From NCBI RefSeq assembly GCF_000165505.1, contig NC_014632.1, positions 1,736,001-1,800,000 on the forward strand: 64,000 nucleotides of DNA, in the 5' to 3' direction. Source of the DNA: Ilyobacter polytropus DSM 2926. Lineage in GTDB: Bacteria; Fusobacteriota; Fusobacteriia; Fusobacteriales; Fusobacteriaceae. A program made the translations under genes and the position numbers. The notes beneath the pieces were generated by a model, which saw nothing but the letters and a program-made list of their open reading frames with translations, did not search any database and was not told where the DNA came from. Positions 1 through 64,000 of the stretch are shown here, one piece after another (position 1 is the first letter of the stretch; the number at the start of each line of letters is the position of its first letter).

Positions 1-37
1 GAAGTTTTGCAGCTGGATTAAAATGTCTCATGTCCAT
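1..37 (-). CDS. ykoC: ECF transporter T component YkoC, N-terminal fragment cut by window edge
   Basis: Only the first 12 codons are in the window, reading MDMRHFNPAAKL, which fits the start of ECF transporter transmembrane (T) components. A ribosome-binding site GAGGTG lies just upstream, inside the end of the ATPase gene, so the two genes overlap by 20 bases and are translationally coupled. Its place as fourth gene after ykoF, ykoE and ykoD matches the known ykoFEDC thiamine/HMP operon. Most of the gene lies outside the window, so the name rests mainly on context. Confidence 0.65.
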   Translation of the reverse strand, partial: MDMRHFNPAAKL

Positions 38-1691
38 AAATATTCACCTCATTCATGAGTTTCATTCTATAAGGCAGATCAAGTCCACTCTTTCTGATTA
101 TTTCATTTTCATTCCAAAGCTCTTCAGTATCTCCGTTGTATAGAATTTCACCCTGAGACATGACAGCAATTCTATTTGCATAGGAATCTACTAAATCTAA
201 ATCATGAGTGATCATAAATATAGTCATTCCTTGCTGATTTAGTTCAGTAAGTTTTTTCATTAGCATGATAGTGTTCTTCTCATCCTGACCAAAAGTAGGC
301 TCGTCCAAAATTAAGATTTTTCGATCTCCAACTAGCATCGTTGCAACAGAAAGGCGTCTTTTCTGTCCTCCAGAAAGGCTAAAGGGATTATTAGCAGCAT
401 AGTTATCCAGATGAAAAGTTTTTAATAAACTGTTCACCTTTTCATTTCTGTTTTTTTCATCAAAATATAGTTGATCTATGCTATATGCAACTTCTGACCA
501 TACTGTGTCTTCTAAAAATTGGTGTTCAGGATTTTGAAAAACGTAACCTATCAAGTCATAAAGTTCTCGTTCTTTGTATACAGTTAATTTTTTCCCAGAG
601 ATGGAAAGGCTGCCACTAGATATGTCCACAAGCCTAAGTATAACCTTTGAAAGTGTCGATTTACCACTCCCATTTCCTCCGACCAAGGCAAAAAAATCCC
701 CTTCATTCACAGTTAGATCGATTTCTTTTAAAATCCTCCGATCTTTTGTATACCCAGCGGATAATTTTTCCAGCTCAAGTATCGGTCTCTTTCCAATATT
801 TGCTGTCTTATTGGGAGTTTTATAGTTGTCTTCTATTACTTTTTTTAATAACGTCTGAGATATCTTCTCTTTTTTTAGTTCCCCTATACTACAGGGAACT
901 CCATTAAAGATATGCCCCTTATCCTTTAGCTCCCAGTAGATTCTTAGACTGTGAGGACACCATATTCCCTTTTCCCTAAGCAGCTCACCGTGCTTATAGA
1001 ACATCTCACGAATATCCCCGTCACAAAGTATTCTGCCACCTCTATCAATAACAATAAGACGGTCTAGAAATGAAATCCAGTTTTCCAGATTATGTTCTAC
1101 CACCATTAGCCCCTTGCCCTTGTCACCGGCCTTTTTAGAAGACTTTACCACCTGTCGTCGACCTTTGGGATCCAAATTTGCCGTCGGTTCATCTAGCAAA
1201 AGCATCTTAGAATCAATAGCCGAAATAGATGAAAGTGCAAGTCTTTGCAGTTCACCGCCAGACAGGGTATTAATAAGATGATTTACCTTTTCCTTTGGAA
1301 AGTCAAAGTCTTCCATTGATTTATTTATTATCTCAGGCATAATATCCGGATCGATACATTGGTTTTCCAAACCAAAAGCTACCTCGTCCTTTGGGTATAG
1401 GGAGCAAAACTGACTTTCAGGATTTTGAAATACTATGCCAAAAATACGTGCTGTATCAGATAACTGCATATCATTAACTGATATACCGTCTACTAAAATA
1501 TCTCCAGTTACATCGGCATTGTCATCTCTTTGAATAATCCCCATAAGAGATAAAAGCAGCGTGGATTTACCACTGCCGCTTTCACCTAAGATAAGAATTC
1601 GCTCTTGAGTATTAAATTTTATATTGATGTCTTGCAGAACAGTCTCCCCATTGATTTTAACCGATAAGTTGCGAACATCTATTATTGCCAT
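18..1691 (-). CDS. ykoD: Dual-ATPase subunit of thiamine/HMP ECF transporter (YkoD-like)
   Basis: A 557-residue cytoplasmic ATPase with two fused ABC domains. The first has a Walker A motif GESGSGKST at residues 36-44, a signature LSGGE and a Walker B ending LLLDEP. The second has Walker A GGNGSGKST, signature LSGGQ and LILDEP. ECF transporters use a pair of such ATPase domains to power uptake through an S component, here the adjacent YkoE-like protein. The start codon overlaps the ykoE stop (TAATG), and the 3' end overlaps ykoC. Thiamine or hydroxymethylpyrimidine as substrate is inferred from the operon and its TPP riboswitch; the ATPase alone does not show it. Confidence 0.9.
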   Translation of the reverse strand: MAIIDVRNLSVKINGETVLQDINIKFNTQERILILGESGSGKSTLLLSLMGIIQRDDNADVTGDILVDGISVNDMQLSDTARIFGIVFQNPESQFCSLYPKDEVAFGLENQCIDPDIMPEIINKSMEDFDFPKEKVNHLINTLSGGELQRLALSSISAIDSKMLLLDEPTANLDPKGRRQVVKSSKKAGDKGKGLMVVEHNLENWISFLDRLIVIDRGGRILCDGDIREMFYKHGELLREKGIWCPHSLRIYWELKDKGHIFNGVPCSIGELKKEKISQTLLKKVIEDNYKTPNKTANIGKRPILELEKLSAGYTKDRRILKEIDLTVNEGDFFALVGGNGSGKSTLSKVILRLVDISSGSLSISGKKLTVYKERELYDLIGYVFQNPEHQFLEDTVWSEVAYSIDQLYFDEKNRNEKVNSLLKTFHLDNYAANNPFSLSGGQKRRLSVATMLVGDRKILILDEPTFGQDEKNTIMLMKKLTELNQQGMTIFMITHDLDLVDSYANRIAVMSQGEILYNGDTEELWNENEIIRKSGLDLPYRMKLMNEVNIYGHETF

Positions 1692-2281
1692 TATGCATTT
1701 ACTCTCTTTTCAGCTCTTTTACGCCCTAACGGGAATGAAGACAATGCACCTGTAGCTGCAAGTCCGTCACCGATCCATTTACCAAGTAAACCAGAAAGTA
1801 CAGCACCTGATACTAAACGTACAGCTAGCATAGCTGCTAGCATCCCCAATGCAAATTTTGAATATCCATAGGCAAAATAATTATAAATAAAACTTGTTAC
1901 ACTTGCCCCCATACCTGCTAAAACCAAAACAGGTGTTGAGTACTTTTTCCACCCAGTTGCAGCAAAAACTGCCTCACAACCAAGACCTTGAATGGCGGCA
2001 CCCACAAATACCATTATACCAGAAGGTGTCCCTAATATAACCTCACCTAAAGCAGCCATAAGCTCAGCACCAAGGGCAATCCCAGGCTTACGGATAATGT
2101 ATGCCCCTGTAATTGATGCTGTGAACCAAATACCATACACTATATCAAGTCCGATAGGTCCAAATGCGGCATTGGCAAAGGCCCAGATAGTGATACCACC
2201 TAGATACATAGCCCCAAAGGCAACGCCTAGTACACACAAAACTATAATGTCTTTTAACGTCCAACCAAATTTTTTAGTCAT
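1691..2281 (-). CDS. ykoE: ECF transporter S component YkoE (thiamine/HMP-binding membrane subunit)
   Basis: A 196-residue hydrophobic protein with about five or six membrane segments. It is rich in small residues and ends in a short basic tail, the normal length and style of an ECF S component of the YkoE family. S components bind the vitamin and are powered by the T subunit and ATPases encoded next in the operon. A strong ribosome-binding site (GGGGGA) precedes the ATG. The stop codon overlaps the ATPase start, showing co-translation. Substrate (thiamine or its pyrimidine moiety) is inferred from the riboswitch and the neighbouring ykoF. Confidence 0.88.
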   Translation of the reverse strand: MTKKFGWTLKDIIVLCVLGVAFGAMYLGGITIWAFANAAFGPIGLDIVYGIWFTASITGAYIIRKPGIALGAELMAALGEVILGTPSGIMVFVGAAIQGLGCEAVFAATGWKKYSTPVLVLAGMGASVTSFIYNYFAYGYSKFALGMLAAMLAVRLVSGAVLSGLLGKWIGDGLAATGALSSFPLGRKRAEKRVNA

Positions 2282-2359
2282 TTTTTTGTTCCCCCTTTAA
2301 TTTTTGCTTTCTCTTTTATTAAATAGAAAAATAATTAAACTACACTTTAATGATATGAA

Positions 2360-2959
2360 TTATACCTCAATTTTTTCTTTTGCCTTTGATGGGCTTCCCT
2401 TTGAAAATGTTGCATGAATAATTGTATGGGGAATCCTTTTAGATACACCTTCAAAAGATGTCTCAAGTAAATTAAAGATAGATTTTGCAGTTCCGTCAAG
2501 TCTTGTACAATAATGATAACTTTCCACATCTACATTAGAAAGAGCCATGGCTTTTTCAACCTCCTCTACAATCACCGGAAAATACTGGTCACTCCCCAAA
2601 GGATAAAGAGACCAGGCACAGGCCACCGGCATATCTTCCATAGGAAGATCCACATATTTAGGCTCAGAATCAAAATCAAAATCTTCCGGCACATCACCAG
2701 GACATCCTACTGAAAATAAAACATCGGCAACAACATGCCCCCCGGCATCAGATGCTCGTAAAAAAAGTTCTTTTACATAAGCAAAGACACGCTCTCTGTT
2801 TCCTTGTATTGTAGTTCCTAGATCGTCTGTCATAACAGCCAGTCCTGTAGAGTCTGTTTTTTTTATCGCCCCTAAGATCACATCTACAAAATTATCCTGC
2901 ATAGGATAGATTCCTATTCTCGCACCAACAACATCACTTGTTCCACATTTTAAATTCAA
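2360..2959 (-). CDS. ykoF: YkoF-like thiamine/HMP-binding protein
   Basis: A 199-residue soluble protein whose sequence (GARIGIYPMQDNFVDVILGA near the N terminus, then a second related half) fits the YkoF family, a tandem ferredoxin-like fold that binds thiamine and HMP. It is the first gene after a TPP riboswitch and is followed by the S component, ATPase and T component, as in Bacillus ykoFEDC. The start is probably TTG at 2959, chosen because AGGGGGA sits nine bases upstream; no ATG in this frame precedes the conserved region. The exact role in transport is not settled for the family. Confidence 0.85.
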   Translation of the reverse strand: MNLKCGTSDVVGARIGIYPMQDNFVDVILGAIKKTDSTGLAVMTDDLGTTIQGNRERVFAYVKELFLRASDAGGHVVADVLFSVGCPGDVPEDFDFDSEPKYVDLPMEDMPVACAWSLYPLGSDQYFPVIVEEVEKAMALSNVDVESYHYCTRLDGTAKSIFNLLETSFEGVSKRIPHTIIHATFSKGSPSKAKEKIEV

Positions 2960-3034
2960 CTGTCATTCCCCCTATTTTTCCCTGTATATTTTATAAAATT
3001 AATTTAAATCCTATTTAAAATATAAACTAAAGCA

Positions 3035-3068
3035 TAAAAAAAAGTCATAAACCATAAGTTTATGACTT
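3035..3068 (-). terminator. Intrinsic terminator, expression platform of the TPP riboswitch
   Basis: On the minus strand the arms AAGTCATAAAC and GTTTATGACTT form an 11-bp perfect stem with a five-base loop, followed by eight T residues. It lies between the riboswitch and ykoF, so TPP binding would be expected to allow this terminator to form and stop transcription of the transport operon. Confidence 0.8.
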
Positions 3069-3111
3069 AATCTTTGCAGTATAAATAGCATAAGTGCTCG
3101 ATTAATTGTCT

Positions 3112-3200
3112 AAAATCCCTACGGTAGCATTACCTACATCAGGTTATAAGGGTTCAGAACTAACAAAGTTCAATCTCAGCACGCTTTCAGCAGCTCCCCA
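3112..3200 (-). promoter_or_regulatory. TPP (THI-box) riboswitch
   Basis: Read on the minus strand the segment begins GGGGAGCTGCTGAAAGC and contains the conserved GCTGAGA, then ACCCTTATAACCTGATG and GGTAATGCTACCGTAGGGA. These are the hallmark blocks of the thi-box: pyrimidine-sensor helix CTGAGA, ACCTGAT, and the closing GGGGA/TAGGGA P1 elements. It precedes ykoFEDC, a typical TPP-regulated thiamine-precursor uptake operon. A terminator follows 44 bases downstream, so control is probably by transcription attenuation. Confidence 0.95.
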
Positions 3201-3498
3201 ATTACTTGATTTTATTAAATTTAATATAATTCATACTACTACAGAGAAGTAAATAAGTCAATATAATATACCATTTAAAATACCTAGTGTCATATAGTTT
3301 CTATGGAATCTTTACCTATGAAATAATTCTAATTTTGATACTTATTTTGTGCTCTATTTACTCCTTTGATTCAGTTAGATTGAATAATCGATCTAAGTTG
3401 GTGCCTTTATTCAAATTAAAATATTTAATTTCTAAAAAGTAATACTAAATAAAGAAGTTAATTTATGAAAGTTTCCAGCAATTATCAGCTTGAGTTGA
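3201..3498. other. Intergenic region between TPP riboswitch and nitroreductase
   Basis: About 300 A+T-rich bases that hold the promoter of the thiamine operon on one side and the 3' flank of the nitroreductase on the other. I see no convincing gene. An open frame on the plus strand in 3465-3665 is antisense to the nitroreductase and is not supported. Confidence 0.5.
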
Positions 3499-4086
3499 CT
3501 AATAATTATCGGCCTTATTATAGTGAATTACCTGAGACAGATCCTTTACATTTTTCGGAGAAATATTCATATCTGTATAACCTACTGCCATCATCTCAAA
3601 TATCTCAAAATACTCAGGAATACCCAAAAGCTCCTTTGTTTTCATTTCTACCTTGGGATTTCTAAAAGCTGACACCCACATAGAAGCTAGACCTAAACTC
3701 GTGGCAGCAAGCTGCATACTCATAAAAGCACTGGCAAGGGTACTAGAGAATGTAAAATTCCACCAATTATCGTTATCTTTTACAGAAACAGGACCACGTT
3801 CTCTCACTCTAGGATCACCGTATAACAGAATATAAACAGGGGCATCTACAAACCCCTTAGAAGTTTTTCCTTCACCTATTCCATCAATAAGATACTGAGT
3901 AACTTCATTTTTATAATTTTCATCATCTATTACGACAAATTCCCAGGGCTGAGAGTTGAATCCAGAAGGAGACTGTATTCCGACTTTTATAATTTTTTCA
4001 ATATCTTCCCTTGAAACTTTTTGAGTGGTAAACTTTCTTACAGATCTTCTCTTAGTTGCTATCTCCAATAAATTATCATAATTCAT
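3499..4086 (-). CDS. Nitroreductase family FMN-dependent oxidoreductase
   Basis: A 195-residue flavoprotein of the nitroreductase fold. The N terminus has the family signature RRSVRKFTTQKVSREDIEKI (FMN-phosphate contacts RRSVR) and then SPSGFNSQPWEFVV. These enzymes use NAD(P)H and FMN to reduce nitro groups, quinones or related electrophiles in the cytoplasm. The true substrate cannot be read from sequence. The gene starts with ATG after GGGAGAGAAC. Its promoter carries two copies of a palindrome that also lies in front of the MarR gene at 5898, so it is probably repressed by that MarR protein and induced by a toxic small molecule. Confidence 0.88.
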   Translation of the reverse strand: MNYDNLLEIATKRRSVRKFTTQKVSREDIEKIIKVGIQSPSGFNSQPWEFVVIDDENYKNEVTQYLIDGIGEGKTSKGFVDAPVYILLYGDPRVRERGPVSVKDNDNWWNFTFSSTLASAFMSMQLAATSLGLASMWVSAFRNPKVEMKTKELLGIPEYFEIFEMMAVGYTDMNISPKNVKDLSQVIHYNKADNY

Positions 4087-4140
4087 AGTTCTCTCCCTTT
4101 CATCAATTAAAATATGCCTGACGTGTTCAAATCACACTGC

Positions 4141-4170
4141 TTAACTTAGTAGACGTGTCTACTAAGTTAA
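4141..4170. promoter_or_regulatory. MarR-type operator, nitroreductase proximal copy
   Basis: Arms TTAACTTAGTAGAC and GTCTACTAAGTTAA are exact reverse complements, 14 bp each, separated only by GT. The site lies just downstream of the predicted -10 box of the nitroreductase, so bound repressor would block transcript initiation or early elongation. Its core TAGTAGAC-GT-GTCTACTA recurs at 4195 and, with one change, at 5866. Confidence 0.8.
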
Positions 4171-4180
4171 GTGTGAAACT

Positions 4181-4209
4181 ATTTTAACACAAAATAGTAG
4201 ACGTGTCTA
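4181..4209 (-). promoter_or_regulatory. Predicted nitroreductase promoter
   Basis: On the minus strand TAGACA (4209-4204) and TAAAAT (4186-4181) are separated by exactly 17 bases. The -35 box is embedded in the distal operator copy and the proximal copy lies just beyond the -10 box, so the two operators bracket the promoter. Confidence 0.6.
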
Positions 4210-4212
4210 CTA
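4195..4212. promoter_or_regulatory. MarR-type operator, nitroreductase distal copy
   Basis: The 18-bp core TAGTAGAC-GT-GTCTACTA is repeated here exactly. It covers the -35 hexamer of the nitroreductase promoter. Confidence 0.75.
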
Positions 4213-4346
4213 AAAAAGAGAACGTCTAAATTAATGTTTAGATAAAATAATTAATCACACAGTAATAGAAAATAGTTCAGAAAATAAATATTGTAAATTC
4301 ACCAGTGAAAAAGTTTATAAATAGGCTTTTTTTATCATTTAATTAT

Positions 4347-5591
4347 CTATTTGATCTTCAGGAATTTTTTAGGGTTGTTCACTGTCAAATTTTCAATAAA
4401 TTTCCTCTTATCATTTTGATTTAATTTTTTAGATTTATTAACAAGATTTTCCAAGTGTTTATAATAGTTGGCATATGAGCTGTCATAACACTCTTCAGAA
4501 ATAACCATAGGAACATCAGATCCCCATAAAAGTTTCGAACTGACACTGTACTTACCTTCTTTGAATTTCTTTAGATAATCTAGCTCTATTACTTTTTTCA
4601 AATTTTTAGAATAATCATTGATCTTACCAAAACTTTTTCCATAATTATAGGCAGATATATCAGAATAGGTATTTGGGTATCTCTGTAATAATTTTATTAT
4701 TGTGTAAGTCCAGGTATTTTTGTCAATTCCGTCAGAAAAAATTCTACCTGGATCAAGCATATCTTCTACTCCGTCCTCACCTCCAAAATGTGCAAAATTT
4801 ATTCTTAAGTTTTTAAGTTGGGGGTTTTCTTCTAAAAGATTCAACCAGTTCTGAGGATGAGTCATTCTATTTATGTCTTTACTTGAAAGTTCGGCACTGT
4901 AAGACCCCTTCTGACAGTGGACAGTTATTGGAATATCCTCTTTTATACACCATTTGTAAAATTCTATATATTTTTTTCTTTTATTCTTCTTAACTGGATA
5001 AGGATTAAAGCCTATTGGAGGATATATCTTTATCCCTAGTATACTCCCAGATATTAGGTTATTTATACTTGCATTTTTATTGGAAGAATCAGAATATTTT
5101 TTCCAAAGTTTTTTTACCGCATCAAGTCCGTTATCATCAAGCACAAGTTTCCTTAGATCAAAACCGATAAAAGGACATATTTTAATTTTATTTTTTGAAG
5201 CTTTTATTCCTTTAATCAGCCTTTGAGTCTGGAATTCCAAATTGGAAATTCCTAAACTATTTTCTTCTACTTCCTTTATACAATCAAAATCCATTATCAG
5301 TGGGGTTATGAGTGTTTTTGAGAGATCAATTTCTGGGATTTTGGATAAGTGTTCCTCAAATTTTATTATAGAATCTTTTAAATCTCTTTCAAAGAAACGA
5401 ATAAAATCTTCTTTCGTTGCGACAATGTCGTCCCCCTTTTTTATGAGATTAAAAGGAGCGAACAGCGTTATCCCTAGACTTTTTGTAAAACGGTTAATAG
5501 TATTTACATTGAGTTTTCCTTGGATAGTAGCGTATAGAGGTATATCTACAATGTTGAATATATGACAGTGGCAATCGATAAACTCATTCAT
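4347..5591 (-). CDS. Amidohydrolase family protein (TIM-barrel metal hydrolase)
   Basis: About 414 residues from the chosen start. The first residues MNEFIDCHCHIFN contain the HxH metal ligand pair of amidohydrolases (here HCHIF). Further ligands are visible as VHCQKGSYS in the middle, NFAHFGGEDG, and LWGSDVP near the C terminus, the usual final Asp. This fits the amidohydrolase_2 group of decarboxylases and lactonases. The start at 5591 is chosen because AGGAGG sits seven bases upstream; an in-frame ATG at 5642 lacks a ribosome-binding site. Substrate unknown. It lies inside the MarR/nitroreductase locus but has no copy of the palindromic operator directly upstream, so co-regulation is uncertain. 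Confidence 0.8.
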   Translation of the reverse strand: MNEFIDCHCHIFNIVDIPLYATIQGKLNVNTINRFTKSLGITLFAPFNLIKKGDDIVATKEDFIRFFERDLKDSIIKFEEHLSKIPEIDLSKTLITPLIMDFDCIKEVEENSLGISNLEFQTQRLIKGIKASKNKIKICPFIGFDLRKLVLDDNGLDAVKKLWKKYSDSSNKNASINNLISGSILGIKIYPPIGFNPYPVKKNKRKKYIEFYKWCIKEDIPITVHCQKGSYSAELSSKDINRMTHPQNWLNLLEENPQLKNLRINFAHFGGEDGVEDMLDPGRIFSDGIDKNTWTYTIIKLLQRYPNTYSDISAYNYGKSFGKINDYSKNLKKVIELDYLKKFKEGKYSVSSKLLWGSDVPMVISEECYDSSYANYYKHLENLVNKSKKLNQNDKRKFIENLTVNNPKKFLKIK

Positions 5592-5835
5592 ATTTTTTCC
5601 TCCTAACAATAATCTTGATATAATCATTGAATACCTGATCACTGAGGTCTTTTACTTAATTTATTGCTTCTATTTAGATTGTTCCAGTGAGTAAATAATA
5701 TTCCTTCTAATATTGAAACAGGGTAAAAAAACACTTTTTTAATGGAGAATTATAAAAAATTTAGAAACTCTTTTCCCTGCCATTGTCTTTCATATGTTTA
5801 CATAGTTCATCTTATTTTTTTCTTTTAAAATATGT

Positions 5836-5864
5836 TTGACATAAACCATCTATACTGTTAAAAT
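5836..5864 (+). promoter_or_regulatory. Promoter of the MarR gene
   Basis: TTGACA at 5836-5841, a 17-base spacer and TAAAAT at 5859-5864 make a near-consensus sigma-A promoter. The operator begins two bases after the -10 box, covering the expected transcription start. Confidence 0.8.
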
Positions 5865-5865
5865 T

Positions 5866-5883
5866 TAGTACACGTGTCTACTA
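5866..5883. promoter_or_regulatory. MarR autoregulatory operator
   Basis: TAGTACAC-GT-GTCTACTA differs by one base from the two operators of the nitroreductase at 4141-4212. Its position over the transcription start of the MarR gene suggests autorepression. Confidence 0.75.
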
Positions 5884-5897
5884 ATAAAGGAGGGCAT

Positions 5898-6335
5898 ATG
5901 GATAAACCTTTAGATAAAATTATGAATGATACAACAAGAGATATAAACAAATTTTTATCTCATCATATGGATCAGTATTCACTGGGAAATGGTCAGTTTG
6001 GTATTCTCTATGAAGTATCAAAAGAAGAGGGTATATGGCAAGAGGCAATAGCTCAGAGAAGAAATGTAGGAAAATCAGCAGTGGCAAAGTCTATAAAAAG
6101 GCTTATTGAAAACGGCTATCTTTACAGGAAAAAAGATGAAATAGATAAGAGAGCTTGGTGTCTATACTGTACTGAAAAAGGGAAGGATATGATCCCTGTA
6201 ATAGTAAACCTAATTGAAACTGTAAAAAAACTACTAACTAAAGGTTCTAGTGAAGAGGAGATAAAAATATTCAGGAAAGTTAATGAAAGGATGAGGAAGA
6301 ATATAGAGGATTATTTTAAGAGTATAGAGGGATAA
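5898..6335 (+). CDS. MarR family transcriptional regulator
   Basis: A 145-residue winged-helix repressor. The segment from about residue 45 to 95 (EGIWQEAIAQRRNVGKSAVAKSIKRLIENGYLYRKKDEIDKRAWCLYCTEKGKDM) has the recognition helix, the beta wing with DKRA and the following TEKG motif typical of MarR. The start is set at 5898 because AAGGAGGG lies just upstream; an earlier in-frame GTG at 5874 falls inside the operator. It is expected to bind the palindromes at 5866, 4195 and 4141 and so to control itself and the nitroreductase. The inducing ligand is not known. Confidence 0.9.
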   Translation: MDKPLDKIMNDTTRDINKFLSHHMDQYSLGNGQFGILYEVSKEEGIWQEAIAQRRNVGKSAVAKSIKRLIENGYLYRKKDEIDKRAWCLYCTEKGKDMIPVIVNLIETVKKLLTKGSSEEEIKIFRKVNERMRKNIEDYFKSIEG

Positions 6336-6693
6336 TCTAAAACTTTATCTATTCCATAATTACATATAAATTAACTTTTGACCCTTGGTGAAAGTTCCGT
6401 CAGAATATCCCTTAAATCAGATATTTATCCGTTATTTCCTTCTATATAATAAACTAAGAAAAGCACATAGGATTACCCTATGTGCTAACTAATTTTTACC
6501 CGAAATTTATCACCTATTTTCTTTAAAATATACAAATACTAAATTTCAGGTTTATGTACTTTTATCTTCACATATTAATTTTATCTGTCTTAATATTTAC
6601 CTTTAGCCTTTTCTTTAAGTTTTTAGGATATATCATTTTTTATTTTATTGGTATTCCATAATGATTTACCTGATATCTCTTGTAACCAGTAAT
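6336..6693. other. Intergenic region with a two-hairpin repeat element
   Basis: No gene seen. It holds one member of the dispersed two-hairpin element (about 6456-6560). The remainder is A+T-rich and unstructured. Confidence 0.6.
6456..6560 (-). repeat. Dispersed two-hairpin element, copy 1 (terminator of the LysM gene)
   Basis: The palindrome AGCACATAGG...CCTATGTGCT is followed by ACCCGAAATTTATCACC and, further on, AATTTCAGGT, a decayed version of the CCCGAAA/TTTCGGG stem seen in the copies at 16170, 42073 and 42532. On the minus strand the last hairpin ends in a TTTTC run and lies 3' of the LysM gene, so it probably serves as its terminator. Confidence 0.65.
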
Positions 6694-7533
6694 TTAGTTT
6701 TCAGGAATTCTAATCTCTTGACCAACATGGAGATAATCTGGATTTTCTATATTATTTTCTTCAGCTAGTTTTTCCCAAGACATATTATATTTTTGTCCTA
6801 TTTCAAATAAACTATCCCCTTTTTTAACAATATAAGTAGAAGGAAGTTCTTCCATTGCAGCAGTTTCACTAGTTCCCATCATTTCTGAGGCTTTCTCACT
6901 TACTGCTTCTGTCATTTCAGACGCTTTCTCTCCTACTGCCCCGGTCATTTCTGTTGCTCCTTCTTTCATTTCTGTGGCTTTCTCAGTTACTACTCCTGTC
7001 ATTTCAGACGCTTTCTCTCTTGCTGCCTCGGTCATTTCTGTTGTTCCTTCTTTCATTTCTGAGGCTTTCTCGGTTACTGCTTCTGTCATTTCAGACGCTT
7101 TCTCACTTACTGCCCCGGTCATTTCTGTTGCTCCTTCTTTCATTTCTGAGGCTTTCTCGGTTACTGCTCCTGTCATTTCAGACGCTTTCTCACTTACCGC
7201 CCCGGTCATTTCTGTTGCTCCTTCTTTCATTTCTGAGGCTTTCTCACTTACTGCTCCTGTCATTTCAGACGCTTTCTCTCCTGCTGCCTCGGTCATTTCT
7301 GTTGCTCCTTCTTTCATTTCTGAGGCTTTTTCACTTACTTCTTCTGTCATTTCAGACGCTTTCTCACTTACCGCCCCACTCATTTCTGTTGCTCCTTCTT
7401 TCATTTCTGTGGCTTTTTCACTTACTTCTTCTGTAACCACAGGCGTATTTTCTGTTGCGGTCTCTTCTTTAGGTTTTTTATCACCACATGCCAGTATTGA
7501 AAGGACAGCTAATAATATTAATAATTTTTTCAT
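6694..7533 (-). CDS. Lipoprotein with six 29-residue tandem repeats and a C-terminal LysM domain
   Basis: 279 residues. The N terminus MKKLLILLAVLSILACGDKK is a lipoprotein signal with lipobox LSILAC, so the mature protein is anchored by Cys16. Residues about 38-222 are built from six tandem units of 29 residues (87 bases) alternating an 18-residue part such as EKASEMKEGATEMTGAV with an 11-residue part such as SEKASEMTGAV. The pattern predicts a long amphipathic helix with an 11-residue period like that of LEA and apolipoprotein-type proteins. The last 50 residues (YIVKKGDSLFEIGQKYNMSWEKLAEENNI) are a LysM peptidoglycan-binding domain. It may tether a membrane to the wall; that is inference. 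Confidence 0.85.
   Translation of the reverse strand: MKKLLILLAVLSILACGDKKPKEETATENTPVVTEEVSEKATEMKEGATEMSGAVSEKASEMTEEVSEKASEMKEGATEMTEAAGEKASEMTGAVSEKASEMKEGATEMTGAVSEKASEMTGAVTEKASEMKEGATEMTGAVSEKASEMTEAVTEKASEMKEGTTEMTEAAREKASEMTGVVTEKATEMKEGATEMTGAVGEKASEMTEAVSEKASEMMGTSETAAMEELPSTYIVKKGDSLFEIGQKYNMSWEKLAEENNIENPDYLHVGQEIRIPEN
6890..7425 (-). repeat. Tandem 87-bp coding repeats in the LysM lipoprotein gene
   Basis: Six near-identical units are recognisable by the recurring segments CATTTCTGTTGCTCCTTC and CATTTCAGACGCTTTCTC on the plus strand. Such arrays change copy number by slippage or recombination, so length variation between strains is expected. Confidence 0.8.
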
Positions 7534-8135
7534 AAAAAGTCCTCCTTATTAACATAACCTCTATAATATTTAGATTATATTTTAGATGGCGACCTTATTT
7601 TCTTTATGCAAACAATTAACAATTCCCAAAGCTTAGGTATTTTTCCCGGTTCATTTAGAATATATTTTTAAAACGTCGTCACCTTTTGTCCGTTTCTATG
7701 CAACTCACAATTGACTAGTAACATTTGAGTTAATTCTACTTATAATCCCTCCTTAATATTATTTCCGAACTGATAACTATTTGACAATAATCTCTACACC
7801 AAACCAAACAAACAGATAAAATCAATTTTAAGTATCTCAATATATATTTACAAGTCAGTATTAAAAAACCCTTTTTTATCATTACTCATGTAGTTAAAAG
7901 ATCTCAAATAGAAATAAAACATATTCCAACTGTAAAAATTAAAATTCAACACCTTGTTTGTCCTTGAAATTTAACCTGATAGAGAGTATACTTTGTGAGT
8001 TGAATTTTTATTCAAAAAAATTAAAAGTAAAATAAGCAGCAAAAATAATATTTTAATCTTGACTACAGATCCAAAATTAAAAGGGACATTATATTGCTGG
8101 GACTGTAAACTCCCATAATCCAGAAAAGAGGTTTT
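7534..8135. other. Intergenic region upstream of the MFS gene
   Basis: About 600 A+T-rich bases between divergent genes. I find no convincing gene, RNA or large repeat. The promoters of the lipoprotein (left) and the MFS carrier (right) should be here. Confidence 0.5.
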
Positions 8136-9344
8136 ATGAAATGGTCAGAGTTTAAACTAATGAAAAAAGAAGTGAAGATATATTTTTATATCTTGATTTT
8201 TACCGCTTTAGCCACAGGTATGAGCCAGGGAATACTTTCCAACTATTTTAAAGATGCTTATAACATCACCGCATTTGAAAGGGGAGTTATCGAGTTCCCA
8301 CGGGAAATACCTGGAATGATATGTGTACTGGTTATTGCATTGCTAGCAGCACTGAACGATATACGTGTATCGATGTTTGCACAGATACTAAGTATTTTCG
8401 GTATTGTTGTGCTGGGCTTTTTCACACCTCAATTTTCAATAATGCTTGTCTTTTTATTTATAAATTCTTTAGGTACTCATCTGTTTATGCCACTTTCTGA
8501 TGGTATCGGAATCTCACTGGTAGATCAGGATAAGTTGGGAATGCGTATGGGGCAGTTTAAAGGAACATCTGTTAAATTCTTAATGGTATCCTCAACCATT
8601 GTCTTTATCTGTTTCAAATTGAATATTTTTAGCTTTTCAACTGCTATTAAATGGCCGTTTGTACTGGCCGGCATGTTCTTACTGATAGTACTTGGGTTAT
8701 TGATCTTATTGGACCGAACAATGCATCATCCGGTGATTCATCATAAAAAAACAAAATTTGTTTTTAGAAAAGAATACAAACTTTATTATATATTGGTTAT
8801 CCTGTATGGTGCCCAAAAGCAGATTATGTTAGTTTACGGTCCGTGGGTACTCATTGAAATATTAGGGAAAAAAGCAGATACACTGGCTTTACTGGCAATT
8901 GCAGGGGCATTTATAGGAATTTTCTTTATCCCGGCTTTAGGTCGATGGCTGGATCGATACGGAGTTAAGAAGTTATTGTATGCCGATGGTATATCCTTTG
9001 TAATGGTATATTTTTTATTTGGATTACTAACAACCGGTTATGTTACCGGGACATTATCAACAATAGGATGGCCAGTACTGTTAGGATATTTTATGGTGAT
9101 CATCGATAAGATGTCCACACAAATGAGTTTTATCAGGACGGTTTATCTGAAAAATATAGCAGTTAATTCCTCAGACATTATCCCTACACTTTCTCTTGGT
9201 ATGAGTATGGACCACTTTGTCTCTATCACCTGTGCCATTTTAAGCGGCCTTGTCTGGAGTGTTTGGGGACCTCAATATATATTTTATTTTGCAGCTTCTA
9301 TTTCTCTTGGGAATATTTATGTTGCTTACAAAGTAAAGCTATAA
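8136..9344 (+). CDS. MFS transporter (intact copy of the duplicated cassette)
   Basis: 402 residues with about twelve hydrophobic segments, characteristic of the major facilitator superfamily. The cytoplasmic loop between halves includes RWLDRYGVKKLLYADG. The gene stands directly before a SAM-I riboswitch and a truncated metY. A decayed second copy of its 3' half lies at 13001-13576 in front of the intact metY. The link with a methionine gene suggests transport of a sulfur or amino-acid compound, but the substrate is not readable from sequence. The start at 8136 has AAGAGG upstream; a second ATG eight codons on is possible. Confidence 0.85.
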   Translation: MKWSEFKLMKKEVKIYFYILIFTALATGMSQGILSNYFKDAYNITAFERGVIEFPREIPGMICVLVIALLAALNDIRVSMFAQILSIFGIVVLGFFTPQFSIMLVFLFINSLGTHLFMPLSDGIGISLVDQDKLGMRMGQFKGTSVKFLMVSSTIVFICFKLNIFSFSTAIKWPFVLAGMFLLIVLGLLILLDRTMHHPVIHHKKTKFVFRKEYKLYYILVILYGAQKQIMLVYGPWVLIEILGKKADTLALLAIAGAFIGIFFIPALGRWLDRYGVKKLLYADGISFVMVYFLFGLLTTGYVTGTLSTIGWPVLLGYFMVIIDKMSTQMSFIRTVYLKNIAVNSSDIIPTLSLGMSMDHFVSITCAILSGLVWSVWGPQYIFYFAASISLGNIYVAYKVKL

Positions 9345-9392
9345 CCGATCTCTAATCTAAAAAATATGGTAAGGCAGAACTAAAACTTTATC

Positions 9393-9421
9393 TTGGCATT
9401 TAAATTTAAAAGTTGTAGAAT
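9393..9421 (+). promoter_or_regulatory. Promoter of SAM riboswitch copy 1
   Basis: TTGGCA and TAGAAT are 17 bases apart, 20 bases before the riboswitch. The second cassette has the better TTGACA at the same place. Confidence 0.6.
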
Positions 9422-9439
9422 CACTACAATCAAATATTT

Positions 9440-9520
9440 TCTTATCTAGAGAGAGGGAGGGACTGGCCCTTTGACACCTCAGCAACATGCTTTTATGGTT
9501 TGTGCTAAATAGATAAGGGT
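9440..9520 (+). promoter_or_regulatory. SAM-I (S-box) riboswitch, copy 1
   Basis: The segment reads CTTATCTAGAGAGAGGGAGG, GACTGGCCCTTTGACACCTC and AGCAAC, and closes with AGATAAG, which pairs with the opening CTTATCT. These are the conserved blocks of the S-box. It now precedes only the first 48 codons of a metY gene, because the remainder was lost at the IS982 insertion, so this copy probably has no useful target. Confidence 0.92.
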
Positions 9521-9544
9521 GGATAAATAAAGCAGTCTCTTGCA

Positions 9545-9578
9545 TGAAATGACCTCATATTTGGGGTCGTTTTTTTAT
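9545..9578 (+). terminator. Terminator of SAM riboswitch copy 1
   Basis: GACCTC and GGGGTC arms with a short loop are followed by seven T residues. It serves as the expression platform of the riboswitch. Confidence 0.8.
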
Positions 9579-9615
9579 AAAAAATTTTAAAAATTCGTTT
9601 ATGGAGGTAAAATAT

Positions 9616-9762
9616 ATGAGTAAAGAAAAATGGTCTCTGGAAACCAAAACTATTCAATGCGGATGGCAGCCGAAAAATGGTGAACCCCGTGTACTTCCTA
9701 TTTATCAGAGCACAACTTATAGATATGATACTGCCGCTGAAGTAGCAAAACTTTATATTTAA
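9616..9762 (+). pseudogene. metY: 5' remnant of metY, cut off by IS982
   Basis: The first 45 codons match the intact gene at 13851 almost perfectly. The match ends after CAAAACTTT, where IS982-related sequence begins, and the frame then stops after three novel residues (48 codons in all). The GGAGG ribosome-binding site is intact. No 3' portion of metY is found beyond the IS. This is a dead copy left by a cassette duplication. Confidence 0.85.
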
Positions 9763-10568
9763 AAATGTATAACCCATTAAAAATAATAGAATTTTAAGTT
9801 CAAAACATCTAGAAGTAACACTGTGAATAGACTTTGGCATCAATCTATTTATAGAGCTTCCTACAGTTTCAATCAGTTTTCTTTTTATATGATCTATGAA
9901 TTCTTGACTTTTATTCTTGGAACGCTTTGAATTTTTACGTCTCATGGGTGAAAGGTAGATATCAACATCACTTAAGACCTCTTCAAGAACATAATCATTA
10001 TAGGCTCTATCGGCATAAATAATAGAGTCTTTAGGCAAATCAAAATTGAAACCATTAAGTGCAGTAATATCAGCAATGGATCTAGGTAATATTTTATATT
10101 CCACAGGCAAGACCCTCTCATTTGTCATCAAATAAAGTCTTGCTCCGAAAAAAATTTTCTTTTACTTGAAATGTATCCTCTGTAAAGATCATGATCCAAG
10201 TATATTTTACATCTAGGAATTCTATAATTGTCACATGCAGAAATAGAGAACGAATCAACCATAAATTCTTTGGTTTTAGATCTATTTTTATTATATTCCA
10301 TAATGAAATCCATTATTTTACTCAAGGTAGATCCCAAGTTTGCAAGTCTTCTAGAAAATCTACTTTTAGAAAGGATATAATCAAAATGAGGATAATCTTC
10401 AAAAAAAGTCAAAGTCTTTTGAAAATTGCAGTTAAAATAGATTCCTGCGACTATAGCAGTTGTAATAACTTTAGCATCTTTCATTTTGGTTTGAGAACTT
10501 TCTTGGTGCCCAGTAAGGTTAAGAATTAATTGAATAAATTCTAGTATATTTTTAAGGTTATTTTTCAT
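9754..10568 (-). pseudogene. IS982 transposase, frameshifted
   Basis: The N-terminal part (10568 to about 10131) has FMVDSFSISACDNYRIPRCK, a hallmark of IS982 transposases, and YRGYISSKRKFF. The C-terminal part starts in the -1 frame (GARLYLMTNERVLPVEYK) and carries SIIYADRAYNDY and SPMRRKNSKR. The break falls in a run of seven T residues, so a one-base length change explains it. A programmed -1 shift is possible but not usual for IS982. The transposase continues past the expected end with no stop, another sign of decay. Confidence 0.8.
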
Positions 10569-10626
10569 ATTTATGCTCTCCTGAAGTTGTTATTTTAAGA
10601 GTGTTTTAACGTATAATTAAAAAGGT
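9754..10626 (-). mobile_element. IS982 family insertion sequence (defective)
   Basis: The element contains a transposase on the minus strand split into two frames, and is inserted into metY. The right end is placed near 10626 where, read inwards, ACCTTTTTAATTATACG begins. The left end is not clean: the transposase frame has no stop before running into metY, so some terminal bases are probably lost. A short related remnant lies at 26825-26965. Confidence 0.75.
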
Positions 10627-10969
10627 AGCAACTTAGGTTATATAATTCATTATTTCATCAAAAATTTTAAATCCTCTGACAAATTGCCTTTTTCATGGTA
10701 CACTCTCTGCATTTTGAATTTTGAAGCCCATCCATTTTAACTTCCCAGTAAATATTTCCGAATCAAATTTTTTATATCCTTTAATTCCACAATTAAGAAC
10801 AGTTGTTTAACTGTTCTTTTTTTTTATCAAAAGTAGTAAATTTTTAAGATTTAAGTTAAAATGAATATGTAAAATAGTGATTAGTTGTAGATAATTTTAT
10901 CAGTAATTTAAAAAAATAGATTTATGTAAAATTTTTAAATCTATATTAAATCATTAGGAGGAAGTATTT
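10627..10969. other. Intergenic region before the ACT-domain gene
   Basis: A+T-rich sequence with no gene seen. A terminator-like hairpin (about 10790-10825, AAGAACAGTTG...TAACTGTTCTTTTTTT) is present. The promoter of the ACT/DUF711 pair should lie here. Confidence 0.5.
10793..10828 (+). terminator. Orphan intrinsic terminator
   Basis: AAGAACAGTTG and TAACTGTTCTT form a stem followed by a run of T residues. No gene on the plus strand ends directly before it, so it may be left over from the lost 3' part of metY or belong to a lost gene. Confidence 0.6.
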
Positions 10970-11248
10970 ATGCAAGGGAAAATTGTAGTAACTGTAATCG
11001 GAAATGACAAAGTTGGAATTGTAGCCGGAGTAACTAAAAAACTTCAAGATTTAGATGCCAATATTGTTGATATCTCTCAAACTATTTTTGAAAATGAGAT
11101 ATTTGCAATGATTATGCTTGTTAATGTGGAAAAATTCAAAGGAAACTTTGACGAGATGAAAAAAGAATTATCTCCTTTAGAAGAAAAATTAGGCGTTAAA
11201 ATTTATGTTCAACATGAAGATATTTTTAAAGCAATGCACAGAATTTAA
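10970..11248 (+). CDS. ACT domain protein (UPF0237 family)
   Basis: 92 residues. The sequence GKIVVTVIGNDKVGIVAGVT is the first strand, loop and helix of an ACT domain, and the length equals one domain, as in the UPF0237 family. ACT domains bind amino acids or other small molecules and regulate partner proteins. A strong AGGAGG precedes the ATG. The gene is followed after 95 bases by a DUF711 (UPF0210) gene; the two are commonly neighbours in bacteria, so they probably work together, but the task is unknown. Confidence 0.85.
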   Translation: MQGKIVVTVIGNDKVGIVAGVTKKLQDLDANIVDISQTIFENEIFAMIMLVNVEKFKGNFDEMKKELSPLEEKLGVKIYVQHEDIFKAMHRI

Positions 11249-11343
11249 TTGGTAATCGAAAATCTGCAATTGATAATTTTAAAAATAAAATTGTTTTAAT
11301 TTTCCATTGTCAATTATTACTTTAATTTTTTAGGAGGAATGTA

Positions 11344-12708
11344 ATGCACATAGTAGCAAATGAAATATTGGAAACTATTCAAATGGTTGATATGCAAAAC
11401 CTTGATGTAAGAACAGTTACAATGGGAATCAGCCTTTTGGACTGTATAGACAGAGACCACAAAGTAACATGTGAAAATATCTATAACAAAATCATAAAAT
11501 ATGGAAGAAACTTAGTTGAAATAGCTGATAAAGTAGCTGCAAAATATGGTGTACCTATTGTTAACAAAAGGGTATCTGTTACTCCAATCGCTGTAATCGG
11601 AGGAGCTACAGATGCAGAGGACTATACTTGTTTTGCTGAAGCACTTGATAAGGCTGCAAAAGAGATTGGAATTGACTTTATAGGTGGATTTAGTGCCCTT
11701 GTAGAAAAAGGATTTACTCCTGCAGATAAAAAACTTATTGCATCTATCCCAAAAGCTCTTAGCACAACGGACAGAGTATGTTCATCTGTAAATGTCGGTT
11801 CGACTAAAGCAGGAATCAACTTAGATGCAGTTGGGATGATGGGGAAAACTGTTAAAGAGTTAGCTGAATTATCAAAAGACACTGACGGGTTAGCGGCAGC
11901 TAAATTTGTAGTCTTTACAAATGCTGTAAGTGATAATCCATTTATGGCTGGAGCTTTCCATGGTGTTGGAGAAGCTGAAATCATTCTTAACCTCGGTATA
12001 AGTGGACCAGGAGTTGTGAGGGCGGCCCTTGCAAAAGTTGATAAAAAAGCTCCTATTGATGAAATAACTGAAACTATTAAAAAAGTAAGTTTCAAAATTA
12101 CTAGAATGGGAGAATTAGTAGGTAAAGAAGTTGCAAAAGAATTAGGAATAGATTTCGGTATAGTTGACTTATCATTGGCACCGACTCCTGCTGTTGGAGA
12201 TAGTGTTGGTAATATATTAGAAGAATTTGGTCTTGAATCTGTAGGAGCTTATGGTACTACTCTTTCTCTGGCAATCCTTAATGATGCTGTGAAAAAAGGA
12301 GGAGCTATGGCTGCTACAAGAGTCGGAGGACTTACTGGGGCATTCATCCCTGTCAGTGAAGATCAAGGAATGATTGCTGCTACAAGTAAAGGATATTTAA
12401 CACTTGAAAAGCTTGAAGCAATGACATGTGTTTGTTCTGTAGGTCTTGATATGATTGCTATTCCAGGAGAAACTCCTGACTATGTAATCTCAGGAATTAT
12501 CGGTGACGAAATGGCAATAGGTATGGTTAACAGCAAAACAACGGCTGTAAGAGTTATTCCTGTACCCGGTAAAACTGTTGGAGACAGAGTTGTATTTGGA
12601 GGACTTCTTGGTGAAGCTGACATTATGCCGGTTAACTCATTAAACTGCTCTACATTAATCAACAGAGGTGGAAAAGTTGCGCCTCCTATTCAAGCTATGA
12701 AAAACTAG
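11344..12708 (+). CDS. DUF711/UPF0210 (PFL-like) family protein
   Basis: 454 residues. It is recognised from [20 protein letters not shown] near the N terminus, and by glycine-rich blocks such as [12 protein letters not shown] and [19 protein letters not shown]. The UPF0210 fold resembles pyruvate-formate-lyase barrels, but no glycyl radical motif is evident and no reaction is known. Ribosome-binding site TTAGGAGG precedes the ATG. Encoded after the UPF0237 ACT protein, which is its usual genomic partner. Confidence 0.88.
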
Positions 12709-12796
12709 TGAGAGAAGTAGTAAGTAGTAGATAGTAAAAATCTGAAAAGGTAGAGTCAAAAGATATTTTTACCGCGAATTAATGCTGATAAAAATT

Positions 12797-12840
12797 TTAA
12801 AAGGACGTTCGTTTAACTAAACTGAACGTCCTTTCTTTTA
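12797..12840 (+). terminator. Terminator of the ACT/DUF711 operon
   Basis: AAAGGACGTTC and GAACGTCCTTT form an 11-bp stem followed by a T-rich tract. Confidence 0.85.
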
Positions 12841-12953
12841 TTCTTCCAATTTTTCTTTAAAACCTAATTTTCTTAAGAAAATAGGATTTCTGTAATGGAA
12901 GGGACTAAGGATATTATTTTTCTTATCCCCTATACTTTCAACTGAATTCATAA

Positions 12954-12999
12954 GGTGTTGCAAAGTTGCTAAAAATTATACCGTACTTTTGCAACAGCC
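12954..12999. repeat. 46-bp inverted-repeat remnant resembling IS6-type ends
   Basis: The left arm reads GGTGTTGCAAAGT and the right arm, on the other strand, GGCTGTTGCAAAAGT. Both resemble the GG...TGTTGCAAA ends of IS6-family elements, but only about 16 bases lie between them. It abuts exactly the point where the second MFS copy begins, so a deletion between, or adjacent to, IS ends may have removed the 5' half of that gene. Confidence 0.45.
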
Positions 13000-13000
13000 T

Positions 13001-13576
13001 ATTTAGAAAAGAATATAAACTTTATTACATATTGGTTATCTTGTACGGTGTCCAAAAGCAGATTATGTTAGTTTATGGCTTTATTGCCCCTAGGTATTAA
13101 TTGAAATCTTGGGGAAAAAAGCAGACACCTTGGCTCTTTTATCAATTGGAGGAGCCTTTATCGGGATTTTCTTTATTCCGGCCTTGGAACGATGGCCGGA
13201 CAGGTTCGGCGTCAAGAAATTATTATATGCCGACGGAATCTCTTTTGTGGTAGTCTGCCTATTATTTGGATTATTGACGACAGGTTATGTTTCCGGTGCA
13301 CTGGCAACGACAGAATGACCCGTGTTGTTAGGATATTTCATGGTAGTTATTGATAAAATGTCCACCCAGATGAGTTTCATCAGGACGGTGTACTTGAAAA
13401 ATATAGCAATTGATTCTTCAGAGGTTATCCCCTCTCTTTCCTTGGGTATGAGCATCATTACCTGCGCTATCTTGAGTGGTCTTGCCTGGGGACTCTGGGG
13501 CCCTTAATATATATTCTATTTCGCAGCATCTATCTCCCTTGGGAATATTTATGTTGCTCACAAAGTAAAGCTATAA
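13001..13576 (+). pseudogene. Decayed 3' half of the MFS transporter (second cassette copy)
   Basis: From 13001 the DNA aligns with 8763-9344 of the intact MFS gene through to the stop (VAHKVKL). The 5' half is absent. A frameshift near 13090, and stop codons where the intact copy has Trp (TGG to TGA near 13318) and Gln (near 13504), show it is non-functional. It sits directly upstream of the second SAM riboswitch, in the same order as the first cassette. Confidence 0.88.
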
Positions 13577-13626
13577 ATAACCCATAGTATGGAAAAACAC
13601 TTCTCAAAGGGAACTGAAATTTTACC

Positions 13627-13655
13627 TTGACATTTAAATTTAAAAATTATAGAAT
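13627..13655 (+). promoter_or_regulatory. Promoter of metY
   Basis: TTGACA and TAGAAT are separated by 17 bases and lie just before the SAM-I riboswitch. Confidence 0.75.
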
Positions 13656-13673
13656 CACTATAATCAAATATTT

Positions 13674-13752
13674 TCTTATCTAGAGAGGGGGAGGGATTGA
13701 TCCTTTGACACCTCAGCAACCTACTTTTATGGTTTGTGCTAAATAGATAAGG
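13674..13752 (+). promoter_or_regulatory. SAM-I (S-box) riboswitch, copy 2, controlling metY
   Basis: The blocks CTTATCTAGAGAGGGGGAGG, CCTTTGACACCTCAGCAACC and the closing AGATAAG match copy 1. In the P2 region GACTGGCCC is replaced by GATTGATCC. It precedes the intact metY, so high S-adenosylmethionine should shut this gene off through the terminator at 13785. Confidence 0.93.
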
Positions 13753-13784
13753 GGGGATAAATAAAGCAGTCTCTTGCATAAAAT

Positions 13785-13811
13785 GATCTCTTATTTGAGG
13801 TCTTTTTTTTT
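13785..13811 (+). terminator. Terminator of SAM riboswitch copy 2
   Basis: GATCTC and GAGGTC arms around TTATTT are followed by nine T residues. Confidence 0.8.
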
Positions 13812-13850
13812 ATAAAAAATTTTAAAAATTCGTTTATGGAGGTAAAATAT

Positions 13851-15128
13851 ATGAGTAAAGAAAAATGGTCTCTGGAAACCAAAACTATTCAATGCGGATG
13901 GCAGCCGAAAAATGGTGAACCCCGTGTACTTCCTATTTATCAGAGCACAACTTATAGATATGACACTGCTGCTGACGTGGCAAAACTTTTTGATCTAGAA
14001 GCTGAGGGGCATATGTATTCTAGGATAAGTAATCCTACTTGTGATGCCTACGAAAAAAAAATGGCTGCCTTGGAGGGCGGAGTGGGAGCTTTGGCTACTT
14101 CTTCCGGTCAGAATGCTTCTACAATCGCCATAACAAATATTGCTTCATCTGGTGATCATTTTATAGCAGCCGGAGCTCTCTACGGAGGGACTGTGGCCTT
14201 ATTCACAAATACCTTAAAAAAGATGGGAATAGAAACGACTTTAGTTGATGCAGAGCTTCCTTTGGAAGAACTTAAAAAATATTTCAAACCTAATACCAAG
14301 GCAATCTTTGCAGAAACCATTGCTAATCCTGCAATGGACATCCTAGATTTTGAAAAATTATCAACACTGGCAAAAGAAATGGGAGTACCTCTAATAGTAG
14401 ACAACACCTTCGCAACTCCATACTTGTGCCAGCCTTTAAAACTTGGAGCAGATATTGTTGTTCATTCATCTACCAAATATATTGACGGACATGCAACAAG
14501 TGTAGGCGGTGTGATCATTGACGGTGGAACTTTTGACTGGTGTAACGGAAAATTCCCAGAATTCACCGAGCCTGACAAAAGCTATCACGGTGTCATCTAT
14601 ACTCGTGATTTTGGAAACCAGGCCTTTATCATTAAAGCCAGAGTCCAGTGGATTCGTGATTTAGGATCATATCTGAGCCCAATGAACGCCTTCTTATCAA
14701 ATTTAGGACTAGAAACCCTTCATGTGAGAATGGACAGACATTGTGAAAATGCCCAAAAACTTGCAGAATTTCTTGAGAATCATCCTAAGATAAGCTGGGT
14801 AAAGTACCCAGGACTAGAAAGTCATAAACACTTCCAACGTGCAAAAAAATATCTAAAGGGTTGTAGTGGAGTACTCACATTCGGTGTAAAAGGTGGATCT
14901 CAAGAAGGAGAAAAATTAATGAATAGTCTTGAATTAGCTGCAATTGTAGTCCATGTTGCAGATGTTCGTACAAGTGTCCTTCATCCAGCCAGCATGACTC
15001 ACAGACAGCTGTCGTCAGAGGAACAAATTGCCGCAGGAGTAAGCCCCGACCTTATCAGGGTTTCAGTGGGAATTGAAAATATCAAAGATATTATTAGTGA
15101 TTTCAATCAAGCCTTGGAAAAAATATAG
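13851..15128 (+). CDS. metY: O-acetylhomoserine sulfhydrylase (PLP-dependent)
   Basis: 425 residues of the Cys/Met-metabolism PLP family. The PLP lysine is Lys209 in HSSTKYIDGH, and the phosphate and ring contacts YSRISNPT and SSGQNA are present. The length of about 425 residues and the inserted segment after GGVIIDGGTFDW are typical of MetY, which makes homocysteine from O-acetylhomoserine and sulfide in the cytoplasm, rather than of the shorter methionine gamma-lyases. A SAM riboswitch upstream supports a biosynthetic role. The start is at 13851, with GGAGG upstream; an in-frame ATG at 13836 overlaps that site. Confidence 0.88.
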   Translation: MSKEKWSLETKTIQCGWQPKNGEPRVLPIYQSTTYRYDTAADVAKLFDLEAEGHMYSRISNPTCDAYEKKMAALEGGVGALATSSGQNASTIAITNIASSGDHFIAAGALYGGTVALFTNTLKKMGIETTLVDAELPLEELKKYFKPNTKAIFAETIANPAMDILDFEKLSTLAKEMGVPLIVDNTFATPYLCQPLKLGADIVVHSSTKYIDGHATSVGGVIIDGGTFDWCNGKFPEFTEPDKSYHGVIYTRDFGNQAFIIKARVQWIRDLGSYLSPMNAFLSNLGLETLHVRMDRHCENAQKLAEFLENHPKISWVKYPGLESHKHFQRAKKYLKGCSGVLTFGVKGGSQEGEKLMNSLELAAIVVHVADVRTSVLHPASMTHRQLSSEEQIAAGVSPDLIRVSVGIENIKDIISDFNQALEKI

Positions 15129-15138
15129 TAAATTATAA

Positions 15139-15175
15139 ACAGCCGGGAATTAAATTCCCGGCTGTTTATTTATTA
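15139..15175 (+). terminator. Terminator of metY
   Basis: ACAGCCGGGAAT and ATTCCCGGCTGT form a 12-bp stem, followed by TTTATTTATT. Confidence 0.88.
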
Positions 15176-15309
15176 TTAATAAAATAATATCTGAGTTTGT
15201 TTCAAGCTTTCAGCAAACCATTAATTTCTTCTGAAATTTAATATTTTTTATTCAGAATACAAAGTTTTAATTTTGGTTTTATGCCGCAATTCATTGAAAC
15301 TTTTCATGC

Positions 15310-15873
15310 TTATTTTTCATACCACTGGGCAAACTTATTTATGGCCGAGTCCTCTTTTAATGTCTGATATTTTGCAAAATCTTCTTCTGAAAACTCAGCT
15401 AAAGTTTTGTCAAAATTTTTCGGAATAAAGACATACCATAAATCAGACCATTTTTTATGAGAATCTTGCCCTCTGATACTTTTAGATAAAGTCCCAGAGG
15501 ATTTACTTTCAAAAAATTCCATATGGCTGCCATCATAAAAGGCAAGACAAGACCTAAATTCACATTCTTGTTCCGTTTTATCTTCCATTAACTTCAGGAT
15601 TCCTTCTACTCCAATGGTCTCCAAAGCATGATTGACATAGGCTCTGGGAAAACCATTTAGGGCTTTTATAAAAAACCCGGCATCCAATGCTATACACGGT
15701 TCATTAACTATATTATACGCTTGAATTACTTTTTCCTTTGCTATTTTTCGGATATCGTCAGACCTAGGTTCTATAAGTTCTGCATTATAAGGAATAAGTT
15801 TAGTAGTATTCAGATATTCCTGTGCTGAGGCTATTTTACCTTTATTGGTAGTAACAAAAACAATTTCTTTCAT
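15310..15873 (-). CDS. HAM1/RdgB-like non-canonical purine NTP pyrophosphatase
   Basis: 187 residues. It begins MKEIVFVTTNKGKIASAQEYL, which carries the TxNxGK substrate-binding motif of the Ham1/RdgB fold, and has LDAGFFIKALNGFPRAYV at the position of the conserved acidic active-site segment. The family hydrolyses ITP, dITP and XTP to monophosphates to clean the nucleotide pool. The start is set at 15873, behind GGAGGG; an upstream in-frame ATG is part of that ribosome-binding site. It is more divergent than housekeeping RdgB, so the precise substrate is uncertain. Confidence 0.8.
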   Translation of the reverse strand: MKEIVFVTTNKGKIASAQEYLNTTKLIPYNAELIEPRSDDIRKIAKEKVIQAYNIVNEPCIALDAGFFIKALNGFPRAYVNHALETIGVEGILKLMEDKTEQECEFRSCLAFYDGSHMEFFESKSSGTLSKSIRGQDSHKKWSDLWYVFIPKNFDKTLAEFSEEDFAKYQTLKEDSAINKFAQWYEK

Positions 15874-16169
15874 AATCAAACCCTCCAATCCATAACTTAT
15901 TATAGCATAAGAATAATAAGTTTATTTCCATAGGAGATTTTATCAAATCTAAAAAGTATTTTCTAGGTTCAAATAAAAACAAGCTTTTTAAAAAAATGCG
16001 GTATGATGGGATTTTGAATCTTGGGATATGCATACCAAAACACAATCAATTCTGAATATTTTAGTTATTAGACTCTCCAATGACAACTATATCTATCTGC
16101 CTCCTCTTATCGGAATAGGTCAAATTTGATTTTATAAAAAGAGTAAAAAAATTTGGATATAAAAAAAAA
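15874..16169. other. Intergenic region upstream of the RdgB-like gene
   Basis: About 300 bases with no supported gene. The open frames visible are short, lack ribosome-binding sites and have no recognisable content. Confidence 0.5.
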
Positions 16170-16285
16170 CACATAAGATTTTTTTCCTATGTGCTATTGT
16201 ATTAGTTCTTACACGAAACTTGTCATCTTTTTCTCTAAAATAGAAATACTTACTTTCGGGTTTTCATATGTTATACCGATACAAA
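16170..16285 (-). repeat. Dispersed two-hairpin element, copy 2
   Basis: The palindrome around CACATAAGATTTTTTTCCTATGTGC, then ACACGAAACTTGTCATC and ACTTTCGGGTTTTCAT, matches the copy after hsdR at 42532. On the minus strand it lies 3' of the small membrane protein gene and the hsdR tail and probably ends their transcript. Confidence 0.7.
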
Positions 16286-16376
16286 TTCATTATACTACTT
16301 TCTCTATATCTCCTTTAATTATAAAAAACTTAAAGCTGTTTTCCTCAAAATCTCTTTTAAACTCTTTCCCCTATAC
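16281..16376 (-). pseudogene. hsdR: Remnant of an hsdR C-terminus
   Basis: On the minus strand the sequence reads NSFKFFIIKGDIEKVV and, after one frameshift, YNEFVSV. This aligns with the last residues of the HsdR protein at 42629 (SSFKSFIIEEIARKLYNEFISG). The DNA identity continues into the two-hairpin element downstream in both places. No other part of hsdR is found here. Confidence 0.75.
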
Positions 16377-16628
16377 TTATTTTGATTTACTAATATTACA
16401 TTTAAAAAGATACCCGAAAGCGATTATAGAAATATAGAACAAAGATGCTCTCATCCCCACAAATGAGCTCATTTTTAATAGGTCAAGAACTTCAAAGCTA
16501 TCTATACGAAACATATAAATAGGCAATATACCTACAAAGCTCAATGGAAAACTCCACAAAAATATTCTTATAGAATGTTTCGATGTTTCTTTTATACTTC
16601 TTGCTTCTAAAAAACTATTTTTATCCAA
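16377..16628 (-). CDS. Small membrane protein, 83 residues, paralogue 1
   Basis: 83 residues with two predicted membrane segments (residues about 23-45 and 62-77) and a basic C-terminus. It is clearly homologous to the 83-residue protein at 42159 over the whole length (shared WSFPLSFV, PIYMF, VGMRASLFYI). About 120 bases upstream are also similar, so a module was duplicated. Conservation of length and frame in both copies argues that the gene is real. I do not recognise the family. Both copies lie beside hsdR sequence and a two-hairpin element. Confidence 0.6.
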   Translation of the reverse strand: MDKNSFLEARSIKETSKHSIRIFLWSFPLSFVGILPIYMFRIDSFEVLDLLKMSSFVGMRASLFYISIIAFGYLFKCNISKSK

Positions 16629-16773
16629 ACAAATACTCCTTTCTATATTTTATGAATTTTTTTTAATTTTGTTTTAAGTACTGTTCAAAAAATATCAGTT
16701 TTTCCTTTTTTAGATTCCAGAAGATTATATTAAATTTACACTAAATTTAATATATGCTCTCTATATATATTTT

Positions 16774-17190
16774 TTATTCAGATATCTTCAACTTCATTAA
16801 ATCTTCTCCAAATATAACTTTGCCACTATAGTTTTTATTTATTTTTTCTAAACTAGCTTTCTCATCAACTACCCCTTTAGTAAAGTGAGTATAGACAAGA
16901 CTTTTTACTCCTGCATCTGCAGGTATTTTACTGGACTCATCTAAATTTAAATGTGCACGTTCTCTAGATGAAACCTTTGACTTACTCTTCTTTCTAACTT
17001 CTTCTGATCTCTCTCTACCCTTATCCATGATCATTCCACCAGAATCTATAACCATAAAATCCGCATTCTTTGCAAATAAAGCTAATGAATCAGTATACGT
17101 TAGATCTCCGGTTACAACCACAGAAACCCCAAGGTATTCAAATCTGTAAGCTATAGTATAAATAGTATGAGGAACCTTTAAGGTCGTTAT
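16774..17190 (-). pseudogene. MBL-fold hydrolase, C-terminal fragment cut by IS3
   Basis: The frame stays open to the IS3 boundary at 17190 and reads VPHTIYTIAYRFEYLGVSVVVTGDLTYTDSLALFAKNADFMVIDSGG, which has the VVTGDL and ADFMVIDSGG motifs of ribonuclease-Z/PhnP-like metallo-beta-lactamase hydrolases. A later SLVYTHF fits the last metal-binding histidine. The N-terminal half with HxHxDH is absent; IS3 is at the break and beyond it a MarR fragment follows. It is probably not functional. Confidence 0.75.
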
Positions 17191-17267
17191 TGGATAGGCT
17201 ACAATAAGTTGGACAGTTTTCTTAAGGTCATATAAAATAAATAAAAATATTATGCGGAGGTATTTTA

Positions 17268-17558
17268 ATGACCAAGAAAACCAAGTCGAGACGTAGCTTT
17301 AATGAAGAATTTAAAACTCAAATTGTTCAACTTTATCTCAACGGAAAAAGAAAATGTGAAATCATCAGAGAATATGACCTTTCTCCTTCTATTCTTAATA
17401 ACTGGATCAAGCAGTTTGATAATACTGGCTCTTTTAAAACAGAAGATAATATTGATCCATTAGAAAAAGAACTTCGTGCTCTTAAAAAGAGAAACGAGCA
17501 GCTTGAAATGGAGAATGATATTTTAAAGCAGGCGGCGCTGATCTTAGGACAAAAGTAG
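17268..17558 (+). CDS. IS3 transposase orfA (helix-turn-helix subunit)
   Basis: 96 residues. It begins TKKTKSRRSFNEEFKTQIVQ, the typical start of IS3 OrfA, with a helix-turn-helix (CEIIREYDLSPSILNNWIKQF) and a C-terminal leucine-zipper-like coiled coil (LEKELRALKKRNEQLEMEN). A good ribosome-binding site GGAGG precedes the ATG. In active elements a -1 frameshift near its end makes an OrfAB fusion; here orfB is inactive. Confidence 0.9.
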   Translation: MTKKTKSRRSFNEEFKTQIVQLYLNGKRKCEIIREYDLSPSILNNWIKQFDNTGSFKTEDNIDPLEKELRALKKRNEQLEMENDILKQAALILGQK

Positions 17559-17560
17559 AT

Positions 17561-18393
17561 GTGATTAAAGCCAATTCTCACAAATATTCTGTATCAGCAA
17601 TGTGCCAAGTCCTTGGAATTTCTAGAAGTATATATTATTACAAGTCTAAAATTAAAAATAATATCTCTCTTCTAATAGAACTAATAAAAGATATTTTTGA
17701 AGATAGTAGAAGAAACTATGGAACTAGAAGAATAAAATTTGAGATTTTTAAACTGGGACATAAAGTTTCCAGAAGACGTATAAGCTCAATTATGAAACAA
17801 AATGGATTGATATCAAAATATACAATTGCAAATTTTAAGCAACATTACGACAAAGTCAATGAAGAAAAGTTAGCTAATTTAGTTGAACGTAATTTTAACA
17901 AAAAGGATCATCTACAAATTGTAGTTAGCAATTTAACCTACGTCAGGGTAGGTAAGGCCTGGAATTATATCTGTGTCTTAATAGATCTTTTTAACAGAGA
18001 AATCATAGGTTATAGCTCTGGGAAAAATAAAGATGCCCAGTTAGTAACAAGAGCTTTTTCAAAAGTGAAGGGAAACCTACAAAAAATTAAAATTTTCCAT
18101 ACGGACCGTGGAAATGAATTTAATAATCAATTAATAAAAAGAACGCTAGAAACCTTTAATATTAAGCGTTCTTTAAGCATGAAAGGGTGCCCATATGATA
18201 ATGCAGTGGCATAAGCAACCTTCAAAACCATAAAGACAGAATTTATAAATGGAATTTATTTTGATTCCTTAGAAGAATTAAATTATGAATTATTAGATTA
18301 TGTTAACTGGTTTAACAACCATAGAATCCATTCTTCTCTTGGTTATCAAACGCCAGTAGAGTACAGAATGAATAACCTTAAAAAAGTTGTCTG
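17561..18393 (+). pseudogene. IS3 transposase orfB (inactivated in the catalytic core)
   Basis: The integrase core is recognisable: VVSNLTYVRVGKAWNYICVLIDLFNREIIGY, FHTDRGNEF and WFNNHRIHSSLGYQTPVEY. The first catalytic Asp of the DDE triad (usually TDLTY) is Asn, and at 18211-18216 the expected DNAxAE carries a stop codon precisely at the catalytic Glu. Both changes kill activity. The remaining frame continues undamaged to 18393. Confidence 0.88.
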
Positions 18394-18411
18394 AAAAAGT
18401 GTTGCCATTCC

Positions 18412-18522
18412 AAAAAGAGGTGGTTGACCTTTATATAGACCAAGTTTATCTAATTTAGCATGAGATTTTATTAAAGATAGATGACCTACTTTATTCATCA
18501 AAGGAACAATATGCTTTTTCAT
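18412..18522 (-). pseudogene. MarR family regulator, N-terminal fragment cut by IS3
   Basis: From ATG 18522 (GGAGGTGAAGG upstream) it reads MKKHIVPLMNKVGHLSLIKS, then HAKLDKLGLYKGQPPLFG, a typical MarR N-terminal dimerisation arm with the LGLYxGQPxLL motif. It stops at the IS3 end. A MarR C-terminal fragment lies at 28059-28290 on the opposite strand and could be the missing half. Confidence 0.75.
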
Positions 18523-18536
18523 CCTTCACCTCCAAC

Positions 18537-18554
18537 GTGTTAGCCAACTAACAC
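18537..18554. promoter_or_regulatory. Palindrome upstream of the MarR fragment, probable operator
   Basis: GTGTTAG and CTAACAC are perfect arms separated by CCAA. It lies 15 bases before the start codon of the truncated MarR gene, which is where MarR proteins bind to repress themselves. Confidence 0.6.
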
Positions 18555-18735
18555 TAGTTTATAATTTTTTTTAACATCAAACACTTCAGTTTTTTTATAT
18601 CTTCATGTGTAGCACGTGATATAATCCCATCAATCAACAAAAATTAAGTGTCCTTTTAAGTATAGTTTTATTGAATTTAGAAACAAATATGGATAGAAAG
18701 GTTTTGGAGGACGATAAAGTATGATTTTCTATTTT

Positions 18736-18886
18736 TGTATGAATTCAAAGGAGGAGGGAGCCTATATAGTGGTATAAAGTGGTTTATTGAATATTATAAC
18801 GATGAAAGGTGTCATAGCTCACTGGAAATTTAACTCCAAGTGAAGCATATGAAACCTCAAATTTAACATTCAAAAAAATTGCTTAG
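18736..18886 (+). pseudogene. C-terminal remnant of another IS3-type transposase
   Basis: The translation reads YEFKGGGSLYSGIKWFIEYY, then NDERCHSSL in one frame, and then in a shifted frame NLTPSEAYE. This is the C-terminus of an IS3 OrfB (the motif YNxxRxHSSLxxxTPxE). It is too different from the intact IS3 copy next to it to be the same element. Confidence 0.7.
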
Positions 18887-19083
18887 GAAAATGGAGAAAC
18901 TGTTTGACAAACCGACCCACCATATATCATTGAATTAAATAACATAATAAATTAAAGGATAAATCTTGTTTTAAAGGTTTATTCTTTTTTTTAATAAACT
19001 GTAGTAATGTGTATTTAAGTAAAAAAAATAAATTCTACCACAAACCTCCAATTAAAATCTTTATTACTCATAAAAAATATATT

Positions 19084-19110
19084 ATGGTAAAAAAATAAAA
19101 AAATTACCAT
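19084..19110. promoter_or_regulatory. Fic operator 1
   Basis: ATGGTAA and TTACCAT are exact inverted 7-bp arms separated by 13 bases. The right arm overlaps the probable -35 region of the fic gene. Confidence 0.7.
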
Positions 19111-19133
19111 TTCATAAAATATAGTGGTATAAT
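19104..19133 (+). promoter_or_regulatory. Predicted fic promoter
   Basis: A consensus TATAAT at 19128-19133 is preceded at 18 bases by TTACCA, a modest -35 that belongs to operator 1. Operator 2 then lies in the untranslated leader. Confidence 0.55.
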
Positions 19134-19152
19134 TAACTCATATTAAATGATT

Positions 19153-19179
19153 ATGGTAATTTATCATTAATTTTACCAT
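19153..19179. promoter_or_regulatory. Fic operator 2
   Basis: The same ATGGTAA-N13-TTACCAT arrangement with identical arms and spacing as operator 1, centred 69 bases downstream of it, ending 12 bases before the start codon. Confidence 0.7.
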
Positions 19180-19191
19180 TTGGAGGAGAAG

Positions 19192-20262
19192 ATGACACCT
19201 AATAATGATTTAAAAATTTTGCCACCTAAAATAGATATAGAAACTGTTTCAGTATTAAAGCAGCTGAACAAATCAAGTAGAGCTCTTGCAGAATTAAAAG
19301 CATATTCAGAATTAATACCCAATAAAGAAATACTAATAAGTTCATTAGCTCTGCAGGAAGCAAAAGCCAGTTCAGAAATAGAGAATATAGTTACTACTAA
19401 TGACAGTTTATACAAAGCAATCGCTATTGATGAAAAGAAAATTGATCCAAGCACAAAAGAAGTTTTAAACTACAGAACTGCCTTATGGAGAGGAGTAGAA
19501 TTAGTAAAAGAAAAAGGGTTTATTAGTACCAATCTTATTATAGAAATTCAAGAAACTCTTGAAAATAATAGCGGTGGGATCAGAAAAATTCCAGGGACAG
19601 CTCTAAAAAATGCACTAACAGATGAAGTAATCTACACTCCTCCGTCAGGAGAAGAACTTATAAGGCAGCTATTAAGAAATTTAGAAGAATATTATAATAT
19701 AGAAACTGATATCGACCCCTTAATAAAACTAGCTATATCTCATTATCAGTTTGAGGCTATCCACCCTTTTTATGATGGAAACGGAAGAACAGGAAGGATT
19801 CTTAATATTCTTTATCTTCTCAAAGAAGGACTGTTAGAATCTCCGATACTATATCTAAGTTCATATATTATCAAAAATAAAGGATTATACTATAAACTTC
19901 TAGAAGAAGTTACAATAAATGAAGCCTGGGAGAAATGGGTCTTATATATTTTAAAAGCCATTGAAATTACTTCCAGAGATACCTTAGAACTTGCCAAGAA
20001 TATTAAAAGTCTTATGGACATAACAACCCAAGAAGTAAAAAATAAACTTCCTAAAATATATAATAAAGAGTTAATAGAATTTATCTTTACAGAGACCTAT
20101 ACTAAGGGATCTCACCTTGTTGAACAGGGTTTCGCTACTAGAAAAACTATGACTAAGTATCTTAGAGCGTTAGAAGAAATTGGAATTTTAAAAAGTGAGA
20201 AAGTTGGAAGAGAAGTTATATATATAAACGTCCATCTTTTCAATCTTTTAAAAGGAAGTTAA
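19192..20262 (+). CDS. Fic family protein (class II) with C-terminal winged helix
   Basis: 356 residues. The catalytic motif HPFYDGNGRTGR is at residues 191-202, complete with the nucleophilic His and the phosphate-binding loop. An inhibitory helix motif SxxxEN lies at residues 60-65, placing it among class II Fic proteins, which transfer AMP (or another nucleotide moiety) to protein hydroxyls and silence themselves. The last 80 residues (EFIFTETYTKGSHLVEQGFATRKTMTKYLRALEEIGIL) look like a winged helix-turn-helix, so it could also bind DNA. Two identical palindromes in its promoter suggest autoregulation. The start is at 19192 behind GGAGG. Confidence 0.9.
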   Translation: MTPNNDLKILPPKIDIETVSVLKQLNKSSRALAELKAYSELIPNKEILISSLALQEAKASSEIENIVTTNDSLYKAIAIDEKKIDPSTKEVLNYRTALWRGVELVKEKGFISTNLIIEIQETLENNSGGIRKIPGTALKNALTDEVIYTPPSGEELIRQLLRNLEEYYNIETDIDPLIKLAISHYQFEAIHPFYDGNGRTGRILNILYLLKEGLLESPILYLSSYIIKNKGLYYKLLEEVTINEAWEKWVLYILKAIEITSRDTLELAKNIKSLMDITTQEVKNKLPKIYNKELIEFIFTETYTKGSHLVEQGFATRKTMTKYLRALEEIGILKSEKVGREVIYINVHLFNLLKGS

Positions 20263-20325
20263 TACAAAGAAGTTTATTTTTAATTTATACCTTTCCAAAA
20301 TGAATTAATATAATATTCAAAAGAT

Positions 20326-20352
20326 TAGGCACTCCGAAGAGTGCCTTTTTGT
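20326..20352 (+). terminator. Terminator of the fic gene
   Basis: AGGCACTC and GAGTGCCT form a stem with a short loop, followed by TTTTTG. Confidence 0.85.
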
Positions 20353-20444
20353 GGTTAAAATCTAGGTGCTATTACGTTTAGACCTTGGCTGAAATATTAT
20401 GATTTTTATATGACTTTAAGAAAACTGTCAAACTATCCATTTAA

Positions 20445-20513
20445 GATCAAACACCAGTAGAGTACAAAATGAATAACCTTAAAAAAGTTGTCTAAAAAAG
20501 TGTTGCCATTCCA
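20445..20513 (+). mobile_element. Right-end remnant of the IS3 element
   Basis: These 69 bases match the last part of the complete IS3 copy (18343-18412), including the end of orfB (PVEYxMNNLKKVV) and the terminal repeat. It cuts off the end of madL. It is in the same orientation as the full copy. Confidence 0.85.
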
Positions 20514-20906
20514 TACTTTTTCATTAACGCTATCAGTATATCCATCTTTACCTCCTACTAGTTTCATTATAATTGGTATTAAAAACAGAGATCCTATTGT
20601 CGCTATTCCACCAGCTAAAAAGGCCACTGCACCTCCATTTATAGCCGCCACTACATTTTGAATACTTGACATTGCTACCACTACTGGAATGTAAAGACTA
20701 CTTAATAAAAGTATACCTTTTTGAGTTTTTTCGCTAAATCCATTACCAGATTTCTCTAAGTAATTAGTAGCTATAACCATAATAAGCATTGCAAAACCTA
20801 CCCCACCGACATTTCCACTGATACCTAAAATCTTCCCTAGAGTAACTCCTATTGTGGATCCTAAAAACATGCAAAGACCTACAAATGCCAAACCGTAAAT
20901 TTCCAT
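20514..20906 (-). pseudogene. madL: Malonate transporter subunit MadL, C-terminally truncated
   Basis: MEIYGLAFVGLCMFLGSTIG through GGVGFAMLIMVIAT matches the MadL subunit of the MadLM malonate carrier, a membrane protein of about 130 residues with four hydrophobic segments. Most of the protein is present (about 131 codons), but the reading frame is carried into IS3 remnant sequence and ends at 20433. Its partner madM and the malonate decarboxylase genes are absent. It is therefore probably a relic; a functional product cannot be excluded because nearly the full normal length remains. Confidence 0.75.
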
Positions 20907-21395
20907 ACATTTCCTCCTTACTATTTATTTTTTAAGTTACAACAACTTTTAAAAATCATATTTCAAACAAAAAAAGAGCAGACCATAAGAAAAAATATAA
21001 AACATATTTTTTCTTAAATTCCTACTCTCGTAATCTCGTATAACTATATTATATTTTTTGTTTGTTAAATAAAAATAATTTAATAAAATCTCGGATACTT
21101 CAATTCTAAAAACATACTAAACGTCTATTGCTGTTTAAAAAGTTCGTTTACAATACACTCTGTCTCTCAAGTTAATTTTATAACATTTTTTTTAAAAAGT
21201 CAATTTTTTTATTTAAATGTCGGTATCTTTATTTTAATCCTCTTAGTTCTAGCTATTCCGACTTCCAAAAGGATCTAATTTTTTATTTGCTGACTTTTCT
21301 TAATTAAAATCTTATTTACTATAATAAATCTAATACTTAAACTATTTTGCTTTTGTAATTAGTCTTTAAAATACAAAAATATCTATGTTGACCTT
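20907..21395. other. Intergenic region upstream of madL
   Basis: About 490 A+T-rich bases. The only structure seen is a palindrome with 13-bp perfect arms at 20986-21016. No gene is supported. Confidence 0.55.
20986..21016. repeat. A+T-rich palindrome in the madL leader
   Basis: TAAGAAAAAATAT and ATATTTTTTCTTA are perfect 13-bp arms separated by five bases. The position 80 bases before madL suggests an operator or a leader hairpin, but no T-run follows that would make it a clear terminator. Confidence 0.5.
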
Positions 21396-22475
21396 CTAAT
21401 TTAGTGAGCCAATCCCCAATAACTTCAATTTCTTTTTCAGTTCATATTTCAATTTTTCATGATGAATTACCACTCCACCAAGTGCGCCTATTAAACAACC
21501 AATAAGAGTATTAAATAATCTTAATTTCATAAATGTTGTTGTGCTCATTGTAAATAAAGTAGAAGCATCTGCAAGTAGTATTGTTAAAGGTGTAGCAAAA
21601 ATAATTCCAATAGCATAGTTCCTTTGAACTGTAGCTTCAAGGATAAACTGGAGTATTACTATAGAAATCAGTATTAATTTGATATCTTCATTAGCAAATA
21701 TTAAGGTAATCCAGCACAGACCTAACCCCATAAATGTTCCTGCTATTCTTTGGGTCACTCTTTGAATCACATGGTCCTTAGATGCTCCCTGTAATGCTGC
21801 TACGCATGAGACTGAAATCCAGTATGGATTAACTACCTTTAATAGATGCCCTACCAATAATGAAATAAACATGAATATTCCAAATATTATTGCTTCTAAT
21901 AAATCTGTATCTTGATTATATTTAAAATTAACATGAAATATTCTTCCACTTATTGAGGGTTTATTTTTGTTCACAATAATACTATAAACAAAAGCAACAA
22001 AAGTAACTATTATAGATCCTAAGGCAAATAATCCTAAGCTTTCTGCTATTTTATCGGGTCTGTGTGGAATACAACTTGCTGTAGCAGCTATCATTACAAA
22101 AAAAAAGCTCTTTGGAGGTCTTACCATTAAATAAGATGTTAGCCAATGAATAATTCCACAATACATTCCAAATACAATAGACGAAATTATATAATTAAAA
22201 CTAAACATAAGTCCTAAAGCATATGAAAAAATAAAAGCAAATGAACAGGCTAATAATGTTATGATTCTTTCTCCGGTTGTTGCATAAATTGGAAAATAAA
22301 CTAGTATCAATCCTGCCAGAGATGCTGTTAATCCTGCCTTGATATTATTGAGATAAAATCCTATTGTAAAAAATGTTCCCATTAGAAACGTTAATATTAA
22401 TGGTATATGGAAGTTAATTTTATTTTTGTTTAATACAAAAATAGATTTAAACTTTCCTTTGAAAAAATTCAACAT
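21396..22475 (-). CDS. FUSC family membrane protein (aromatic acid exporter-like)
   Basis: 359 residues with about ten hydrophobic segments in two groups, separated by a polar region near residues 168-188. The second half contains NPYWISVSCVAALQGASKDHVIQRVTQRIAGTFMGL, a strong FUSC-family signature. Family members such as AaeB export aromatic carboxylic acids. The gene is downstream of the PadR gene on the same strand with 293 bases between. PadR and the enoate reductase nearby make phenolic or aryl-acrylic acids the likely theme. That link is inference. Confidence 0.8.
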   Translation of the reverse strand: MLNFFKGKFKSIFVLNKNKINFHIPLILTFLMGTFFTIGFYLNNIKAGLTASLAGLILVYFPIYATTGERIITLLACSFAFIFSYALGLMFSFNYIISSIVFGMYCGIIHWLTSYLMVRPPKSFFFVMIAATASCIPHRPDKIAESLGLFALGSIIVTFVAFVYSIIVNKNKPSISGRIFHVNFKYNQDTDLLEAIIFGIFMFISLLVGHLLKVVNPYWISVSCVAALQGASKDHVIQRVTQRIAGTFMGLGLCWITLIFANEDIKLILISIVILQFILEATVQRNYAIGIIFATPLTILLADASTLFTMSTTTFMKLRLFNTLIGCLIGALGGVVIHHEKLKYELKKKLKLLGIGSLN

Positions 22476-22768
22476 ATTTTACATTCACCTTCCCTTATTA
22501 TTTTAAAGTTTATAAAAATTTATTATAACTTTGTCTGGATACCTTTTAGCATCACAAAAAATATGTTTTTAGTCAGCCACTGGTATTTTTCATTATAAGT
22601 TTCGAATGTGGTGAAAGTTTTAAAATATCATACATAAATCATGGTCAATAAACTCACCTTCGTTACTTTACCCACATATTAATCAGGGACACTTCTAGTA
22701 TCACTATTTTCATTATATACCGATTCTATACTTAACTTAAAAAATATTTATGTCATGCCTTTACTAAA
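22476..22768. other. Intergenic region between padR and the FUSC gene
   Basis: No gene is seen in these 293 bases. A promoter for the FUSC gene should be here, but I cannot identify a clear PadR palindrome. Confidence 0.45.
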
Positions 22769-23332
22769 TCATTTATTTTTCTTTTCCTCTTTTTGAGCTT
22801 TTTTGCAATAACCAATACACTTATCAAGCCATTTAATGACACTTTCTTGCCTCATAATAGCTCCCTCCAAGACAATAAAATCACCGAAACGATCAGTATT
22901 ATGGTCAGGAATTTCAGAATACTGTTCTGCTGTCTTTTTTAGTATATCGAGCTTCTCTTTATGTTGTACTTTTTGATTTTCAAGAAGATGAATTCTTGAC
23001 TCTAAATCTAAATTATTAGAAAAATACATACGTAATCTAAAAACATCTTTTGGAGTTTGTGAAATATTTTCATCTTTATGCAACCAGATCAAAAGTTCTT
23101 TCTGCCCCTTTTCAGTTATAGAATATAGTTTTTTTTCTAAGATATCTCCACTTATTTTAATATCATAAGTTACAAACCCCTCTTCTGCAAGACGTTTTAA
23201 TTCTGGATAAATTTGGCTGTGTCTTGCGTGCCAAAATTTGAATAATTCATATTTAAATTCTTTTGCTATATCATAACCAGTCATATCTTTTTTATTAAGA
23301 AGTCCTAAAATTGCATATTTTAAAGTTCTCAT
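22769..23332 (-). CDS. PadR family transcriptional regulator
   Basis: 187 residues. MRTLKYAILGLLNKKDMTGYDIAKEF and FWHARHSQIYPELKRLAEEGFVTY are the PadR winged helix, and the C-terminal half (coiled-coil dimerisation arm, Vir_DUF region) gives the typical length of PadR subfamily 1 repressors of phenolic-acid decarboxylases. The start is placed at ATG 23332 behind AGGGGTG. A 40-bp palindrome lies between it and the divergent MFS gene and contains ATGT-type half-sites known for PadR, so it probably represses both directions. The ligand may be a hydroxycinnamate, by analogy. Confidence 0.9.
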   Translation of the reverse strand: MRTLKYAILGLLNKKDMTGYDIAKEFKYELFKFWHARHSQIYPELKRLAEEGFVTYDIKISGDILEKKLYSITEKGQKELLIWLHKDENISQTPKDVFRLRMYFSNNLDLESRIHLLENQKVQHKEKLDILKKTAEQYSEIPDHNTDRFGDFIVLEGAIMRQESVIKWLDKCIGYCKKAQKEEKKNK

Positions 23333-23414
23333 GATCACCCCTATTTAGACTTTTAATCTCGATTTTCATTGCAATTATAGCATATTTTGTATGTATAAAC
23401 CACAAACAAATTGT

Positions 23415-23454
23415 GACTTTGACAACATGTCTGTATTGACATGTTGTCAAAGTC
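23415..23454. promoter_or_regulatory. PadR operator, 40-bp perfect palindrome
   Basis: Arms GACTTTGACAACATGTC and GACATGTTGTCAAAGTC are 17-bp exact reverse complements, with TGTATT between. It contains the ACATGT core favoured by PadR repressors, and covers the -35 box of the MFS promoter. Confidence 0.85.
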
Positions 23455-23464
23455 ATGGTATAAA
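23436..23464 (+). promoter_or_regulatory. Promoter of the MFS/enoate reductase operon
   Basis: TTGACA and TATAAA are exactly 17 bases apart. The -35 hexamer lies inside the right half of the palindrome, so bound PadR would block RNA polymerase. Confidence 0.8.
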
Positions 23465-23509
23465 TGATTGTTACTAAAATAACAATCAAAAATTAAAAGG
23501 AGGCTTATT

Positions 23510-24766
23510 ATGAATTATTCAAAAAAAAGGTGGCTTGTGTTAATCGCAAGTTGTTTCATCAACCTTTGTATAGGTTCTTTATACGCATGGAGTGTGTTTG
23601 CTGGCCCTATGGCAGAACATCTGACTCAACTCAATGGAGTAGCACTTACTCCTGCTAATTTATCAATTGTCTTCATTATCGCTAACTCAGTCGGACCGGT
23701 TACTATGATCGGTGGAGGAAAGGTCAATGACACTTTTGGACCTAAAATTGTAATTTTTGTGGGCGGACTTATGTTTGGTGGAGGTATGATTTTATCAGGA
23801 TTTGCCAAAAGTGTTGGAGCTTTGATATTGTCTTATGGTCTCCTCACCGGATTAGGTCTTGGAATGGTTTACGGATGTACTATCAGTAATTCAATTAAAT
23901 TTTTCCCAGACAAACGTGGATTCGTCGGTGGAGTTACAACTGCCTTATTTGGTATAAGTTCAGTTATTATTCCTCCAATAGCAGCGGTTATTATTTCCCA
24001 AACTGGTGCTACAGCTGGTTTTAAAATCATTGGAGCTGTATTTACTGTCATTGTGTGTACAAGTGCTTTCTTTATAGATAAATGTCCGGTTGGTTTTGTT
24101 CCTGAAGGCTGGACACCACCAGTATCAAATAACAAAAGCGGTATAGAAACTGATAAAGATTGGAAAAAAATGTTACAAACACCTGTATTTTATGTAATGC
24201 TTCTTTTATTGACTTGCGGTGGGTTTGCTGCACTCATGTTTATACCTTTGGCGGCTCCCTTAGCTAAAAAATTAATAGGAATGTCCCCGGTTGCTGCAAC
24301 CGCTGCCGTATCAACAATAGCTTTGTTTAATGTATTTGGTAGAGTTCTTGCAGGTTCTATTTCAGATAAAATAGGTAGAATCAATACCCTTGCATCAGCT
24401 TGTGTTTTGTCAATTATCGGATCAGGATTCTTATATGTTTCTGGTGAAGGAGATATTACAACCTTCTACATAGGGATATCAATTATAGGGATATGTTTTG
24501 GATCATTTATGGGAGTTTTTCCTGGATTTACAGCCGATCAGTTTGGTGCTAGAAACAATAGTGTGAACTTCGGGATAATGTTTATAGGATTTGCTATTGC
24601 AGGTTATGTTGGACCTACAATTATGGTAAAAGTAGCTAAAATGACAAATTCTGCTTTTCTAATTGCAATGGGATTCAGTTTTGCAGGCCTCATTCTAACT
24701 TTTATTTATCGTGTAGTAAACAAAAGTACAAATAACGTAGCAGTGTCTATTGAAAATAAATTATAA
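23510..24766 (+). CDS. MFS transporter of the oxalate/formate antiporter (OFA) group
   Basis: 418 residues with twelve membrane segments. The N-terminal sequence RWLVLIASCFINLCIGSLYAWSVFAGPM is characteristic of the OFA subfamily, which moves small mono- or dicarboxylates. AAGGAGG precedes the ATG. The next gene, 16 bases on, encodes an enoate-reductase-like enzyme, so the carrier probably imports that enzyme's substrate or exchanges substrate for product. Transcription is expected to be controlled by the divergent PadR gene. Confidence 0.88.
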   Translation: MNYSKKRWLVLIASCFINLCIGSLYAWSVFAGPMAEHLTQLNGVALTPANLSIVFIIANSVGPVTMIGGGKVNDTFGPKIVIFVGGLMFGGGMILSGFAKSVGALILSYGLLTGLGLGMVYGCTISNSIKFFPDKRGFVGGVTTALFGISSVIIPPIAAVIISQTGATAGFKIIGAVFTVIVCTSAFFIDKCPVGFVPEGWTPPVSNNKSGIETDKDWKKMLQTPVFYVMLLLLTCGGFAALMFIPLAAPLAKKLIGMSPVAATAAVSTIALFNVFGRVLAGSISDKIGRINTLASACVLSIIGSGFLYVSGEGDITTFYIGISIIGICFGSFMGVFPGFTADQFGARNNSVNFGIMFIGFAIAGYVGPTIMVKVAKMTNSAFLIAMGFSFAGLILTFIYRVVNKSTNNVAVSIENKL

Positions 24767-24782
24767 ATGGAGGAATTTAATA

Positions 24783-26732
24783 ATGGAAAGAAAATATCCT
24801 AATCTTTGTAAGCCGATTAAACTAGGAAATGTATATTTTAGAAATAGAATGTTTGGAGCTCCAATGGGCGGGACAGACATAACCGCAGATTGTACAGTAG
24901 GGCCAGCTTCTACAGCGTTCTATGAAAATAGGGCAAAAGGGGGAGCAGCAAACGTTACGGTAAGTGAACTGGTAGTCCACCCTGAAACTGAAGGTTCTCA
25001 CATGTATCACTTAGATCTACAAACTGTTGATTCTTTATCAAGCTTTACTTATACAGCTGATGCAATCCGTCGTCACGGTGCAATTGCAAGTGTTGAGCTA
25101 TCACATTCAGGACAATATGCAGGAACTTATCTTGTGGATAAAGAAAAAAAACAAGGTATGGGACAATGGGGACCAAGTGCAGGAACCCGTCCTGATGGAA
25201 GAGAAGTGCATGAGCTTACAAAGGAATTAATAGATGATATTGTTAAATCTTACGGAGAAAAAGCAGCATTAGCTAAAAAAGCCGGATTTGAAATGATAAT
25301 GGTTCATGCCGGTCACGGATGGTTAATTAATCAATTCCTTTCATCTCATTTTAATAAAAGAACAGATATATATGGTGGTTCATTAGAAAATAGAGTGCGT
25401 TTTTTACAAGAAGTTTTAGATAGTGTCCGTAATGCTGTTGGATATGGATTCCCTATTGAACTCAGAATGAGTGGTTCTGAACTTTTTGAAGGTGGATATA
25501 CTCTTGAAGATGGTATAGAAATTGCTAAATTAGTAGAAAGTAAAATTGATTTACTTCATGTTTCTGCAGGTACATACCAACGTGGATTTGGTATAACTCA
25601 CCCTTCTATGTTTATACCACATGGAGCAAATGTTTATTTAGCTGCAGAAATTAAAAAACACGTAAGTGTTCCCGTTGCAACTATTGGTGGATTAAATGAT
25701 CCTGAAATGATGGAAGAAATTATAGCGTCTGGAAAAGCTGATGTTGTTGAGATGGCAAGAGCTTTATTAGCTGATCCTGAGCTTCCTAAAAAAGTAATGT
25801 TAAACAAAGATGAGCATATCATCCACTGTTTACGTTGTTACACATGTATGGCGGAAAGAGCTGAAACAGGAACTAGACGTTGTACTGTAAATCCAATTAT
25901 CGGCAGAGAAAGTGATGGTTTAGAAATTAATCCAGCACCAGTTAAAAAGAAAGTATTAGTTGTTGGAGCAGGTCCAGGTGGACTTAAAGCAGCAATTACT
26001 GCAGCAAAAAGAGGACATGAAGTAGTTTTATGTGAGCAAAATTCAGAAGTAGGCGGAATACTAATAGGTGAGCAGGCAATTCCATTTAAACATGAAATGT
26101 ATCAATTGGGTGTTACTCTAGGTAAATTAGCTGAAGATGCAGGGGTAGATATTCGTCTTAATACTAGAGTAGATAAAGCATACGCTGATAAAGAAAATGC
26201 AGATGCAATTATAATTGCAGTAGGTTCAGAGCCATTCTTACCTCCTATTGAAGGATTAACTAGAGATACTGCTATATTAATAAATGACTACCATGAGAAG
26301 GTAGATCGAGTGACTGACGAAGTTATTGTCTTAGGAGGAGGACTTGCAGGATGCGAGGCCGCTATCCATTTCGCTAGAGAAGGTAAAAAAGTTAGTCTAG
26401 TAGAAATGAATGAAGAGTTCTCACCTGATGCAAATATTCGTCACAGACCTCTTTTATTAGCTGAAATAGATAAAAGCGATATAGCAATTTTTAAAAGTCA
26501 TAAAGCTATTAAAGTTAGTGAAAATGGAGTTCTTTGTGTAAATAAAGAAGGGAAAGAAGTATTTGTTTCCGGAACAACTGTTGTATGTGCATTAGGACAA
26601 AAATCAAGAAGAGCAAGTGTTGATGAATTATGGGATTCAGCATTAATGGTTTCTCAAATAGGTGATTGTGTAAAAGTTTCAACAATTACAACAGCTATTT
26701 ATCAAGGTCACCATGCAGCATTAGATATTTAA
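24783..26732 (+). CDS. 2-enoate reductase-like flavoenzyme (OYE barrel plus NAD(P)H domain, 4Fe-4S)
   Basis: 649 residues. The N-terminal 380 residues are an old-yellow-enzyme barrel (LGNVYFRNRMFGAPMGG; MVHAGHGWLINQFLSSHFNKR TD). The cysteine pattern CLRCYTC...RRCTVNP gives a 4Fe-4S cluster. Then an FAD/NAD-binding module with VVGAGPGG and a second dinucleotide fold VLGGGLAGCEAA completes the layout of 2-enoate, cinnamate, trimethylamine or 2,4-dienoyl-CoA reductases. The length and layout fit enzymes reducing alpha,beta-unsaturated acids such as cinnamate. Start at 24783 behind GGAGG. PadR control favours an aryl-acrylic substrate, but this is inference. Confidence 0.85.
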   Translation: MERKYPNLCKPIKLGNVYFRNRMFGAPMGGTDITADCTVGPASTAFYENRAKGGAANVTVSELVVHPETEGSHMYHLDLQTVDSLSSFTYTADAIRRHGAIASVELSHSGQYAGTYLVDKEKKQGMGQWGPSAGTRPDGREVHELTKELIDDIVKSYGEKAALAKKAGFEMIMVHAGHGWLINQFLSSHFNKRTDIYGGSLENRVRFLQEVLDSVRNAVGYGFPIELRMSGSELFEGGYTLEDGIEIAKLVESKIDLLHVSAGTYQRGFGITHPSMFIPHGANVYLAAEIKKHVSVPVATIGGLNDPEMMEEIIASGKADVVEMARALLADPELPKKVMLNKDEHIIHCLRCYTCMAERAETGTRRCTVNPIIGRESDGLEINPAPVKKKVLVVGAGPGGLKAAITAAKRGHEVVLCEQNSEVGGILIGEQAIPFKHEMYQLGVTLGKLAEDAGVDIRLNTRVDKAYADKENADAIIIAVGSEPFLPPIEGLTRDTAILINDYHEKVDRVTDEVIVLGGGLAGCEAAIHFAREGKKVSLVEMNEEFSPDANIRHRPLLLAEIDKSDIAIFKSHKAIKVSENGVLCVNKEGKEVFVSGTTVVCALGQKSRRASVDELWDSALMVSQIGDCVKVSTITTAIYQGHHAALDI

Positions 26733-26824
26733 AATATAACAATAACCATAAAGTAGCTGTCCAATGTCAGCTACTCTTTTACTTTGAAATTTGCTGTCAT
26801 TGCAGATATGTAGATAAATATAAT

Positions 26825-26965
26825 CAGGTAAAAGTCAGGAATTTATCGATCACATAATTGAAACTATAGGAAATTCTATAATAGATTTATGCATCAATCT
26901 ATTTATAGTGACCCTTCTAGGTGTTTTGAACTCAAAATTCTATTATTTTTAATGGGATATATATT
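26825..26965 (+). mobile_element. IS982 transposase 3' remnant
   Basis: The DNA reads KSQEFIDHI, ETIGNS and then LMHQSIYSDPSRCFELKILL in shifting frames, matching the last part of the IS982 transposase at 9754-10100. Orientation is opposite to that copy. The remnant sits between the enoate reductase and the MBL-fold gene. Confidence 0.82.
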
Positions 26966-26989
26966 ATAAAAAAATATTGGAGGACTTTT

Positions 26990-27865
26990 ATGTACAAGAT
27001 TTTAAAAAAAGTTATATTTAGTATTATTACCGCAGTCACTATCTTTTCATATGTTTCAGAGATAGCAATGGCTTCGGAACCACCAGCGGATATAATGAAA
27101 CTTCTTCACAATAATAATCCGTTAGAGCCTACAAAAGTTTTTGACGACCTATACTGTGTAGGAAGTGTTAGTGTTGTGGCATGGGTACTAAAAACTTCAG
27201 ATGGAATTATTCTTATTGATTCCATGTGGGATGACCATGATGCTGAAACCATTATAAATGGAATGGAGAGCCTTGGATTAGATCCCTCAGAAATAAAATA
27301 CATTCTTATAAGTCATGGACATGGTGACCATTACGGAGGTGCTAATTATTTAAGAGATAAATTTGGAGCTAAAGTAGTTATGACAAAGGTTGATGCTGAA
27401 TTTATGTATTCTTTAACAACAGGTCCCAACTCTTCTCGTTCTCCTAAACCTCCTGTAGATATCTATGTTAAAAACGGAGATGAAATAACTCTGGGAGATA
27501 AAACAGTTAAAATATTAGAAACTCCTGGACATACACCTGGTGGAATTTCTTTCATATTCCATATTGTAAATGATGGTAAGGAACATACTGCTGTACTTTG
27601 GGGAGGAACAGGTATTCCCAGAAATGCTAAAGAAAAACTAACTTATAAAACTTCTGTTACTCATTTTGAAAAAGAATCTAAAGAGGCTGGAGCAACTATT
27701 GAGCTTACTGCACATTTATTTGTAGGTGATGGATTTAAAAACTTAGATACTGCAAGGAATAGAAAAAAAGGGGAAGCCAATCCTTTCATTCTTGGAAAAT
27801 CTGGTATGGATGATTATTTTAAAGCTCTTAATAAGTCTATCGATGATGCCATTTTAGTAAAATAA
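26990..27865 (+). CDS. Secreted MBL-fold metallo-hydrolase (subclass B3-like)
   Basis: 291 residues, with an N-terminal signal peptide (residues 1-29: lysines, hydrophobic core, then AMASE). The zinc motif HGHGDH is at residues 109-114, with further likely ligands in TPGHTPGG and near TAHLFVGDG. The sequence around HGHGDHYGGANYL resembles subclass B3 metallo-beta-lactamases and related lactonases or phosphorylcholine esterases; without testing, activity on beta-lactams should not be assumed. GGAGG precedes the ATG. It follows the enoate reductase but the IS remnant between suggests separate transcription. Confidence 0.82.
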   Translation: MYKILKKVIFSIITAVTIFSYVSEIAMASEPPADIMKLLHNNNPLEPTKVFDDLYCVGSVSVVAWVLKTSDGIILIDSMWDDHDAETIINGMESLGLDPSEIKYILISHGHGDHYGGANYLRDKFGAKVVMTKVDAEFMYSLTTGPNSSRSPKPPVDIYVKNGDEITLGDKTVKILETPGHTPGGISFIFHIVNDGKEHTAVLWGGTGIPRNAKEKLTYKTSVTHFEKESKEAGATIELTAHLFVGDGFKNLDTARNRKKGEANPFILGKSGMDDYFKALNKSIDDAILVK

Positions 27866-28058
27866 CTATTTGATTATTGATAAACAAAATTTGTATTTTA
27901 TCATAAAATCAATATACGAATTTAGAAGGTTAAAACCATTAATTCTATAGGATACCTGTTACACTATCAGAAAAATTTATCCGCATTTAAACACCAAACT
28001 TAGAGATTATTAGTTACTCCTTAACAATAGGTAATTTTAAAAAAATTATCGTTAAGAG

Positions 28059-28313
28059 TTGAAAAAAACCAACATTGTTAAGGATCTCGTAGAAAAATCA
28101 GAAAGAAAAGATTACGTAAAGTTAATAAAAAACCTGAATTATAAAAGAGTTGTTTTATTGATTCTTACAGAAAGTTGTTATGAATTGGTTAAGAAACTGA
28201 AAACCTTATATGAAGAAGCACTTATTACAATTTGTAAGGGATTAAGTGAAGATGAAATTCGAATTTTAAAGGAAGTTTGGAAGTATCCAAATTTAGACTA
28301 CCACAATATACAA
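28059..28313 (+). pseudogene. MarR family regulator, C-terminal fragment
   Basis: The translation VKDLVEKSERKDYV, KRVVLLILTESCYELVKKL and YEEALITICKGLSEDEIRIL matches the wing, the LTEKGxEL motif and the last helix pair of MarR proteins. The DNA-binding helices and N terminus are missing and the frame then runs into the ssrA-flank repeat. It complements the N-terminal fragment at 18412-18522, which lies on the opposite strand. A TTG at 28059 is the only available start, so a product is unlikely. Confidence 0.6.
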
Positions 28314-28407
28314 AAGAGAGTAAGAATATTAAATTCTTACTCTCTCTATTTCAATACCCCAAAGGCTCTAGAAACCTTTGCAGTCGTGGATTCCTTGGTG
28401 GAAGTGA
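28314..28407 (+). repeat. ssrA 3'-flank repeat, copy R1 (putative attachment site)
   Basis: These 94 bases repeat, with few changes and in the same orientation, the 47286-47380 segment that contains the terminator of ssrA and the last 12 bases of the tmRNA (TGGTGGAAGTGA on the plus strand). Identity ends exactly within the tmRNA 3' end. This is the geometry of an att site produced when an element integrates into the ssrA tail. Confidence 0.75.
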
Positions 28408-28616
28408 TTCATCACTATCCTAGCCCACGACTAGAAACATATCTTATCCCTTGCACTTCATAGCTTAAGTAAAGTTTCTAAGTTAATCCAAAAAATAGAA
28501 AAATATAAAGATGACTATTATACTTAGACCTTGGTTATAATGTAAATTTTTAAAGAATGAAATATGAGAGCTTGCAAAGAGAAGTGTTAGAAGAAAATAG
28601 GGAAATAAAAATTATC

Positions 28617-28645
28617 TTGACAGCACGTACGGATTCGGATACTAT
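28617..28645 (+). promoter_or_regulatory. Promoter and operator of the MarR gene at 28672
   Basis: TTGACA and TACTAT are 17 bases apart. The spacer contains GTACGGATTCGGATAC (28627-28642), which recurs almost unchanged (GTACGGATTCGTATAC) at 29125 before the transporter gene. Confidence 0.75.
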
Positions 28646-28671
28646 ATAGATATGAAATTAAGAGGTGAATT

Positions 28672-29100
28672 ATGACAAAAGCAAGTAGAGTAGTTGGAAT
28701 TATTTATCATTTAAGAAGCAGTTTTGATAAATATATTAAGAAGCAAATTCTCAAAGAAAATATCCCAATAAAATGGAATCATGCTGGATTATTTATGATC
28801 CTTTCAACTTTAGGGGAAGAAATAGAATATCGAGAGGTTGCAGAACTTTGGAATAAACCGAAATCTACTCTTTCAGATATCGTTAATAAATATGAAAGTT
28901 TAGGTTTAATAGAAAAAAATTGCTATGATAATAGTACTCGTATACTCTTTATAAAACTTACTGAGGAAGGAAAAAAGTACAGTGATAGATTTGAAGAAAT
29001 ATCTCTAGAGTTTATAACAAAAGGTTATGAAGGTGTTACCCCTGAAGAAGCAGAAGTTTTTATAAAAGTTATTTTAAATATGAGGAAAAATTTAGACTGA
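28672..29100 (+). CDS. MarR family transcriptional regulator (second)
   Basis: 142 residues. REVAELWNKPKSTLSDIVNKYESLGLIEKNCYDNSTRILFIKLTEEGKKY contains the recognition helix, wing and LTEEG motif of MarR proteins. AAGAGGTG precedes the ATG. The operator-like GTACGGATTCG palindrome lies inside its own promoter and again before the following AEC transporter, so this regulator probably controls itself and the transporter. Confidence 0.87.
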   Translation: MTKASRVVGIIYHLRSSFDKYIKKQILKENIPIKWNHAGLFMILSTLGEEIEYREVAELWNKPKSTLSDIVNKYESLGLIEKNCYDNSTRILFIKLTEEGKKYSDRFEEISLEFITKGYEGVTPEEAEVFIKVILNMRKNLD

Positions 29101-29124
29101 TGTCTTTATTTTTTTGTCTATAGT

Positions 29125-29140
29125 GTACGGATTCGTATAC
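29125..29140. promoter_or_regulatory. MarR operator before the AEC transporter
   Basis: GTACGGATTCGTATAC differs by one base from the element in the marR promoter at 28627. It lies five bases before the AAGGAGG ribosome-binding site of the transporter. Confidence 0.7.
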
Positions 29141-29152
29141 AAGGAGGAAATT

Positions 29153-30076
29153 ATGATTCTAATCTTTAAAATTTTATTACCAATATTTGCAATTATTTTT
29201 ATAGGCTTTTATTCAGGTAAAAAGAAATTTATAAATAAAAATATTTCTAAGGAACTAGGAGATCTTATAATGAATATAAGTCTTCCGGCATTGTTGTTGA
29301 CTTCTACTTCAAAGATTAAAGCAGAGGTTCTATTTAATGCTCAAGTATTATTAGGTTTTGCTATATGTCTTATTATTATATATCTGGCTACTTACTTCAT
29401 CTATAGATTTTCTTTGAAAAAAAATAATAGAATAAGTGCTCTAGCATCTTTAACCACTTCCCAACCTAACATAAGCTTTATGGGAATAATAATATTGTTA
29501 AAGCTCTATGGAGAAGAATCTATTGTCCTTATAATTCTTTCTAATTTAGTGGTTTCTTTTATCCTTATGCCACTAACTTTGTCGTTATTAGATGAAAAGA
29601 AAAACAACAAGAAGACAATTAAAGGTATTCTTGTAAAGATAAAAAAAACTATTTTAACACCCATAGTTATAGGACCAATTCTAGGGATAATCCTATCACT
29701 ATTTAATATTACCATTTTTGAGGAGTTAGACTCCATATTAATCTATCTCGGTGATATAGCTCCAGGTCTATCATTATTCACAATGGGACTTACTATGTCG
29801 GCAAATAAAATTATTTTTAATAGAGAAATTTTAATTCAGGTATTAATTAAAAACATAATTGCCCCTGGATTAATGGTATTTGTAGCTTTAATACTAAATA
29901 TAGGTGAAACTATAGTTGGAGGGCTTGTAATATTAGCATCTCTTCCGCCTGCAAGTACCTCTACAATGTTTTCTTTAAAATATAATGTCTATAAAACTGA
30001 AACATCTAGTGCGGTTCTCTTAGGTACAGTCTCTTCTTTAATCACCGTAGGGATTTTTATTATAGCTTATCAATAA
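29153..30076 (+). CDS. AEC (auxin efflux carrier) family transporter
   Basis: 307 residues, ten hydrophobic segments in two groups of five. Conserved features are NISLPALLLTSTSK in the first half and PPASTSTMFSLKYN near the C-terminus, as in bacterial AEC permeases for malate, lactate and other organic acids. Start at 29153 behind AAGGAGG; an upstream in-frame start overlaps the operator. The adjacent marR gene and shared operator suggest induction by an organic acid or related compound. Confidence 0.87.
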   Translation: MILIFKILLPIFAIIFIGFYSGKKKFINKNISKELGDLIMNISLPALLLTSTSKIKAEVLFNAQVLLGFAICLIIIYLATYFIYRFSLKKNNRISALASLTTSQPNISFMGIIILLKLYGEESIVLIILSNLVVSFILMPLTLSLLDEKKNNKKTIKGILVKIKKTILTPIVIGPILGIILSLFNITIFEELDSILIYLGDIAPGLSLFTMGLTMSANKIIFNREILIQVLIKNIIAPGLMVFVALILNIGETIVGGLVILASLPPASTSTMFSLKYNVYKTETSSAVLLGTVSSLITVGIFIIAYQ

Positions 30077-30098
30077 ATTGTAAAAAAGGAGTGAAATT

Positions 30099-30506
30099 AT
30101 GAAAAAATATGAACTAGCAAAAGGAACACCTAGCGTAGAGGATTATCTTAATATAAGAAAAAATACCTTGGGAGAAAAAACAAGATCAGCAGGAGAAATG
30201 GCTGTTAAAAATTCATGGTTTGGAGTACATATAGTATATGAAGGAAAAGCAGTAGCTATGGGAAGATTTATAGGAGATGGAGGATGTTCATTCTGTATTA
30301 CAGATGTTGCTGTTTTACCAGAACACCAAGGTCAAGGTCTCGGTAGAATAATTATGGAAGGGTTGATGAATCACTATAAAGAATTTGGTCCAAAGGACGG
30401 ATATCTAACATTAATTGCAGATGGAAATGCTAAATTCCTATATGAAAAATACGGATTTAAAATGACAGCACCCTATGCAGTAGGGATGAAATATAAAAAT
30501 TTATAA
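30099..30506 (+). CDS. GNAT family N-acetyltransferase
   Basis: 135 residues. VAVLPEHQGQGLGRIIMEGL is motif A (the acetyl-CoA pyrophosphate loop Q/RxxGxG/A) and FLYEKYGF is motif B. The substrate is unknown. Ribosome-binding site AAGGAG; 22 bases after the AEC gene, so probably in the same transcript under MarR control. The transcript ends at the terminator at 30529. Confidence 0.87.
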   Translation: MKKYELAKGTPSVEDYLNIRKNTLGEKTRSAGEMAVKNSWFGVHIVYEGKAVAMGRFIGDGGCSFCITDVAVLPEHQGQGLGRIIMEGLMNHYKEFGPKDGYLTLIADGNAKFLYEKYGFKMTAPYAVGMKYKNL

Positions 30507-30528
30507 ATACAATTAGGTATAATTTTTA

Positions 30529-30562
30529 TTGGGATCAAGCACTCTTCGGAGTACTTTTTTTG
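30529..30562 (+). terminator. Terminator of the MarR/AEC/GNAT transcript
   Basis: AAGCACTC and GAGTACTT arms around TTCG, followed by TTTTTTT. Confidence 0.8.
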
Positions 30563-30790
30563 ATATACCTTTTAATTTATTTTAATATAAATTAAAGTAA
30601 ACAAGCTTAGACACTTTTAGATTAGATTTAAAGTTTTTCAAGTATACTACTTATATCTATAAATAACCACTATTATGTTTCTCTTCATTTTGTAATTCAA
30701 AAGTTAATTTTTATATGTAGTTTTTCCCCTTATTTTACTATTTTGTAGTATTTGGTGGAGGTAGCTATTCCTCACCTAAGTCACTATGTA

Positions 30791-30818
30791 AAAAGAAGAG
30801 GCTCAAGGCCTCTTCTTT
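30791..30818 (+). terminator. Hairpin preceding att-like core R2
   Basis: AAGAAGAGGC and GCCTCTTCTT form a 10-bp stem around TCAAGG-type loop bases. It occupies the same position relative to the core as the terminator hairpin in R1 and R3. No plus-strand gene ends here. Confidence 0.6.
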
Positions 30819-30844
30819 ACTTATGTTAAAGACTAAATGTTTTT

Positions 30845-30870
30845 AGTCGTGGATTTGTTGGTGGAAGTGA
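30845..30870 (+). repeat. ssrA 3'-end core repeat, copy R2
   Basis: AGTCGTGGATTTGTTGGTGG then AAGTGA matches the tmRNA 3' end and the adjoining bases of R1 and R3 at all but two positions. It is followed by a local palindrome GTTGGT...ACCAAC. It may be an older attachment site. Confidence 0.6.
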
Positions 30871-31009
30871 AGTACGACCAACCTATATCACTACCATAAA
30901 TATATTATTTATGTAAGATTTAGCTAATCTTATAACAACTTTCCTCCATTATACACATAGTCTTTAAATAGCATAACTTTATATTGAAAAGTTGATACAA
31001 TGATAATTA

Positions 31010-31357
31010 CTATTCTTCTAATTCATTATTTTTAATTTCTATTAAACCCTCCTTTAAACCTTCCAAATCATTAGTTATAATATCCCATTCAATATCTTGG
31101 GATACTTGAAAATATTGATGTATTACAAAGTTTCTTACTCCTATAATCTCTCTCCAAGGTATTTTTGGATATTTATTTTGAATATCATCAGGAATCCTAT
31201 TTAAGGCTTCACCGATTATTTCTAAGTTTCTCTCTACTGCTTGCCTTACTAATCTATTATCCTCAAAGTCTTCATAAGTCATATTTTTAGTATCTTCCTG
31301 AATATAATAAATAGATTGTAAAGCGTCCTCTACTCTTAATTTCCACTTACGAGACAT
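31010..31357 (-). CDS. hepT: HepT-like HEPN ribonuclease toxin
   Basis: 115 residues, a DUF86/HEPN helical protein. The catalytic Rx4-6H motif is visible as RNFVIHQYF. HEPN toxins cut RNA or are held inactive by their partner. It overlaps by 11 bases the end of the nucleotidyltransferase gene, the usual order and coupling of mntA-hepT toxin-antitoxin pairs in which the antitoxin adds AMP to a tyrosine next to the HEPN motif (here in HQYF, as in known members). Confidence 0.87.
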   Translation of the reverse strand: MSRKWKLRVEDALQSIYYIQEDTKNMTYEDFEDNRLVRQAVERNLEIIGEALNRIPDDIQNKYPKIPWREIIGVRNFVIHQYFQVSQDIEWDIITNDLEGLKEGLIEIKNNELEE

Positions 31358-31640
31358 ATCTAACGCTCCTCAATATTTCATCTTTTATCTCTTTACGGAT
31401 ATCTTTTTCTCTACATAAATCAACTTCTTTGTTAAATAAATTTTCAAGGTAAAATTTCAATCCAAAATAGGATTTTGATATTCTAGGAACTTCGCCAAAA
31501 TTAACCAGTATATCTATATCACTACTTTCAGAAAAGTTTCCATTCGCATAAGAACCAAAAACACCTATTTTTTTTACTCCGAACGCTTTTATTTCATTTT
31601 CATGATCTTTTATAATTTGAATTATTTCATTCATTTCCAT
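31347..31640 (-). CDS. mntA: MntA-like minimal nucleotidyltransferase antitoxin
   Basis: 97 residues. GVFGSYANGNFSESSDIDILVNF contains the GSxnDxD signature of minimal nucleotidyltransferases. It transfers AMP to the HepT toxin and so neutralises it. Ribosome-binding site GGGGGT. The pair sits at one edge of the mobile block, where toxin-antitoxin modules often stabilise the element. Confidence 0.87.
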   Translation of the reverse strand: MEMNEIIQIIKDHENEIKAFGVKKIGVFGSYANGNFSESSDIDILVNFGEVPRISKSYFGLKFYLENLFNKEVDLCREKDIRKEIKDEILRSVRYVS

Positions 31641-31689
31641 TTCTTACCCCCTATTACTTTGTCTTCTAATTCTGAATCTATTAACACCA

Positions 31690-31956
31690 GGGCTGACTTA
31701 TAATCTCTTTAGGATTAAATTCTTCTAAGTGTTCTCGTAAACTTTTTCCTCCCACTGTTATGCCATCTTCCTATATTACTTTTGTTTCATATATCGTAAG
31801 GGTATTTCCTTCAATTGCATTAGAATTATATGTAAACCTAACTTTCAAATCTTCTCTTAACATTTTTGCTAAGTCCTCATTGAAAGGCCTATATTTGTCT
31901 AATTCTTTTTTTAGATTTTCTATTTTTTCAAAATCTATTTTCATTCTTTCTCCCAT
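31690..31956 (-). pseudogene. Fic family protein, N-terminal remnant
   Basis: The frame from ATG 31956 reads MGERMKIDFEKIENLKKELD, then FTYNSNAIEGNTLTIYETKVI, the typical N terminus of class II Fic proteins with the inhibitory SNAIEGN motif. A frameshift or stop follows and GITVGGKSLREHLEEFNPKE continues in another frame. The HPFxDGNGR catalytic core is absent. It is unrelated to the intact Fic at 19192 beyond family level. Confidence 0.75.
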
Positions 31957-32060
31957 GCTTATTTTAATTTATTCGTTTTCCGTAGAATAACAATCTTTAT
32001 TTCTTTCAAAATAAAGTATATTTTAATTATATCTTATCTAATTTAAATACACAAATTTCT

Positions 32061-33710
32061 TTAGCCCTTTCCGTAATTACTTACCTCCCTACTATATTCA
32101 TATCCCTTTTCTCTCAAAAATCTATGATAACAAGCCTGGCTATTTTTTACATACAAATCTTCTCTTTTCTTCTTGATTTTGTCTCCTTCATCCAAACCTT
32201 CAAAAACAAAAGAAACCATGTTGAGTTTTACCTCAACATGGTCTTCATATACTATTACCTCTTTGACAAAGTCCTTGATAAGCTTTCTACATTCTGGCAA
32301 ATTCCTTGTCTTAACATATTCCCTTAAATGATTAAGCTTCTCTCTAACTGTCTTTACGTCTATTTCTGGGGCTGTTACTTCTTTGGAATATTTAATTTTT
32401 TCTATCTCCAATCTTCCTTTTTCTTTTTTAAGCTCATCCAACTTTGTTTTCAATTCTTCAGAAGAGAAACCATCCATGACAGCCTTTATAATATTTCCAA
32501 TCTGGCCATCTATGGTAGTTACTTCCTTCTTTATATAGCTCAGTTTCTCTCTGTAAACATTATTCTCTTGATCCACATACTTATTAACATTCTCTACAAT
32601 GCTAGAGGCTACTTCGTCGTTCACTAAGAAATTCTCAAGTTCTGTTAGGACATAATCCTCTATATACTCTTTGCGAATTTCTGGCGTTTTGCAATCGCTA
32701 TTTACTCCTTTTTTATGCCTTGCTCCGCATCTGTAGCTCACGTATAAAGGTTTCCCCTTAGGTTTTCTTCTGTTACCATACATTGCATGCCCACATTTAC
32801 ATTTTATAATACCTGACAGCAAATAAATTTCCTTAGCTTTTTGTCTTCCTCCTCTTCCGTTCCTTTTAGATTCCATCAAGGATTGGGCCCTATTATAATC
32901 ATCTTCTGTAACGATAGCTGGTACCCCTCCTTTAATCCTGATGATGTCCTTATCATCCTTGGTCTTACTTCCATTTCTTCTTCCAAAGGCATCTTTAGAA
33001 GCTGATTTATTAAATACAAATGTACCACAATATTTTTCATTTTTGATTATGCTCCTTATGCTGTTTGTCCCAAACAACACACCCTTTTTAGTCCTATATC
33101 CCCTATCATTAAGCTCATTGACTATACTCATTACAGTATGCCCCTGTAGATATTTTTCAAAGATCAACTTTACTGCTTCAGCTTCGTTTGGGTTAATGAT
33201 ATATTTTCTAGTTTCCTTATCTACATCATAACCCAAAGGTGGCGTCCCTCCTGTATGCTGGCACTTATATGCTGTTTCTTTCATACCTTTCATTGCTTCT
33301 CTAGCGAGGTTTTTGGAATAATAGTCTGCCATGCCCTCTAGTACACTTTCAAGGATCACTGACTCTGGGCTGTCATCAAGTTGCTCTGTCACACTAACGA
33401 CTTTAACACCATTTTTAAGAAGTCTCTTCTTATAGTATACCGAGTCGTATTTATCTCTTGAAAAACGATCAAGCTTATGAACAATTACCATGTCAAAATT
33501 CTCTTTTTCACTGTCTTTGACCATTCTCTGAAAATCAGGTCTCTTGTCCGAAGTTGCACTCCTTGCTCTATCTGTATAAATTTCTATTATCTCAATGTTA
33601 TTTCTTTTTGCATACTCTTGTATTGCTCGAATTTGGGCATCTATACTTTCATCTCTCTGATTTTCTGAGCTAAATCTTGCATAGATAACCGCTTTTGTTT
33701 TCTGGTTCAT
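32061..33710 (-). CDS. Large serine recombinase (site-specific integrase)
   Basis: 549 residues. The catalytic domain begins KAVIYARFSSENQRDESIDA with nucleophile Ser near residue 14, then SRDKYDSVYYKKRLLKNGV. The middle Recombinase domain (GTPPLGYDV; YCGTFVFNKSA) and a zinc-ribbon (CKCGHAM...CGARHKKGVNSDC) follow, then a long coiled-coil motif. This is the layout of phage and ICE integrases. It is the only integrase-like gene in the island and may have inserted this block or part of it. AT-rich phage-like genes follow it. Confidence 0.92.
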   Translation of the reverse strand: MNQKTKAVIYARFSSENQRDESIDAQIRAIQEYAKRNNIEIIEIYTDRARSATSDKRPDFQRMVKDSEKENFDMVIVHKLDRFSRDKYDSVYYKKRLLKNGVKVVSVTEQLDDSPESVILESVLEGMADYYSKNLAREAMKGMKETAYKCQHTGGTPPLGYDVDKETRKYIINPNEAEAVKLIFEKYLQGHTVMSIVNELNDRGYRTKKGVLFGTNSIRSIIKNEKYCGTFVFNKSASKDAFGRRNGSKTKDDKDIIRIKGGVPAIVTEDDYNRAQSLMESKRNGRGGRQKAKEIYLLSGIIKCKCGHAMYGNRRKPKGKPLYVSYRCGARHKKGVNSDCKTPEIRKEYIEDYVLTELENFLVNDEVASSIVENVNKYVDQENNVYREKLSYIKKEVTTIDGQIGNIIKAVMDGFSSEELKTKLDELKKEKGRLEIEKIKYSKEVTAPEIDVKTVREKLNHLREYVKTRNLPECRKLIKDFVKEVIVYEDHVEVKLNMVSFVFEGLDEGDKIKKKREDLYVKNSQACYHRFLREKGYEYSREVSNYGKG

Positions 33711-33773
33711 TTTTATGCTACTTTCTTTTTTCAGGGGATAAGCTTCTAGCCCATCCCCTATTTATGTTATTTG

Positions 33774-33917
33774 TTAGCCTTTAGATATCATTTGAGCAAC
33801 TACTCTTGAAAGACTATCGTGAATACATCCACCACTACTACTCCCTGTGGCTTCCTGCATTCCCTCTCTCTCATAGTTCCTTTTATATAGTCTTTCTCTT
33901 CCTATTGATAATATCAT
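33774..33917 (-). CDS. Small hypothetical protein, 47 residues
   Basis: From ATG 33917 behind GGGGGGATAGG it reads MILSIGRERLYKRNYEREGM, then QEATGSSSGGCIHDSLSRVV. Good ribosome-binding site and a position just upstream of the integrase support it, but I do not recognise it and short length makes it uncertain. Confidence 0.45.
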   Translation of the reverse strand: MILSIGRERLYKRNYEREGMQEATGSSSGGCIHDSLSRVVAQMISKG

Positions 33918-34055
33918 TACCTATCCCCCCATTAAAATTTTTGATATCATAATTATGATATATACTTATTTTTTATTTATAAACGCTTCCAGTTGGTCGT
34001 TGTCCCATAATCCTAAGTATTTTCGATATATTTTGGTCGTCCTAACGGCTGACTC

Positions 34056-34325
34056 TCATAGTCCTTGATTTGAAACCTGGCTTAATTTTTTTACTTCCAT
34101 ATAGCCAATCCTGTTCATAAGTATTTCTGCCTCAACAAATGTTCCACTTAGTTTTTCGACCAAAACTCTATGTTTTAAAGGAATAGAATAATAAGTCCCA
34201 TCTATATATGCATAAAAAGTTTCATCATCAAAATCCTCTATAAGGTTTTGAAGTTTCCCTTTTACAGCAAAAATCCAATTACTACCTTGCATTCTAACAT
34301 TCATCATTTTTTTAATATTTATCAT
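34056..34325 (-). CDS. Hypothetical protein, 89 residues
   Basis: Starts MINIKKMMNVRMQGSNWIFA behind AGGAGG. It is a compact alpha/beta-looking soluble protein with no motif I recognise. It lies between the helicase and the integrase in the mobile block, all on the minus strand. Confidence 0.6.
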   Translation of the reverse strand: MINIKKMMNVRMQGSNWIFAVKGKLQNLIEDFDDETFYAYIDGTYYSIPLKHRVLVEKLSGTFVEAEILMNRIGYMEVKKLSQVSNQGL

Positions 34326-34383
34326 TTAATATCCTCCTATTATTTTTTTATTTAGGGAGCCATAAATTGACCCCCGCTGTAAT

Positions 34384-36714
34384 CTAGTCAAAAATGGGTG
34401 TTTCATCTACTTCTAGATATCGATCTTGTATTTGAGTATTATTTTCTTTTATTTGATCTTCTTTTTGCACTATCTCTACTATATCGTGGATTTCTGAGCT
34501 TTTATCATTACTCACATCTATCTTCGTCCCTGTAACTTTCTCAACGTCACTTATAAACTTTTCCGCCTCAAAATAAGGAGATGCTATTGGATATTGTTTA
34601 CCTTCCTTTTCTAGAGTTACCTCATATAAATAAAACTGTGTTGAAAATTTCACTTCATAAGCTTTTTCGAAAATATTTCCAATCATTCTTTCGGGTCTTG
34701 AGGCTTCATCAATTTTATCTATATATAATTCAGTAAGCTTTAACTCAATTTTTTGATCTAAAAGCTTTTGAAACTCTTCAACATACTCTGGCTCATCTAA
34801 TTTAAATTCTCCTAGTATGCTTTTAGCTGTACGTAAACCTTTATTTACCTTTGAATGAGTAGTCTTTCCATCCTTTTTACTGGATTTATCGCTAAGAATA
34901 ACTAACTCTTTCCCCCTCGTTGTTAAGGCATTTCTTGTATATTTTTTTCCTAGGAGTTTACTATACTCGTCTAAGGATTTATCTTCGTCTTCTTTAGTAA
35001 TCACCTTATTTTCTTCACTTGCATACAGATTATAGAGAATTTCAAAAGCCTTATAGCCTTTATTTCTCTTTTCTATACTAGGGTCATCTTTTAAACCTGA
35101 ATAGACGTATGCCTGAATATAGTTTTTTATTTTCCTCCTCTTTGGCTTACTAGTAAAGGTTTTCAGCATAAGTTCATATGCTAATTTATAATTGAATCCC
35201 AAAGCTATATACATTCCAAAAGTCTTAAAAACATCGAAAGGCACCCTCAGATTTTTCCAGAACTTATTGTTATCATAGTACTTTTCTGGATCTTTATTTA
35301 AATAGCATTTTAGGGCTTGCTTTTGATATTCCATTCCTTGTAACTTTTTTAAGTGTTCTGAAAGAAGTTCTATCTCTTTATCAGTAGACTCTTCCCCACC
35401 TTTAGAAAACATAAAATTCCCTTCAACTTTCATTGAATATTCTTCAATTATCGGAGACAGCTCATAAGCTTCCAGCTCTTTCTTCAATAGCTCTGGATTA
35501 CTTTGAAGACTTTTATAGTACTTTTCATACTCTGAATTTCTTATAGCCTCTACATCTACATAAAAACTATTCTGCGTATCCATTTTTACAAAGTATTCTT
35601 CATCAAGAGAATCCTCTATCAAACTGAACTTATACATCAGAAACTTCTTTGTTTCCCCTCCTACACTTCTGATACAATTTTTCATGTCATTCATTATATT
35701 ATTAGCCGTCATCATTCTACGTTTAATTGCCTCTTCCACTTGTGTTGATGTATATGGTGGCTTAGCTGTTTCGTCTTTTTTTAATGGTTTAGCTCCATTT
35801 ATAATTACATAATGCTCTTTTAATGATTTTCGAGGTCTTGCTGATAATTGCTTTATGGCATTAGGGTCACCATTTTCAACATCTATGATGACATCTACTT
35901 CTTTTAGGTTTACACCTGCGTCTAAAAGTGAGGTACATAAAATAACTTTATATTTATCAGATAATTCATTTTCATTTACTATCTTCAACATGACATCTGA
36001 TTCATTTTTATTATCAGCAGTTAAAATAGTTGATGAAACCTCATTCTCCTCAAGACTCTCTTCCATTTTTCTAAGAGTGCTTTTATTGTTCACCTTAACA
36101 AGACACCTCTTTCCCTCGTCAATCTTTTTCTTGATAAGATCTAAGGCGACAGCTCTATTAGAATTTTTCCCCGACATTAGTATCTTAGATGAACCTATGA
36201 TATTTTTAGGTTCTTCTTGCTTAAATCTAACCACTTCTCCGTAAAGATCATGTTGTAAATGATTGACTGTTGCGGATAGATATACAACTTCTTTTGCTTT
36301 CTTTGTAAGCTTTTTTACTCCCAATATGGCGTCACTTCTAAAGTTAGCCTGTGCTTGCAAATTATGAGCCTCGTCTAGCACAACCAATAAATCAGATAGA
36401 TCGCCTTTTAAGAGGCTGACTGCCTTATCATATGTGGCTACAATTACATTTCCCTTTTCCCAAATGTTCTCTGTTACTTCACTTCCATGAATTCCTACTA
36501 TCTTATATTCTTTAGAAATTTGCATAACATTGGAGACATTTGGTACTAGAATGATAGTTTTACCTTTTCTTTCTTTACCTATCTTAATAAAAGTATAGGT
36601 TTTCCCACTCCCTGTAGGAGCTTCTACGATGACCTTCCTATGATTGCTTATACTCTTCTTAATCACATTTGTTGATTCATCCTCTGAAAGATATTTTTTA
36701 AACTTATGAACCAT
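34384..36714 (-). CDS. DEAD/DEAH-type superfamily 2 helicase-like ATPase with a long novel C-terminus
   Basis: 776 residues from the ATG at 36714, chosen for GGAGG; an in-frame earlier start lacks one. Motifs: I VEAPTGSGKTYTFIKIG near residue 30; II VVLDEAHNL; III SATV; helicase C-terminal domain with LCTSLLDAGVNL and QLSARPRKS. The last 450 residues show no domain I recognise. The length and setting suggest a replication or defence helicase of a mobile element. No primase or nuclease motif is evident. Confidence 0.8.
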   Translation of the reverse strand: MVHKFKKYLSEDESTNVIKKSISNHRKVIVEAPTGSGKTYTFIKIGKERKGKTIILVPNVSNVMQISKEYKIVGIHGSEVTENIWEKGNVIVATYDKAVSLLKGDLSDLLVVLDEAHNLQAQANFRSDAILGVKKLTKKAKEVVYLSATVNHLQHDLYGEVVRFKQEEPKNIIGSSKILMSGKNSNRAVALDLIKKKIDEGKRCLVKVNNKSTLRKMEESLEENEVSSTILTADNKNESDVMLKIVNENELSDKYKVILCTSLLDAGVNLKEVDVIIDVENGDPNAIKQLSARPRKSLKEHYVIINGAKPLKKDETAKPPYTSTQVEEAIKRRMMTANNIMNDMKNCIRSVGGETKKFLMYKFSLIEDSLDEEYFVKMDTQNSFYVDVEAIRNSEYEKYYKSLQSNPELLKKELEAYELSPIIEEYSMKVEGNFMFSKGGEESTDKEIELLSEHLKKLQGMEYQKQALKCYLNKDPEKYYDNNKFWKNLRVPFDVFKTFGMYIALGFNYKLAYELMLKTFTSKPKRRKIKNYIQAYVYSGLKDDPSIEKRNKGYKAFEILYNLYASEENKVITKEDEDKSLDEYSKLLGKKYTRNALTTRGKELVILSDKSSKKDGKTTHSKVNKGLRTAKSILGEFKLDEPEYVEEFQKLLDQKIELKLTELYIDKIDEASRPERMIGNIFEKAYEVKFSTQFYLYEVTLEKEGKQYPIASPYFEAEKFISDVEKVTGTKIDVSNDKSSEIHDIVEIVQKEDQIKENNTQIQDRYLEVDETPIFD

Positions 36715-36880
36715 GACTATACCTCCACAAAATTTATATTTAGTTTTCAATGTCCAAAGAAACCATCATCTGATTTCCCTGCTATTATTTTGTGGATCCA
36801 CTTCTGTTAACAATTAAATAGTATCATCTCTTATAAAAAGAATAACGTCCGAAACTTTTTGACAAAAAAAAATCTTGCTT

Positions 36881-37897
36881 TTAACAAGATTTTATGTTTT
36901 CTAATTTTTTTCTAGATTTTTCCTTTTCTCTAAGTTCTTCTTCCCTACCTAAAGGCCAATTATCAATTGTATAATCTATTAATAGGTTGGTAACTTCTGT
37001 TAAATCAATTAATTCACTTAAATACTTATTAATTTTTTCTTCTTTTGATGTCAACTTTCTATAATCCCCAAAATACCGATTTACAACAGCATTAGCTCTA
37101 GTTTCATTAAAGTTTTTCTTCGTTTTAAAAAACTCTTTAGTTTTCTCTTCCAGCTCCAACAGACTTTTCTCATTCACTTTTTTTCCACTTATAATTTTTT
37201 TTAATGCAGCATTGTCAACTACTTCCTCCAAGAGAAACCGTAAATCCTCTTCCCCTGCTTTGGATATTTTCCTATGACTGTAATTATTTTGATATTTTTT
37301 AGATATCTCTTTATATATTTCCTCTATCGGAGTGCTTTTATTTGTTACATCTTCAAAATCACATTTTATGTATTCACTTAAAATGAAATCTTCTTTCTTG
37401 GAGTATAAACCTTCCACTCCTGTTAAACCATTTATTTTATTAAGTCTTTTTTCTATTTTGTAATAATACTTCTTATATTCTTTATCTTCTTCAGTAATTT
37501 TAATTTCTTGTGCTAAATTTTCTTTGATGAAATTAATGCTTTTATTCTCACCATATCCTTTTTTTATGAAATCAGCAAAAGTAATACTTCCTTCGTCTTT
37601 TTCTGAAGGTGCTAAGCTCTGATAATAATGATCAATTACATAGTCAGCTATTTTATTTAGACCTATTGTTAGTTCATCACTTTCGCCATCTGTTATAATC
37701 TTTGATAATTTTCTTATATGTTGCTCATTAAATTCAAGGTCTTCTGTTGCGTATACAAGTTCTTTCACATCTGAAAACCTCGAAGTATCCATTTTTATTC
37801 CGTCTATTGAGTCAATTTCCTCCTCTTTCTCACAACAATCTAAATCTTCAAATATTTCTCTCAAAAGTTTTTCTTTTGAGAATTCAGTATTGCTCAA
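36881..37897 (-). CDS. Hypothetical protein, 338 residues
   Basis: Probably starts with TTG at 37897, because AGGAGG lies eight bases upstream. The protein is rich in charged residues and predicted helical, with no membrane segment or catalytic motif I can recognise. It is immediately upstream of the helicase gene (166 bases between) and probably shares its transcript. The region before it contains two large hairpins that could regulate this transcript. Confidence 0.65.
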   Translation of the reverse strand: MSNTEFSKEKLLREIFEDLDCCEKEEEIDSIDGIKMDTSRFSDVKELVYATEDLEFNEQHIRKLSKIITDGESDELTIGLNKIADYVIDHYYQSLAPSEKDEGSITFADFIKKGYGENKSINFIKENLAQEIKITEEDKEYKKYYYKIEKRLNKINGLTGVEGLYSKKEDFILSEYIKCDFEDVTNKSTPIEEIYKEISKKYQNNYSHRKISKAGEEDLRFLLEEVVDNAALKKIISGKKVNEKSLLELEEKTKEFFKTKKNFNETRANAVVNRYFGDYRKLTSKEEKINKYLSELIDLTEVTNLLIDYTIDNWPLGREEELREKEKSRKKLENIKSC

Positions 37898-37964
37898 ATC
37901 ATTTCCTCCTATTTACTATATTGACTTATAATCCATATTATATCATCTCTAGGTTATACTAGAC

Positions 37965-38030
37965 CCAAAACTTAGAATTTATTTTCTTTAGAATCTACAA
38001 TTCTTACTTTCGGGTATCATCTTATACTGA
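37965..38030 (-). repeat. Partial dispersed hairpin element, copy 3
   Basis: TTTTCTTTAGAATCTACAAT, then ACTTTCGGGTATCATC, matches the middle part of the elements at 42590 and 16220. The AGCACATAGG hairpin is missing here. Confidence 0.5.
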
Positions 38031-38052
38031 TATTTTTATGATTTTTATAGGT

Positions 38053-38105
38053 AGTTTTGAAAAGGTATTATACCTTTAGGTATATGTTTTTACCTTTTCA
38101 AAACT
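38053..38105. promoter_or_regulatory. Nested palindrome upstream of the 338-residue protein
   Basis: The arms AGTTTTGAAAAGGTA and TACCTTTTCAAAACT are a perfect 15-bp inverted repeat; the 23-base interior itself contains a smaller hairpin (TATACC...GGTATA). The gene that starts at 37897 lies downstream, so this could be an operator, an origin-like structure or an RNA leader. Confidence 0.55.
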
Positions 38106-38122
38106 AGATAGAAAATATCATG

Positions 38123-38178
38123 CCCGAAACTTAGGATATTTTGTTTTAGGATTATATATCCCAAGTTTCGGGTTTTTT
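38123..38178 (+). terminator. Long hairpin with CCCGAAACTT stem
   Basis: CCCGAAACTTAGGATAT and ATATCCCAAGTTTCGGG pair at 16 of 17 positions and are followed on the plus strand by TTTTTT. As no gene is transcribed towards it on the plus strand, the T-run may be chance and the structure may act on the minus transcript. The stem shares CCCGAAACTT with the dispersed element. Confidence 0.55.
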
Positions 38179-38545
38179 ATCTACTGTATTTCAACGAAAA
38201 TAGCTCCATCACTTCATCTATACAGCCTGAATTATTTACCTGATCCATCAATTCTAGTGTATCATCTGAAACGAAATACTCTGTTTCATCTTTTAGGTAG
38301 AACACTATGTCCACATCTTCAATCTCTCTTAGTAGATCTGTAGTAGTTACTTTTTCCACTACAAACTTTTCAATTGATTCCACTCTTTTTTCTATAGAAT
38401 TCCAAAGATCGTCTACATTACGATTTTCCCATATCATATTTTCCAAATCTTCAATATCCCAATTCTTAGAAATATACTTTTCTATTTCCAATTTTCCAAT
38501 TTTATCTAGTATCTCTTTTGGATCTAGTGACACAAAAATATTCAT
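38177..38545 (-). CDS. Hypothetical acidic protein, 122 residues
   Basis: Start at 38545 behind AAAAAGGAG (an earlier in-frame start is without ribosome-binding site). It reads MNIFVSLDPKEILDKIGKLE, then DIEDLENMIWENRNVDDLW, rich in Asp and Glu, predicted helical. No family recognised. Part of the minus-strand block of phage-like small genes. Confidence 0.6.
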   Translation of the reverse strand: MNIFVSLDPKEILDKIGKLEIEKYISKNWDIEDLENMIWENRNVDDLWNSIEKRVESIEKFVVEKVTTTDLLREIEDVDIVFYLKDETEYFVSDDTLELMDQVNNSGCIDEVMELFSLKYSR

Positions 38546-38707
38546 TCTTAGTCTCCTTTTTAGAGTAGCCACCCTTGACCTCGATATAGGTCTATCTGGC
38601 TATGCTATTTTTTAACGTTACCTTTCTATCATATTTAAGATGACAGCTTATCACGACTTGCAGATTTGGCTCTCTGATATCTATTTCAGCCTTCCTATTA
38701 GATAGAT

Positions 38708-39001
38708 TCAATATTCCTCTGCCAACATAGCAGTAGTATGATCTCCATCATCTATTACGAATACCATTGCTGTTACGGGTCTTGTGAATACAAACCTGTA
38801 CTTCTTTTTGTATTCAGGTGACTCACTTCTATGTTCAAGTCTCTGGATGAACTCATTCTCTGCTTCCAACTGAAATACCTGCAAATAGTCCATATTCCCT
38901 TTTGTATTCAATTCGTCAATCAACTGGAATATTGTCAATTGTAGTTCTAGTGGGATCTCTTGTTGAAATCCTCGTGTCATGTACCTATTATTCTCAAACA
39001 T
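38708..39001 (-). CDS. Hypothetical protein, 97 residues
   Basis: Begins MFENNRYMTRGFQQEIPLEL after AGGAGGGTAA. The C-terminal part FVFTRPVTAMVFVIDDGDHTTAMLAEEY resembles a compact sheet domain. The conserved-looking ending recalls DUF960-like phage proteins, but I would not rely on this. It lies in the mobile block. Confidence 0.62.
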   Translation of the reverse strand: MFENNRYMTRGFQQEIPLELQLTIFQLIDELNTKGNMDYLQVFQLEAENEFIQRLEHRSESPEYKKKYRFVFTRPVTAMVFVIDDGDHTTAMLAEEY

Positions 39002-39114
39002 TTACCCTCCTATACTATATCTTGATATATTTTATTTTTATATATGTACATATTGTGTTTTTGAAAATGTTTTCTCAAACAACCCCGTTGTAGTCGTTAG
39101 TTCTACATTATATT

Positions 39115-39249
39115 TTCATCTTCATGATTAGAACTCTTCTGTATCCTTGAAATTAGATCTATATCTCCAATATTTGCAATTATCTCTTTCATTTCATCAA
39201 CCAATATTCTCTCCTCTATCAACTTCGACGTCATCATGTCTATGGCAAA
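39115..39249 (-). CDS. Possible short ORF, about 44 residues
   Basis: The minus strand reads MMTSKLIEERILVDEMKEII, then ANIGDIDLISRIQKSS. It has no clear ribosome-binding site, so it is listed with low confidence. Confidence 0.25.
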
Positions 39250-39255
39250 AGAAAA

Positions 39256-39282
39256 AAGAGATAGTCTGTTGACTATCCCCTA
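39256..39282 (-). terminator. Terminator after the 22-residue peptide gene
   Basis: On the minus strand GGATAGTC and GACTATCT arms form a stem around AACA, followed by CTTTTTTCTTTT. Confidence 0.75.
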
Positions 39283-39351
39283 TCAATCATCTATAGATTT
39301 CCCTATTACTGTTAGTGCAGTACCAACAGCTACAAGTACAGTTCCAAACAT
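39283..39351 (-). CDS. 22-residue hydrophobic peptide
   Basis: From ATG 39351, preceded by the very strong AAGGAGGTGATAC, it reads MFGTVLVAVGTALTVIGKSI followed by two aspartates. It is one hydrophobic segment with a charged tail. A rho-independent terminator follows directly. Such a tightly framed mini-gene resembles type I toxin peptides or small membrane peptides of phages. It has no recognised homologue that I can name. Confidence 0.6.
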   Translation of the reverse strand: MFGTVLVAVGTALTVIGKSIDD

Positions 39352-39484
39352 TGTATCACCTCCTTATAGTGAATATTCCCTTCTATCTATTCAATAGATC
39401 CCAAAATATCTCTTGTGGTGTTCTTGGTCTTTGTGTCCATAATATCATCTTTCATTCCTCCTTTTTCTTTGGAGATCGACTTTC

Positions 39485-39814
39485 TCAAGATAGCCAATCA
39501 TCGTATTTCTTTCTCCTATCTTCTTCCTTTTTCAACATGTTCAAATACTCTGCTATTAGCTCATCTACCTCCGCTATCTCTATTTCAATACCCATCAATT
39601 CATAGTTTTCCACTGTTGTTAGGTCTTCCTCTTCCTCCTGACACTCTAGCAAGTAGAGCTTTGCGAATTTTTCTGAATAGTAGATTCCTTTACATCTATC
39701 TACACTCACTACCACCCCGTAGCCCATCTTCAGCTTCTCCTTTACCTCGTCAATAGTTGCTGCTTCATCAAACTCTATTTCCTCCTCGAATCCCAATTCC
39801 TCAAATTCTACCAT
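39485..39814 (-). CDS. Hypothetical strongly acidic protein, 109 residues
   Basis: Begins MVEFEELGFEEEIEFDEAAT after GGGAGG. I count about 33 Asp/Glu against 13 Lys/Arg, an estimated net charge near -20. Such acidity is seen in DNA-mimic and anti-restriction proteins of phages, but the sequence resembles no such family that I recognise, and acidic assembly proteins are another option. Confidence 0.6.
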   Translation of the reverse strand: MVEFEELGFEEEIEFDEAATIDEVKEKLKMGYGVVVSVDRCKGIYYSEKFAKLYLLECQEEEEDLTTVENYELMGIEIEIAEVDELIAEYLNMLKKEEDRRKKYDDWLS

Positions 39815-39815
39815 T

Positions 39816-40043
39816 CTATCTATACCTCCCTATTATCTCCTCAGTGTATTTTTCTAGTTGCTCAACTCCATCTTTCCAGTAGAGTTCCCTTAGCTCAGAT
39901 ACCTCTACTTCTTCATCTGCTACTATACCTTTATAGTTCATATCCCAAGCTTTATTCATTGCTTGATCATGTGTATAGTATTGCTTATCCATCAGTACTT
40001 TTGCTTCCCATACAAGCCCCTTATGCCATTCCCTTAGGTTCAT
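39816..40043 (-). CDS. Hypothetical protein, 75 residues
   Basis: MNLREWHKGLVWEAKVLMDK with good ribosome-binding site AAGGAGG. The start codon lies at the stop of the upstream gene (overlap of four bases), showing translational coupling, and the next gene starts two bases after its stop. Family unknown. Confidence 0.6.
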   Translation of the reverse strand: MNLREWHKGLVWEAKVLMDKQYYTHDQAMNKAWDMNYKGIVADEEVEVSELRELYWKDGVEQLEKYTEEIIGRYR

Positions 40044-40312
40044 TTATCCTCCTTATAGATCTTTTCTATACTTCCATCTTCAAGCATGAGAAAAGATACA
40101 AGTACCTCCTCATCCTCCCCAAGAATATGAACTACAACCTTGTCTTCTCCTATTGGATTTAGATATGTCAGATATTCTTCTTGGTCTATCAAGAATTGGT
40201 GTAAGACTTCCTCTATCTCCTCAGGTTGAAGATATATTCCCTCTATGGCTTCAAATATTACTTCTTCTCCTGATATTTTCTCTGCAAGCTCTTTCGATTT
40301 CTTCACGTCCAT
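40040..40312 (-). CDS. Hypothetical protein, 90 residues
   Basis: Start at 40312 behind AAGGAGGG. It reads MDVKKSKELAEKISGEEVIF, and is acidic. Overlap with the following 75-residue gene suggests co-translation. Upstream is a terminator separating it from the DUF1643 gene. No known family. Confidence 0.6.
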   Translation of the reverse strand: MDVKKSKELAEKISGEEVIFEAIEGIYLQPEEIEEVLHQFLIDQEEYLTYLNPIGEDKVVVHILGEDEEVLVSFLMLEDGSIEKIYKEDK

Positions 40313-40328
40313 TTTTTCCCTCCTTGAA

Positions 40329-40360
40329 ATAGAAAAAGGCAACCCCGTAGGATTGCCTTT
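40329..40360 (-). terminator. Terminator of the DUF1643 gene
   Basis: AAAGGCAATCC and GGGTTGCCTTT form a stem with a short loop; on the minus strand it ends in TTTTTC. Confidence 0.75.
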
Positions 40361-40886
40361 AGTTATTGTTATTCTCTTTGAAATACGGTACTAGATTCCA
40401 TTTCAGCCTTACTGAAGGTACTAGAGGATGATACAATATCTCTCCTCCAATATCTGTCAAATAGTAGACTTTATCCTTGTACGCCTCTAGGCTAGATAGC
40501 AAATCGTCTATTCTTGCTTTTACAGTCTTATTACTCTTACCAATAGCACCATATGCAAGGATTATTTGCGTTGCTTTATCTACACTTTGCATTATCGCTT
40601 TCAAGTTTTCTATCTTGGCTTCTTCTGTTTCAGATCTAGTAGATAGCCTACCTATCATAGAATATAGATTCAATATGTCTACGGAGCCATAGTCTAGTTT
40701 AGAAAGATTATTTACAACCAGTTGAGTAGTCATATCTATGACTATACCATCTGCATCACTTGGATTGATCATCAGGACACATGCCCTGGGTTTTGCCTTA
40801 TCCCATTCCTTCCTCAATAGATATCGGTGTTTCCTATCTTCTGAAAAATGTACTTCCGTTCTCAATACTGTTTTTTCTACTGCCAT
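40359..40886 (-). CDS. DUF1643 family protein
   Basis: 175 residues. HFSEDRKHRYLLRKEWDKAK, then ACVLMINPSDADGIVIDMT and NLYSMIGRLSTR are the family's recognisable blocks. DUF1643 proteins are common in phages and mobile elements, with unknown function; a nucleotide- or nucleic-acid-related role is often guessed. Ribosome-binding site AAGGAGG. First gene of the minus-strand block, divergent from the regulators at 41105. Confidence 0.82.
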   Translation of the reverse strand: MAVEKTVLRTEVHFSEDRKHRYLLRKEWDKAKPRACVLMINPSDADGIVIDMTTQLVVNNLSKLDYGSVDILNLYSMIGRLSTRSETEEAKIENLKAIMQSVDKATQIILAYGAIGKSNKTVKARIDDLLSSLEAYKDKVYYLTDIGGEILYHPLVPSVRLKWNLVPYFKENNNN

Positions 40887-41063
40887 TATTACCTCCTTGA
40901 TTTTTGAATTTTATATCAAGGAAATAATATATTTTCGAAAATGGAATATTTACAGATTTCTAACAACGTTAACAGGGTATTCATACAATCTTAATTGACT
41001 TTTCATAGCGTATCCGTGGGTATTAGGTTTCAAGCCTTAATACACTCGAATTTGCTCAAGTCT

Positions 41064-41095
41064 TAATAACATTACATTAATAATGTTATTAAGGA
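41064..41095. promoter_or_regulatory. Inverted repeat before the 62-residue regulator
   Basis: CTTAATAACATT and AATGTTATTAAG are perfect 12-bp arms separated by eight bases. The right arm ends just before the GGAGG site of the 62-residue gene, so it is either an operator or an RNA hairpin masking translation. Confidence 0.65.
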
Positions 41096-41104
41096 GGTAT
41101 TCAG

Positions 41105-41293
41105 ATGAATACAAAATTAGTTAGCTTCAAGAGAGACGCACATCCATACAAATTAACCCTAATGGTTGATAGATCTATTTACAAATTACTGAAGGATTAC
41201 TCAGGGGATCATAGACTTACTATGTCGTGTATAGTTGAAAACCTTATCTATACCAACTTAGGAGGTGATTCTCATGGAACTACAAACTTATAG
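41105..41293 (+). CDS. Small ribbon-helix-helix-like protein, 62 residues
   Basis: MNTKLVSFKRDAHPYKLTLM through VDRSIYKLLKDYSGDHRLTM is a short strand followed by two helices, compatible with an Arc/MetJ (ribbon-helix-helix) DNA-binding fold. It overlaps the start of the next gene and lies downstream of a 12-bp inverted repeat, so it may be an autoregulator of the block. Confidence 0.55.
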   Translation: MNTKLVSFKRDAHPYKLTLMVDRSIYKLLKDYSGDHRLTMSCIVENLIYTNLGGDSHGTTNL

Positions 41294-42071
41294 TATGAAT
41301 AGTGTTACTGAAAAAAGGGCTATGGATATAATTTCTAAAGTTGGCTCTCTTGCTATGATAGGTGAAATAGGTGCTACAAAGGAAATGGTTGCTGATTTCT
41401 TTGATGTTAGTGAAAGGACTATTGAAAGAGTACTAGAAGGAAATAGAAGAGATTTTCTTATGTATGGTGACTACAAAAAATCCAAGAGTGATATTAAGAT
41501 GCAAGTGACCGACAAATCTGTCGGTAGCTTATTACCGAAAAGAATTAGCAAGATTAACCTCTTTAACCGAAAACATATCATGCTATTCGCTTGTCACTTG
41601 GGTCAAACTTCTGATGTTGCTAAGAAGGTTATCCAATATTTGATTGAAGTTGAAAGTAGTGCTAGTAAGGAAGATAAAGTTACTGCCATATTTGAGCAGC
41701 TTATCAAGTGGAATGAATTGCCTGAAAGTTCCAGATCGACTGTTTATTTGCAAGCTATCAATGCTATCAGAGAATCTAAGGGTCTTATTGCATTTGCTGA
41801 GAGTATTGAGGATACTACTAGTATCTCTATCAATGGTTTTGCCAAAGCTACATATAGTACTTTAGAATTAGGTCAAAAGAAACTATTTAAGGAACTTAGA
41901 TTTTTGCATATTCTTAACAGGAAAAATATCCCTTATCAATATTATATTAGCATGGGGTATTTCAAGGTTATTACTCACAATATTAGGGGGAAAGTAGTCC
42001 ATCAACCTATGCTTACTGGAAAAGGTGAGGTATGGTTACTGAACAAGATGAAAGATGTATTAAGGAAATAG
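41274..42071 (+). CDS. Hypothetical phage-like regulator, 265 residues
   Basis: Starts at 41274 behind AGGAGGTG. The N-terminal part (MVADFFDVSERTIERVLEGN) looks like a helix-turn-helix, and NLFNRKHIMLFACHLGQTSD followed by VAKKVIQYLIEVE resembles a conserved segment in phage and plasmid regulatory proteins. It may act on the divergent minus-strand block. Function not known. Confidence 0.6.
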   Translation: MELQTYSMNSVTEKRAMDIISKVGSLAMIGEIGATKEMVADFFDVSERTIERVLEGNRRDFLMYGDYKKSKSDIKMQVTDKSVGSLLPKRISKINLFNRKHIMLFACHLGQTSDVAKKVIQYLIEVESSASKEDKVTAIFEQLIKWNELPESSRSTVYLQAINAIRESKGLIAFAESIEDTTSISINGFAKATYSTLELGQKKLFKELRFLHILNRKNIPYQYYISMGYFKVITHNIRGKVVHQPMLTGKGEVWLLNKMKDVLRK

Positions 42072-42072
42072 A

Positions 42073-42150
42073 AAAAAGCACATAGGATTGATTTCCTATG
42101 TGCTACTACTAGTTCCTTCCCGAAACTTACCATCTTTTTTTTATTCTTTC
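42073..42150 (-). repeat. Dispersed two-hairpin element, copy 4 (partial)
   Basis: AGCACATAGGATTG and CCTATGTGCT hairpin, then TTCCCGAAACTTACCATC. The second stem partner TTTCGGG is missing because the sequence jumps to the end of the small membrane protein gene. It is the terminator of that gene on the minus strand and perhaps of the regulator at 41274 on the plus strand. Confidence 0.7.
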
Positions 42151-42158
42151 TTCCATGA

Positions 42159-42410
42159 TTATTTTGATTTATTAATCTTCCATTTAAAAAGACACCCAAT
42201 ACTGATTATAACAATGTAGAACAACGATGCTCTCATACCCACAGTCGAGCTTATTTTTAATAGGTCGAGAATTTCAAAATTATCTATCTGAAACATGTAA
42301 ATAGGAGATACGGCTACAAAACTCAATGGGAAACTCCAAAAAAATATTCTTAGAGAGTGTTTTGATATTTCTTTTAAACTTCTTGCTTCTATAAAACTAT
42401 TTTTGTTCAT
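42159..42410 (-). CDS. Small membrane protein, 83 residues, paralogue 2
   Basis: 83 residues, begins MNKNSFIEARSLKEISKHSL with two membrane segments, closely similar to the protein at 16377. Conserved positions span the full length and the synonymous differences indicate selection on the protein. It lies 3' of hsdR with a two-hairpin element on each side. Family unknown. Confidence 0.6.
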   Translation of the reverse strand: MNKNSFIEARSLKEISKHSLRIFFWSFPLSFVAVSPIYMFQIDNFEILDLLKISSTVGMRASLFYIVIISIGCLFKWKINKSK

Positions 42411-42531
42411 ACAGATACACCCTTCAATGTTTTCTAAATCTTTTTTAATTTTATTTCAAATATTGTTCAAAAAATATCAATTTTTCCTTTTTTAGCTTCT
42501 AAAAGATCATATTAAATTCTGGATACACCCC

Positions 42532-42640
42532 AAAAGCACATAGGATTGGTTTCCTATGTGCTACTACTAGTTCGTACCCGAAACTTACCATCTTTTTTCT
42601 TTAGAATACAACTTTCGGGTTCCATCTATCATCCCGATAT
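42532..42640 (-). repeat. Dispersed two-hairpin element, copy 5 (terminator of hsdR)
   Basis: The best-preserved copy: AAAGCACATAGGATT and AATCCTATGTGCT-type arms, then ACCCGAAACTTACCATC, and AACTTTCGGGTTCCATC. On the minus strand the order is CCCGAAAGTT hairpin, then AGCACATAGGA hairpin, then TTTTG, directly after the hsdR stop codon. Confidence 0.75.
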
Positions 42641-44914
42641 GAATTCGTTGTACAGCTTTCTTGCTATCTCCTCTATTATGAAAGACTTGAAGCTACTTTC
42701 ACTCAGGATTTTATTGAAGATGTCCTCATTTGCTGATTTTCTTTTCAAAATACCACGTATGAAGTCCTTCTTAGCAAAACTATCTTTGAATTCCTCATAG
42801 GAATTTACCATTGCCTTATCTTTCAGGCCCTCTATATTCTTGTAGTCCTCTATCACCTGGTCAAATAGAAGTCTGTCATTTTCGGTTAGGTTCATTTCAA
42901 AAATTTTGTTTATCTTGTTTATGATATCATCAAGGTGCTCCAAATCTTCTTCTTTCTTTCTAGATGCCCCCCCTGCTGTGAATCCTGGCAGAGGTTCTCC
43001 GATTTGATCACCCATTAGTGATATGTTTGCTCCCTGCTTTCCTTCTCCTGCTATCTGTTTCAGCTTGTAGTAGTCAAGACTCAGGATCTTATCAAGCTCT
43101 AGCTTTGAACTTATTCGATCTACAGGTAGTTTTTTTATCAATCCTATGAGGTAGATTTGAAGTTTGTACAAGTTTACATTTTTCAGTGGATAGATCTGTA
43201 TGAGGAAGTTGTATGCCCTTGTGTACTTCACAGCAAGAGTTTTGTATTCTTCTTTCTCATCCTCTGACAATTTTAAGTACCTCTCTACACCTTTGTCCAC
43301 AAGATTGTTCATGATCTCTTGATCTCTGTTGCTCTTCTTCTCCTTGAGGTACAGCGTTGTCACTTTTTCTACCTCTTCAGGAAGGTACACATGTATTGCA
43401 TTGAGCTGATAGTACATGTCAAATACTATATTTGGGTCTGTTACTTCCTCTATACTTGTTGCCTGAAAATACGGTGCAAAGGATTCAGTTATCTTCTCTG
43501 TATCATTGAAGAAATCTAGAATGAAAGTATTGTCCTTTTCAGGGTATGTCCTGTTGAGCCTCGACAGCGTTTGGACAGCTTTTACACCGTCTAGATTTTT
43601 ATCTACATACATTGCACACAACTTAGGTTGATCGAAACCTGTCTGATACTTTTCAGCTACAATTAGGAACTTTGTGTTGTCATCCTTGTCAAATACCTCT
43701 GTCAGACCAGTTTCTTTTATTCCGTTCATAGTTGCTTCACTGTATTCTTCATCATCAATTTTCACTGTTCCTGAGAAAGCTACAAGGGATTTTATCGGGT
43801 ATTTCTTTTCCTTGATGTATTCGTCTATCGCCTGTTTGTATCTTACCGCATGAAGACGACTTCCTGTTACTACCATACCCTTTGATTTGCCTTTCAGCCA
43901 CATGGAACGATTGTTCATGAAATCTTCAACCATTACCTCTATCTTTTGCCTAATGTTGTACTCATTGAGAGATACAAATCTATTGACCGCTTTGTTTGCC
44001 TTTCCCTTATCAAATTCAGGGTTGTCCTGTATCTTCTTACCAACTTTGTAGTAGACATCATAGGTAGAATAGTTCCTCAGCACATCAAGTATGAACCCCT
44101 CTTCTATAGCCTGTCTCATAGAGTACAGATGAAATTCATGAGGTTTCCCGTCTGATCCCATTCTTCCAAATATTTGAAGTGTCTTATTTTTAGGAGTTGC
44201 AGTGAATGCAAAGAAGCTGATATTCTCAGTGTTGGTTCTTTTCTCAAGGATTTCATTTATCTTATCGTCATCATCCTCAACATCAGATTCTATTACCTTT
44301 GATTCTTTCAAAGTTTTCCCATTCAGAGTTTCTTTCAGAGAAGACATGTTCTCTCCTGCTGTACTGGAATGAGCTTCATCTATTATTACTGCATATCTAC
44401 CTTTTTCCAGTTCATCTATCTTTTCTAGAGCAAAGGGGAACTTTTGGATGGTTGTTATTATTATCTTTGCCCTGTCTTTGATAGCCTGTGCCAGATCACC
44501 AGATCTTTTGGTATCGTCTATCTTTTCTACAACGCCTTTCTTGTGCTCTAGCTGATAGATTGCATCCTGAAGCTGTCTGTCTAGTACCTTTCTGTCAGTT
44601 ATTACTATTACGCTGTCAAAGATGTTCTCATTGGATTGACTGTGAAGCCCTGCCAGCCTGTGTGCTAGCCATGAAATAGAGTTTGTCTTTCCACTTCCTG
44701 CACTGTGTTGTATGAGGTACTTCTGACCTGTACCATTCTCAAGAACATCTTTCTCTATCTTTCTTACCACATCCAGTTGATGGTACCTTGGAAAAATAGC
44801 CCTTTGTTTTTTCTTTATCTTACCTTTGTTATCTTTTTTTTCTTCAGTTTGTATGTAGTAGAATCTTTTCAGTATATCTAGAAGGCTGTCTTTCCAACAG
44901 ATGACTCCCTTCAA
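42629..44914 (-). pseudogene. hsdR: Type I restriction enzyme R subunit, N-terminally truncated
   Basis: 761 residues. Motor motifs are complete: AGSGKTNSISWLAHRLAG, VIIDEAHSS, FAFTATP, and YQTGFDQPKL, followed by the HsdR C-terminal helical region. HsdR proteins normally begin with about 250 residues carrying a PD-(D/E)xK nuclease; these are missing and the frame is closed by a stop just upstream. No hsdM or hsdS gene is present in the window. It cannot cut DNA as a type I enzyme and is probably a relic. Confidence 0.85.
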
Positions 44915-45037
44915 AAGGTTCTTTATCCGGCCTCTAAAAACATGTTAAAAAAATGGACTCAAAAGATCAGGGGATGAGAAAAAATACTTAGAATGTTGGT
45001 AGTAATTTATCCTGAAAAAATGGATAAATATTTAATT

Positions 45038-45064
45038 TAAAAGGTGCTCCATCAGGAGCACCAG
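45038..45064 (-). terminator. Terminator of the BCCT transporter gene
   Basis: GGTGCTCC and GGAGCACC around ATCA form an 8-bp stem, ending in TTTTAAATT on the minus strand. Confidence 0.8.
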
Positions 45065-45107
45065 TTAATGACTAGGAATCTAATTTACACGTAATTAGGG
45101 AAAGACT

Positions 45108-46787
45108 CTATTTATTCATTCTTTCTTTTATTTTTTCATCTTTTTCAAATTCTCCGTGTATTTTTTCATTGAAAAATTTAATGGCCCATTTATCTTCTCT
45201 ATATATTTTCAACTTATTTAGATCAGTTCTCAATCCAACATGGAGACTATACATCATAATCAATAGGATAATTGTAAATGGAAATCCAGAGATTATTACT
45301 CCTGTCTGAAGCGCACTTAGAGCATTGCTTCCTCCTGCAATAAGTAGAGCTACTGCAATAGTCCCCTCCATAACTGCCCAGAAAACTCTCTGTGGAACCG
45401 GTGAATCCAACTTACCCCCAGATGTAAGATTATCAACTACAAGAGAACCTGAATCAGATGATGTAACAAAAAATGATATTACTAAAAACGTTCCTAAAAT
45501 AGATAAAACATTCTTTAAAACTCCAGGAATGTCAAGTCCCTGTATCATCGCAAATAGTGCTGTGGAAACATCTTGTTTTACAGCTTCTAATAACTGTCCT
45601 CCTATTGCTGCATCTTGAAAAATGGCAGTAGCTCCAAATGTTGACATCCATACAAAGCTTAGAATAGTTGGCACTATAAGAATAGCTGTAACAAACTCTC
45701 TTACGCTTCTTCCTTTGGAAACCCTTGCTATGAACATTCCCACAAATGGAGACCATGATATCCACCAAGCCCAATAGAATATCGTCCAGGAACCCTGCCA
45801 GGCATTTCCATTTTCACTGAAAAGACTAATCGATACAAAGTTGTTAAGATAAAATCCTACTCCATTGTTAAATGATCTTAATATAAACAATGTAGGACCT
45901 AGAATAAGCATTAACAGTAGAAGTATGGCTGCTATTCTCATATTTAATTCCGAGAGAATCCTTACTCCTTTTCCTATCCCTGATACAACTGATAGTGTTG
46001 CAATAAAAGTTATCACAATTATTATCCCAACCTGAATCTTGGTGTTTTGAGGCACTCCAAAAAGATAGTTCAGTCCTGCATTTATTTGCTGTGCACCAAA
46101 TCCGAGGGATGTAGCCAACCCGAATAGGCAAGAAATTACCGCTGTTATATCTATAATATCACCTATCCACCCAAAAACCTTGTCCTTAAGGATTGGATAA
46201 AAAACTGACCTAAGAGACAGTGGCAATCCCCTATTATAAGCAAAGAAAGCTAGGGCTAAGGCTATAAGGGAATAAACACCCCATGGATGAAATCCCCAGT
46301 GGTAGAATGTAATTCCTAGAGCCTCCTCTGTAGAGGTCGTTCCTGTCATGGGAAGGGCACTGTTAGCATGATATAACGGCTCTCCCACACTCCAAAACAT
46401 CAGTCCAATTCCCATACCGGCACTTATTAGCATAGAATACCATGCAAAGTTAGTAAATTCAGGCTTTGCCTCTGGTCCCCCCAATGTTATCTCTCCAAAT
46501 TTACTAAACATTAGGTATATAGGGAATACTAAAAACAAATTGGTACTTAATATGAAGAACCAGTTAAAGTTGTCAGTGATTTTATTCTGGATATTTATAA
46601 GTATTTCATTTACTGCCACAGGATCTTTCAGTGTCAATCCTATGAATATTAATACAAATACTCCTGAAATTATAGAAACCTCAGGATGGAAATCAAAGCC
46701 AAATCTGTTAATATTTCTTGCATGAAGCAGTTTGGTTTTCTCTTTAAACTTATCTGTTTCAAACTTTGGGTGTTTTAATTTTTTCAT
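45108..46787 (-). CDS. BCCT family (betaine/carnitine/choline) transporter
   Basis: 559 residues, twelve membrane segments. GMGIGLMFWSVGEPLYH contains the GMGIG motif of Na+-coupled BCCT carriers, and TIFYWAWWISWSPFVGMFIARVSKGRSVREF is the substrate-binding Trp box and following helix. It imports betaine, choline, carnitine or a related trimethylammonium compound with sodium. AAGGAGG precedes the ATG. It sits at the end of the island next to ssrA; whether it belongs to the island is not certain. Confidence 0.93.
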   Translation of the reverse strand: MKKLKHPKFETDKFKEKTKLLHARNINRFGFDFHPEVSIISGVFVLIFIGLTLKDPVAVNEILINIQNKITDNFNWFFILSTNLFLVFPIYLMFSKFGEITLGGPEAKPEFTNFAWYSMLISAGMGIGLMFWSVGEPLYHANSALPMTGTTSTEEALGITFYHWGFHPWGVYSLIALALAFFAYNRGLPLSLRSVFYPILKDKVFGWIGDIIDITAVISCLFGLATSLGFGAQQINAGLNYLFGVPQNTKIQVGIIIVITFIATLSVVSGIGKGVRILSELNMRIAAILLLLMLILGPTLFILRSFNNGVGFYLNNFVSISLFSENGNAWQGSWTIFYWAWWISWSPFVGMFIARVSKGRSVREFVTAILIVPTILSFVWMSTFGATAIFQDAAIGGQLLEAVKQDVSTALFAMIQGLDIPGVLKNVLSILGTFLVISFFVTSSDSGSLVVDNLTSGGKLDSPVPQRVFWAVMEGTIAVALLIAGGSNALSALQTGVIISGFPFTIILLIMMYSLHVGLRTDLNKLKIYREDKWAIKFFNEKIHGEFEKDEKIKERMNK

Positions 46788-47285
46788 ATATTCCCTCCTT
46801 CTTATCCAAAATTTCTGTTAGCTTAAATTAAGTTTTAATCATGCCAATCTTGGAAATATAATGATTTATAAAAATTTAGAAAGGATCACCAAAATCTTTA
46901 AAAATATAGCTTTAAATACTGTCCGATAAAATTTACATTCACTTCTTATAAATTTATTTCATGTGCAAATTTTATCTAATTTATATTGTTTGTTGAAGAG
47001 TGAGTACTATACCATGATATTTTATTTTCTATGATTTTGTTATTTCTTATAATAGTTTTCAAAAGAAAAAACAAATCTCCTTCTTTAATTTCACTTATTT
47101 TCCTTCCAATATTTAAATTAAATACGGTATACATAAATTATTTGCAGACCTTAACTTATTCTGGATTATCAACTAGAGGATTTTTCAAGCTTAGTGTAAA
47201 TTCAATATTAATCTTCCTAATTTTTTAATAACTTCCGCTAAAAGAGTTCTTTTTTATGATTTTTTCTATCATATATCATACAAAA
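46788..47285. other. Intergenic region between the BCCT gene and ssrA
   Basis: About 500 A+T-rich bases with the BCCT promoter. No gene or strong structure is seen before the ssrA terminator region. Confidence 0.5.
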
Positions 47286-47380
47286 AAGAGTAAGAATTTT
47301 AAAATTCTTACCCTTTCTCTATTTCAACACCCCAAAGGCTCTAGAAACCTTTGCAGTCGTGGATTCCTTGGTGGAAGTGA
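47286..47380 (+). repeat. ssrA 3'-flank repeat, copy R3
   Basis: This segment contains the terminator of ssrA (AGAGTAAGAATTTT...AAAATTCTTACC), the sequence CCCCAAAGGCTCTAGAAACC, and the last 12 bases of the tmRNA gene. It is repeated directly at 28314 and, in its core, at 30845. Confidence 0.8.
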
Positions 47381-47712
47381 CGGGAATCGAACCCGTGTCC
47401 AAGATCACCAGTATCATAAGCTTCTACAAGCTTAGTCTGCGATTTGATCTCACATTATCGGCCCACACAGACATGGTCAGATAATGCCAGCCTCTTAAAT
47501 TTCCCCTATACATCGAGACACAGTATCGGGTAAGCCGTATATTAGTTATACTCCGTAAGGATTCCTAAACGGCCTCGGAAACCTGGAGCAAGCTGCGTTA
47601 GGCAGCTAAAGCGTAATTGTTGTTTTCATCTAAACGATGTTTGGCCTCTCACAGCGACCAACCTGGCCTGCTACCTACAACCTGATAACCCTGTCGAAAC
47701 CTTGGCACTCCC
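47369..47712 (-). ncRNA. ssrA: tmRNA (transfer-messenger RNA)
   Basis: On the minus strand it begins GGGAGTGCCAAGGTTTCGAC and ends GGGTTCGATTCCCGTC, then ACTTCCACCA, with the 5' GGGAGTG pairing to the 3' CACTTCC as a tRNA-like acceptor stem. The tag reading frame ends ENNNYALAA (GAAAACAACAATTACGCTTT...GCCTAA), the expected YALAA proteolysis signal; the resume codon upstream is not certain. It rescues ribosomes stalled on broken mRNA together with SmpB, encoded 2.3 kb away. The 3' end is a common integration site, which matches the repeats described. Confidence 0.96.
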
Positions 47713-47805
47713 ATTCATATACCCTATTATAGCATTTTTTATACATTATTTCAATTTAATATATTTCTTCAACATACCTCTAAATATAAGGTTGGTTGCT
47801 TTATG

Positions 47806-48213
47806 TCAAGGATTCCATAGCCTAATCTCAGTTACACTATTGCCGTCTAAATCCATAGCTCCATCCTGGAATTTAGGTCTTCTTCTGGGTTTTTTAATGG
47901 CTTTAGAAATTCCGTAGGGTTCTTTTGGCTTTCCCCAAAACCATCTGTCCATTTTTCCATTTCCATTACTGTCCTGAAATATAACTATGGAATACCTCCC
48001 TTCTGAAAGATTTGTCACAACACCTTTTTTAGCCTCTGCAGGAGTACCGTTCCAGACAAAAATTCCTCTTTCCACCTCATAGGGAAACCCGTCTTCTGTT
48101 TCAAATACTGCCATATACACAGGAGCTTTTTTTTCCTCTATACCAGTCACCCTTACTGTAGAGGAATAACTTCTAAAGTTCATCAACATCATAATTATAA
48201 ATATATATTTCAT
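47806..48213 (-). CDS. DUF2141 family secreted protein
   Basis: 135 residues. An N-terminal hydrophobic signal (MKYIFIIMMLMNFRSYSS) is followed by a beta-sandwich with GRYSIVIFQDSNGNGKMDRWFWGKPKEPYG, the DxNxNxKxD calcium-like loop and G-x-P-x-EPYG hallmark of DUF2141. These proteins are exported and of unknown function. No operon partner. Confidence 0.85.
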   Translation of the reverse strand: MKYIFIIMMLMNFRSYSSTVRVTGIEEKKAPVYMAVFETEDGFPYEVERGIFVWNGTPAEAKKGVVTNLSEGRYSIVIFQDSNGNGKMDRWFWGKPKEPYGISKAIKKPRRRPKFQDGAMDLDGNSVTEIRLWNP

Positions 48214-48531
48214 ATTACCTCCATGTTTATTATCTATTTTTTCTTCACAACAACTCTCCTTCCTCTAAAAATTAGGAAAATCCCAAAAAATATTTAGTTA
48301 TTTTTTTCACTTTAACTCTCTGTTTATTCACACTCATCACAGCATTTTATCTATTTTAACTTCAAAAATCATTTTTTTCATATTGTGAATTTTATGTACA
48401 AATACCTATGAGCCCTTATTTTTCTGGAATTTTTATTTGTATTTATTTGAAAAATATATTACTCTATATGTGTACATCTACAAAAATAAAATAATTATAT
48501 CAAAATTAATTTTATTTAAAGGAGAAAAAAT
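48214..48531. other. Intergenic region between divergent DUF2141 and PTS IIC genes
   Basis: About 320 A+T-rich bases containing the promoters of both genes. No other feature is seen. Confidence 0.5.
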
Positions 48532-49530
48532 ATGTCTAATAAAAAACCTGGAAATAGTTATATTACAAAGGTGTTAAACGGAATGGCCCTAGGACTTTTT
48601 GCATCTCTTATTATAGGTCTCATATTAAAGCAGATCGGTAAATACTCTGGACTTGAATCTCTCAGTCACTATGGTCAAATAGCCCAGTACATGATGGGAC
48701 CGGCCATAGGTGCAGGTGTCGCCTATACTCGTACTAAGAGTCCTCTTGGTATATTTTCTGCTCTTATCTGCGGAGCTATAGGTGCAGGTACTATAAAGGA
48801 CGGTGGCATATTCATCGGAGAGCCTGTAGGAGCTTTAGTGGCGTCACTTATAGGAGTAGAAGTGTCTAGACTTGTAGAAGACAAGACCAAGTTAAACATA
48901 ATCATTGTTCCTGCTGCAACAATAATTGCCGGTGGACTAGCAGGGTCTTTTATATCTCCTACCATCAGTAACTTTATGAAAATGCTGGGAGAATTCATAA
49001 ATTATCTCACAACTCTTCATCCTGTTCCAATGGGGATACTTATATCTGTTATAATGGGAATCATCCTCACACTTCCCATATCAAGTGCAGCTATCTCCAT
49101 ATCCCTAGGTCTTTCAGGACTTGCTGCCGGTGCATCAATAGTAGGATGCTCGTGTCATATGATCGGATTCGCTGTCTCTAGCTTCAGAGAAAATAAAGTT
49201 AGCGGACTTGTTTCACAGGGTCTTGGTACATCTATGCTTCAGATATCAAATATAATCAAAAACCCTTGGATAGCACTTCCTGCGATAGTATCCTCAGCAA
49301 TTTTGGGACCCTTAGCCACTGTGATTTTCAAAATGGAAGGCAATAAAATAGGTGGCGGAATGGGTACCGCCGGTCTAGTTGGACAGATAGCTACCCTTGA
49401 AACCATGGGAAGCAGTGCCCTTGTGAAGGTTGCTATACTTCACTTTATCCTTCCGGCTATACTTTCCTTTACCATAAGTGAGACTATGAGAAAAAAAGGA
49501 AGAATAAAATTTGGAGATATGAAAATATAG
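48532..49530 (+). CDS. PTS transporter subunit IIC-like membrane protein (PfoR-like)
   Basis: 332 residues with about nine membrane segments and repeated G-rich stretches such as GLFASLIIGLILKQIG and GAIGAGTIKDGGIFIGEPVGALVAS. The layout fits the PTS_IIC-type family that includes PfoR. There is no IIA or IIB gene and no phosphorylation site, so its transport role is unknown. A good ribosome-binding site AAAGGAG precedes the ATG and a terminator follows. Confidence 0.82.
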   Translation: MSNKKPGNSYITKVLNGMALGLFASLIIGLILKQIGKYSGLESLSHYGQIAQYMMGPAIGAGVAYTRTKSPLGIFSALICGAIGAGTIKDGGIFIGEPVGALVASLIGVEVSRLVEDKTKLNIIIVPAATIIAGGLAGSFISPTISNFMKMLGEFINYLTTLHPVPMGILISVIMGIILTLPISSAAISISLGLSGLAAGASIVGCSCHMIGFAVSSFRENKVSGLVSQGLGTSMLQISNIIKNPWIALPAIVSSAILGPLATVIFKMEGNKIGGGMGTAGLVGQIATLETMGSSALVKVAILHFILPAILSFTISETMRKKGRIKFGDMKI

Positions 49531-49532
49531 AA

Positions 49533-49565
49533 AATACCGGCTGAATTCAGCCGGTATTTTCTATT
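49533..49565 (+). terminator. Terminator of the PTS IIC-like gene
   Basis: AATACCGGCTGAA and TTCAGCCGGTATT form a 13-bp stem followed by TTCTATTCTT; it can work on both strands. Confidence 0.85.
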
Positions 49566-49595
49566 CTTCTTTGTCAGATTAAATATTATTTTATT

Positions 49596-50039
49596 CTAAT
49601 ATCTTTCTTTTATTTCCCTATCCATCTGTCTTTGCTGATCTCTCTTTGCTAAACTTTCTCTCTTATCGTAGTTTTTCTTACCTCTGGCTAATGCTATTTG
49701 TACTTTTACAAATCCTTTTTTAGTATATACAGATATAGGAACTATGGTACATCCCTTTTGACTTACATTTTCATGAAGCTTTTTTATCTCCTTTTTATGA
49801 AGAAGAAGTTTTCTCACTCTTTTTTCATCTGGGTTATATACACTTCCATAAGCCCACGGGGTTACTGACATACCCATTATAAAAATTTCATTATTTATAA
49901 TTCTCACAAAAGCCTCTTTTATACTTACTTTTCCGGCTTTTATTGATTTTACTTCACTTCCGATTAATTCTATACCTGCTTCATACCTTTCATCTATAAA
50001 AAATTCATGAAATGCTTTTTTATTTTTGGCTAAAATCAT
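49596..50039 (-). CDS. smpB: SsrA-binding protein
   Basis: 147 residues of normal length. It reads NKKAFHEFFIDERYEAGIEL, then GSEVKSIKAGKVSIKEAFVR, with the C-terminal basic tail KKNYDKRESLAKRDQQRQMD needed for tmRNA decoding-site positioning. SmpB binds the tRNA-like end of tmRNA and brings it to stalled ribosomes. It is 31 bases downstream of rnr in one transcript. Confidence 0.96.
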   Translation of the reverse strand: MILAKNKKAFHEFFIDERYEAGIELIGSEVKSIKAGKVSIKEAFVRIINNEIFIMGMSVTPWAYGSVYNPDEKRVRKLLLHKKEIKKLHENVSQKGCTIVPISVYTKKGFVKVQIALARGKKNYDKRESLAKRDQQRQMDREIKERY

Positions 50040-50070
50040 CCCAATTACTCCCTTTTATCATTCTAGTATT

Positions 50071-52203
50071 TTATCTGTACCTCTTAAAATTGTCTTCCAT
50101 TTCCTTTGTATAAGGGACAACTTCAACCTCTAGTTCATTGAGATCTGCCCTTGCGATCAAGACCTTCATTTTATCTCCTAGGTTCATTACATCTCCCTTA
50201 TCACGGTTCTTCATAACATAATCAACTTCATCAAATTCATAATAATCGTCAGAAGATACCACATCCCAGAAACACTCTACATACTCCTCTGTTTCAAAGA
50301 ATACCTTTTTATTGCTAAATCCTACTATTCTAGCATCATATACTTCTCCTACCCTATCCATCATATACTCCACCACTTTTATTTTTACACTTTCATCCTC
50401 TATCTTCATTGCATCTCTCTCAGTTTTTGAGATATGCTGGCATACACTGTCTAGAGTCTTAGACCACTTGGCTATATGCTTCTTAGAGGGGTATCCGTTT
50501 AGTGTCGTCCCGAGGATTCGGTGTACAAGTAAATCTGAGTATCTACGTATAGGGGAGGTAAAGTGTGTGTAATAATTTGATGCAAGTCCAAAGTGACCGG
50601 TATTATCTACAGTATATCTTGCCTGTTTCAAAGACATTAAAATGAACTTATGAACTATCATACTTATATCTTTGTCCTTAGAATCCTCTATAATTGACTG
50701 AAATCTCTTTGGGTGTAGGTCTTCAAAAGAGTGTATCCTGTAGTTGAATTTTGCCAGAGTATCATTTAGAGTTTTTATCCTTTCTGGATCAGGCTTGTCA
50801 TGAGTTCTGTAAACAGAAGGTATCTCCAACCAGAATAATTTTTCAGCCACAGCTTCATTTGCCGATATCATAAAGTCTTCTATTATTTTTTCCGCCTCTC
50901 CTCTTTCACGTTTTTTGAGACTTTCAACTTTCCCCTCACTGTCTAGCACCACTTTTATTTCAGGTAAGTCAAAATCTATACTTCCTCTTTGATATTTTAC
51001 ATCTCTCAATATTTTAGAAAGTTCAAGCATGGTGAAGAGCATATCTTTTATGTCCTCATACTCTTTTGTAAGTTCTTCATCACCGTCTAATATTTTATTT
51101 ACACCGCTATAGGTCATTCTATGAGCAGTTTTGATCACTGATTTATAAGTCTCACTGTCCACAACTTTTCCAGATGGATCTATCTCCATTTCACATGTAA
51201 AAGTCAGTTTATTTTCCCTAGGATTAAGTGAACACACACCGTTAGATATCTCCTTTGGAAACATCGGAAGCACTCTGTCTACCAGATAAACCGAGTTTCC
51301 TCTTTTTTGAGCCTCCTTATCCAACAGGATTCCGTCTTGGATATAATGAGATACATCTGCTATACTTACTATCAGCCTGTAATTCCCGTTTTTAAGTTTT
51401 TCCACATAAACTGCATCATCTAGATCCTTTGCATCTTCTCCGTCTATTGTTATTATCGGCAAATTTCTAAGATCTTTTCTTTTTTTAATTTCATCTTCTG
51501 TTATGGTTTCTTCTACATTACTTACTTCTCTTATTACCTCTGGAGGAAATTCTCCAGACATCCCTTCCCTCTTTATAAGTGCCTCTATCATTGTATTGGT
51601 ATTATAGGGATCTCCTAAAACCTCTTCTACTTCTCCCTCTGGTTTTTTGCCCTCTCCTCCCCAGAAAGTTACCCTCACTAGTACCAGTTCTCCGTTTTTT
51701 GCATTTTTCATTCCCCTTTTAGGTATGAAAATATCTTTTCCAAAAGAATGAGTTGGCTTTACAAATCCAAAGCTTTCACTTTTTTCGAATATCCCGATTA
51801 TTCTGTCCTTTGATCTTTTTATTACCTTTTCTACTTCTCCCTCTTTTTTCTTTCCTCCGTCTGTTTCCTTCGTTACACGTATCAGAACTATATCTCCGTC
51901 AAGGGCTGAATTGAATTTCGATCTAGGTATAAATATTCCCTCAGTTTCAGTATCTACAAAGGCAAACTTGTCCTTTATCACTGTAAAATTACCTTTTATA
52001 AATCCCAGGTTCTCAGGGACATTGTATTTACCTCTTTTATTTCTCAGTAGGTCACCACTTTCGATCCACTCCTCTAGTATCTCTCTATTCTGTTTTTTAT
52101 ATTTTGTAGACCATCCTAAAAATCCTGATATCTCATTGAGAGTCAGTGCCTTCTTCCCCCTGATATGTTCTTTTAATTTTTCCAAATCTTTCTCTTTATC
52201 CAT
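50071..52203 (-). CDS. rnr: Ribonuclease R
   Basis: 710 residues. Order: winged-helix domain, two cold-shock domains, RNB catalytic domain (TIDGEDAKDLDDAVYVEKLKNGNYRLIVSIADVSHYI, with the metal-binding Asp cluster), and an S1 domain near residue 620. It degrades structured RNA 3' to 5' and is a known partner of the tmRNA-SmpB system. It is followed by smpB and preceded, by overlap-like distance of three bases, by yqeK. Confidence 0.95.
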   Translation of the reverse strand: MDKEKDLEKLKEHIRGKKALTLNEISGFLGWSTKYKKQNREILEEWIESGDLLRNKRGKYNVPENLGFIKGNFTVIKDKFAFVDTETEGIFIPRSKFNSALDGDIVLIRVTKETDGGKKKEGEVEKVIKRSKDRIIGIFEKSESFGFVKPTHSFGKDIFIPKRGMKNAKNGELVLVRVTFWGGEGKKPEGEVEEVLGDPYNTNTMIEALIKREGMSGEFPPEVIREVSNVEETITEDEIKKRKDLRNLPIITIDGEDAKDLDDAVYVEKLKNGNYRLIVSIADVSHYIQDGILLDKEAQKRGNSVYLVDRVLPMFPKEISNGVCSLNPRENKLTFTCEMEIDPSGKVVDSETYKSVIKTAHRMTYSGVNKILDGDEELTKEYEDIKDMLFTMLELSKILRDVKYQRGSIDFDLPEIKVVLDSEGKVESLKKRERGEAEKIIEDFMISANEAVAEKLFWLEIPSVYRTHDKPDPERIKTLNDTLAKFNYRIHSFEDLHPKRFQSIIEDSKDKDISMIVHKFILMSLKQARYTVDNTGHFGLASNYYTHFTSPIRRYSDLLVHRILGTTLNGYPSKKHIAKWSKTLDSVCQHISKTERDAMKIEDESVKIKVVEYMMDRVGEVYDARIVGFSNKKVFFETEEYVECFWDVVSSDDYYEFDEVDYVMKNRDKGDVMNLGDKMKVLIARADLNELEVEVVPYTKEMEDNFKRYR

Positions 52204-52206
52204 ATA

Positions 52207-52773
52207 TTAAATCTCTCCTCTTTTTACTTTTGCAAGTAACCAGTTCCTCATATCCACTGTATTAGGATGAATCACTGCCTCTCTTTTTATAAGATATTCT
52301 ATTTTCCTGTCTGCTTCGTGAAGTATTGCCATATCTATATTTTCAAAAGCCAGATGCCTTATATGCTCTACGTCAGCATAATCCCTATTCGGTTCTATAG
52401 CATCAGCAAGGTAGGTTATCTTTTCTACTAGAGACATATCCCGCCTTCCTATTGTATGATATCTTATAGCATCTAGTATCTCCTGGTCAGTTATTCCAAA
52501 TTTCATTTTTGCATACACACTTCCTGCAAATCCGTGTATTAGCTCTCCCAAATGTCCGTAATTTTTTAAAGTCTCGTCACAGTCACAAAGTTCTCTCATC
52601 TTGGTAATCGTAAACTGTTTAGAGCAATCATGAAGTAAGGCTGCCTTTCTCACTTTCTCTATATTTGCACCGTATCTGCTTGCAAGCTCTATGGCCACTT
52701 CTTCTACTCCTAGTATATGTTTATATCTTTTAGGTGTGAGCATAGACTTTATGTCACTTTTTATTTTGTCCAT
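52207..52773 (-). CDS. yqeK: YqeK-like HD-domain symmetrical Ap4A hydrolase
   Basis: 188 residues. KRYKHILGVEEVAIELA supplies the first His, AALLHDCSKQ the HD pair, and LGELIHGFAGSVYA and AIRYHTIGRRDMSLVEKITYLADAIEP follow, exactly the YqeK pattern. It cleaves Ap4A and related dinucleotides. It is located in an operon with rnr and smpB; the known nadD neighbour of YqeK is not present. Confidence 0.92.
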   Translation of the reverse strand: MDKIKSDIKSMLTPKRYKHILGVEEVAIELASRYGANIEKVRKAALLHDCSKQFTITKMRELCDCDETLKNYGHLGELIHGFAGSVYAKMKFGITDQEILDAIRYHTIGRRDMSLVEKITYLADAIEPNRDYADVEHIRHLAFENIDMAILHEADRKIEYLIKREAVIHPNTVDMRNWLLAKVKRGEI

Positions 52774-52874
52774 CTTTTATTCCTCCAGTCTGCTGAAAAT
52801 ATTTTCATCTCAACCTCTAGCTATCTCAAAAGAAATATACTTTAAAATTAAAGGGTGACCTTTTTTAGGCCACC

Positions 52875-53462
52875 CTATATTTCAAGGTTTTTTTCATAGA
52901 ACTTAGACAGCCTATAAAAATTAAGCTTATCTATCTCTTTGTTGTTAACAAGGATTTTTACTCTTTTATAATCTGATGACTGGGTAATGCTGTTTACTAT
53001 AGAATATACTATCAATAATTCTTGTCCGGAAGTCTTCATATTCTCTTTAAACTTATAATTGAAATTAAGATAAATATCATTTCCGTCTCTGTAGATATTT
53101 AGAAGTTTTACTCCCCCATCTAAAAAAGGGGCTTCTAATTTATCTCCTGATTTACTCTTATAGATAAATTCATAATCCATCTCAGATTTTAGAAGTTCAA
53201 AAATTATATCTATTTCATCATAAGACTGATCATCTAGTTCTACCTCTTTCTCTTTTAATTGGAGTTTTTCGAGGTTCTCATCAGGAATATACAGAGTAAA
53301 CTTTTCCTTCTTGAGCTCTTTTTCAAGATGTGGTTTTTCAAATATTACTTTAGGCGGGATCTTATAATATCTTCCAACTACAAGATAATATGCTATACCT
53401 GTGGTTAGAAGTACTGCTCCCAAGAATCCAAGAGCTATATTTTTCTTATTCAAATCTTCCAC
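52875..53462 (-). CDS. GerMN domain membrane-anchored protein
   Basis: 195 residues with one N-terminal membrane segment (IALGFLGAVLLTTGIAYYLV). The later part (GVKLLNIYRDGNDIYLNFNY and QELLIVYSIVNSITQSSDYK) matches a GerMN (sporulation/germination or cell-wall associated) domain. In non-sporulating bacteria it sits with the amidase, as here: the amidase gene is directly upstream. A cell-envelope role is likely. Confidence 0.8.
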   Translation of the reverse strand: MEDLNKKNIALGFLGAVLLTTGIAYYLVVGRYYKIPPKVIFEKPHLEKELKKEKFTLYIPDENLEKLQLKEKEVELDDQSYDEIDIIFELLKSEMDYEFIYKSKSGDKLEAPFLDGGVKLLNIYRDGNDIYLNFNYKFKENMKTSGQELLIVYSIVNSITQSSDYKRVKILVNNKEIDKLNFYRLSKFYEKNLEI

Positions 53463-53468
53463 CTTTCA

Positions 53469-54500
53469 TCAATAAAAATATTTTCTGATATTATCTGCTA
53501 TATCTTTAGCCATCAACCGCTGATATTTTGATTGTTTCAGCTTCCATACATCATATTTATTACTTATAAATCCAAGCTCTAAAAGTACCCCAGGCCCATC
53601 AAATCCCCTCAGCACAGCAAAATTTGCCCCATGAACTCCACGATTTTTCATTTTTAGCTTTTTAGAATAAGTACTTGCCAGATTTTCTCCCAGTTTTATA
53701 GATTCTTCCTGATTTTTTTTATATGCCAGCTCACCCATTATCTGAGCTATATCTCCAGAATCTTCTCCATATTTTGCTCCGAAACTATTTTCAAATGAAG
53801 CTACTCTTTCTGCATAAGGTGATGATTTTTTAGAGAAATAAAAAGCCTCAAATCCTGAACCTTTTCCGCTCTTATCGGCATTGGCATGTATACTTATAAA
53901 CATGTCACCCTTACTATTATTTCCTTTTCTTGGCCGCTGAGCTAGACTTACGAAATTATCAGTTGATCTGGTCATTATCACATTAAAATCTCTTAAAAGT
54001 TCATTTCGGAGATAATTTGCCACTGAAAAAACAATATCTTTTTCATGATATTTATTGAATCCCACTGCCCCGGGATCTTTTCCTCCGTGCCCTGCATCGA
54101 TTACTATAGTATACTCTTTTTTGTTCACTTTTCCAGAAAAATCCATTACAACTCTTACAGGATCTGTTCTGTAGGATGTTTTAAAATTTACATTTTTATT
54201 TAGAAATGCAAAAACCCCAGTGGAGTTACTGTATTTTACTACACTTACTTTCTCTATATAATTACCATTTAACACTCGGCTTTTAAAATTATCTCCTGCC
54301 TCTGTACCTGGGAGCTCTATAAACAAAAGTCGACTGGCCTCATCGTAATCTATAGAAAATCTAGGTTTTATCGCCCCGTCTACATCTATAACCATTTGAG
54401 GCGGATTACCGTTAAACCTTATCCCTTTTAAGTTAATAAGTTGGGAAAATGATAATGTATATAACAATATTGTCAATAAAAAAACTAGATGTCGCTTCAT
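53469..54500 (-). CDS. amiC: N-acetylmuramoyl-L-alanine amidase (AMIN + Amidase_3)
   Basis: 343 residues from ATG 54500, behind AAGGAGCGG; an upstream in-frame start lies inside yajC. An N-terminal signal peptide (MKRHLVFLLTILLYTLSFS) and an AMIN domain (LKGIRFNGNPPQMVIDVDG) lead to a zinc-dependent amidase domain: TIVIDAGHGGKDPGAVG, HEKDI, SIHANAD, and ELGFISN with the catalytic Glu. It cleaves septal peptidoglycan. Its 3' neighbour is the GerMN protein. Confidence 0.93.
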   Translation of the reverse strand: MKRHLVFLLTILLYTLSFSQLINLKGIRFNGNPPQMVIDVDGAIKPRFSIDYDEASRLLFIELPGTEAGDNFKSRVLNGNYIEKVSVVKYSNSTGVFAFLNKNVNFKTSYRTDPVRVVMDFSGKVNKKEYTIVIDAGHGGKDPGAVGFNKYHEKDIVFSVANYLRNELLRDFNVIMTRSTDNFVSLAQRPRKGNNSKGDMFISIHANADKSGKGSGFEAFYFSKKSSPYAERVASFENSFGAKYGEDSGDIAQIMGELAYKKNQEESIKLGENLASTYSKKLKMKNRGVHGANFAVLRGFDGPGVLLELGFISNKYDVWKLKQSKYQRLMAKDIADNIRKYFY

Positions 54501-54546
54501 AATCCGCTCCTTAATAGAGAAAAAACGACAATTATAAATTGTCGTT

Positions 54547-54852
54547 TTATTTGCTGTAAACATTTGCTATTGAACTCTTTTTCATAGTAAGGTTTACACC
54601 CTTATCTACTCTTATAACTACAAACTCATCATTTACAGATACTACCTCACCTTTGATTCCTCCAGCTGTGATAATCTGAGTTCCTGCATGAAGTGAAGAC
54701 ATCATTTCCTGATGCTGTTTCTGTTTCTTTTTGTTTGGTCTTATCAATAAAAAGTAAAATACAGCTGCCCATACAACAACAGTAACAATCATACCTGTAT
54801 AGTTTGCAGGTTTAGCTCCATCTGCAGCATAAGTTATAAAATTATTTAACAT
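54547..54852 (-). CDS. yajC: Preprotein translocase subunit YajC
   Basis: 101 residues. One membrane segment (YTGMIVTVVVWAAVFYFLLIRP) is followed by the conserved KKKQKQHQEMMSSLHAGTQI and TAGGIKGEVVSVND. YajC is an accessory of the Sec translocase with SecDF. It is first in the operon with the amidase, GerMN, yqeK, rnr and smpB genes. Confidence 0.94.
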   Translation of the reverse strand: MLNNFITYAADGAKPANYTGMIVTVVVWAAVFYFLLIRPNKKKQKQHQEMMSSLHAGTQIITAGGIKGEVVSVNDEFVVIRVDKGVNLTMKKSSIANVYSK

Positions 54853-54932
54853 TCTTGTCCTCCTTGGGTTCTAAAAACTACTCTATATTTTGAGTATATC
54901 ACAGATAAACTGCTTTTTCAACTTAGCTGCTT

Positions 54933-56093
54933 TTATACAAATAAATTTTTTATTTTATCAAAAAATGTTTTTTTCATATTATAGTTTTTATCTTTTAGAC
55001 TCTTGTCAAAGGACTTTAAAAGTTCTTTCTGGCTGTCATTTAGATTTGTAGGTATTTCAATTACTATCTTAACCAGCTGATCCCCTCTACCATATCCTCT
55101 GGTATTAGGCATTCCTTTTTCTTTTAATCTGAATACCTTTCCATTTTGTGTTCCTGCAGGTATTTTCATTTTTATTTTGCCATCAATAGTTGGTATTTCT
55201 AGGTCTCCTCCGAGAGTTGCGTGGGCATATGAAATAGGTATTTCACACACTAAATCATCATCTATTCTCTCAAAGATACTATGCTGCTTCACTTTTATAT
55301 AAATGTAAAGGTCTCCATTTGGTCCTCCTGAAGGGCTAGCCTCTCCCATTCCAGAAAGTCTCAGTCTCTGACCGTCATCTATACCTGCTGGTATTTTAAC
55401 AGTTTTTTCAACGACCTCTTTTTCTATACCTGTTCCGCCACAGTTACTACATTTCTTTTTAGGAACTTCTCCTTTACCATTACACTGATCACATTCCACT
55501 ACAGTCTCAAAGTTCCCAAGCATTGTTCTCTGAGTCTGCTTGACTCTTCCCTGACCATTACATTTGCTACAAGTCTGCATACCTGATCCAGGCTCTGCAC
55601 CTGTTCCGCTGCATTTATGACATTTACCATTTTTTTCATATTTTATATGTTTTTCAACACCTTTAGAAGCTTCTTCAAGAGTTATCTCCACACTATATCT
55701 TAAATCAGCTCCTGGCTGTACAGTTCTTCTTCTCCCTCTTTGATCTCCAAATCCGGAACCACCAAAAAACGAACTGAATATATCTCCTAAATCCTCAAAA
55801 TCTCCGAATCCACCGAATCCACCAAAACCTCCGGCTCCTCCAGCTCCTCCCTGTTCAAAAGCTGCATGTCCAAATCTATCGTACTGCGCCCTCTTTTGAG
55901 AATCTGAAAGTACCTGATAAGCATCATTTAATTCTTTAAATTTTGCCTCAGCGTTTTTCTTTTCATCATCGTTGGCATTGGTAAATTTATCTGGATGGTA
56001 TTTCATGGCGGCCTTTCTGTAGGCCTTCTTGATTTCAGCCTCTGATGCATCTTTTGAAATACCCAGTATTTCGTAGTAATCTTTTTTAGCCAT
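54933..56093 (-). CDS. dnaJ: Chaperone DnaJ
   Basis: 386 residues. J domain with HPD at residues about 33-35, a Gly/Phe-rich linker, four CxxCxGxG zinc repeats ([32 protein letters not shown]), and the C-terminal substrate-binding domains. It stimulates DnaK's ATPase. It is separated from dnaK by an MGMT, a GNAT gene and 700 bp, and has no CIRCE of its own visible upstream. Confidence 0.96.
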
Positions 56094-56190
56094 AAAACGC
56101 TACCTCCGTAATTTATCACAAAATATTATAACATAAATTCAATTTTTTTTACAGGCTTACTTCCCCTCTATACATACCTTAAACAAGGTA

Positions 56191-56655
56191 TTATCGACCT
56201 TTTATCTCTCCCTCTCTTTTGAGGAGATATTCCTTCCGCCATAGACCACTTGCATAGCCTGTCAGTTTCCCATTTTTCCCTATCACCCTGTGACAAGGGA
56301 TTATTATGCTGATAGGATTCTTACTATTAGCTCCTCCCACAGCTCTGACAGCCTTGGGATTTCCTATATTTTCAGCCTGTACCTTATAAGAGATACTTTT
56401 CCCGTAAGGTATTTTAGACAGTTCTTTCCAGCATTTCACCTGAAAATCCGTTCCGTGCACATCCAATGTGACTGAAAACTTTATTCTGTCTCCGTAAAAA
56501 TATTCTTCTAGTTCTTTTTTGCACTTTAGAACCAGAGGGCTTTTTATCTCTGATTTTTTACCATTTACAAACTCCACCGAGCTTATGCCGTCTGTTTCTT
56601 CACAGATCTCGATTATACCTAAAACAGGATGTTCTAAATAGACTCTTCCCACCAT
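56191..56655 (-). CDS. ogt: Methylated-DNA-[protein]-cysteine S-methyltransferase
   Basis: 154 residues, with the active-site motif IIPCHRVIG and the preceding GNPKAVRAVGGANSKNP. It transfers methyl from O6-methylguanine to its own Cys. Ribosome-binding site GGAAG weak. It is followed by the dnaJ gene and preceded after eight bases by a GNAT gene, so it is co-transcribed. Confidence 0.93.
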   Translation of the reverse strand: MVGRVYLEHPVLGIIEICEETDGISSVEFVNGKKSEIKSPLVLKCKKELEEYFYGDRIKFSVTLDVHGTDFQVKCWKELSKIPYGKSISYKVQAENIGNPKAVRAVGGANSKNPISIIIPCHRVIGKNGKLTGYASGLWRKEYLLKREGEIKGR

Positions 56656-56663
56656 AAGAAGAC

Positions 56664-57119
56664 CTATATTTTCTTATTCATATATACATCTGTTATCTCA
56701 TAGCCCATTTTTCTGTAAGATGCTATTGCACCCTCATTATATCCGAAAGAGTGCAGATTTATTTTCTTGGCCTTGTATTCGTAAGATTTCTCTTCTAATG
56801 CTTCTACTACTTTTATCTCATAGTCATTTCCCTTAAATTCATCGTATATGCATAATGCATTTACAAACACAGATTTATTAAAAATATTAAACCAGATAAA
56901 CCCTACTTTTTTTTCTTCATCTTTATATGCAGTCATTAGGTAGTGATTGTTTGTATCTACACCGTCTTTTAGTATTTTTTCCAGTGTTTCTTTAGAAAGT
57001 TCTATAGCTTCATTTTCCTGCCAGTGTCCTACTCTGACTTTTTCCTTAGCATAGTCAGATATTAGTTTACCTTTTATAACATCGTATTCATTTTGTTTCA
57101 TTTTAACCAATTTAAGCAT
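56664..57119 (-). CDS. GNAT family N-acetyltransferase
   Basis: 151 residues. VGFIWFNIFNKSVFVNALCIYDEFKGN and LHSFGYNEGAIASYRKMGYEITDVYMNK fit the GNAT fold, the latter being motif B (NxxAxxxYxKxGF). Motif A is poorly conserved. Substrate unknown. It shares a transcript with the MGMT gene. Confidence 0.8.
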   Translation of the reverse strand: MLKLVKMKQNEYDVIKGKLISDYAKEKVRVGHWQENEAIELSKETLEKILKDGVDTNNHYLMTAYKDEEKKVGFIWFNIFNKSVFVNALCIYDEFKGNDYEIKVVEALEEKSYEYKAKKINLHSFGYNEGAIASYRKMGYEITDVYMNKKI

Positions 57120-57238
57120 AGTATCAAAGCCTCCTTTTTTTAAACCTTTTCACTGAACATCTTACCATAAATCAAGTTTTTATTTAACTTAAGTTGTCTT
57201 TTGAATTCTAATTATATTATTGAATTTATCGGGATTCG

Positions 57239-57264
57239 TTACTTTTCTCTTGAAAGAAAAGTAA
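57239..57264. repeat. TTACTTTTCT hairpin of a widespread intergenic type
   Basis: TTACTTTTCT and AGAAAAGTAA form a 10-bp stem around CTTGAA. Closely similar hairpins followed by CAAAAGTTCAAG occur in intergenic regions of many bacteria. Confidence 0.55.
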
Positions 57265-57765
57265 TCAAAAGTTCAAGAATTTTCAAACGTCTAGGAAGTT
57301 GATATTTCCTTTATCGCCTTTGTAAGCTACAGTCCTAGGTTCCCTGCGGAACTTATTCTGTAGGACGGCTGAGTGCAGGTTCTTTCTTGTATAAGCCCTG
57401 CGACTTGAAATTCAAAAGACATAAAAATAATAAAGCCCAAACAAATAGCATGCACACAGTTATTTTTTAATTTTTGACTATTATTAATTCTGATTTTAGC
57501 CATAGTATAGGAAGAGGAATAAAAAACCTCTCGTAAAAGAAAATGTATATACTTTAGTCTTAACTCTGTGAAACTCTCTTTTTTTCTCTGTGTCCTCTGT
57601 GGCCAAAAGGTTTTATCTTTATTCGTGTTAATTTTTTTGCTTTTTATTGATTTTTATTCGTGACAAAATCCCTTGATTCTAATATTCTTGTAAATTCAGT
57701 AATTCATAAAAATCAAAAAAAACTTATATTTTCTATAAAAACTTTAGAATAATTTTCATAATTAT

Positions 57766-57802
57766 CTTTGAAAAAGGGAATAGAGCCTAAAACTCTATTC
57801 CC
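57766..57802 (-). terminator. Terminator of the hrcA-grpE-dnaK operon
   Basis: GGGAATAGAG and CTCTATTCCC form a 10-bp stem followed on the minus strand by TTTTTC. Confidence 0.88.
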
Positions 57803-57832
57803 TGTATTCTAAGCTTTTGCTTAAATATTTGA

Positions 57833-59665
<1,833 letters not shown>

Positions 59666-59701
59666 CTAAAAAATTAATTTTTAATGTTTATCTGAAATAT
59701 A

Positions 59702-60286
59702 CTATTTTTTACAAACTTTGACCATAGAAGGTCTGATTACCTTACCTTTTAATTTATAACCTTTTTGAAGCTCTAATATTATATCATCATCTTCATGTTC
59801 AGGACTGTCCTCAGCGATTACAGCCATATGCAGATTAGGATCAAACTTTTGCCCCTCTGTTTTTATAGCCTCTACACCTTCTTCATTCATGATTCCGTGC
59901 ATCTGACTTAGTGTCATTTCTACTCCCTTTACAAGTGAATCAAAGTCCTTTGTTTCTGATGAAGCAGCTACTCCTCTCTCAAGGTTGTCTACAGCTTCTA
60001 TTACTTTTGACATTACTTTTTCAGAAGCATATTTTCTGAGTTCTTCTGCTTCTTTCTCTTTTCTTTTTGTAAAATTCTGAAAATCAGCTTGTTTTCTAAG
60101 GTAAGCCTGTTTCCACTCCTCTACTTCTGCTTCTATCTTGTCTATTTTATCAGTCAATGTTTCTGCCTCTCCATTTACCTCTTCTGCGTCCATTATTTTT
60201 TCATCTTTAGAATTAGCTTCTTTTTTTCCCTCTTTTTCAAGTTCATCTAAAATTTCATCGGATTTTTTCTTCATTTTTTCTGCCAT
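59702..60286 (-). CDS. grpE: Nucleotide exchange factor GrpE
   Basis: 194 residues, a charged N-terminus and long helix (EVEEWKQAYLRKQADFQNFT) followed by the beta-wing (GQKFDPNLHMAVIAEDSPEH and ILELQKGYKLKGKVIRPSMV). It ejects ADP from DnaK. Its start overlaps the hrcA stop region, so the operon is co-translated. Confidence 0.96.
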   Translation of the reverse strand: MAEKMKKKSDEILDELEKEGKKEANSKDEKIMDAEEVNGEAETLTDKIDKIEAEVEEWKQAYLRKQADFQNFTKRKEKEAEELRKYASEKVMSKVIEAVDNLERGVAASSETKDFDSLVKGVEMTLSQMHGIMNEEGVEAIKTEGQKFDPNLHMAVIAEDSPEHEDDDIILELQKGYKLKGKVIRPSMVKVCKK

Positions 60287-61309
60287 TTACCTCTCCTTTT
60301 TATGCTCAATTTCTTCTATTACTTTATTCACCTCTTTAGTCACATACTTTACCAGACCCATGGTCTTTGAGTAAGCCATTCTTCTCGGTCCAATAACCCC
60401 TATAACTCCCTGGGACTCACCCATCTTATAGACTGAGTATACAAAACTAAAGTCCTCTAAGCCTTTTATATTTAACTCATCTCCGAAAACAACGTTTACA
60501 TCTCCGTAATCATGTTCTCGGGATTTTACCAGAATTTCAAAAATCTCTTTCATCCCCTTTTTCTTATTGAAAAGTTCAAGGGTTTCTCTGGCCTCCTCTA
60601 CACTTTTATTCTGAAATATGCTAGATGCATTATTCATATAAAATTGACCCTCTATATCCTGAAAAACTTCATTTTCAAGATTGCTAAGTACCGGGTTATC
60701 CTTTTCTAGAATAAAATCCTCAACTTCGTAACTTTTAAGCTCACCTTTTCTTAATTTTTCATTTAATTCCTTTGACACAGCCGCCACTTCTTCACGGCTC
60801 AATCCATGTTCGAGGGATATTTTTTTTGTTCTGACCGCCATGTTATCCATTACTATGACTGCCATTATCAAGTAGTCTTCTATATGAACCAACTCTACTT
60901 TTTTTATACCTTCTCTTTTTATATCTGGCTCTACAACTATCCCTGCATAGGAAGTAAGTTTTGATAGAAGAGTCGATGTCTTCTTGAGAATGTCCTCAAG
61001 TTCACTCACCCTGAGCTCATAAGCCATATCAATTTTTTTTCTTTCCTCTTTTGATATTTTCTCTACCTTCAACAACTCATGTAGATAAAACTTATAACCT
61101 TTATCAGTGGGAATCCTCCCTGAAGATGTGTGTGTCTTAGAGATATACCCCATATCCTCAAGATCCGCCATTACATTTCTTATAGTTGCTGAAGACAGCT
61201 CGATATTATATTTTTTTACCAAAGTTCTCGAGCCTATTGTATCCCCAAAGGTCAGATAATAATCAATTATGACTCCAAGTACAAGCTTTTCTCTGTCTGA
61301 AATAGCCAT
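60287..61309 (-). CDS. hrcA: Heat-inducible transcription repressor HrcA
   Basis: 340 residues from ATG 61309, behind GGAGTGGTG. The winged helix (VLGVIIDYYLTFGDTIGSRT, then SSATIRNVMADLEDMGYI) and the C-terminal GAF-like domain (IGVIGPRRMAYSKTMGLVKY) are typical. It binds the CIRCE element directly upstream and so represses itself, grpE and dnaK. Confidence 0.96.
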   Translation of the reverse strand: MAISDREKLVLGVIIDYYLTFGDTIGSRTLVKKYNIELSSATIRNVMADLEDMGYISKTHTSSGRIPTDKGYKFYLHELLKVEKISKEERKKIDMAYELRVSELEDILKKTSTLLSKLTSYAGIVVEPDIKREGIKKVELVHIEDYLIMAVIVMDNMAVRTKKISLEHGLSREEVAAVSKELNEKLRKGELKSYEVEDFILEKDNPVLSNLENEVFQDIEGQFYMNNASSIFQNKSVEEARETLELFNKKKGMKEIFEILVKSREHDYGDVNVVFGDELNIKGLEDFSFVYSVYKMGESQGVIGVIGPRRMAYSKTMGLVKYVTKEVNKVIEEIEHKKER

Positions 61310-61323
61310 ATCACCACTCCTTG

Positions 61324-61350
61324 TTAGCACTCATTTTGAAAGAGTGCTAA
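61324..61350. promoter_or_regulatory. CIRCE operator
   Basis: TTAGCACTC and GAGTGCTAA separated by nine bases is a perfect CIRCE. It lies between the promoter and hrcA start and is bound by HrcA. Confidence 0.97.
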
Positions 61351-61362
61351 TTCACGCTAATA

Positions 61363-61391
61363 ATATAACATTTAAACTTATTTTTTGTCAA
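61363..61391 (-). promoter_or_regulatory. hrcA operon promoter
   Basis: TTGACA and TTATAT are 17 bases apart on the minus strand, with the CIRCE element immediately downstream. Confidence 0.75.
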
Positions 61392-61408
61392 GGGTTTCAG
61401 CAAAAAAA

Positions 61409-61437
61409 TTAGCCACCTTTTTACAAGGTGGCTAATC
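61409..61437 (-). terminator. Terminator of the GGDEF gene
   Basis: TTAGCCACCTT and AAGGTGGCTAA form an 11-bp stem downstream of the GGDEF gene, before the hrcA promoter. Confidence 0.85.
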
Positions 61438-63352
61438 ACTCTGTTCTATGAATCGTAATCATGTTTCTTCCATTTCTTTTGGCTGTGTATAAGGCTTTAT
61501 CCACTTTCACAAAATATCTTCTGAGATCCAAATCCCCTTCAGGGACTACCCCAAAGATCCCTACACTGACCGTAAGCTGTTCTCCATTTTTATTTATAGG
61601 TATCTTAAGTTGCTCTATTTTTTTTCTTATATTCTCACCTATACCAATAACTTTTTTTTCATCCTTGCTTCTTACTCCTCCTACAAACTCATCTCCACCG
61701 TATCGACCTACGTATCCTTCTTTTAGTTCACTACTAAAAATCTTAGATGCTTCTATAAGTGCCCTGTCTCCAGAATGATGTCCAAAGTTATCATTTACTT
61801 GCTTAAAATTATCAAAATCTACAAGAATTATATATAGTCTCTCCTTGTTATCCCTTGCTTTTCTCCAATCAGCATGAAATTTTTCATAAAAATATCTTCT
61901 GTTGTAAAGACCAGTAAGGTGATCTGTTACAGATAAGGTTTTCAGTATCTCATTGGCACTTTGTAATTTTTTATGCTCCTGACTATTATTTACAGCTATA
62001 CTCAAAGTTGGAATAATTTCATATAAAATTTCTAACTCATATTCACTGAAAAATTCTTTTCCAAAAGCTCTGCAGCTGAAACATCCCACAGTATTTTCAC
62101 CAAATTTCAAGGGAATATGCAGCTCAGAAAAAGTTTCTTTCCTCACCACAAACTCCTTATTCTCCTTTATACACTTAGCTTCTTTACTCTCATGATCATC
62201 TAAAAGAAAATTTTCTTCCTCCAAAGCTTCTTTTTTTCCATAAGTATGGTATCTTATCACCTTTTGGTTTTCATTTATACCTATTCCTATGTTATAAGAC
62301 CTCAACTCTTCCTCTAATATCCTGTGTATCTCTATTAGCATTTCACCTACGGTCTTTCTAGAAATAACTGTTTCTCCTATCTCCCTTACTATATTTAGTT
62401 TTTTGTTTATGGCACTTAGCTCATCTTGAGCTGCTTCTCTTTTTGCTATCTCCTTAGATAATTCCTTGTTATTCTTTAGTTTTACCAGTGCAGATACCAG
62501 CATTTCTCTGGCTGTACTTATAAAGTTAAACTTTTTACTGTCTAGAGAATAGTCTTTTTTTTCATCGCCAAATATCAGATACCCTATATGTTCTTTATTC
62601 TCCACAAGATACATAATCAAATCCTCATCATCTTTAGAGTAACTTTCCACATCACTTATGTATTTTATTTTTGAATCTAATGAAATCTTTCTTTTTACCG
62701 GAAGGTAGTTATTTTCTTCTAAATATCTATATTCAGTTATTTTACCCTCTTTCCAGATTATCCCCATGATCAGACTTCCTTTGTATTTTTGGAAATTTTT
62801 TAGATTTTTTACAAAATTATAACCAATCTCCTCTATACTTTTAGAATCATTAAAGTCCCTTGCCATTTTCCATAAAGCTTTCACATTGTGATAATTTTCA
62901 ATGAGAAGTTTTCGCTCTGTTTTCTCCACAAAAAAAAGCTTAAGTACTCTTTTTGCAAAGTAAAGCATCTCCATATTTTCATCAGTAAAGGCGTCTTTCC
63001 TTTTAGACTGAATAGTTAGAAATCCTATTACTTTTCCATCCACCTCTATATCTGTAAAATATCCCGAACCCATTTTTTCCTCTGTGATGATCCGGTTAAA
63101 GGAATACTTTTTCATCCAGGTTTCGATATCATTAATAATGATATCTTTTTTATTTTTCAGACACCACCAGGAAACACTTTTTTCTTTGTCTAGCTCAACT
63201 GTTAAAGCCTCATTCCATTTCCCGTCCTCTATTAGATGTTTGTATTGGACCTCTCTCTTGTCTTCCCTATATACCCCAAGTCCCACAACGTTGACTCCGC
63301 ATTTATTTTCCAGTAGGTCATAGACCTCCTTCACAACGCGTCCTCTTTCCAT
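61436..63352 (-). CDS. GAF-domain diguanylate cyclase (GGDEF)
   Basis: 638 residues from ATG 63352, behind GGGGTG. The C-terminal 165 residues hold the GGDEF domain: VTDHLTGLYNRRYFYEKFHA, then DFDNFKQVNDNFGHHSGDRA and GRYGGDEFVGG, with catalytic GGDEF intact and RxxD inhibitory site not obvious. Two GAF-like segments and a coiled coil precede it, with no membrane segment, so it is a cytoplasmic sensor that makes cyclic di-GMP. Confidence 0.9.
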   Translation of the reverse strand: MERGRVVKEVYDLLENKCGVNVVGLGVYREDKREVQYKHLIEDGKWNEALTVELDKEKSVSWWCLKNKKDIIINDIETWMKKYSFNRIITEEKMGSGYFTDIEVDGKVIGFLTIQSKRKDAFTDENMEMLYFAKRVLKLFFVEKTERKLLIENYHNVKALWKMARDFNDSKSIEEIGYNFVKNLKNFQKYKGSLIMGIIWKEGKITEYRYLEENNYLPVKRKISLDSKIKYISDVESYSKDDEDLIMYLVENKEHIGYLIFGDEKKDYSLDSKKFNFISTAREMLVSALVKLKNNKELSKEIAKREAAQDELSAINKKLNIVREIGETVISRKTVGEMLIEIHRILEEELRSYNIGIGINENQKVIRYHTYGKKEALEEENFLLDDHESKEAKCIKENKEFVVRKETFSELHIPLKFGENTVGCFSCRAFGKEFFSEYELEILYEIIPTLSIAVNNSQEHKKLQSANEILKTLSVTDHLTGLYNRRYFYEKFHADWRKARDNKERLYIILVDFDNFKQVNDNFGHHSGDRALIEASKIFSSELKEGYVGRYGGDEFVGGVRSKDEKKVIGIGENIRKKIEQLKIPINKNGEQLTVSVGIFGVVPEGDLDLRRYFVKVDKALYTAKRNGRNMITIHRTE

Positions 63353-63376
63353 TTTTTCACCCCATAAAAAAATCAT

Positions 63377-63697
63377 TATTACCCAAACCCCACATATACC
63401 ATTATACCTATTTTTTTTAATTCTTCCAAAAAAAATATAGCTCTATCCTGAATTTTGGATAAAGCTATATTATATTACTAAAACGAATTATAAAACTAAT
63501 TTGCAATAAAGTTGTACCATCTCACATGTATCTATATCTTCACCCATTATAACCGATTCAAACTCACTCAAGCCCAAAATATCCATAACGGAATTTCTAG
63601 ATAGAGTATATCTTTTTTACATAAGGCCCTATTTTAATCCTAATTTATAAGTCTTTCTATCTAAACATTTATATTCATCACCAGGTCATTTAAAATT
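63377..63697. other. Intergenic region between galE and the GGDEF gene
   Basis: It contains a terminator hairpin at 63433-63476 and no gene. Confidence 0.6.
63433..63476. terminator. Terminator hairpin downstream of galE
   Basis: ATATAGCTCTATCC and GGATAAAGCTATAT pair at nearly all positions. The flanks are A/T-rich on both sides so it could serve galE. Confidence 0.6.
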
Positions 63698-64000
63698 TTA
63701 ATTTTTATACCCTTCTGAATTATTTTTATGCCATTTCCAGGCAGACTCTATTATTTTCTCCATTGTGTCATGCTCTGGTTTCCACCCTAGTTCTTTCATG
63801 GCCTTTTCTGAACTGGCCACAAGTTTTGCAGGGTCTCCTGCTCTTCTAGGCGCCACCTCAGCAGGGATAGGATGACCTGTCACCTTTCTGCTTGTTTCTA
63901 TGACCTCTTTTACAGTGAATCCATTTCCATTCCCCAGGTTGTAGATGCTGCTTTTACCATTATTTTTTAATTTTTCTATCGCCAGAATATGGGCATCAAC
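63698..64000 (-). CDS. galE: UDP-glucose 4-epimerase, C-terminal part
   Basis: The frame is open to the window edge and reads [20 protein letters not shown], then [40 protein letters not shown] and [20 protein letters not shown]. This is the C-terminal 100 residues of GalE, a short-chain dehydrogenase that interconverts UDP-glucose and UDP-galactose. The N-terminal part with the NAD site lies outside. Confidence 0.92.

Follow-up and report, generated by a model that had tools for sequence, protein, structure and literature searches.

The gene block at positions 34056 to 42071 of the window (the whole 64,000-nucleotide stretch of Ilyobacter polytropus DSM 2926 DNA that was analyzed) probably forms, judging from sequence, the central part of a mobile DNA island located at the 3' end of ssrA, the essential gene for tmRNA. 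As read from the DNA, the tmRNA 3' end is directly repeated at the locus, which also carries a single large serine recombinase and a set of small genes of the kind found in the staphylococcal cassette chromosome (SCC). The explanation that we favor, and hold to be likely overall, is an integrative ssrA island with an SCC-type small-gene set that would replicate as an excised circle. It is most likely a self-integrating, nonconjugative island whose replication and transfer would proceed along the lines proposed below.

Limits of the island and its recombinase

The features that define the island's limits are as follows.

28382..28432, plus strand: outer, second attachment site (site B), a 51-bp imperfect dyad and the limit of an additional 2.5-kb tandem segment
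30845..30895, plus strand: distal attachment site of the island (site C), the 26-bp motif at 30845-30870 followed by an element-type half-site
32061..33710, minus strand: large serine recombinase (integrase), 549 aa (Pfam Resolvase, Recombinase, and Zn_ribbon_recom); 77% identical to that of Propionigenium maris
47355..47380, plus strand: attachment site at the tmRNA 3' end, 26-bp motif AGTCGTGGATTNNNTGGTGGAAGTGA
47369..47712, minus strand: ssrA, the intact tmRNA gene and integration target (ARAGORN; Rfam RF00023, full length 1-374, E = 5.8e-65)

Both limits carry direct repeats of the ssrA 3' end, as in ssrA-specific islands, the distal copy at 30845-30870 and the tmRNA copy at 47355-47380, with 16.5 kb between them. 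The exact 26-bp motif occurs at three places in the 3.13-Mb genome, all at the ssrA locus, and a backward control pattern occurs at none. A sister island of 18.6 kb in P. maris also lies at ssrA, with the motif at the tmRNA gene and again 18.6 kb away, just beyond the recombinase. The shared attachment sequence stops at GTGA, which is the center of a 51-bp imperfect dyad. Across eight distal sites, 83 of 192 dyad positions pair, a level reached in 34 of 2,000 permutations; the dyad of the window's own site C is imperfect, pairing at 9 of 24 positions. The underlying scan returned 22 rows, comprising seven tmRNA ends, the eight distal sites used in this test, and seven rows (two each from L046 and L050, one each from L048 and L049, and that of L053 at 17542) that were dropped for tmRNA-fragment-like right halves or a weak match with 4 to 6 mismatches. 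Additional attachment sites, namely site B in the window and remnants in other genomes, make the ssrA locus a tandem array, and because of them the outer limit of the island could also be site B, giving 18,973 bp.

A CcrB-like large serine recombinase lies near the attachment site, again as in ssrA islands; the distance is ~1.2 kb (to site C) in the window and 0.5 kb in P. maris. Its best NCBIfam match is SCCmet_CcrB, at 189 bits versus a cutoff of 900, with CcrC at 105 bits (cutoff, 900) and CcrA at 99 bits (cutoff, 700). In a tree with long outgroup branches, from which the CcrC sequence was left out, it falls in a clade separate from the SCC Ccr recombinases (support, 97/96). In 61 Fusobacteriaceae genomes, six members of its group were found, every one at a tmRNA gene: three at 12 to 15 bp from the gene, one at 3.6 kb, and two in the window and P. 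maris islands. The block as drawn in the preliminary description, from 34056 to 42071, was thus too narrow, leaving the recombinase (32061-33710) and the attachment sites outside.

The conserved core and its cargo

Between the two limits lie the following genes.

31010..31357, minus strand: HepT-like ribonuclease toxin gene, cargo (Pfam HepT-like, 3.7e-27)
31347..31640, minus strand: MNT nucleotidyltransferase antitoxin gene, cargo (Pfam NTP_transf_2, 8.9e-14)
33774..33917, minus strand: 47-aa basic protein (pI 9.1) preceding the integrase; 60% identical and in the same place in P. maris
34056..34325, minus strand: 89-aa protein; the P. maris copy has 119 aa, and an in-frame TGA ends the window copy, with similarity continuing in frame beyond
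34384..36714, minus strand: 776-aa SF2 helicase, proposed replication protein (Pfam DEAD, 3e-16; Helicase_C, 6e-9); 55% identical in P. maris
36881..37897, minus strand: 338-aa protein in a variable cargo slot; other genes at the same place in P. maris
38177..38572, minus strand: acidic protein, 131 aa as listed, ~122 aa from an internal ATG; 70% identical in P. maris
38708..39001, minus strand: DUF960 protein, as in SCC elements (Pfam PF06124, 2.4e-27, 95.7 bits; cutoff, 25)
39103..39237, minus strand: 44-aa acidic miniprotein; 57% identical in P. maris
39485..39814, minus strand: very acidic 109-aa protein, net -20
39816..40043, minus strand: 75-aa protein; 73% identical in P. maris
40040..40312, minus strand: acidic 90-aa protein (100 aa as listed, from a TTG upstream); predicted uracil-DNA glycosylase inhibitor of the Ugi fold
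40359..40886, minus strand: DUF1643 protein, as in SCC elements (Pfam PF07799, 6e-31, 107.7 bits; cutoff, 22.5)
41105..41293, plus strand: 62-aa small DNA-binding-like regulator (weak Pfam DUF6364 match, 8.8e-4, below cutoff); 63% identical in P. maris
41274..42071, plus strand: antirepressor-like protein with a KilAC domain (Pfam ANT, 3.4e-14; PHROG anti-repressor, 1.1e-21)
42629..44914, minus strand: HsdR (type I restriction) fragment lacking the N-terminal part, cargo (Pfam SWI2_SNF2)

From the recombinase to the antirepressor, 13 of 14 genes occur in the same order in P. maris, at 54 to 85% identity, which is more than chance, and the conserved set has the look of a core for integration, regulation, and replication. 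The 47-aa protein is a candidate recombination directionality factor, the 62-aa regulator reads as a ribbon-helix-helix type, and the 89-aa gene may be broken in the window. The 131-aa acidic protein is found in 3 of 98 genomes of the phylum. The packed minus-strand run (34056-40886) and the two plus-strand genes diverging from it (41105-42071) are as first described, and the helicase motor domain and DUF1643 had been correctly recognized. It had also been said that none of the remaining ten or so genes was recognizable; the clear Pfam matches of the DUF960 protein and the KilAC-type antirepressor, together with a Ugi-like predicted fold, contradict this. A PDB sequence search with the DUF1643, DUF960, and 90-aa proteins returned nothing useful, the DUF960 protein reaching the uncharacterized protein 2r41 at an E value of 0.53. 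A glycosylase-like fold was considered for DUF1643 and set aside; the model was poor (pLDDT 54), and Foldseek gave only scattered alpha/beta proteins.

The 338-aa gene is the sole one of the 14 absent from the P. maris island and so, on sequence grounds, is cargo. It was a candidate for a conserved partner of the helicase, and co-occurrence of the two had been proposed as a check, but only the helicase is in the sister island. As reported earlier, the 338-aa protein is unrecognized, searches of phages, plasmids, IMG/VR, and 60 relatives having found nothing similar. BLASTP against the 271-aa gene in the same P. maris slot gave short weak pieces (best E, 0.013). Around the core, the defense genes look like changeable cargo: the HsdR fragment (whose PADLOC REase_I match covers model positions 237 to 736 of 1,029) and HEPN/MNT in the window, a Cap4-nuclease/ATPase pair in P. 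maris, and Cas9 in a related island of genome G001. HsdR aside, PADLOC gave weak helicase matches only in the block. The earlier view of the block as a mobile element is supported, while the view of it as a defense or antidefense system in itself is not.

The closest precedent for the integration is the set of ssrA islands in Dehalococcoides, which, as passages of PMC3146451 describe them, share a CcrB-like serine recombinase, the ssrA 3' end as target, direct repeats, and tandem islands downstream of ssrA, comparable to sites B and C here. The window could accordingly hold an ordinary island of that type, in which the recombinase alone is important and everything else is cargo that has accumulated. 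We regard this as quite improbable: the order of 13 of 14 genes is conserved in another genus while the real cargo differs, so that the set is a unit. Pfam matches to the six-gene Dehalococcoides module (DsiA, RecF, ParB, and Mom homologues) were absent among the 19 ORFs scanned, and neither a second small recombinase nor RNA-polymerase-like genes were seen among the scanned ORFs. The window island also departs from those of Dehalococcoides in having SCC-type small genes and in where its shared sequence stops, which is close to the acceptor stem and 12 nt from the tmRNA 3' end instead of within the T-loop.

Several features point toward phages: phage regulator families match the antirepressor, Clostridioides difficile phages hold the nearest helicases in the phage set, and a recombinase of a Moorella phage is 44% identical. 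A satellite element, as proposed in the preliminary description, is possible, with no phage-packaging genes seen. It is unlikely, though, that the block is a phage satellite or decayed prophage, with its antirepressor, helicase, and recombinase as remnants or as components of an island packaged by a helper phage. Pfam and PHROG scans of ten block proteins found no packaging, capsid, or tail family, reading of the P. maris ORFs likewise found none, the DUF960 protein had no match among phage families, and SCC copies carried on plasmids match the small genes; against prophage decay, gene order is kept in two genera. Relaxase or mating-pair genes, such as mark integrative conjugative or mobilizable elements, did not come up in Pfam scans of 19 ORFs from the block and along its edges. 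The earlier statement that capsid, terminase, and conjugation genes are lacking therefore holds for the block genes scanned.

The predicted inhibitor, the helicase, and the relation to cassette chromosomes

The 90-aa protein is predicted to fold like the uracil-DNA glycosylase inhibitors Ugi and SAUGI. The model, built from two sequences, has a pLDDT of 73 (48 to 57 for the other four models), and the top five Foldseek hits were all Ugi. It aligned to Ugi (1udi_I) with a Z score of 9.9 over 80 residues at 2.3 Å; Z scores were 7.0 to 9.9 for Ugi, 8.6 for Ugi-2, and 5.2 to 6.7 for SAUGI, compared with ≤5.5 for unrelated rows. No family was marked down for being missing from the VIA-align list. 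The protein thus resembles Ugi (of Bacillus phages PBS1/PBS2) and SAUGI in predicted fold, length, acidity, and the acidic motif E-x6-[ED]-[ED] described in passages of PMC10303552, a motif that also appears in 1,491 of 2,000 shuffles. It differs in being ~20% identical and in that its activity is a prediction; Ung inhibition would be its presumed role. The SAUGI family PF06106 gave no match despite the predicted fold, and sequence searches reached neither Ugi in the PDB nor phage Ugi. The island may thus be a bacterial case of a Ugi-fold protein that escapes such searches. Among 98 phylum genomes, the inhibitor profile is clear in the two islands only, the other 10 places being pieces of longer ORFs (E, 6e-4 or worse). 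An Ung-like gene is present in both host genomes (95 and 86 bits, below the family cutoff of 186).

Significant Pfam families of the helicase were DEAD, ResIII, and Helicase_C, with no DUF927 or D5. Its N-terminal half shares ~30% identity with helicases from plasmids and phages of C. difficile; the relatives listed cover the N-terminal 38 to 52% at 29 to 33% identity, and the plasmid kin appear in passages of PMC6807378. The pCD630-like plasmids and related phages share this N-terminal kinship but are free circular replicons, and neither this recombinase group nor DUF960 or DUF1643 is annotated in three of their records. Searching IMG/VR with the single protein gave no match, and with a helicase alignment just 36- to 40-residue motor matches (E, 1e-5 to 3e-5). 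Near the helicase, we found no origin and no convincing iterons.

Together with the serine recombinase and helicase, the predicted inhibitor, DUF960, and DUF1643 closely match the kit conserved among SCC elements of staphylococci, which passages of PMC7581432 and PMC10581047 describe. The resemblance is thus to the methicillin-resistance cassettes of staphylococci, in a host of another phylum. One annotated SCC record holds a DUF927 helicase, two recombinases, SAUGI, DUF960, DUF1643, and a type I restriction piece, and another is similar; the window island has in common with SCC elements a large serine recombinase, a helicase, DUF960, DUF1643, and a neighboring restriction piece, along with the predicted inhibitor fold. 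However, its recombinase is not CcrA, CcrB, or CcrC by curated models, its helicase is of the SF2 DEAD type rather than Cch (DUF927) or Cch2 (D5-like), it lies at ssrA rather than the rlmH 3' end, its inhibitor fold is nearer phage Ugi than SAUGI, and it has a KilAC antirepressor and several further acidic genes. Because of the other helicase family and the ssrA target, the island is not an SCC. A true SCC family member in Fusobacteria would fit the CcrB best model, DUF960, DUF1643, the Ugi/SAUGI-fold protein, the helicase, and the HsdR piece; it is nonetheless highly improbable given the 189 bits versus 900, the separate clade, the target, the helicase family, and the missing SAUGI Pfam match. 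The Enterococcus cassette chromosome (ECC) is also a serine-recombinase island in which DUF960 is common, according to passages of PMC6222049, but has the rlmH target, ccrAB, and highly variable content.

In literature with few subscription journals covered, DUF1643 and DUF960 came together only in staphylococcal papers, by titles; nothing joined at least three of cassette chromosomes, Fusobacteria, UDG inhibitor, and ssrA; and titles on Ilyobacter genomic islands gave nothing on an ssrA island. We tentatively suggest, with a little less than even confidence, that cassettes are not a staphylococcal invention, and that DUF960, DUF1643, and a UDG inhibitor make up a portable kit for protecting replication, one carried across phyla with CcrB-like recombinases and able to combine with unrelated initiator helicases and different essential target genes. 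Were this true, the islands of the Fusobacteriaceae would represent a second cassette type, built independently, that lands at ssrA and relies on Ugi-type instead of SAUGI-type protection; they would also replicate after excision via an Ung-sensitive (uracil-containing) intermediate. How SCCmec replicates and moves is an open question, its replication still to be demonstrated in vivo according to a passage of PMC7581432. A distant island with the same small genes and a different helicase separates the parts of the cassette lifestyle from staphylococcal features, and DUF960 and DUF1643 gain a context for testing. The Fusobacteriaceae also join the bacteria with a serine recombinase using ssrA, with predicted attB and attP.

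A possible life cycle

The island that we propose would work in the manner of a staphylococcal cassette chromosome that has a different helicase and a different target. The two divergent regulators, the small DNA-binding protein and the KilAC antirepressor, would switch on the leftward operon, and the recombinase, perhaps guided by its 47-aa neighbor, would excise the island as a circle while ssrA stays intact. The SF2 helicase may then open an origin, allowing the circle to be copied by host enzymes, and the Ugi-like protein may block the host uracil-DNA glycosylase, letting uracil-containing new strands escape cutting. DUF960, DUF1643, and the remaining acidic proteins may have assisting roles. 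Since no transfer gene was seen, transfer would need a helper, either a plasmid or a phage.

The strong ribosome-binding sites claimed at first were read by eye at a few starts, and promoter-like sites in 31900-42200 are at chance level (43 versus 42.2). As for the separate terminators, the same region has 7 terminator-like sites, compared with 3.7 (SD, 2.1) in shuffles, and strong stem-loops are found at positions 40360-40335, 39281-39256, and 42104-42077.

Island limits and the recombinase at ssrA

The limits of the island were traced through a repeat of the tmRNA (ssrA) 3' end. The 26-bp motif AGTCGTGGATTNNNTGGTGGAAGTGA is present at three places in the host genome (three contigs, 3,132,314 bases, of which the window is C1:1736001-1800000), all exact in a search allowing up to 2 mismatches:

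47355-47380, the tmRNA end
30845-30870, the distal site, beyond the recombinase
28382, the outer site

Propionigenium maris DSM 9537 has two copies of the motif, one at the tmRNA end and the other 18,632 bp from it, 0.5 kb past the P. maris recombinase. With up to 2 mismatches, it was found in 10 of 61 family genomes and the backward control pattern in 0. Distal sites have a common half beyond GTGA, roughly ACC.....CACGACTA, which mirrors the left half and yields a 51-bp imperfect dyad. A serine-integrase site is expected to form a dyad of this kind. Across eight distal sites, 83 of 192 positions pair, versus a permutation mean of 57.7 (34 of 2000 permutations were as high), and the tmRNA sites lack the dyad (3 and 4 of 24 positions).

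Because of the tandem site at 28382, there is a second possible outer limit. Between the two attachment sites (28382-30870) is a 2.5-kb segment whose genes read as MarR-like, transporter, and GNAT; it resembles what a cis-mobilisable segment in tandem would be.

The recombinase, a large serine recombinase of 549 aa with all three typical domains (Pfam), lies just beyond the limits drawn in the preliminary description. A profile built from it and its P. maris counterpart matched six proteins in the 61 family genomes (E up to 1e-60), every one of them at ssrA. The genes of three stop 12-15 bp short of the tmRNA, a fourth lies 3.6 kb from it, and the other two belong to the islands described here. 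In a tree of 20 recombinases, the ssrA group joined Aneurinibacillus, Moorella phage, Fusobacterium animalis, and Subdoligranulum proteins (support, 97/96), set apart from CcrA and CcrB of the staphylococcal cassette chromosomes (SCC). The best curated model was CcrB, at 189 bits against a cut-off of 900.

Excerpted text of PMC3146451 describes Dehalococcoides ssrA islands as arranged in tandem and carrying DsiB, a CcrB-like serine recombinase; going by that excerpt, serine recombination into ssrA had therefore already been proposed, and ours is a further example with a different point of exchange. Assignment to the Dehalococcoides island type was rejected, as the likeness goes no further than integration.

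A gene set shared with Propionigenium maris

The gene block itself is as claimed, with minus-strand genes at 34056-40886 and two divergent plus-strand genes. We scanned ten block proteins with Pfam, PHROGs, and NCBIfam; the PADLOC scan covered nine of these and an HsdR fragment. The DEAD helicase motor and DUF1643, previously considered the only recognisable members, were matched, but DUF960 and a KilAC antirepressor are clear matches as well; none of the other scanned proteins could be identified from sequence. Small genes needed below are as follows:

33774-33917 (-), 47-aa protein, candidate directionality factor
34056-34325, 89-aa protein ended by an in-frame TGA
36881-37897 (-), 338-aa gene
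40040-40312 (-), 90-aa acidic protein

Besides the window's own, only one of 98 Fusobacteriota genomes has the helicase, namely P. maris. Between recombinase and antirepressor, 13 of 14 genes recur there in the same order.

Identity of island proteins to their P. maris relatives
Recombinase, 77%; 47-aa, 60%; 89-aa, 57%; helicase, 55%
131-aa, 69%; DUF960, 80%; 44-aa, 57%; 109-aa, 75%; 75-aa, 73%
90-aa, 54%; DUF1643, 85%; small regulator, 63%; antirepressor, 74%

The fourteenth, the 338-aa gene, was not found in the P. maris island, where genes of 133 and 271 aa take its place, so the proposed co-occurrence of the 776-aa helicase with this gene does not extend to P. maris. By sequence comparison, the gene set is a conserved unit with one changeable slot. 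The island is established as to its limits, target, conserved order, and families.

The P. maris relative of the 89-aa protein has 119 aa, and similarity continues in frame past the TGA, which is either a nonsense mutation or recoding. At the island edge, a 61-aa ORF (31771-31956) resembles a Fic protein start by reading, has no Fic Pfam match, and is probably a broken gene. At the P. maris end corresponding to the HsdR fragment (locus L007, 399-3076), a Cap4-type nuclease domain (Pfam 2.2e-13) is paired with an SMC/AAA_23-like ATPase, likely as defence cargo.

Predicted functions and likeness to cassette chromosomes

The helicase matches known proteins only in its first 300-400 residues. These matches come from 6 phage records and 55 plasmid records, with Clostridioides difficile the source of 52 plasmids, and identity is 29-33% among the matches listed. 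One 7.9-kb plasmid with a related helicase has ten annotated genes, and the pCD630-like plasmid family is named after a helicase-containing module, going by a title cited in PMC6807378. Because of these C. difficile relatives and that module, a role in replication is suggested by analogy.

In annotated SCCmec copies carried by plasmids, DUF960 adjoins DUF1643, and the accompanying genes include SAUGI, a DUF927 helicase, and two Ccr recombinases. Excerpts of PMC7581432 (also PMC10581047 and PMC6222049) state that both SCC patterns carry DUF950 (SaUGI), DUF960, and DUF1643, and propose SaUGI as a shield of new SCC DNA against the host glycosylase. None of the scanned island proteins had a Pfam match to SAUGI, and the 90-aa protein matched a Ugi-type family at chance level (Pfam UDI, E 0.069). 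Its structural model, built from two sequences, reached pLDDT 73 (48-57 for the other four models). Foldseek ranks 1-5 were all Ugi chains, and VIA-align gave Z 9.9 to 1udi_I (80 residues, 2.3 A), 8.6 to Ugi-2, 5.2-6.7 to SAUGI, and 5.5 to the best unrelated entry. This protein and its P. maris relative both keep E-x6-[ED]-[ED], a pattern taken from excerpted text of PMC10303552 that also arises in 1491 of 2000 shuffles. On the model, the protein likely has a Ugi fold and may inhibit Ung; both hosts have an Ung-like gene scoring under the family cut-off.

The element combines cassette-chromosome and Dehalococcoides ssrA-island features, and, judged from sequence and predicted structure, it would work as a cassette chromosome does. 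Membership in SCC was rejected on the tests of recombinase, target, and helicase. We infer excision, replication, Ung blocking, and regulation: the island would excise site-specifically and replicate, with transfer supplied by a helper. A satellite life-style is possible. Counting against an excising, replicating island are the modest 90-aa model, the imperfect dyad at its own site, the tandem site at 28382, and the fact that no replication origin was found near the helicase.

Changeable genes and the surrounding locus

A hairpin-like repeat of 45-50 nt (CCCGAAACTTA...TTTCGGG) lies after, or on both sides of, changeable genes:

Window: 37964, 38123, 42119, 42577
L007 (P. maris): 10545, 11058, 11218

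The genes concerned are one of 83 aa in the window (42159-42410) and the P. maris gene of 133 aa, and in both genomes the repeat occupies the same intergenic place next to the 338/271 slot. It may be a gene-cassette mark or a shared terminator. Either side of the 83-aa gene is also a 67-bp direct repeat (42074-42140 and 42532-42598, 95.5%) that includes the antirepressor terminator.

Remains related to the island occupy the ssrA locus of both congeners. In one (G002), they comprise DUF1643 at 99%, the small regulator at 95%, and an antirepressor at 54%. In the other (G001), remnants of an antirepressor and a recombinase are accompanied by HEPN/MNT-like genes, and a Cas9-type CRISPR system (ORFs by reading; locus L026, 4500-10013) lies between these remnants and the tmRNA gene. 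The region next to ssrA appears to be a hot spot for defence genes. In genome G036 (locus L046, 13357-14756), DUF960 and 131-aa relatives are adjacent, beside ArdC-like and Rad52-like proteins (by reading) and a tmRNA-end-like repeat; this is a different element carrying part of the same gene kit.

Within the island limits, a BCCT-type transporter gene (45108-46787, by reading) has a copy at 71% identity on contig 2 of this genome. Elsewhere in the window, 6694-7533 encodes a 279-aa protein that consists of tandem repeats (TEKASEMKEGATEM...) and, by reading, has a LysM-like end.
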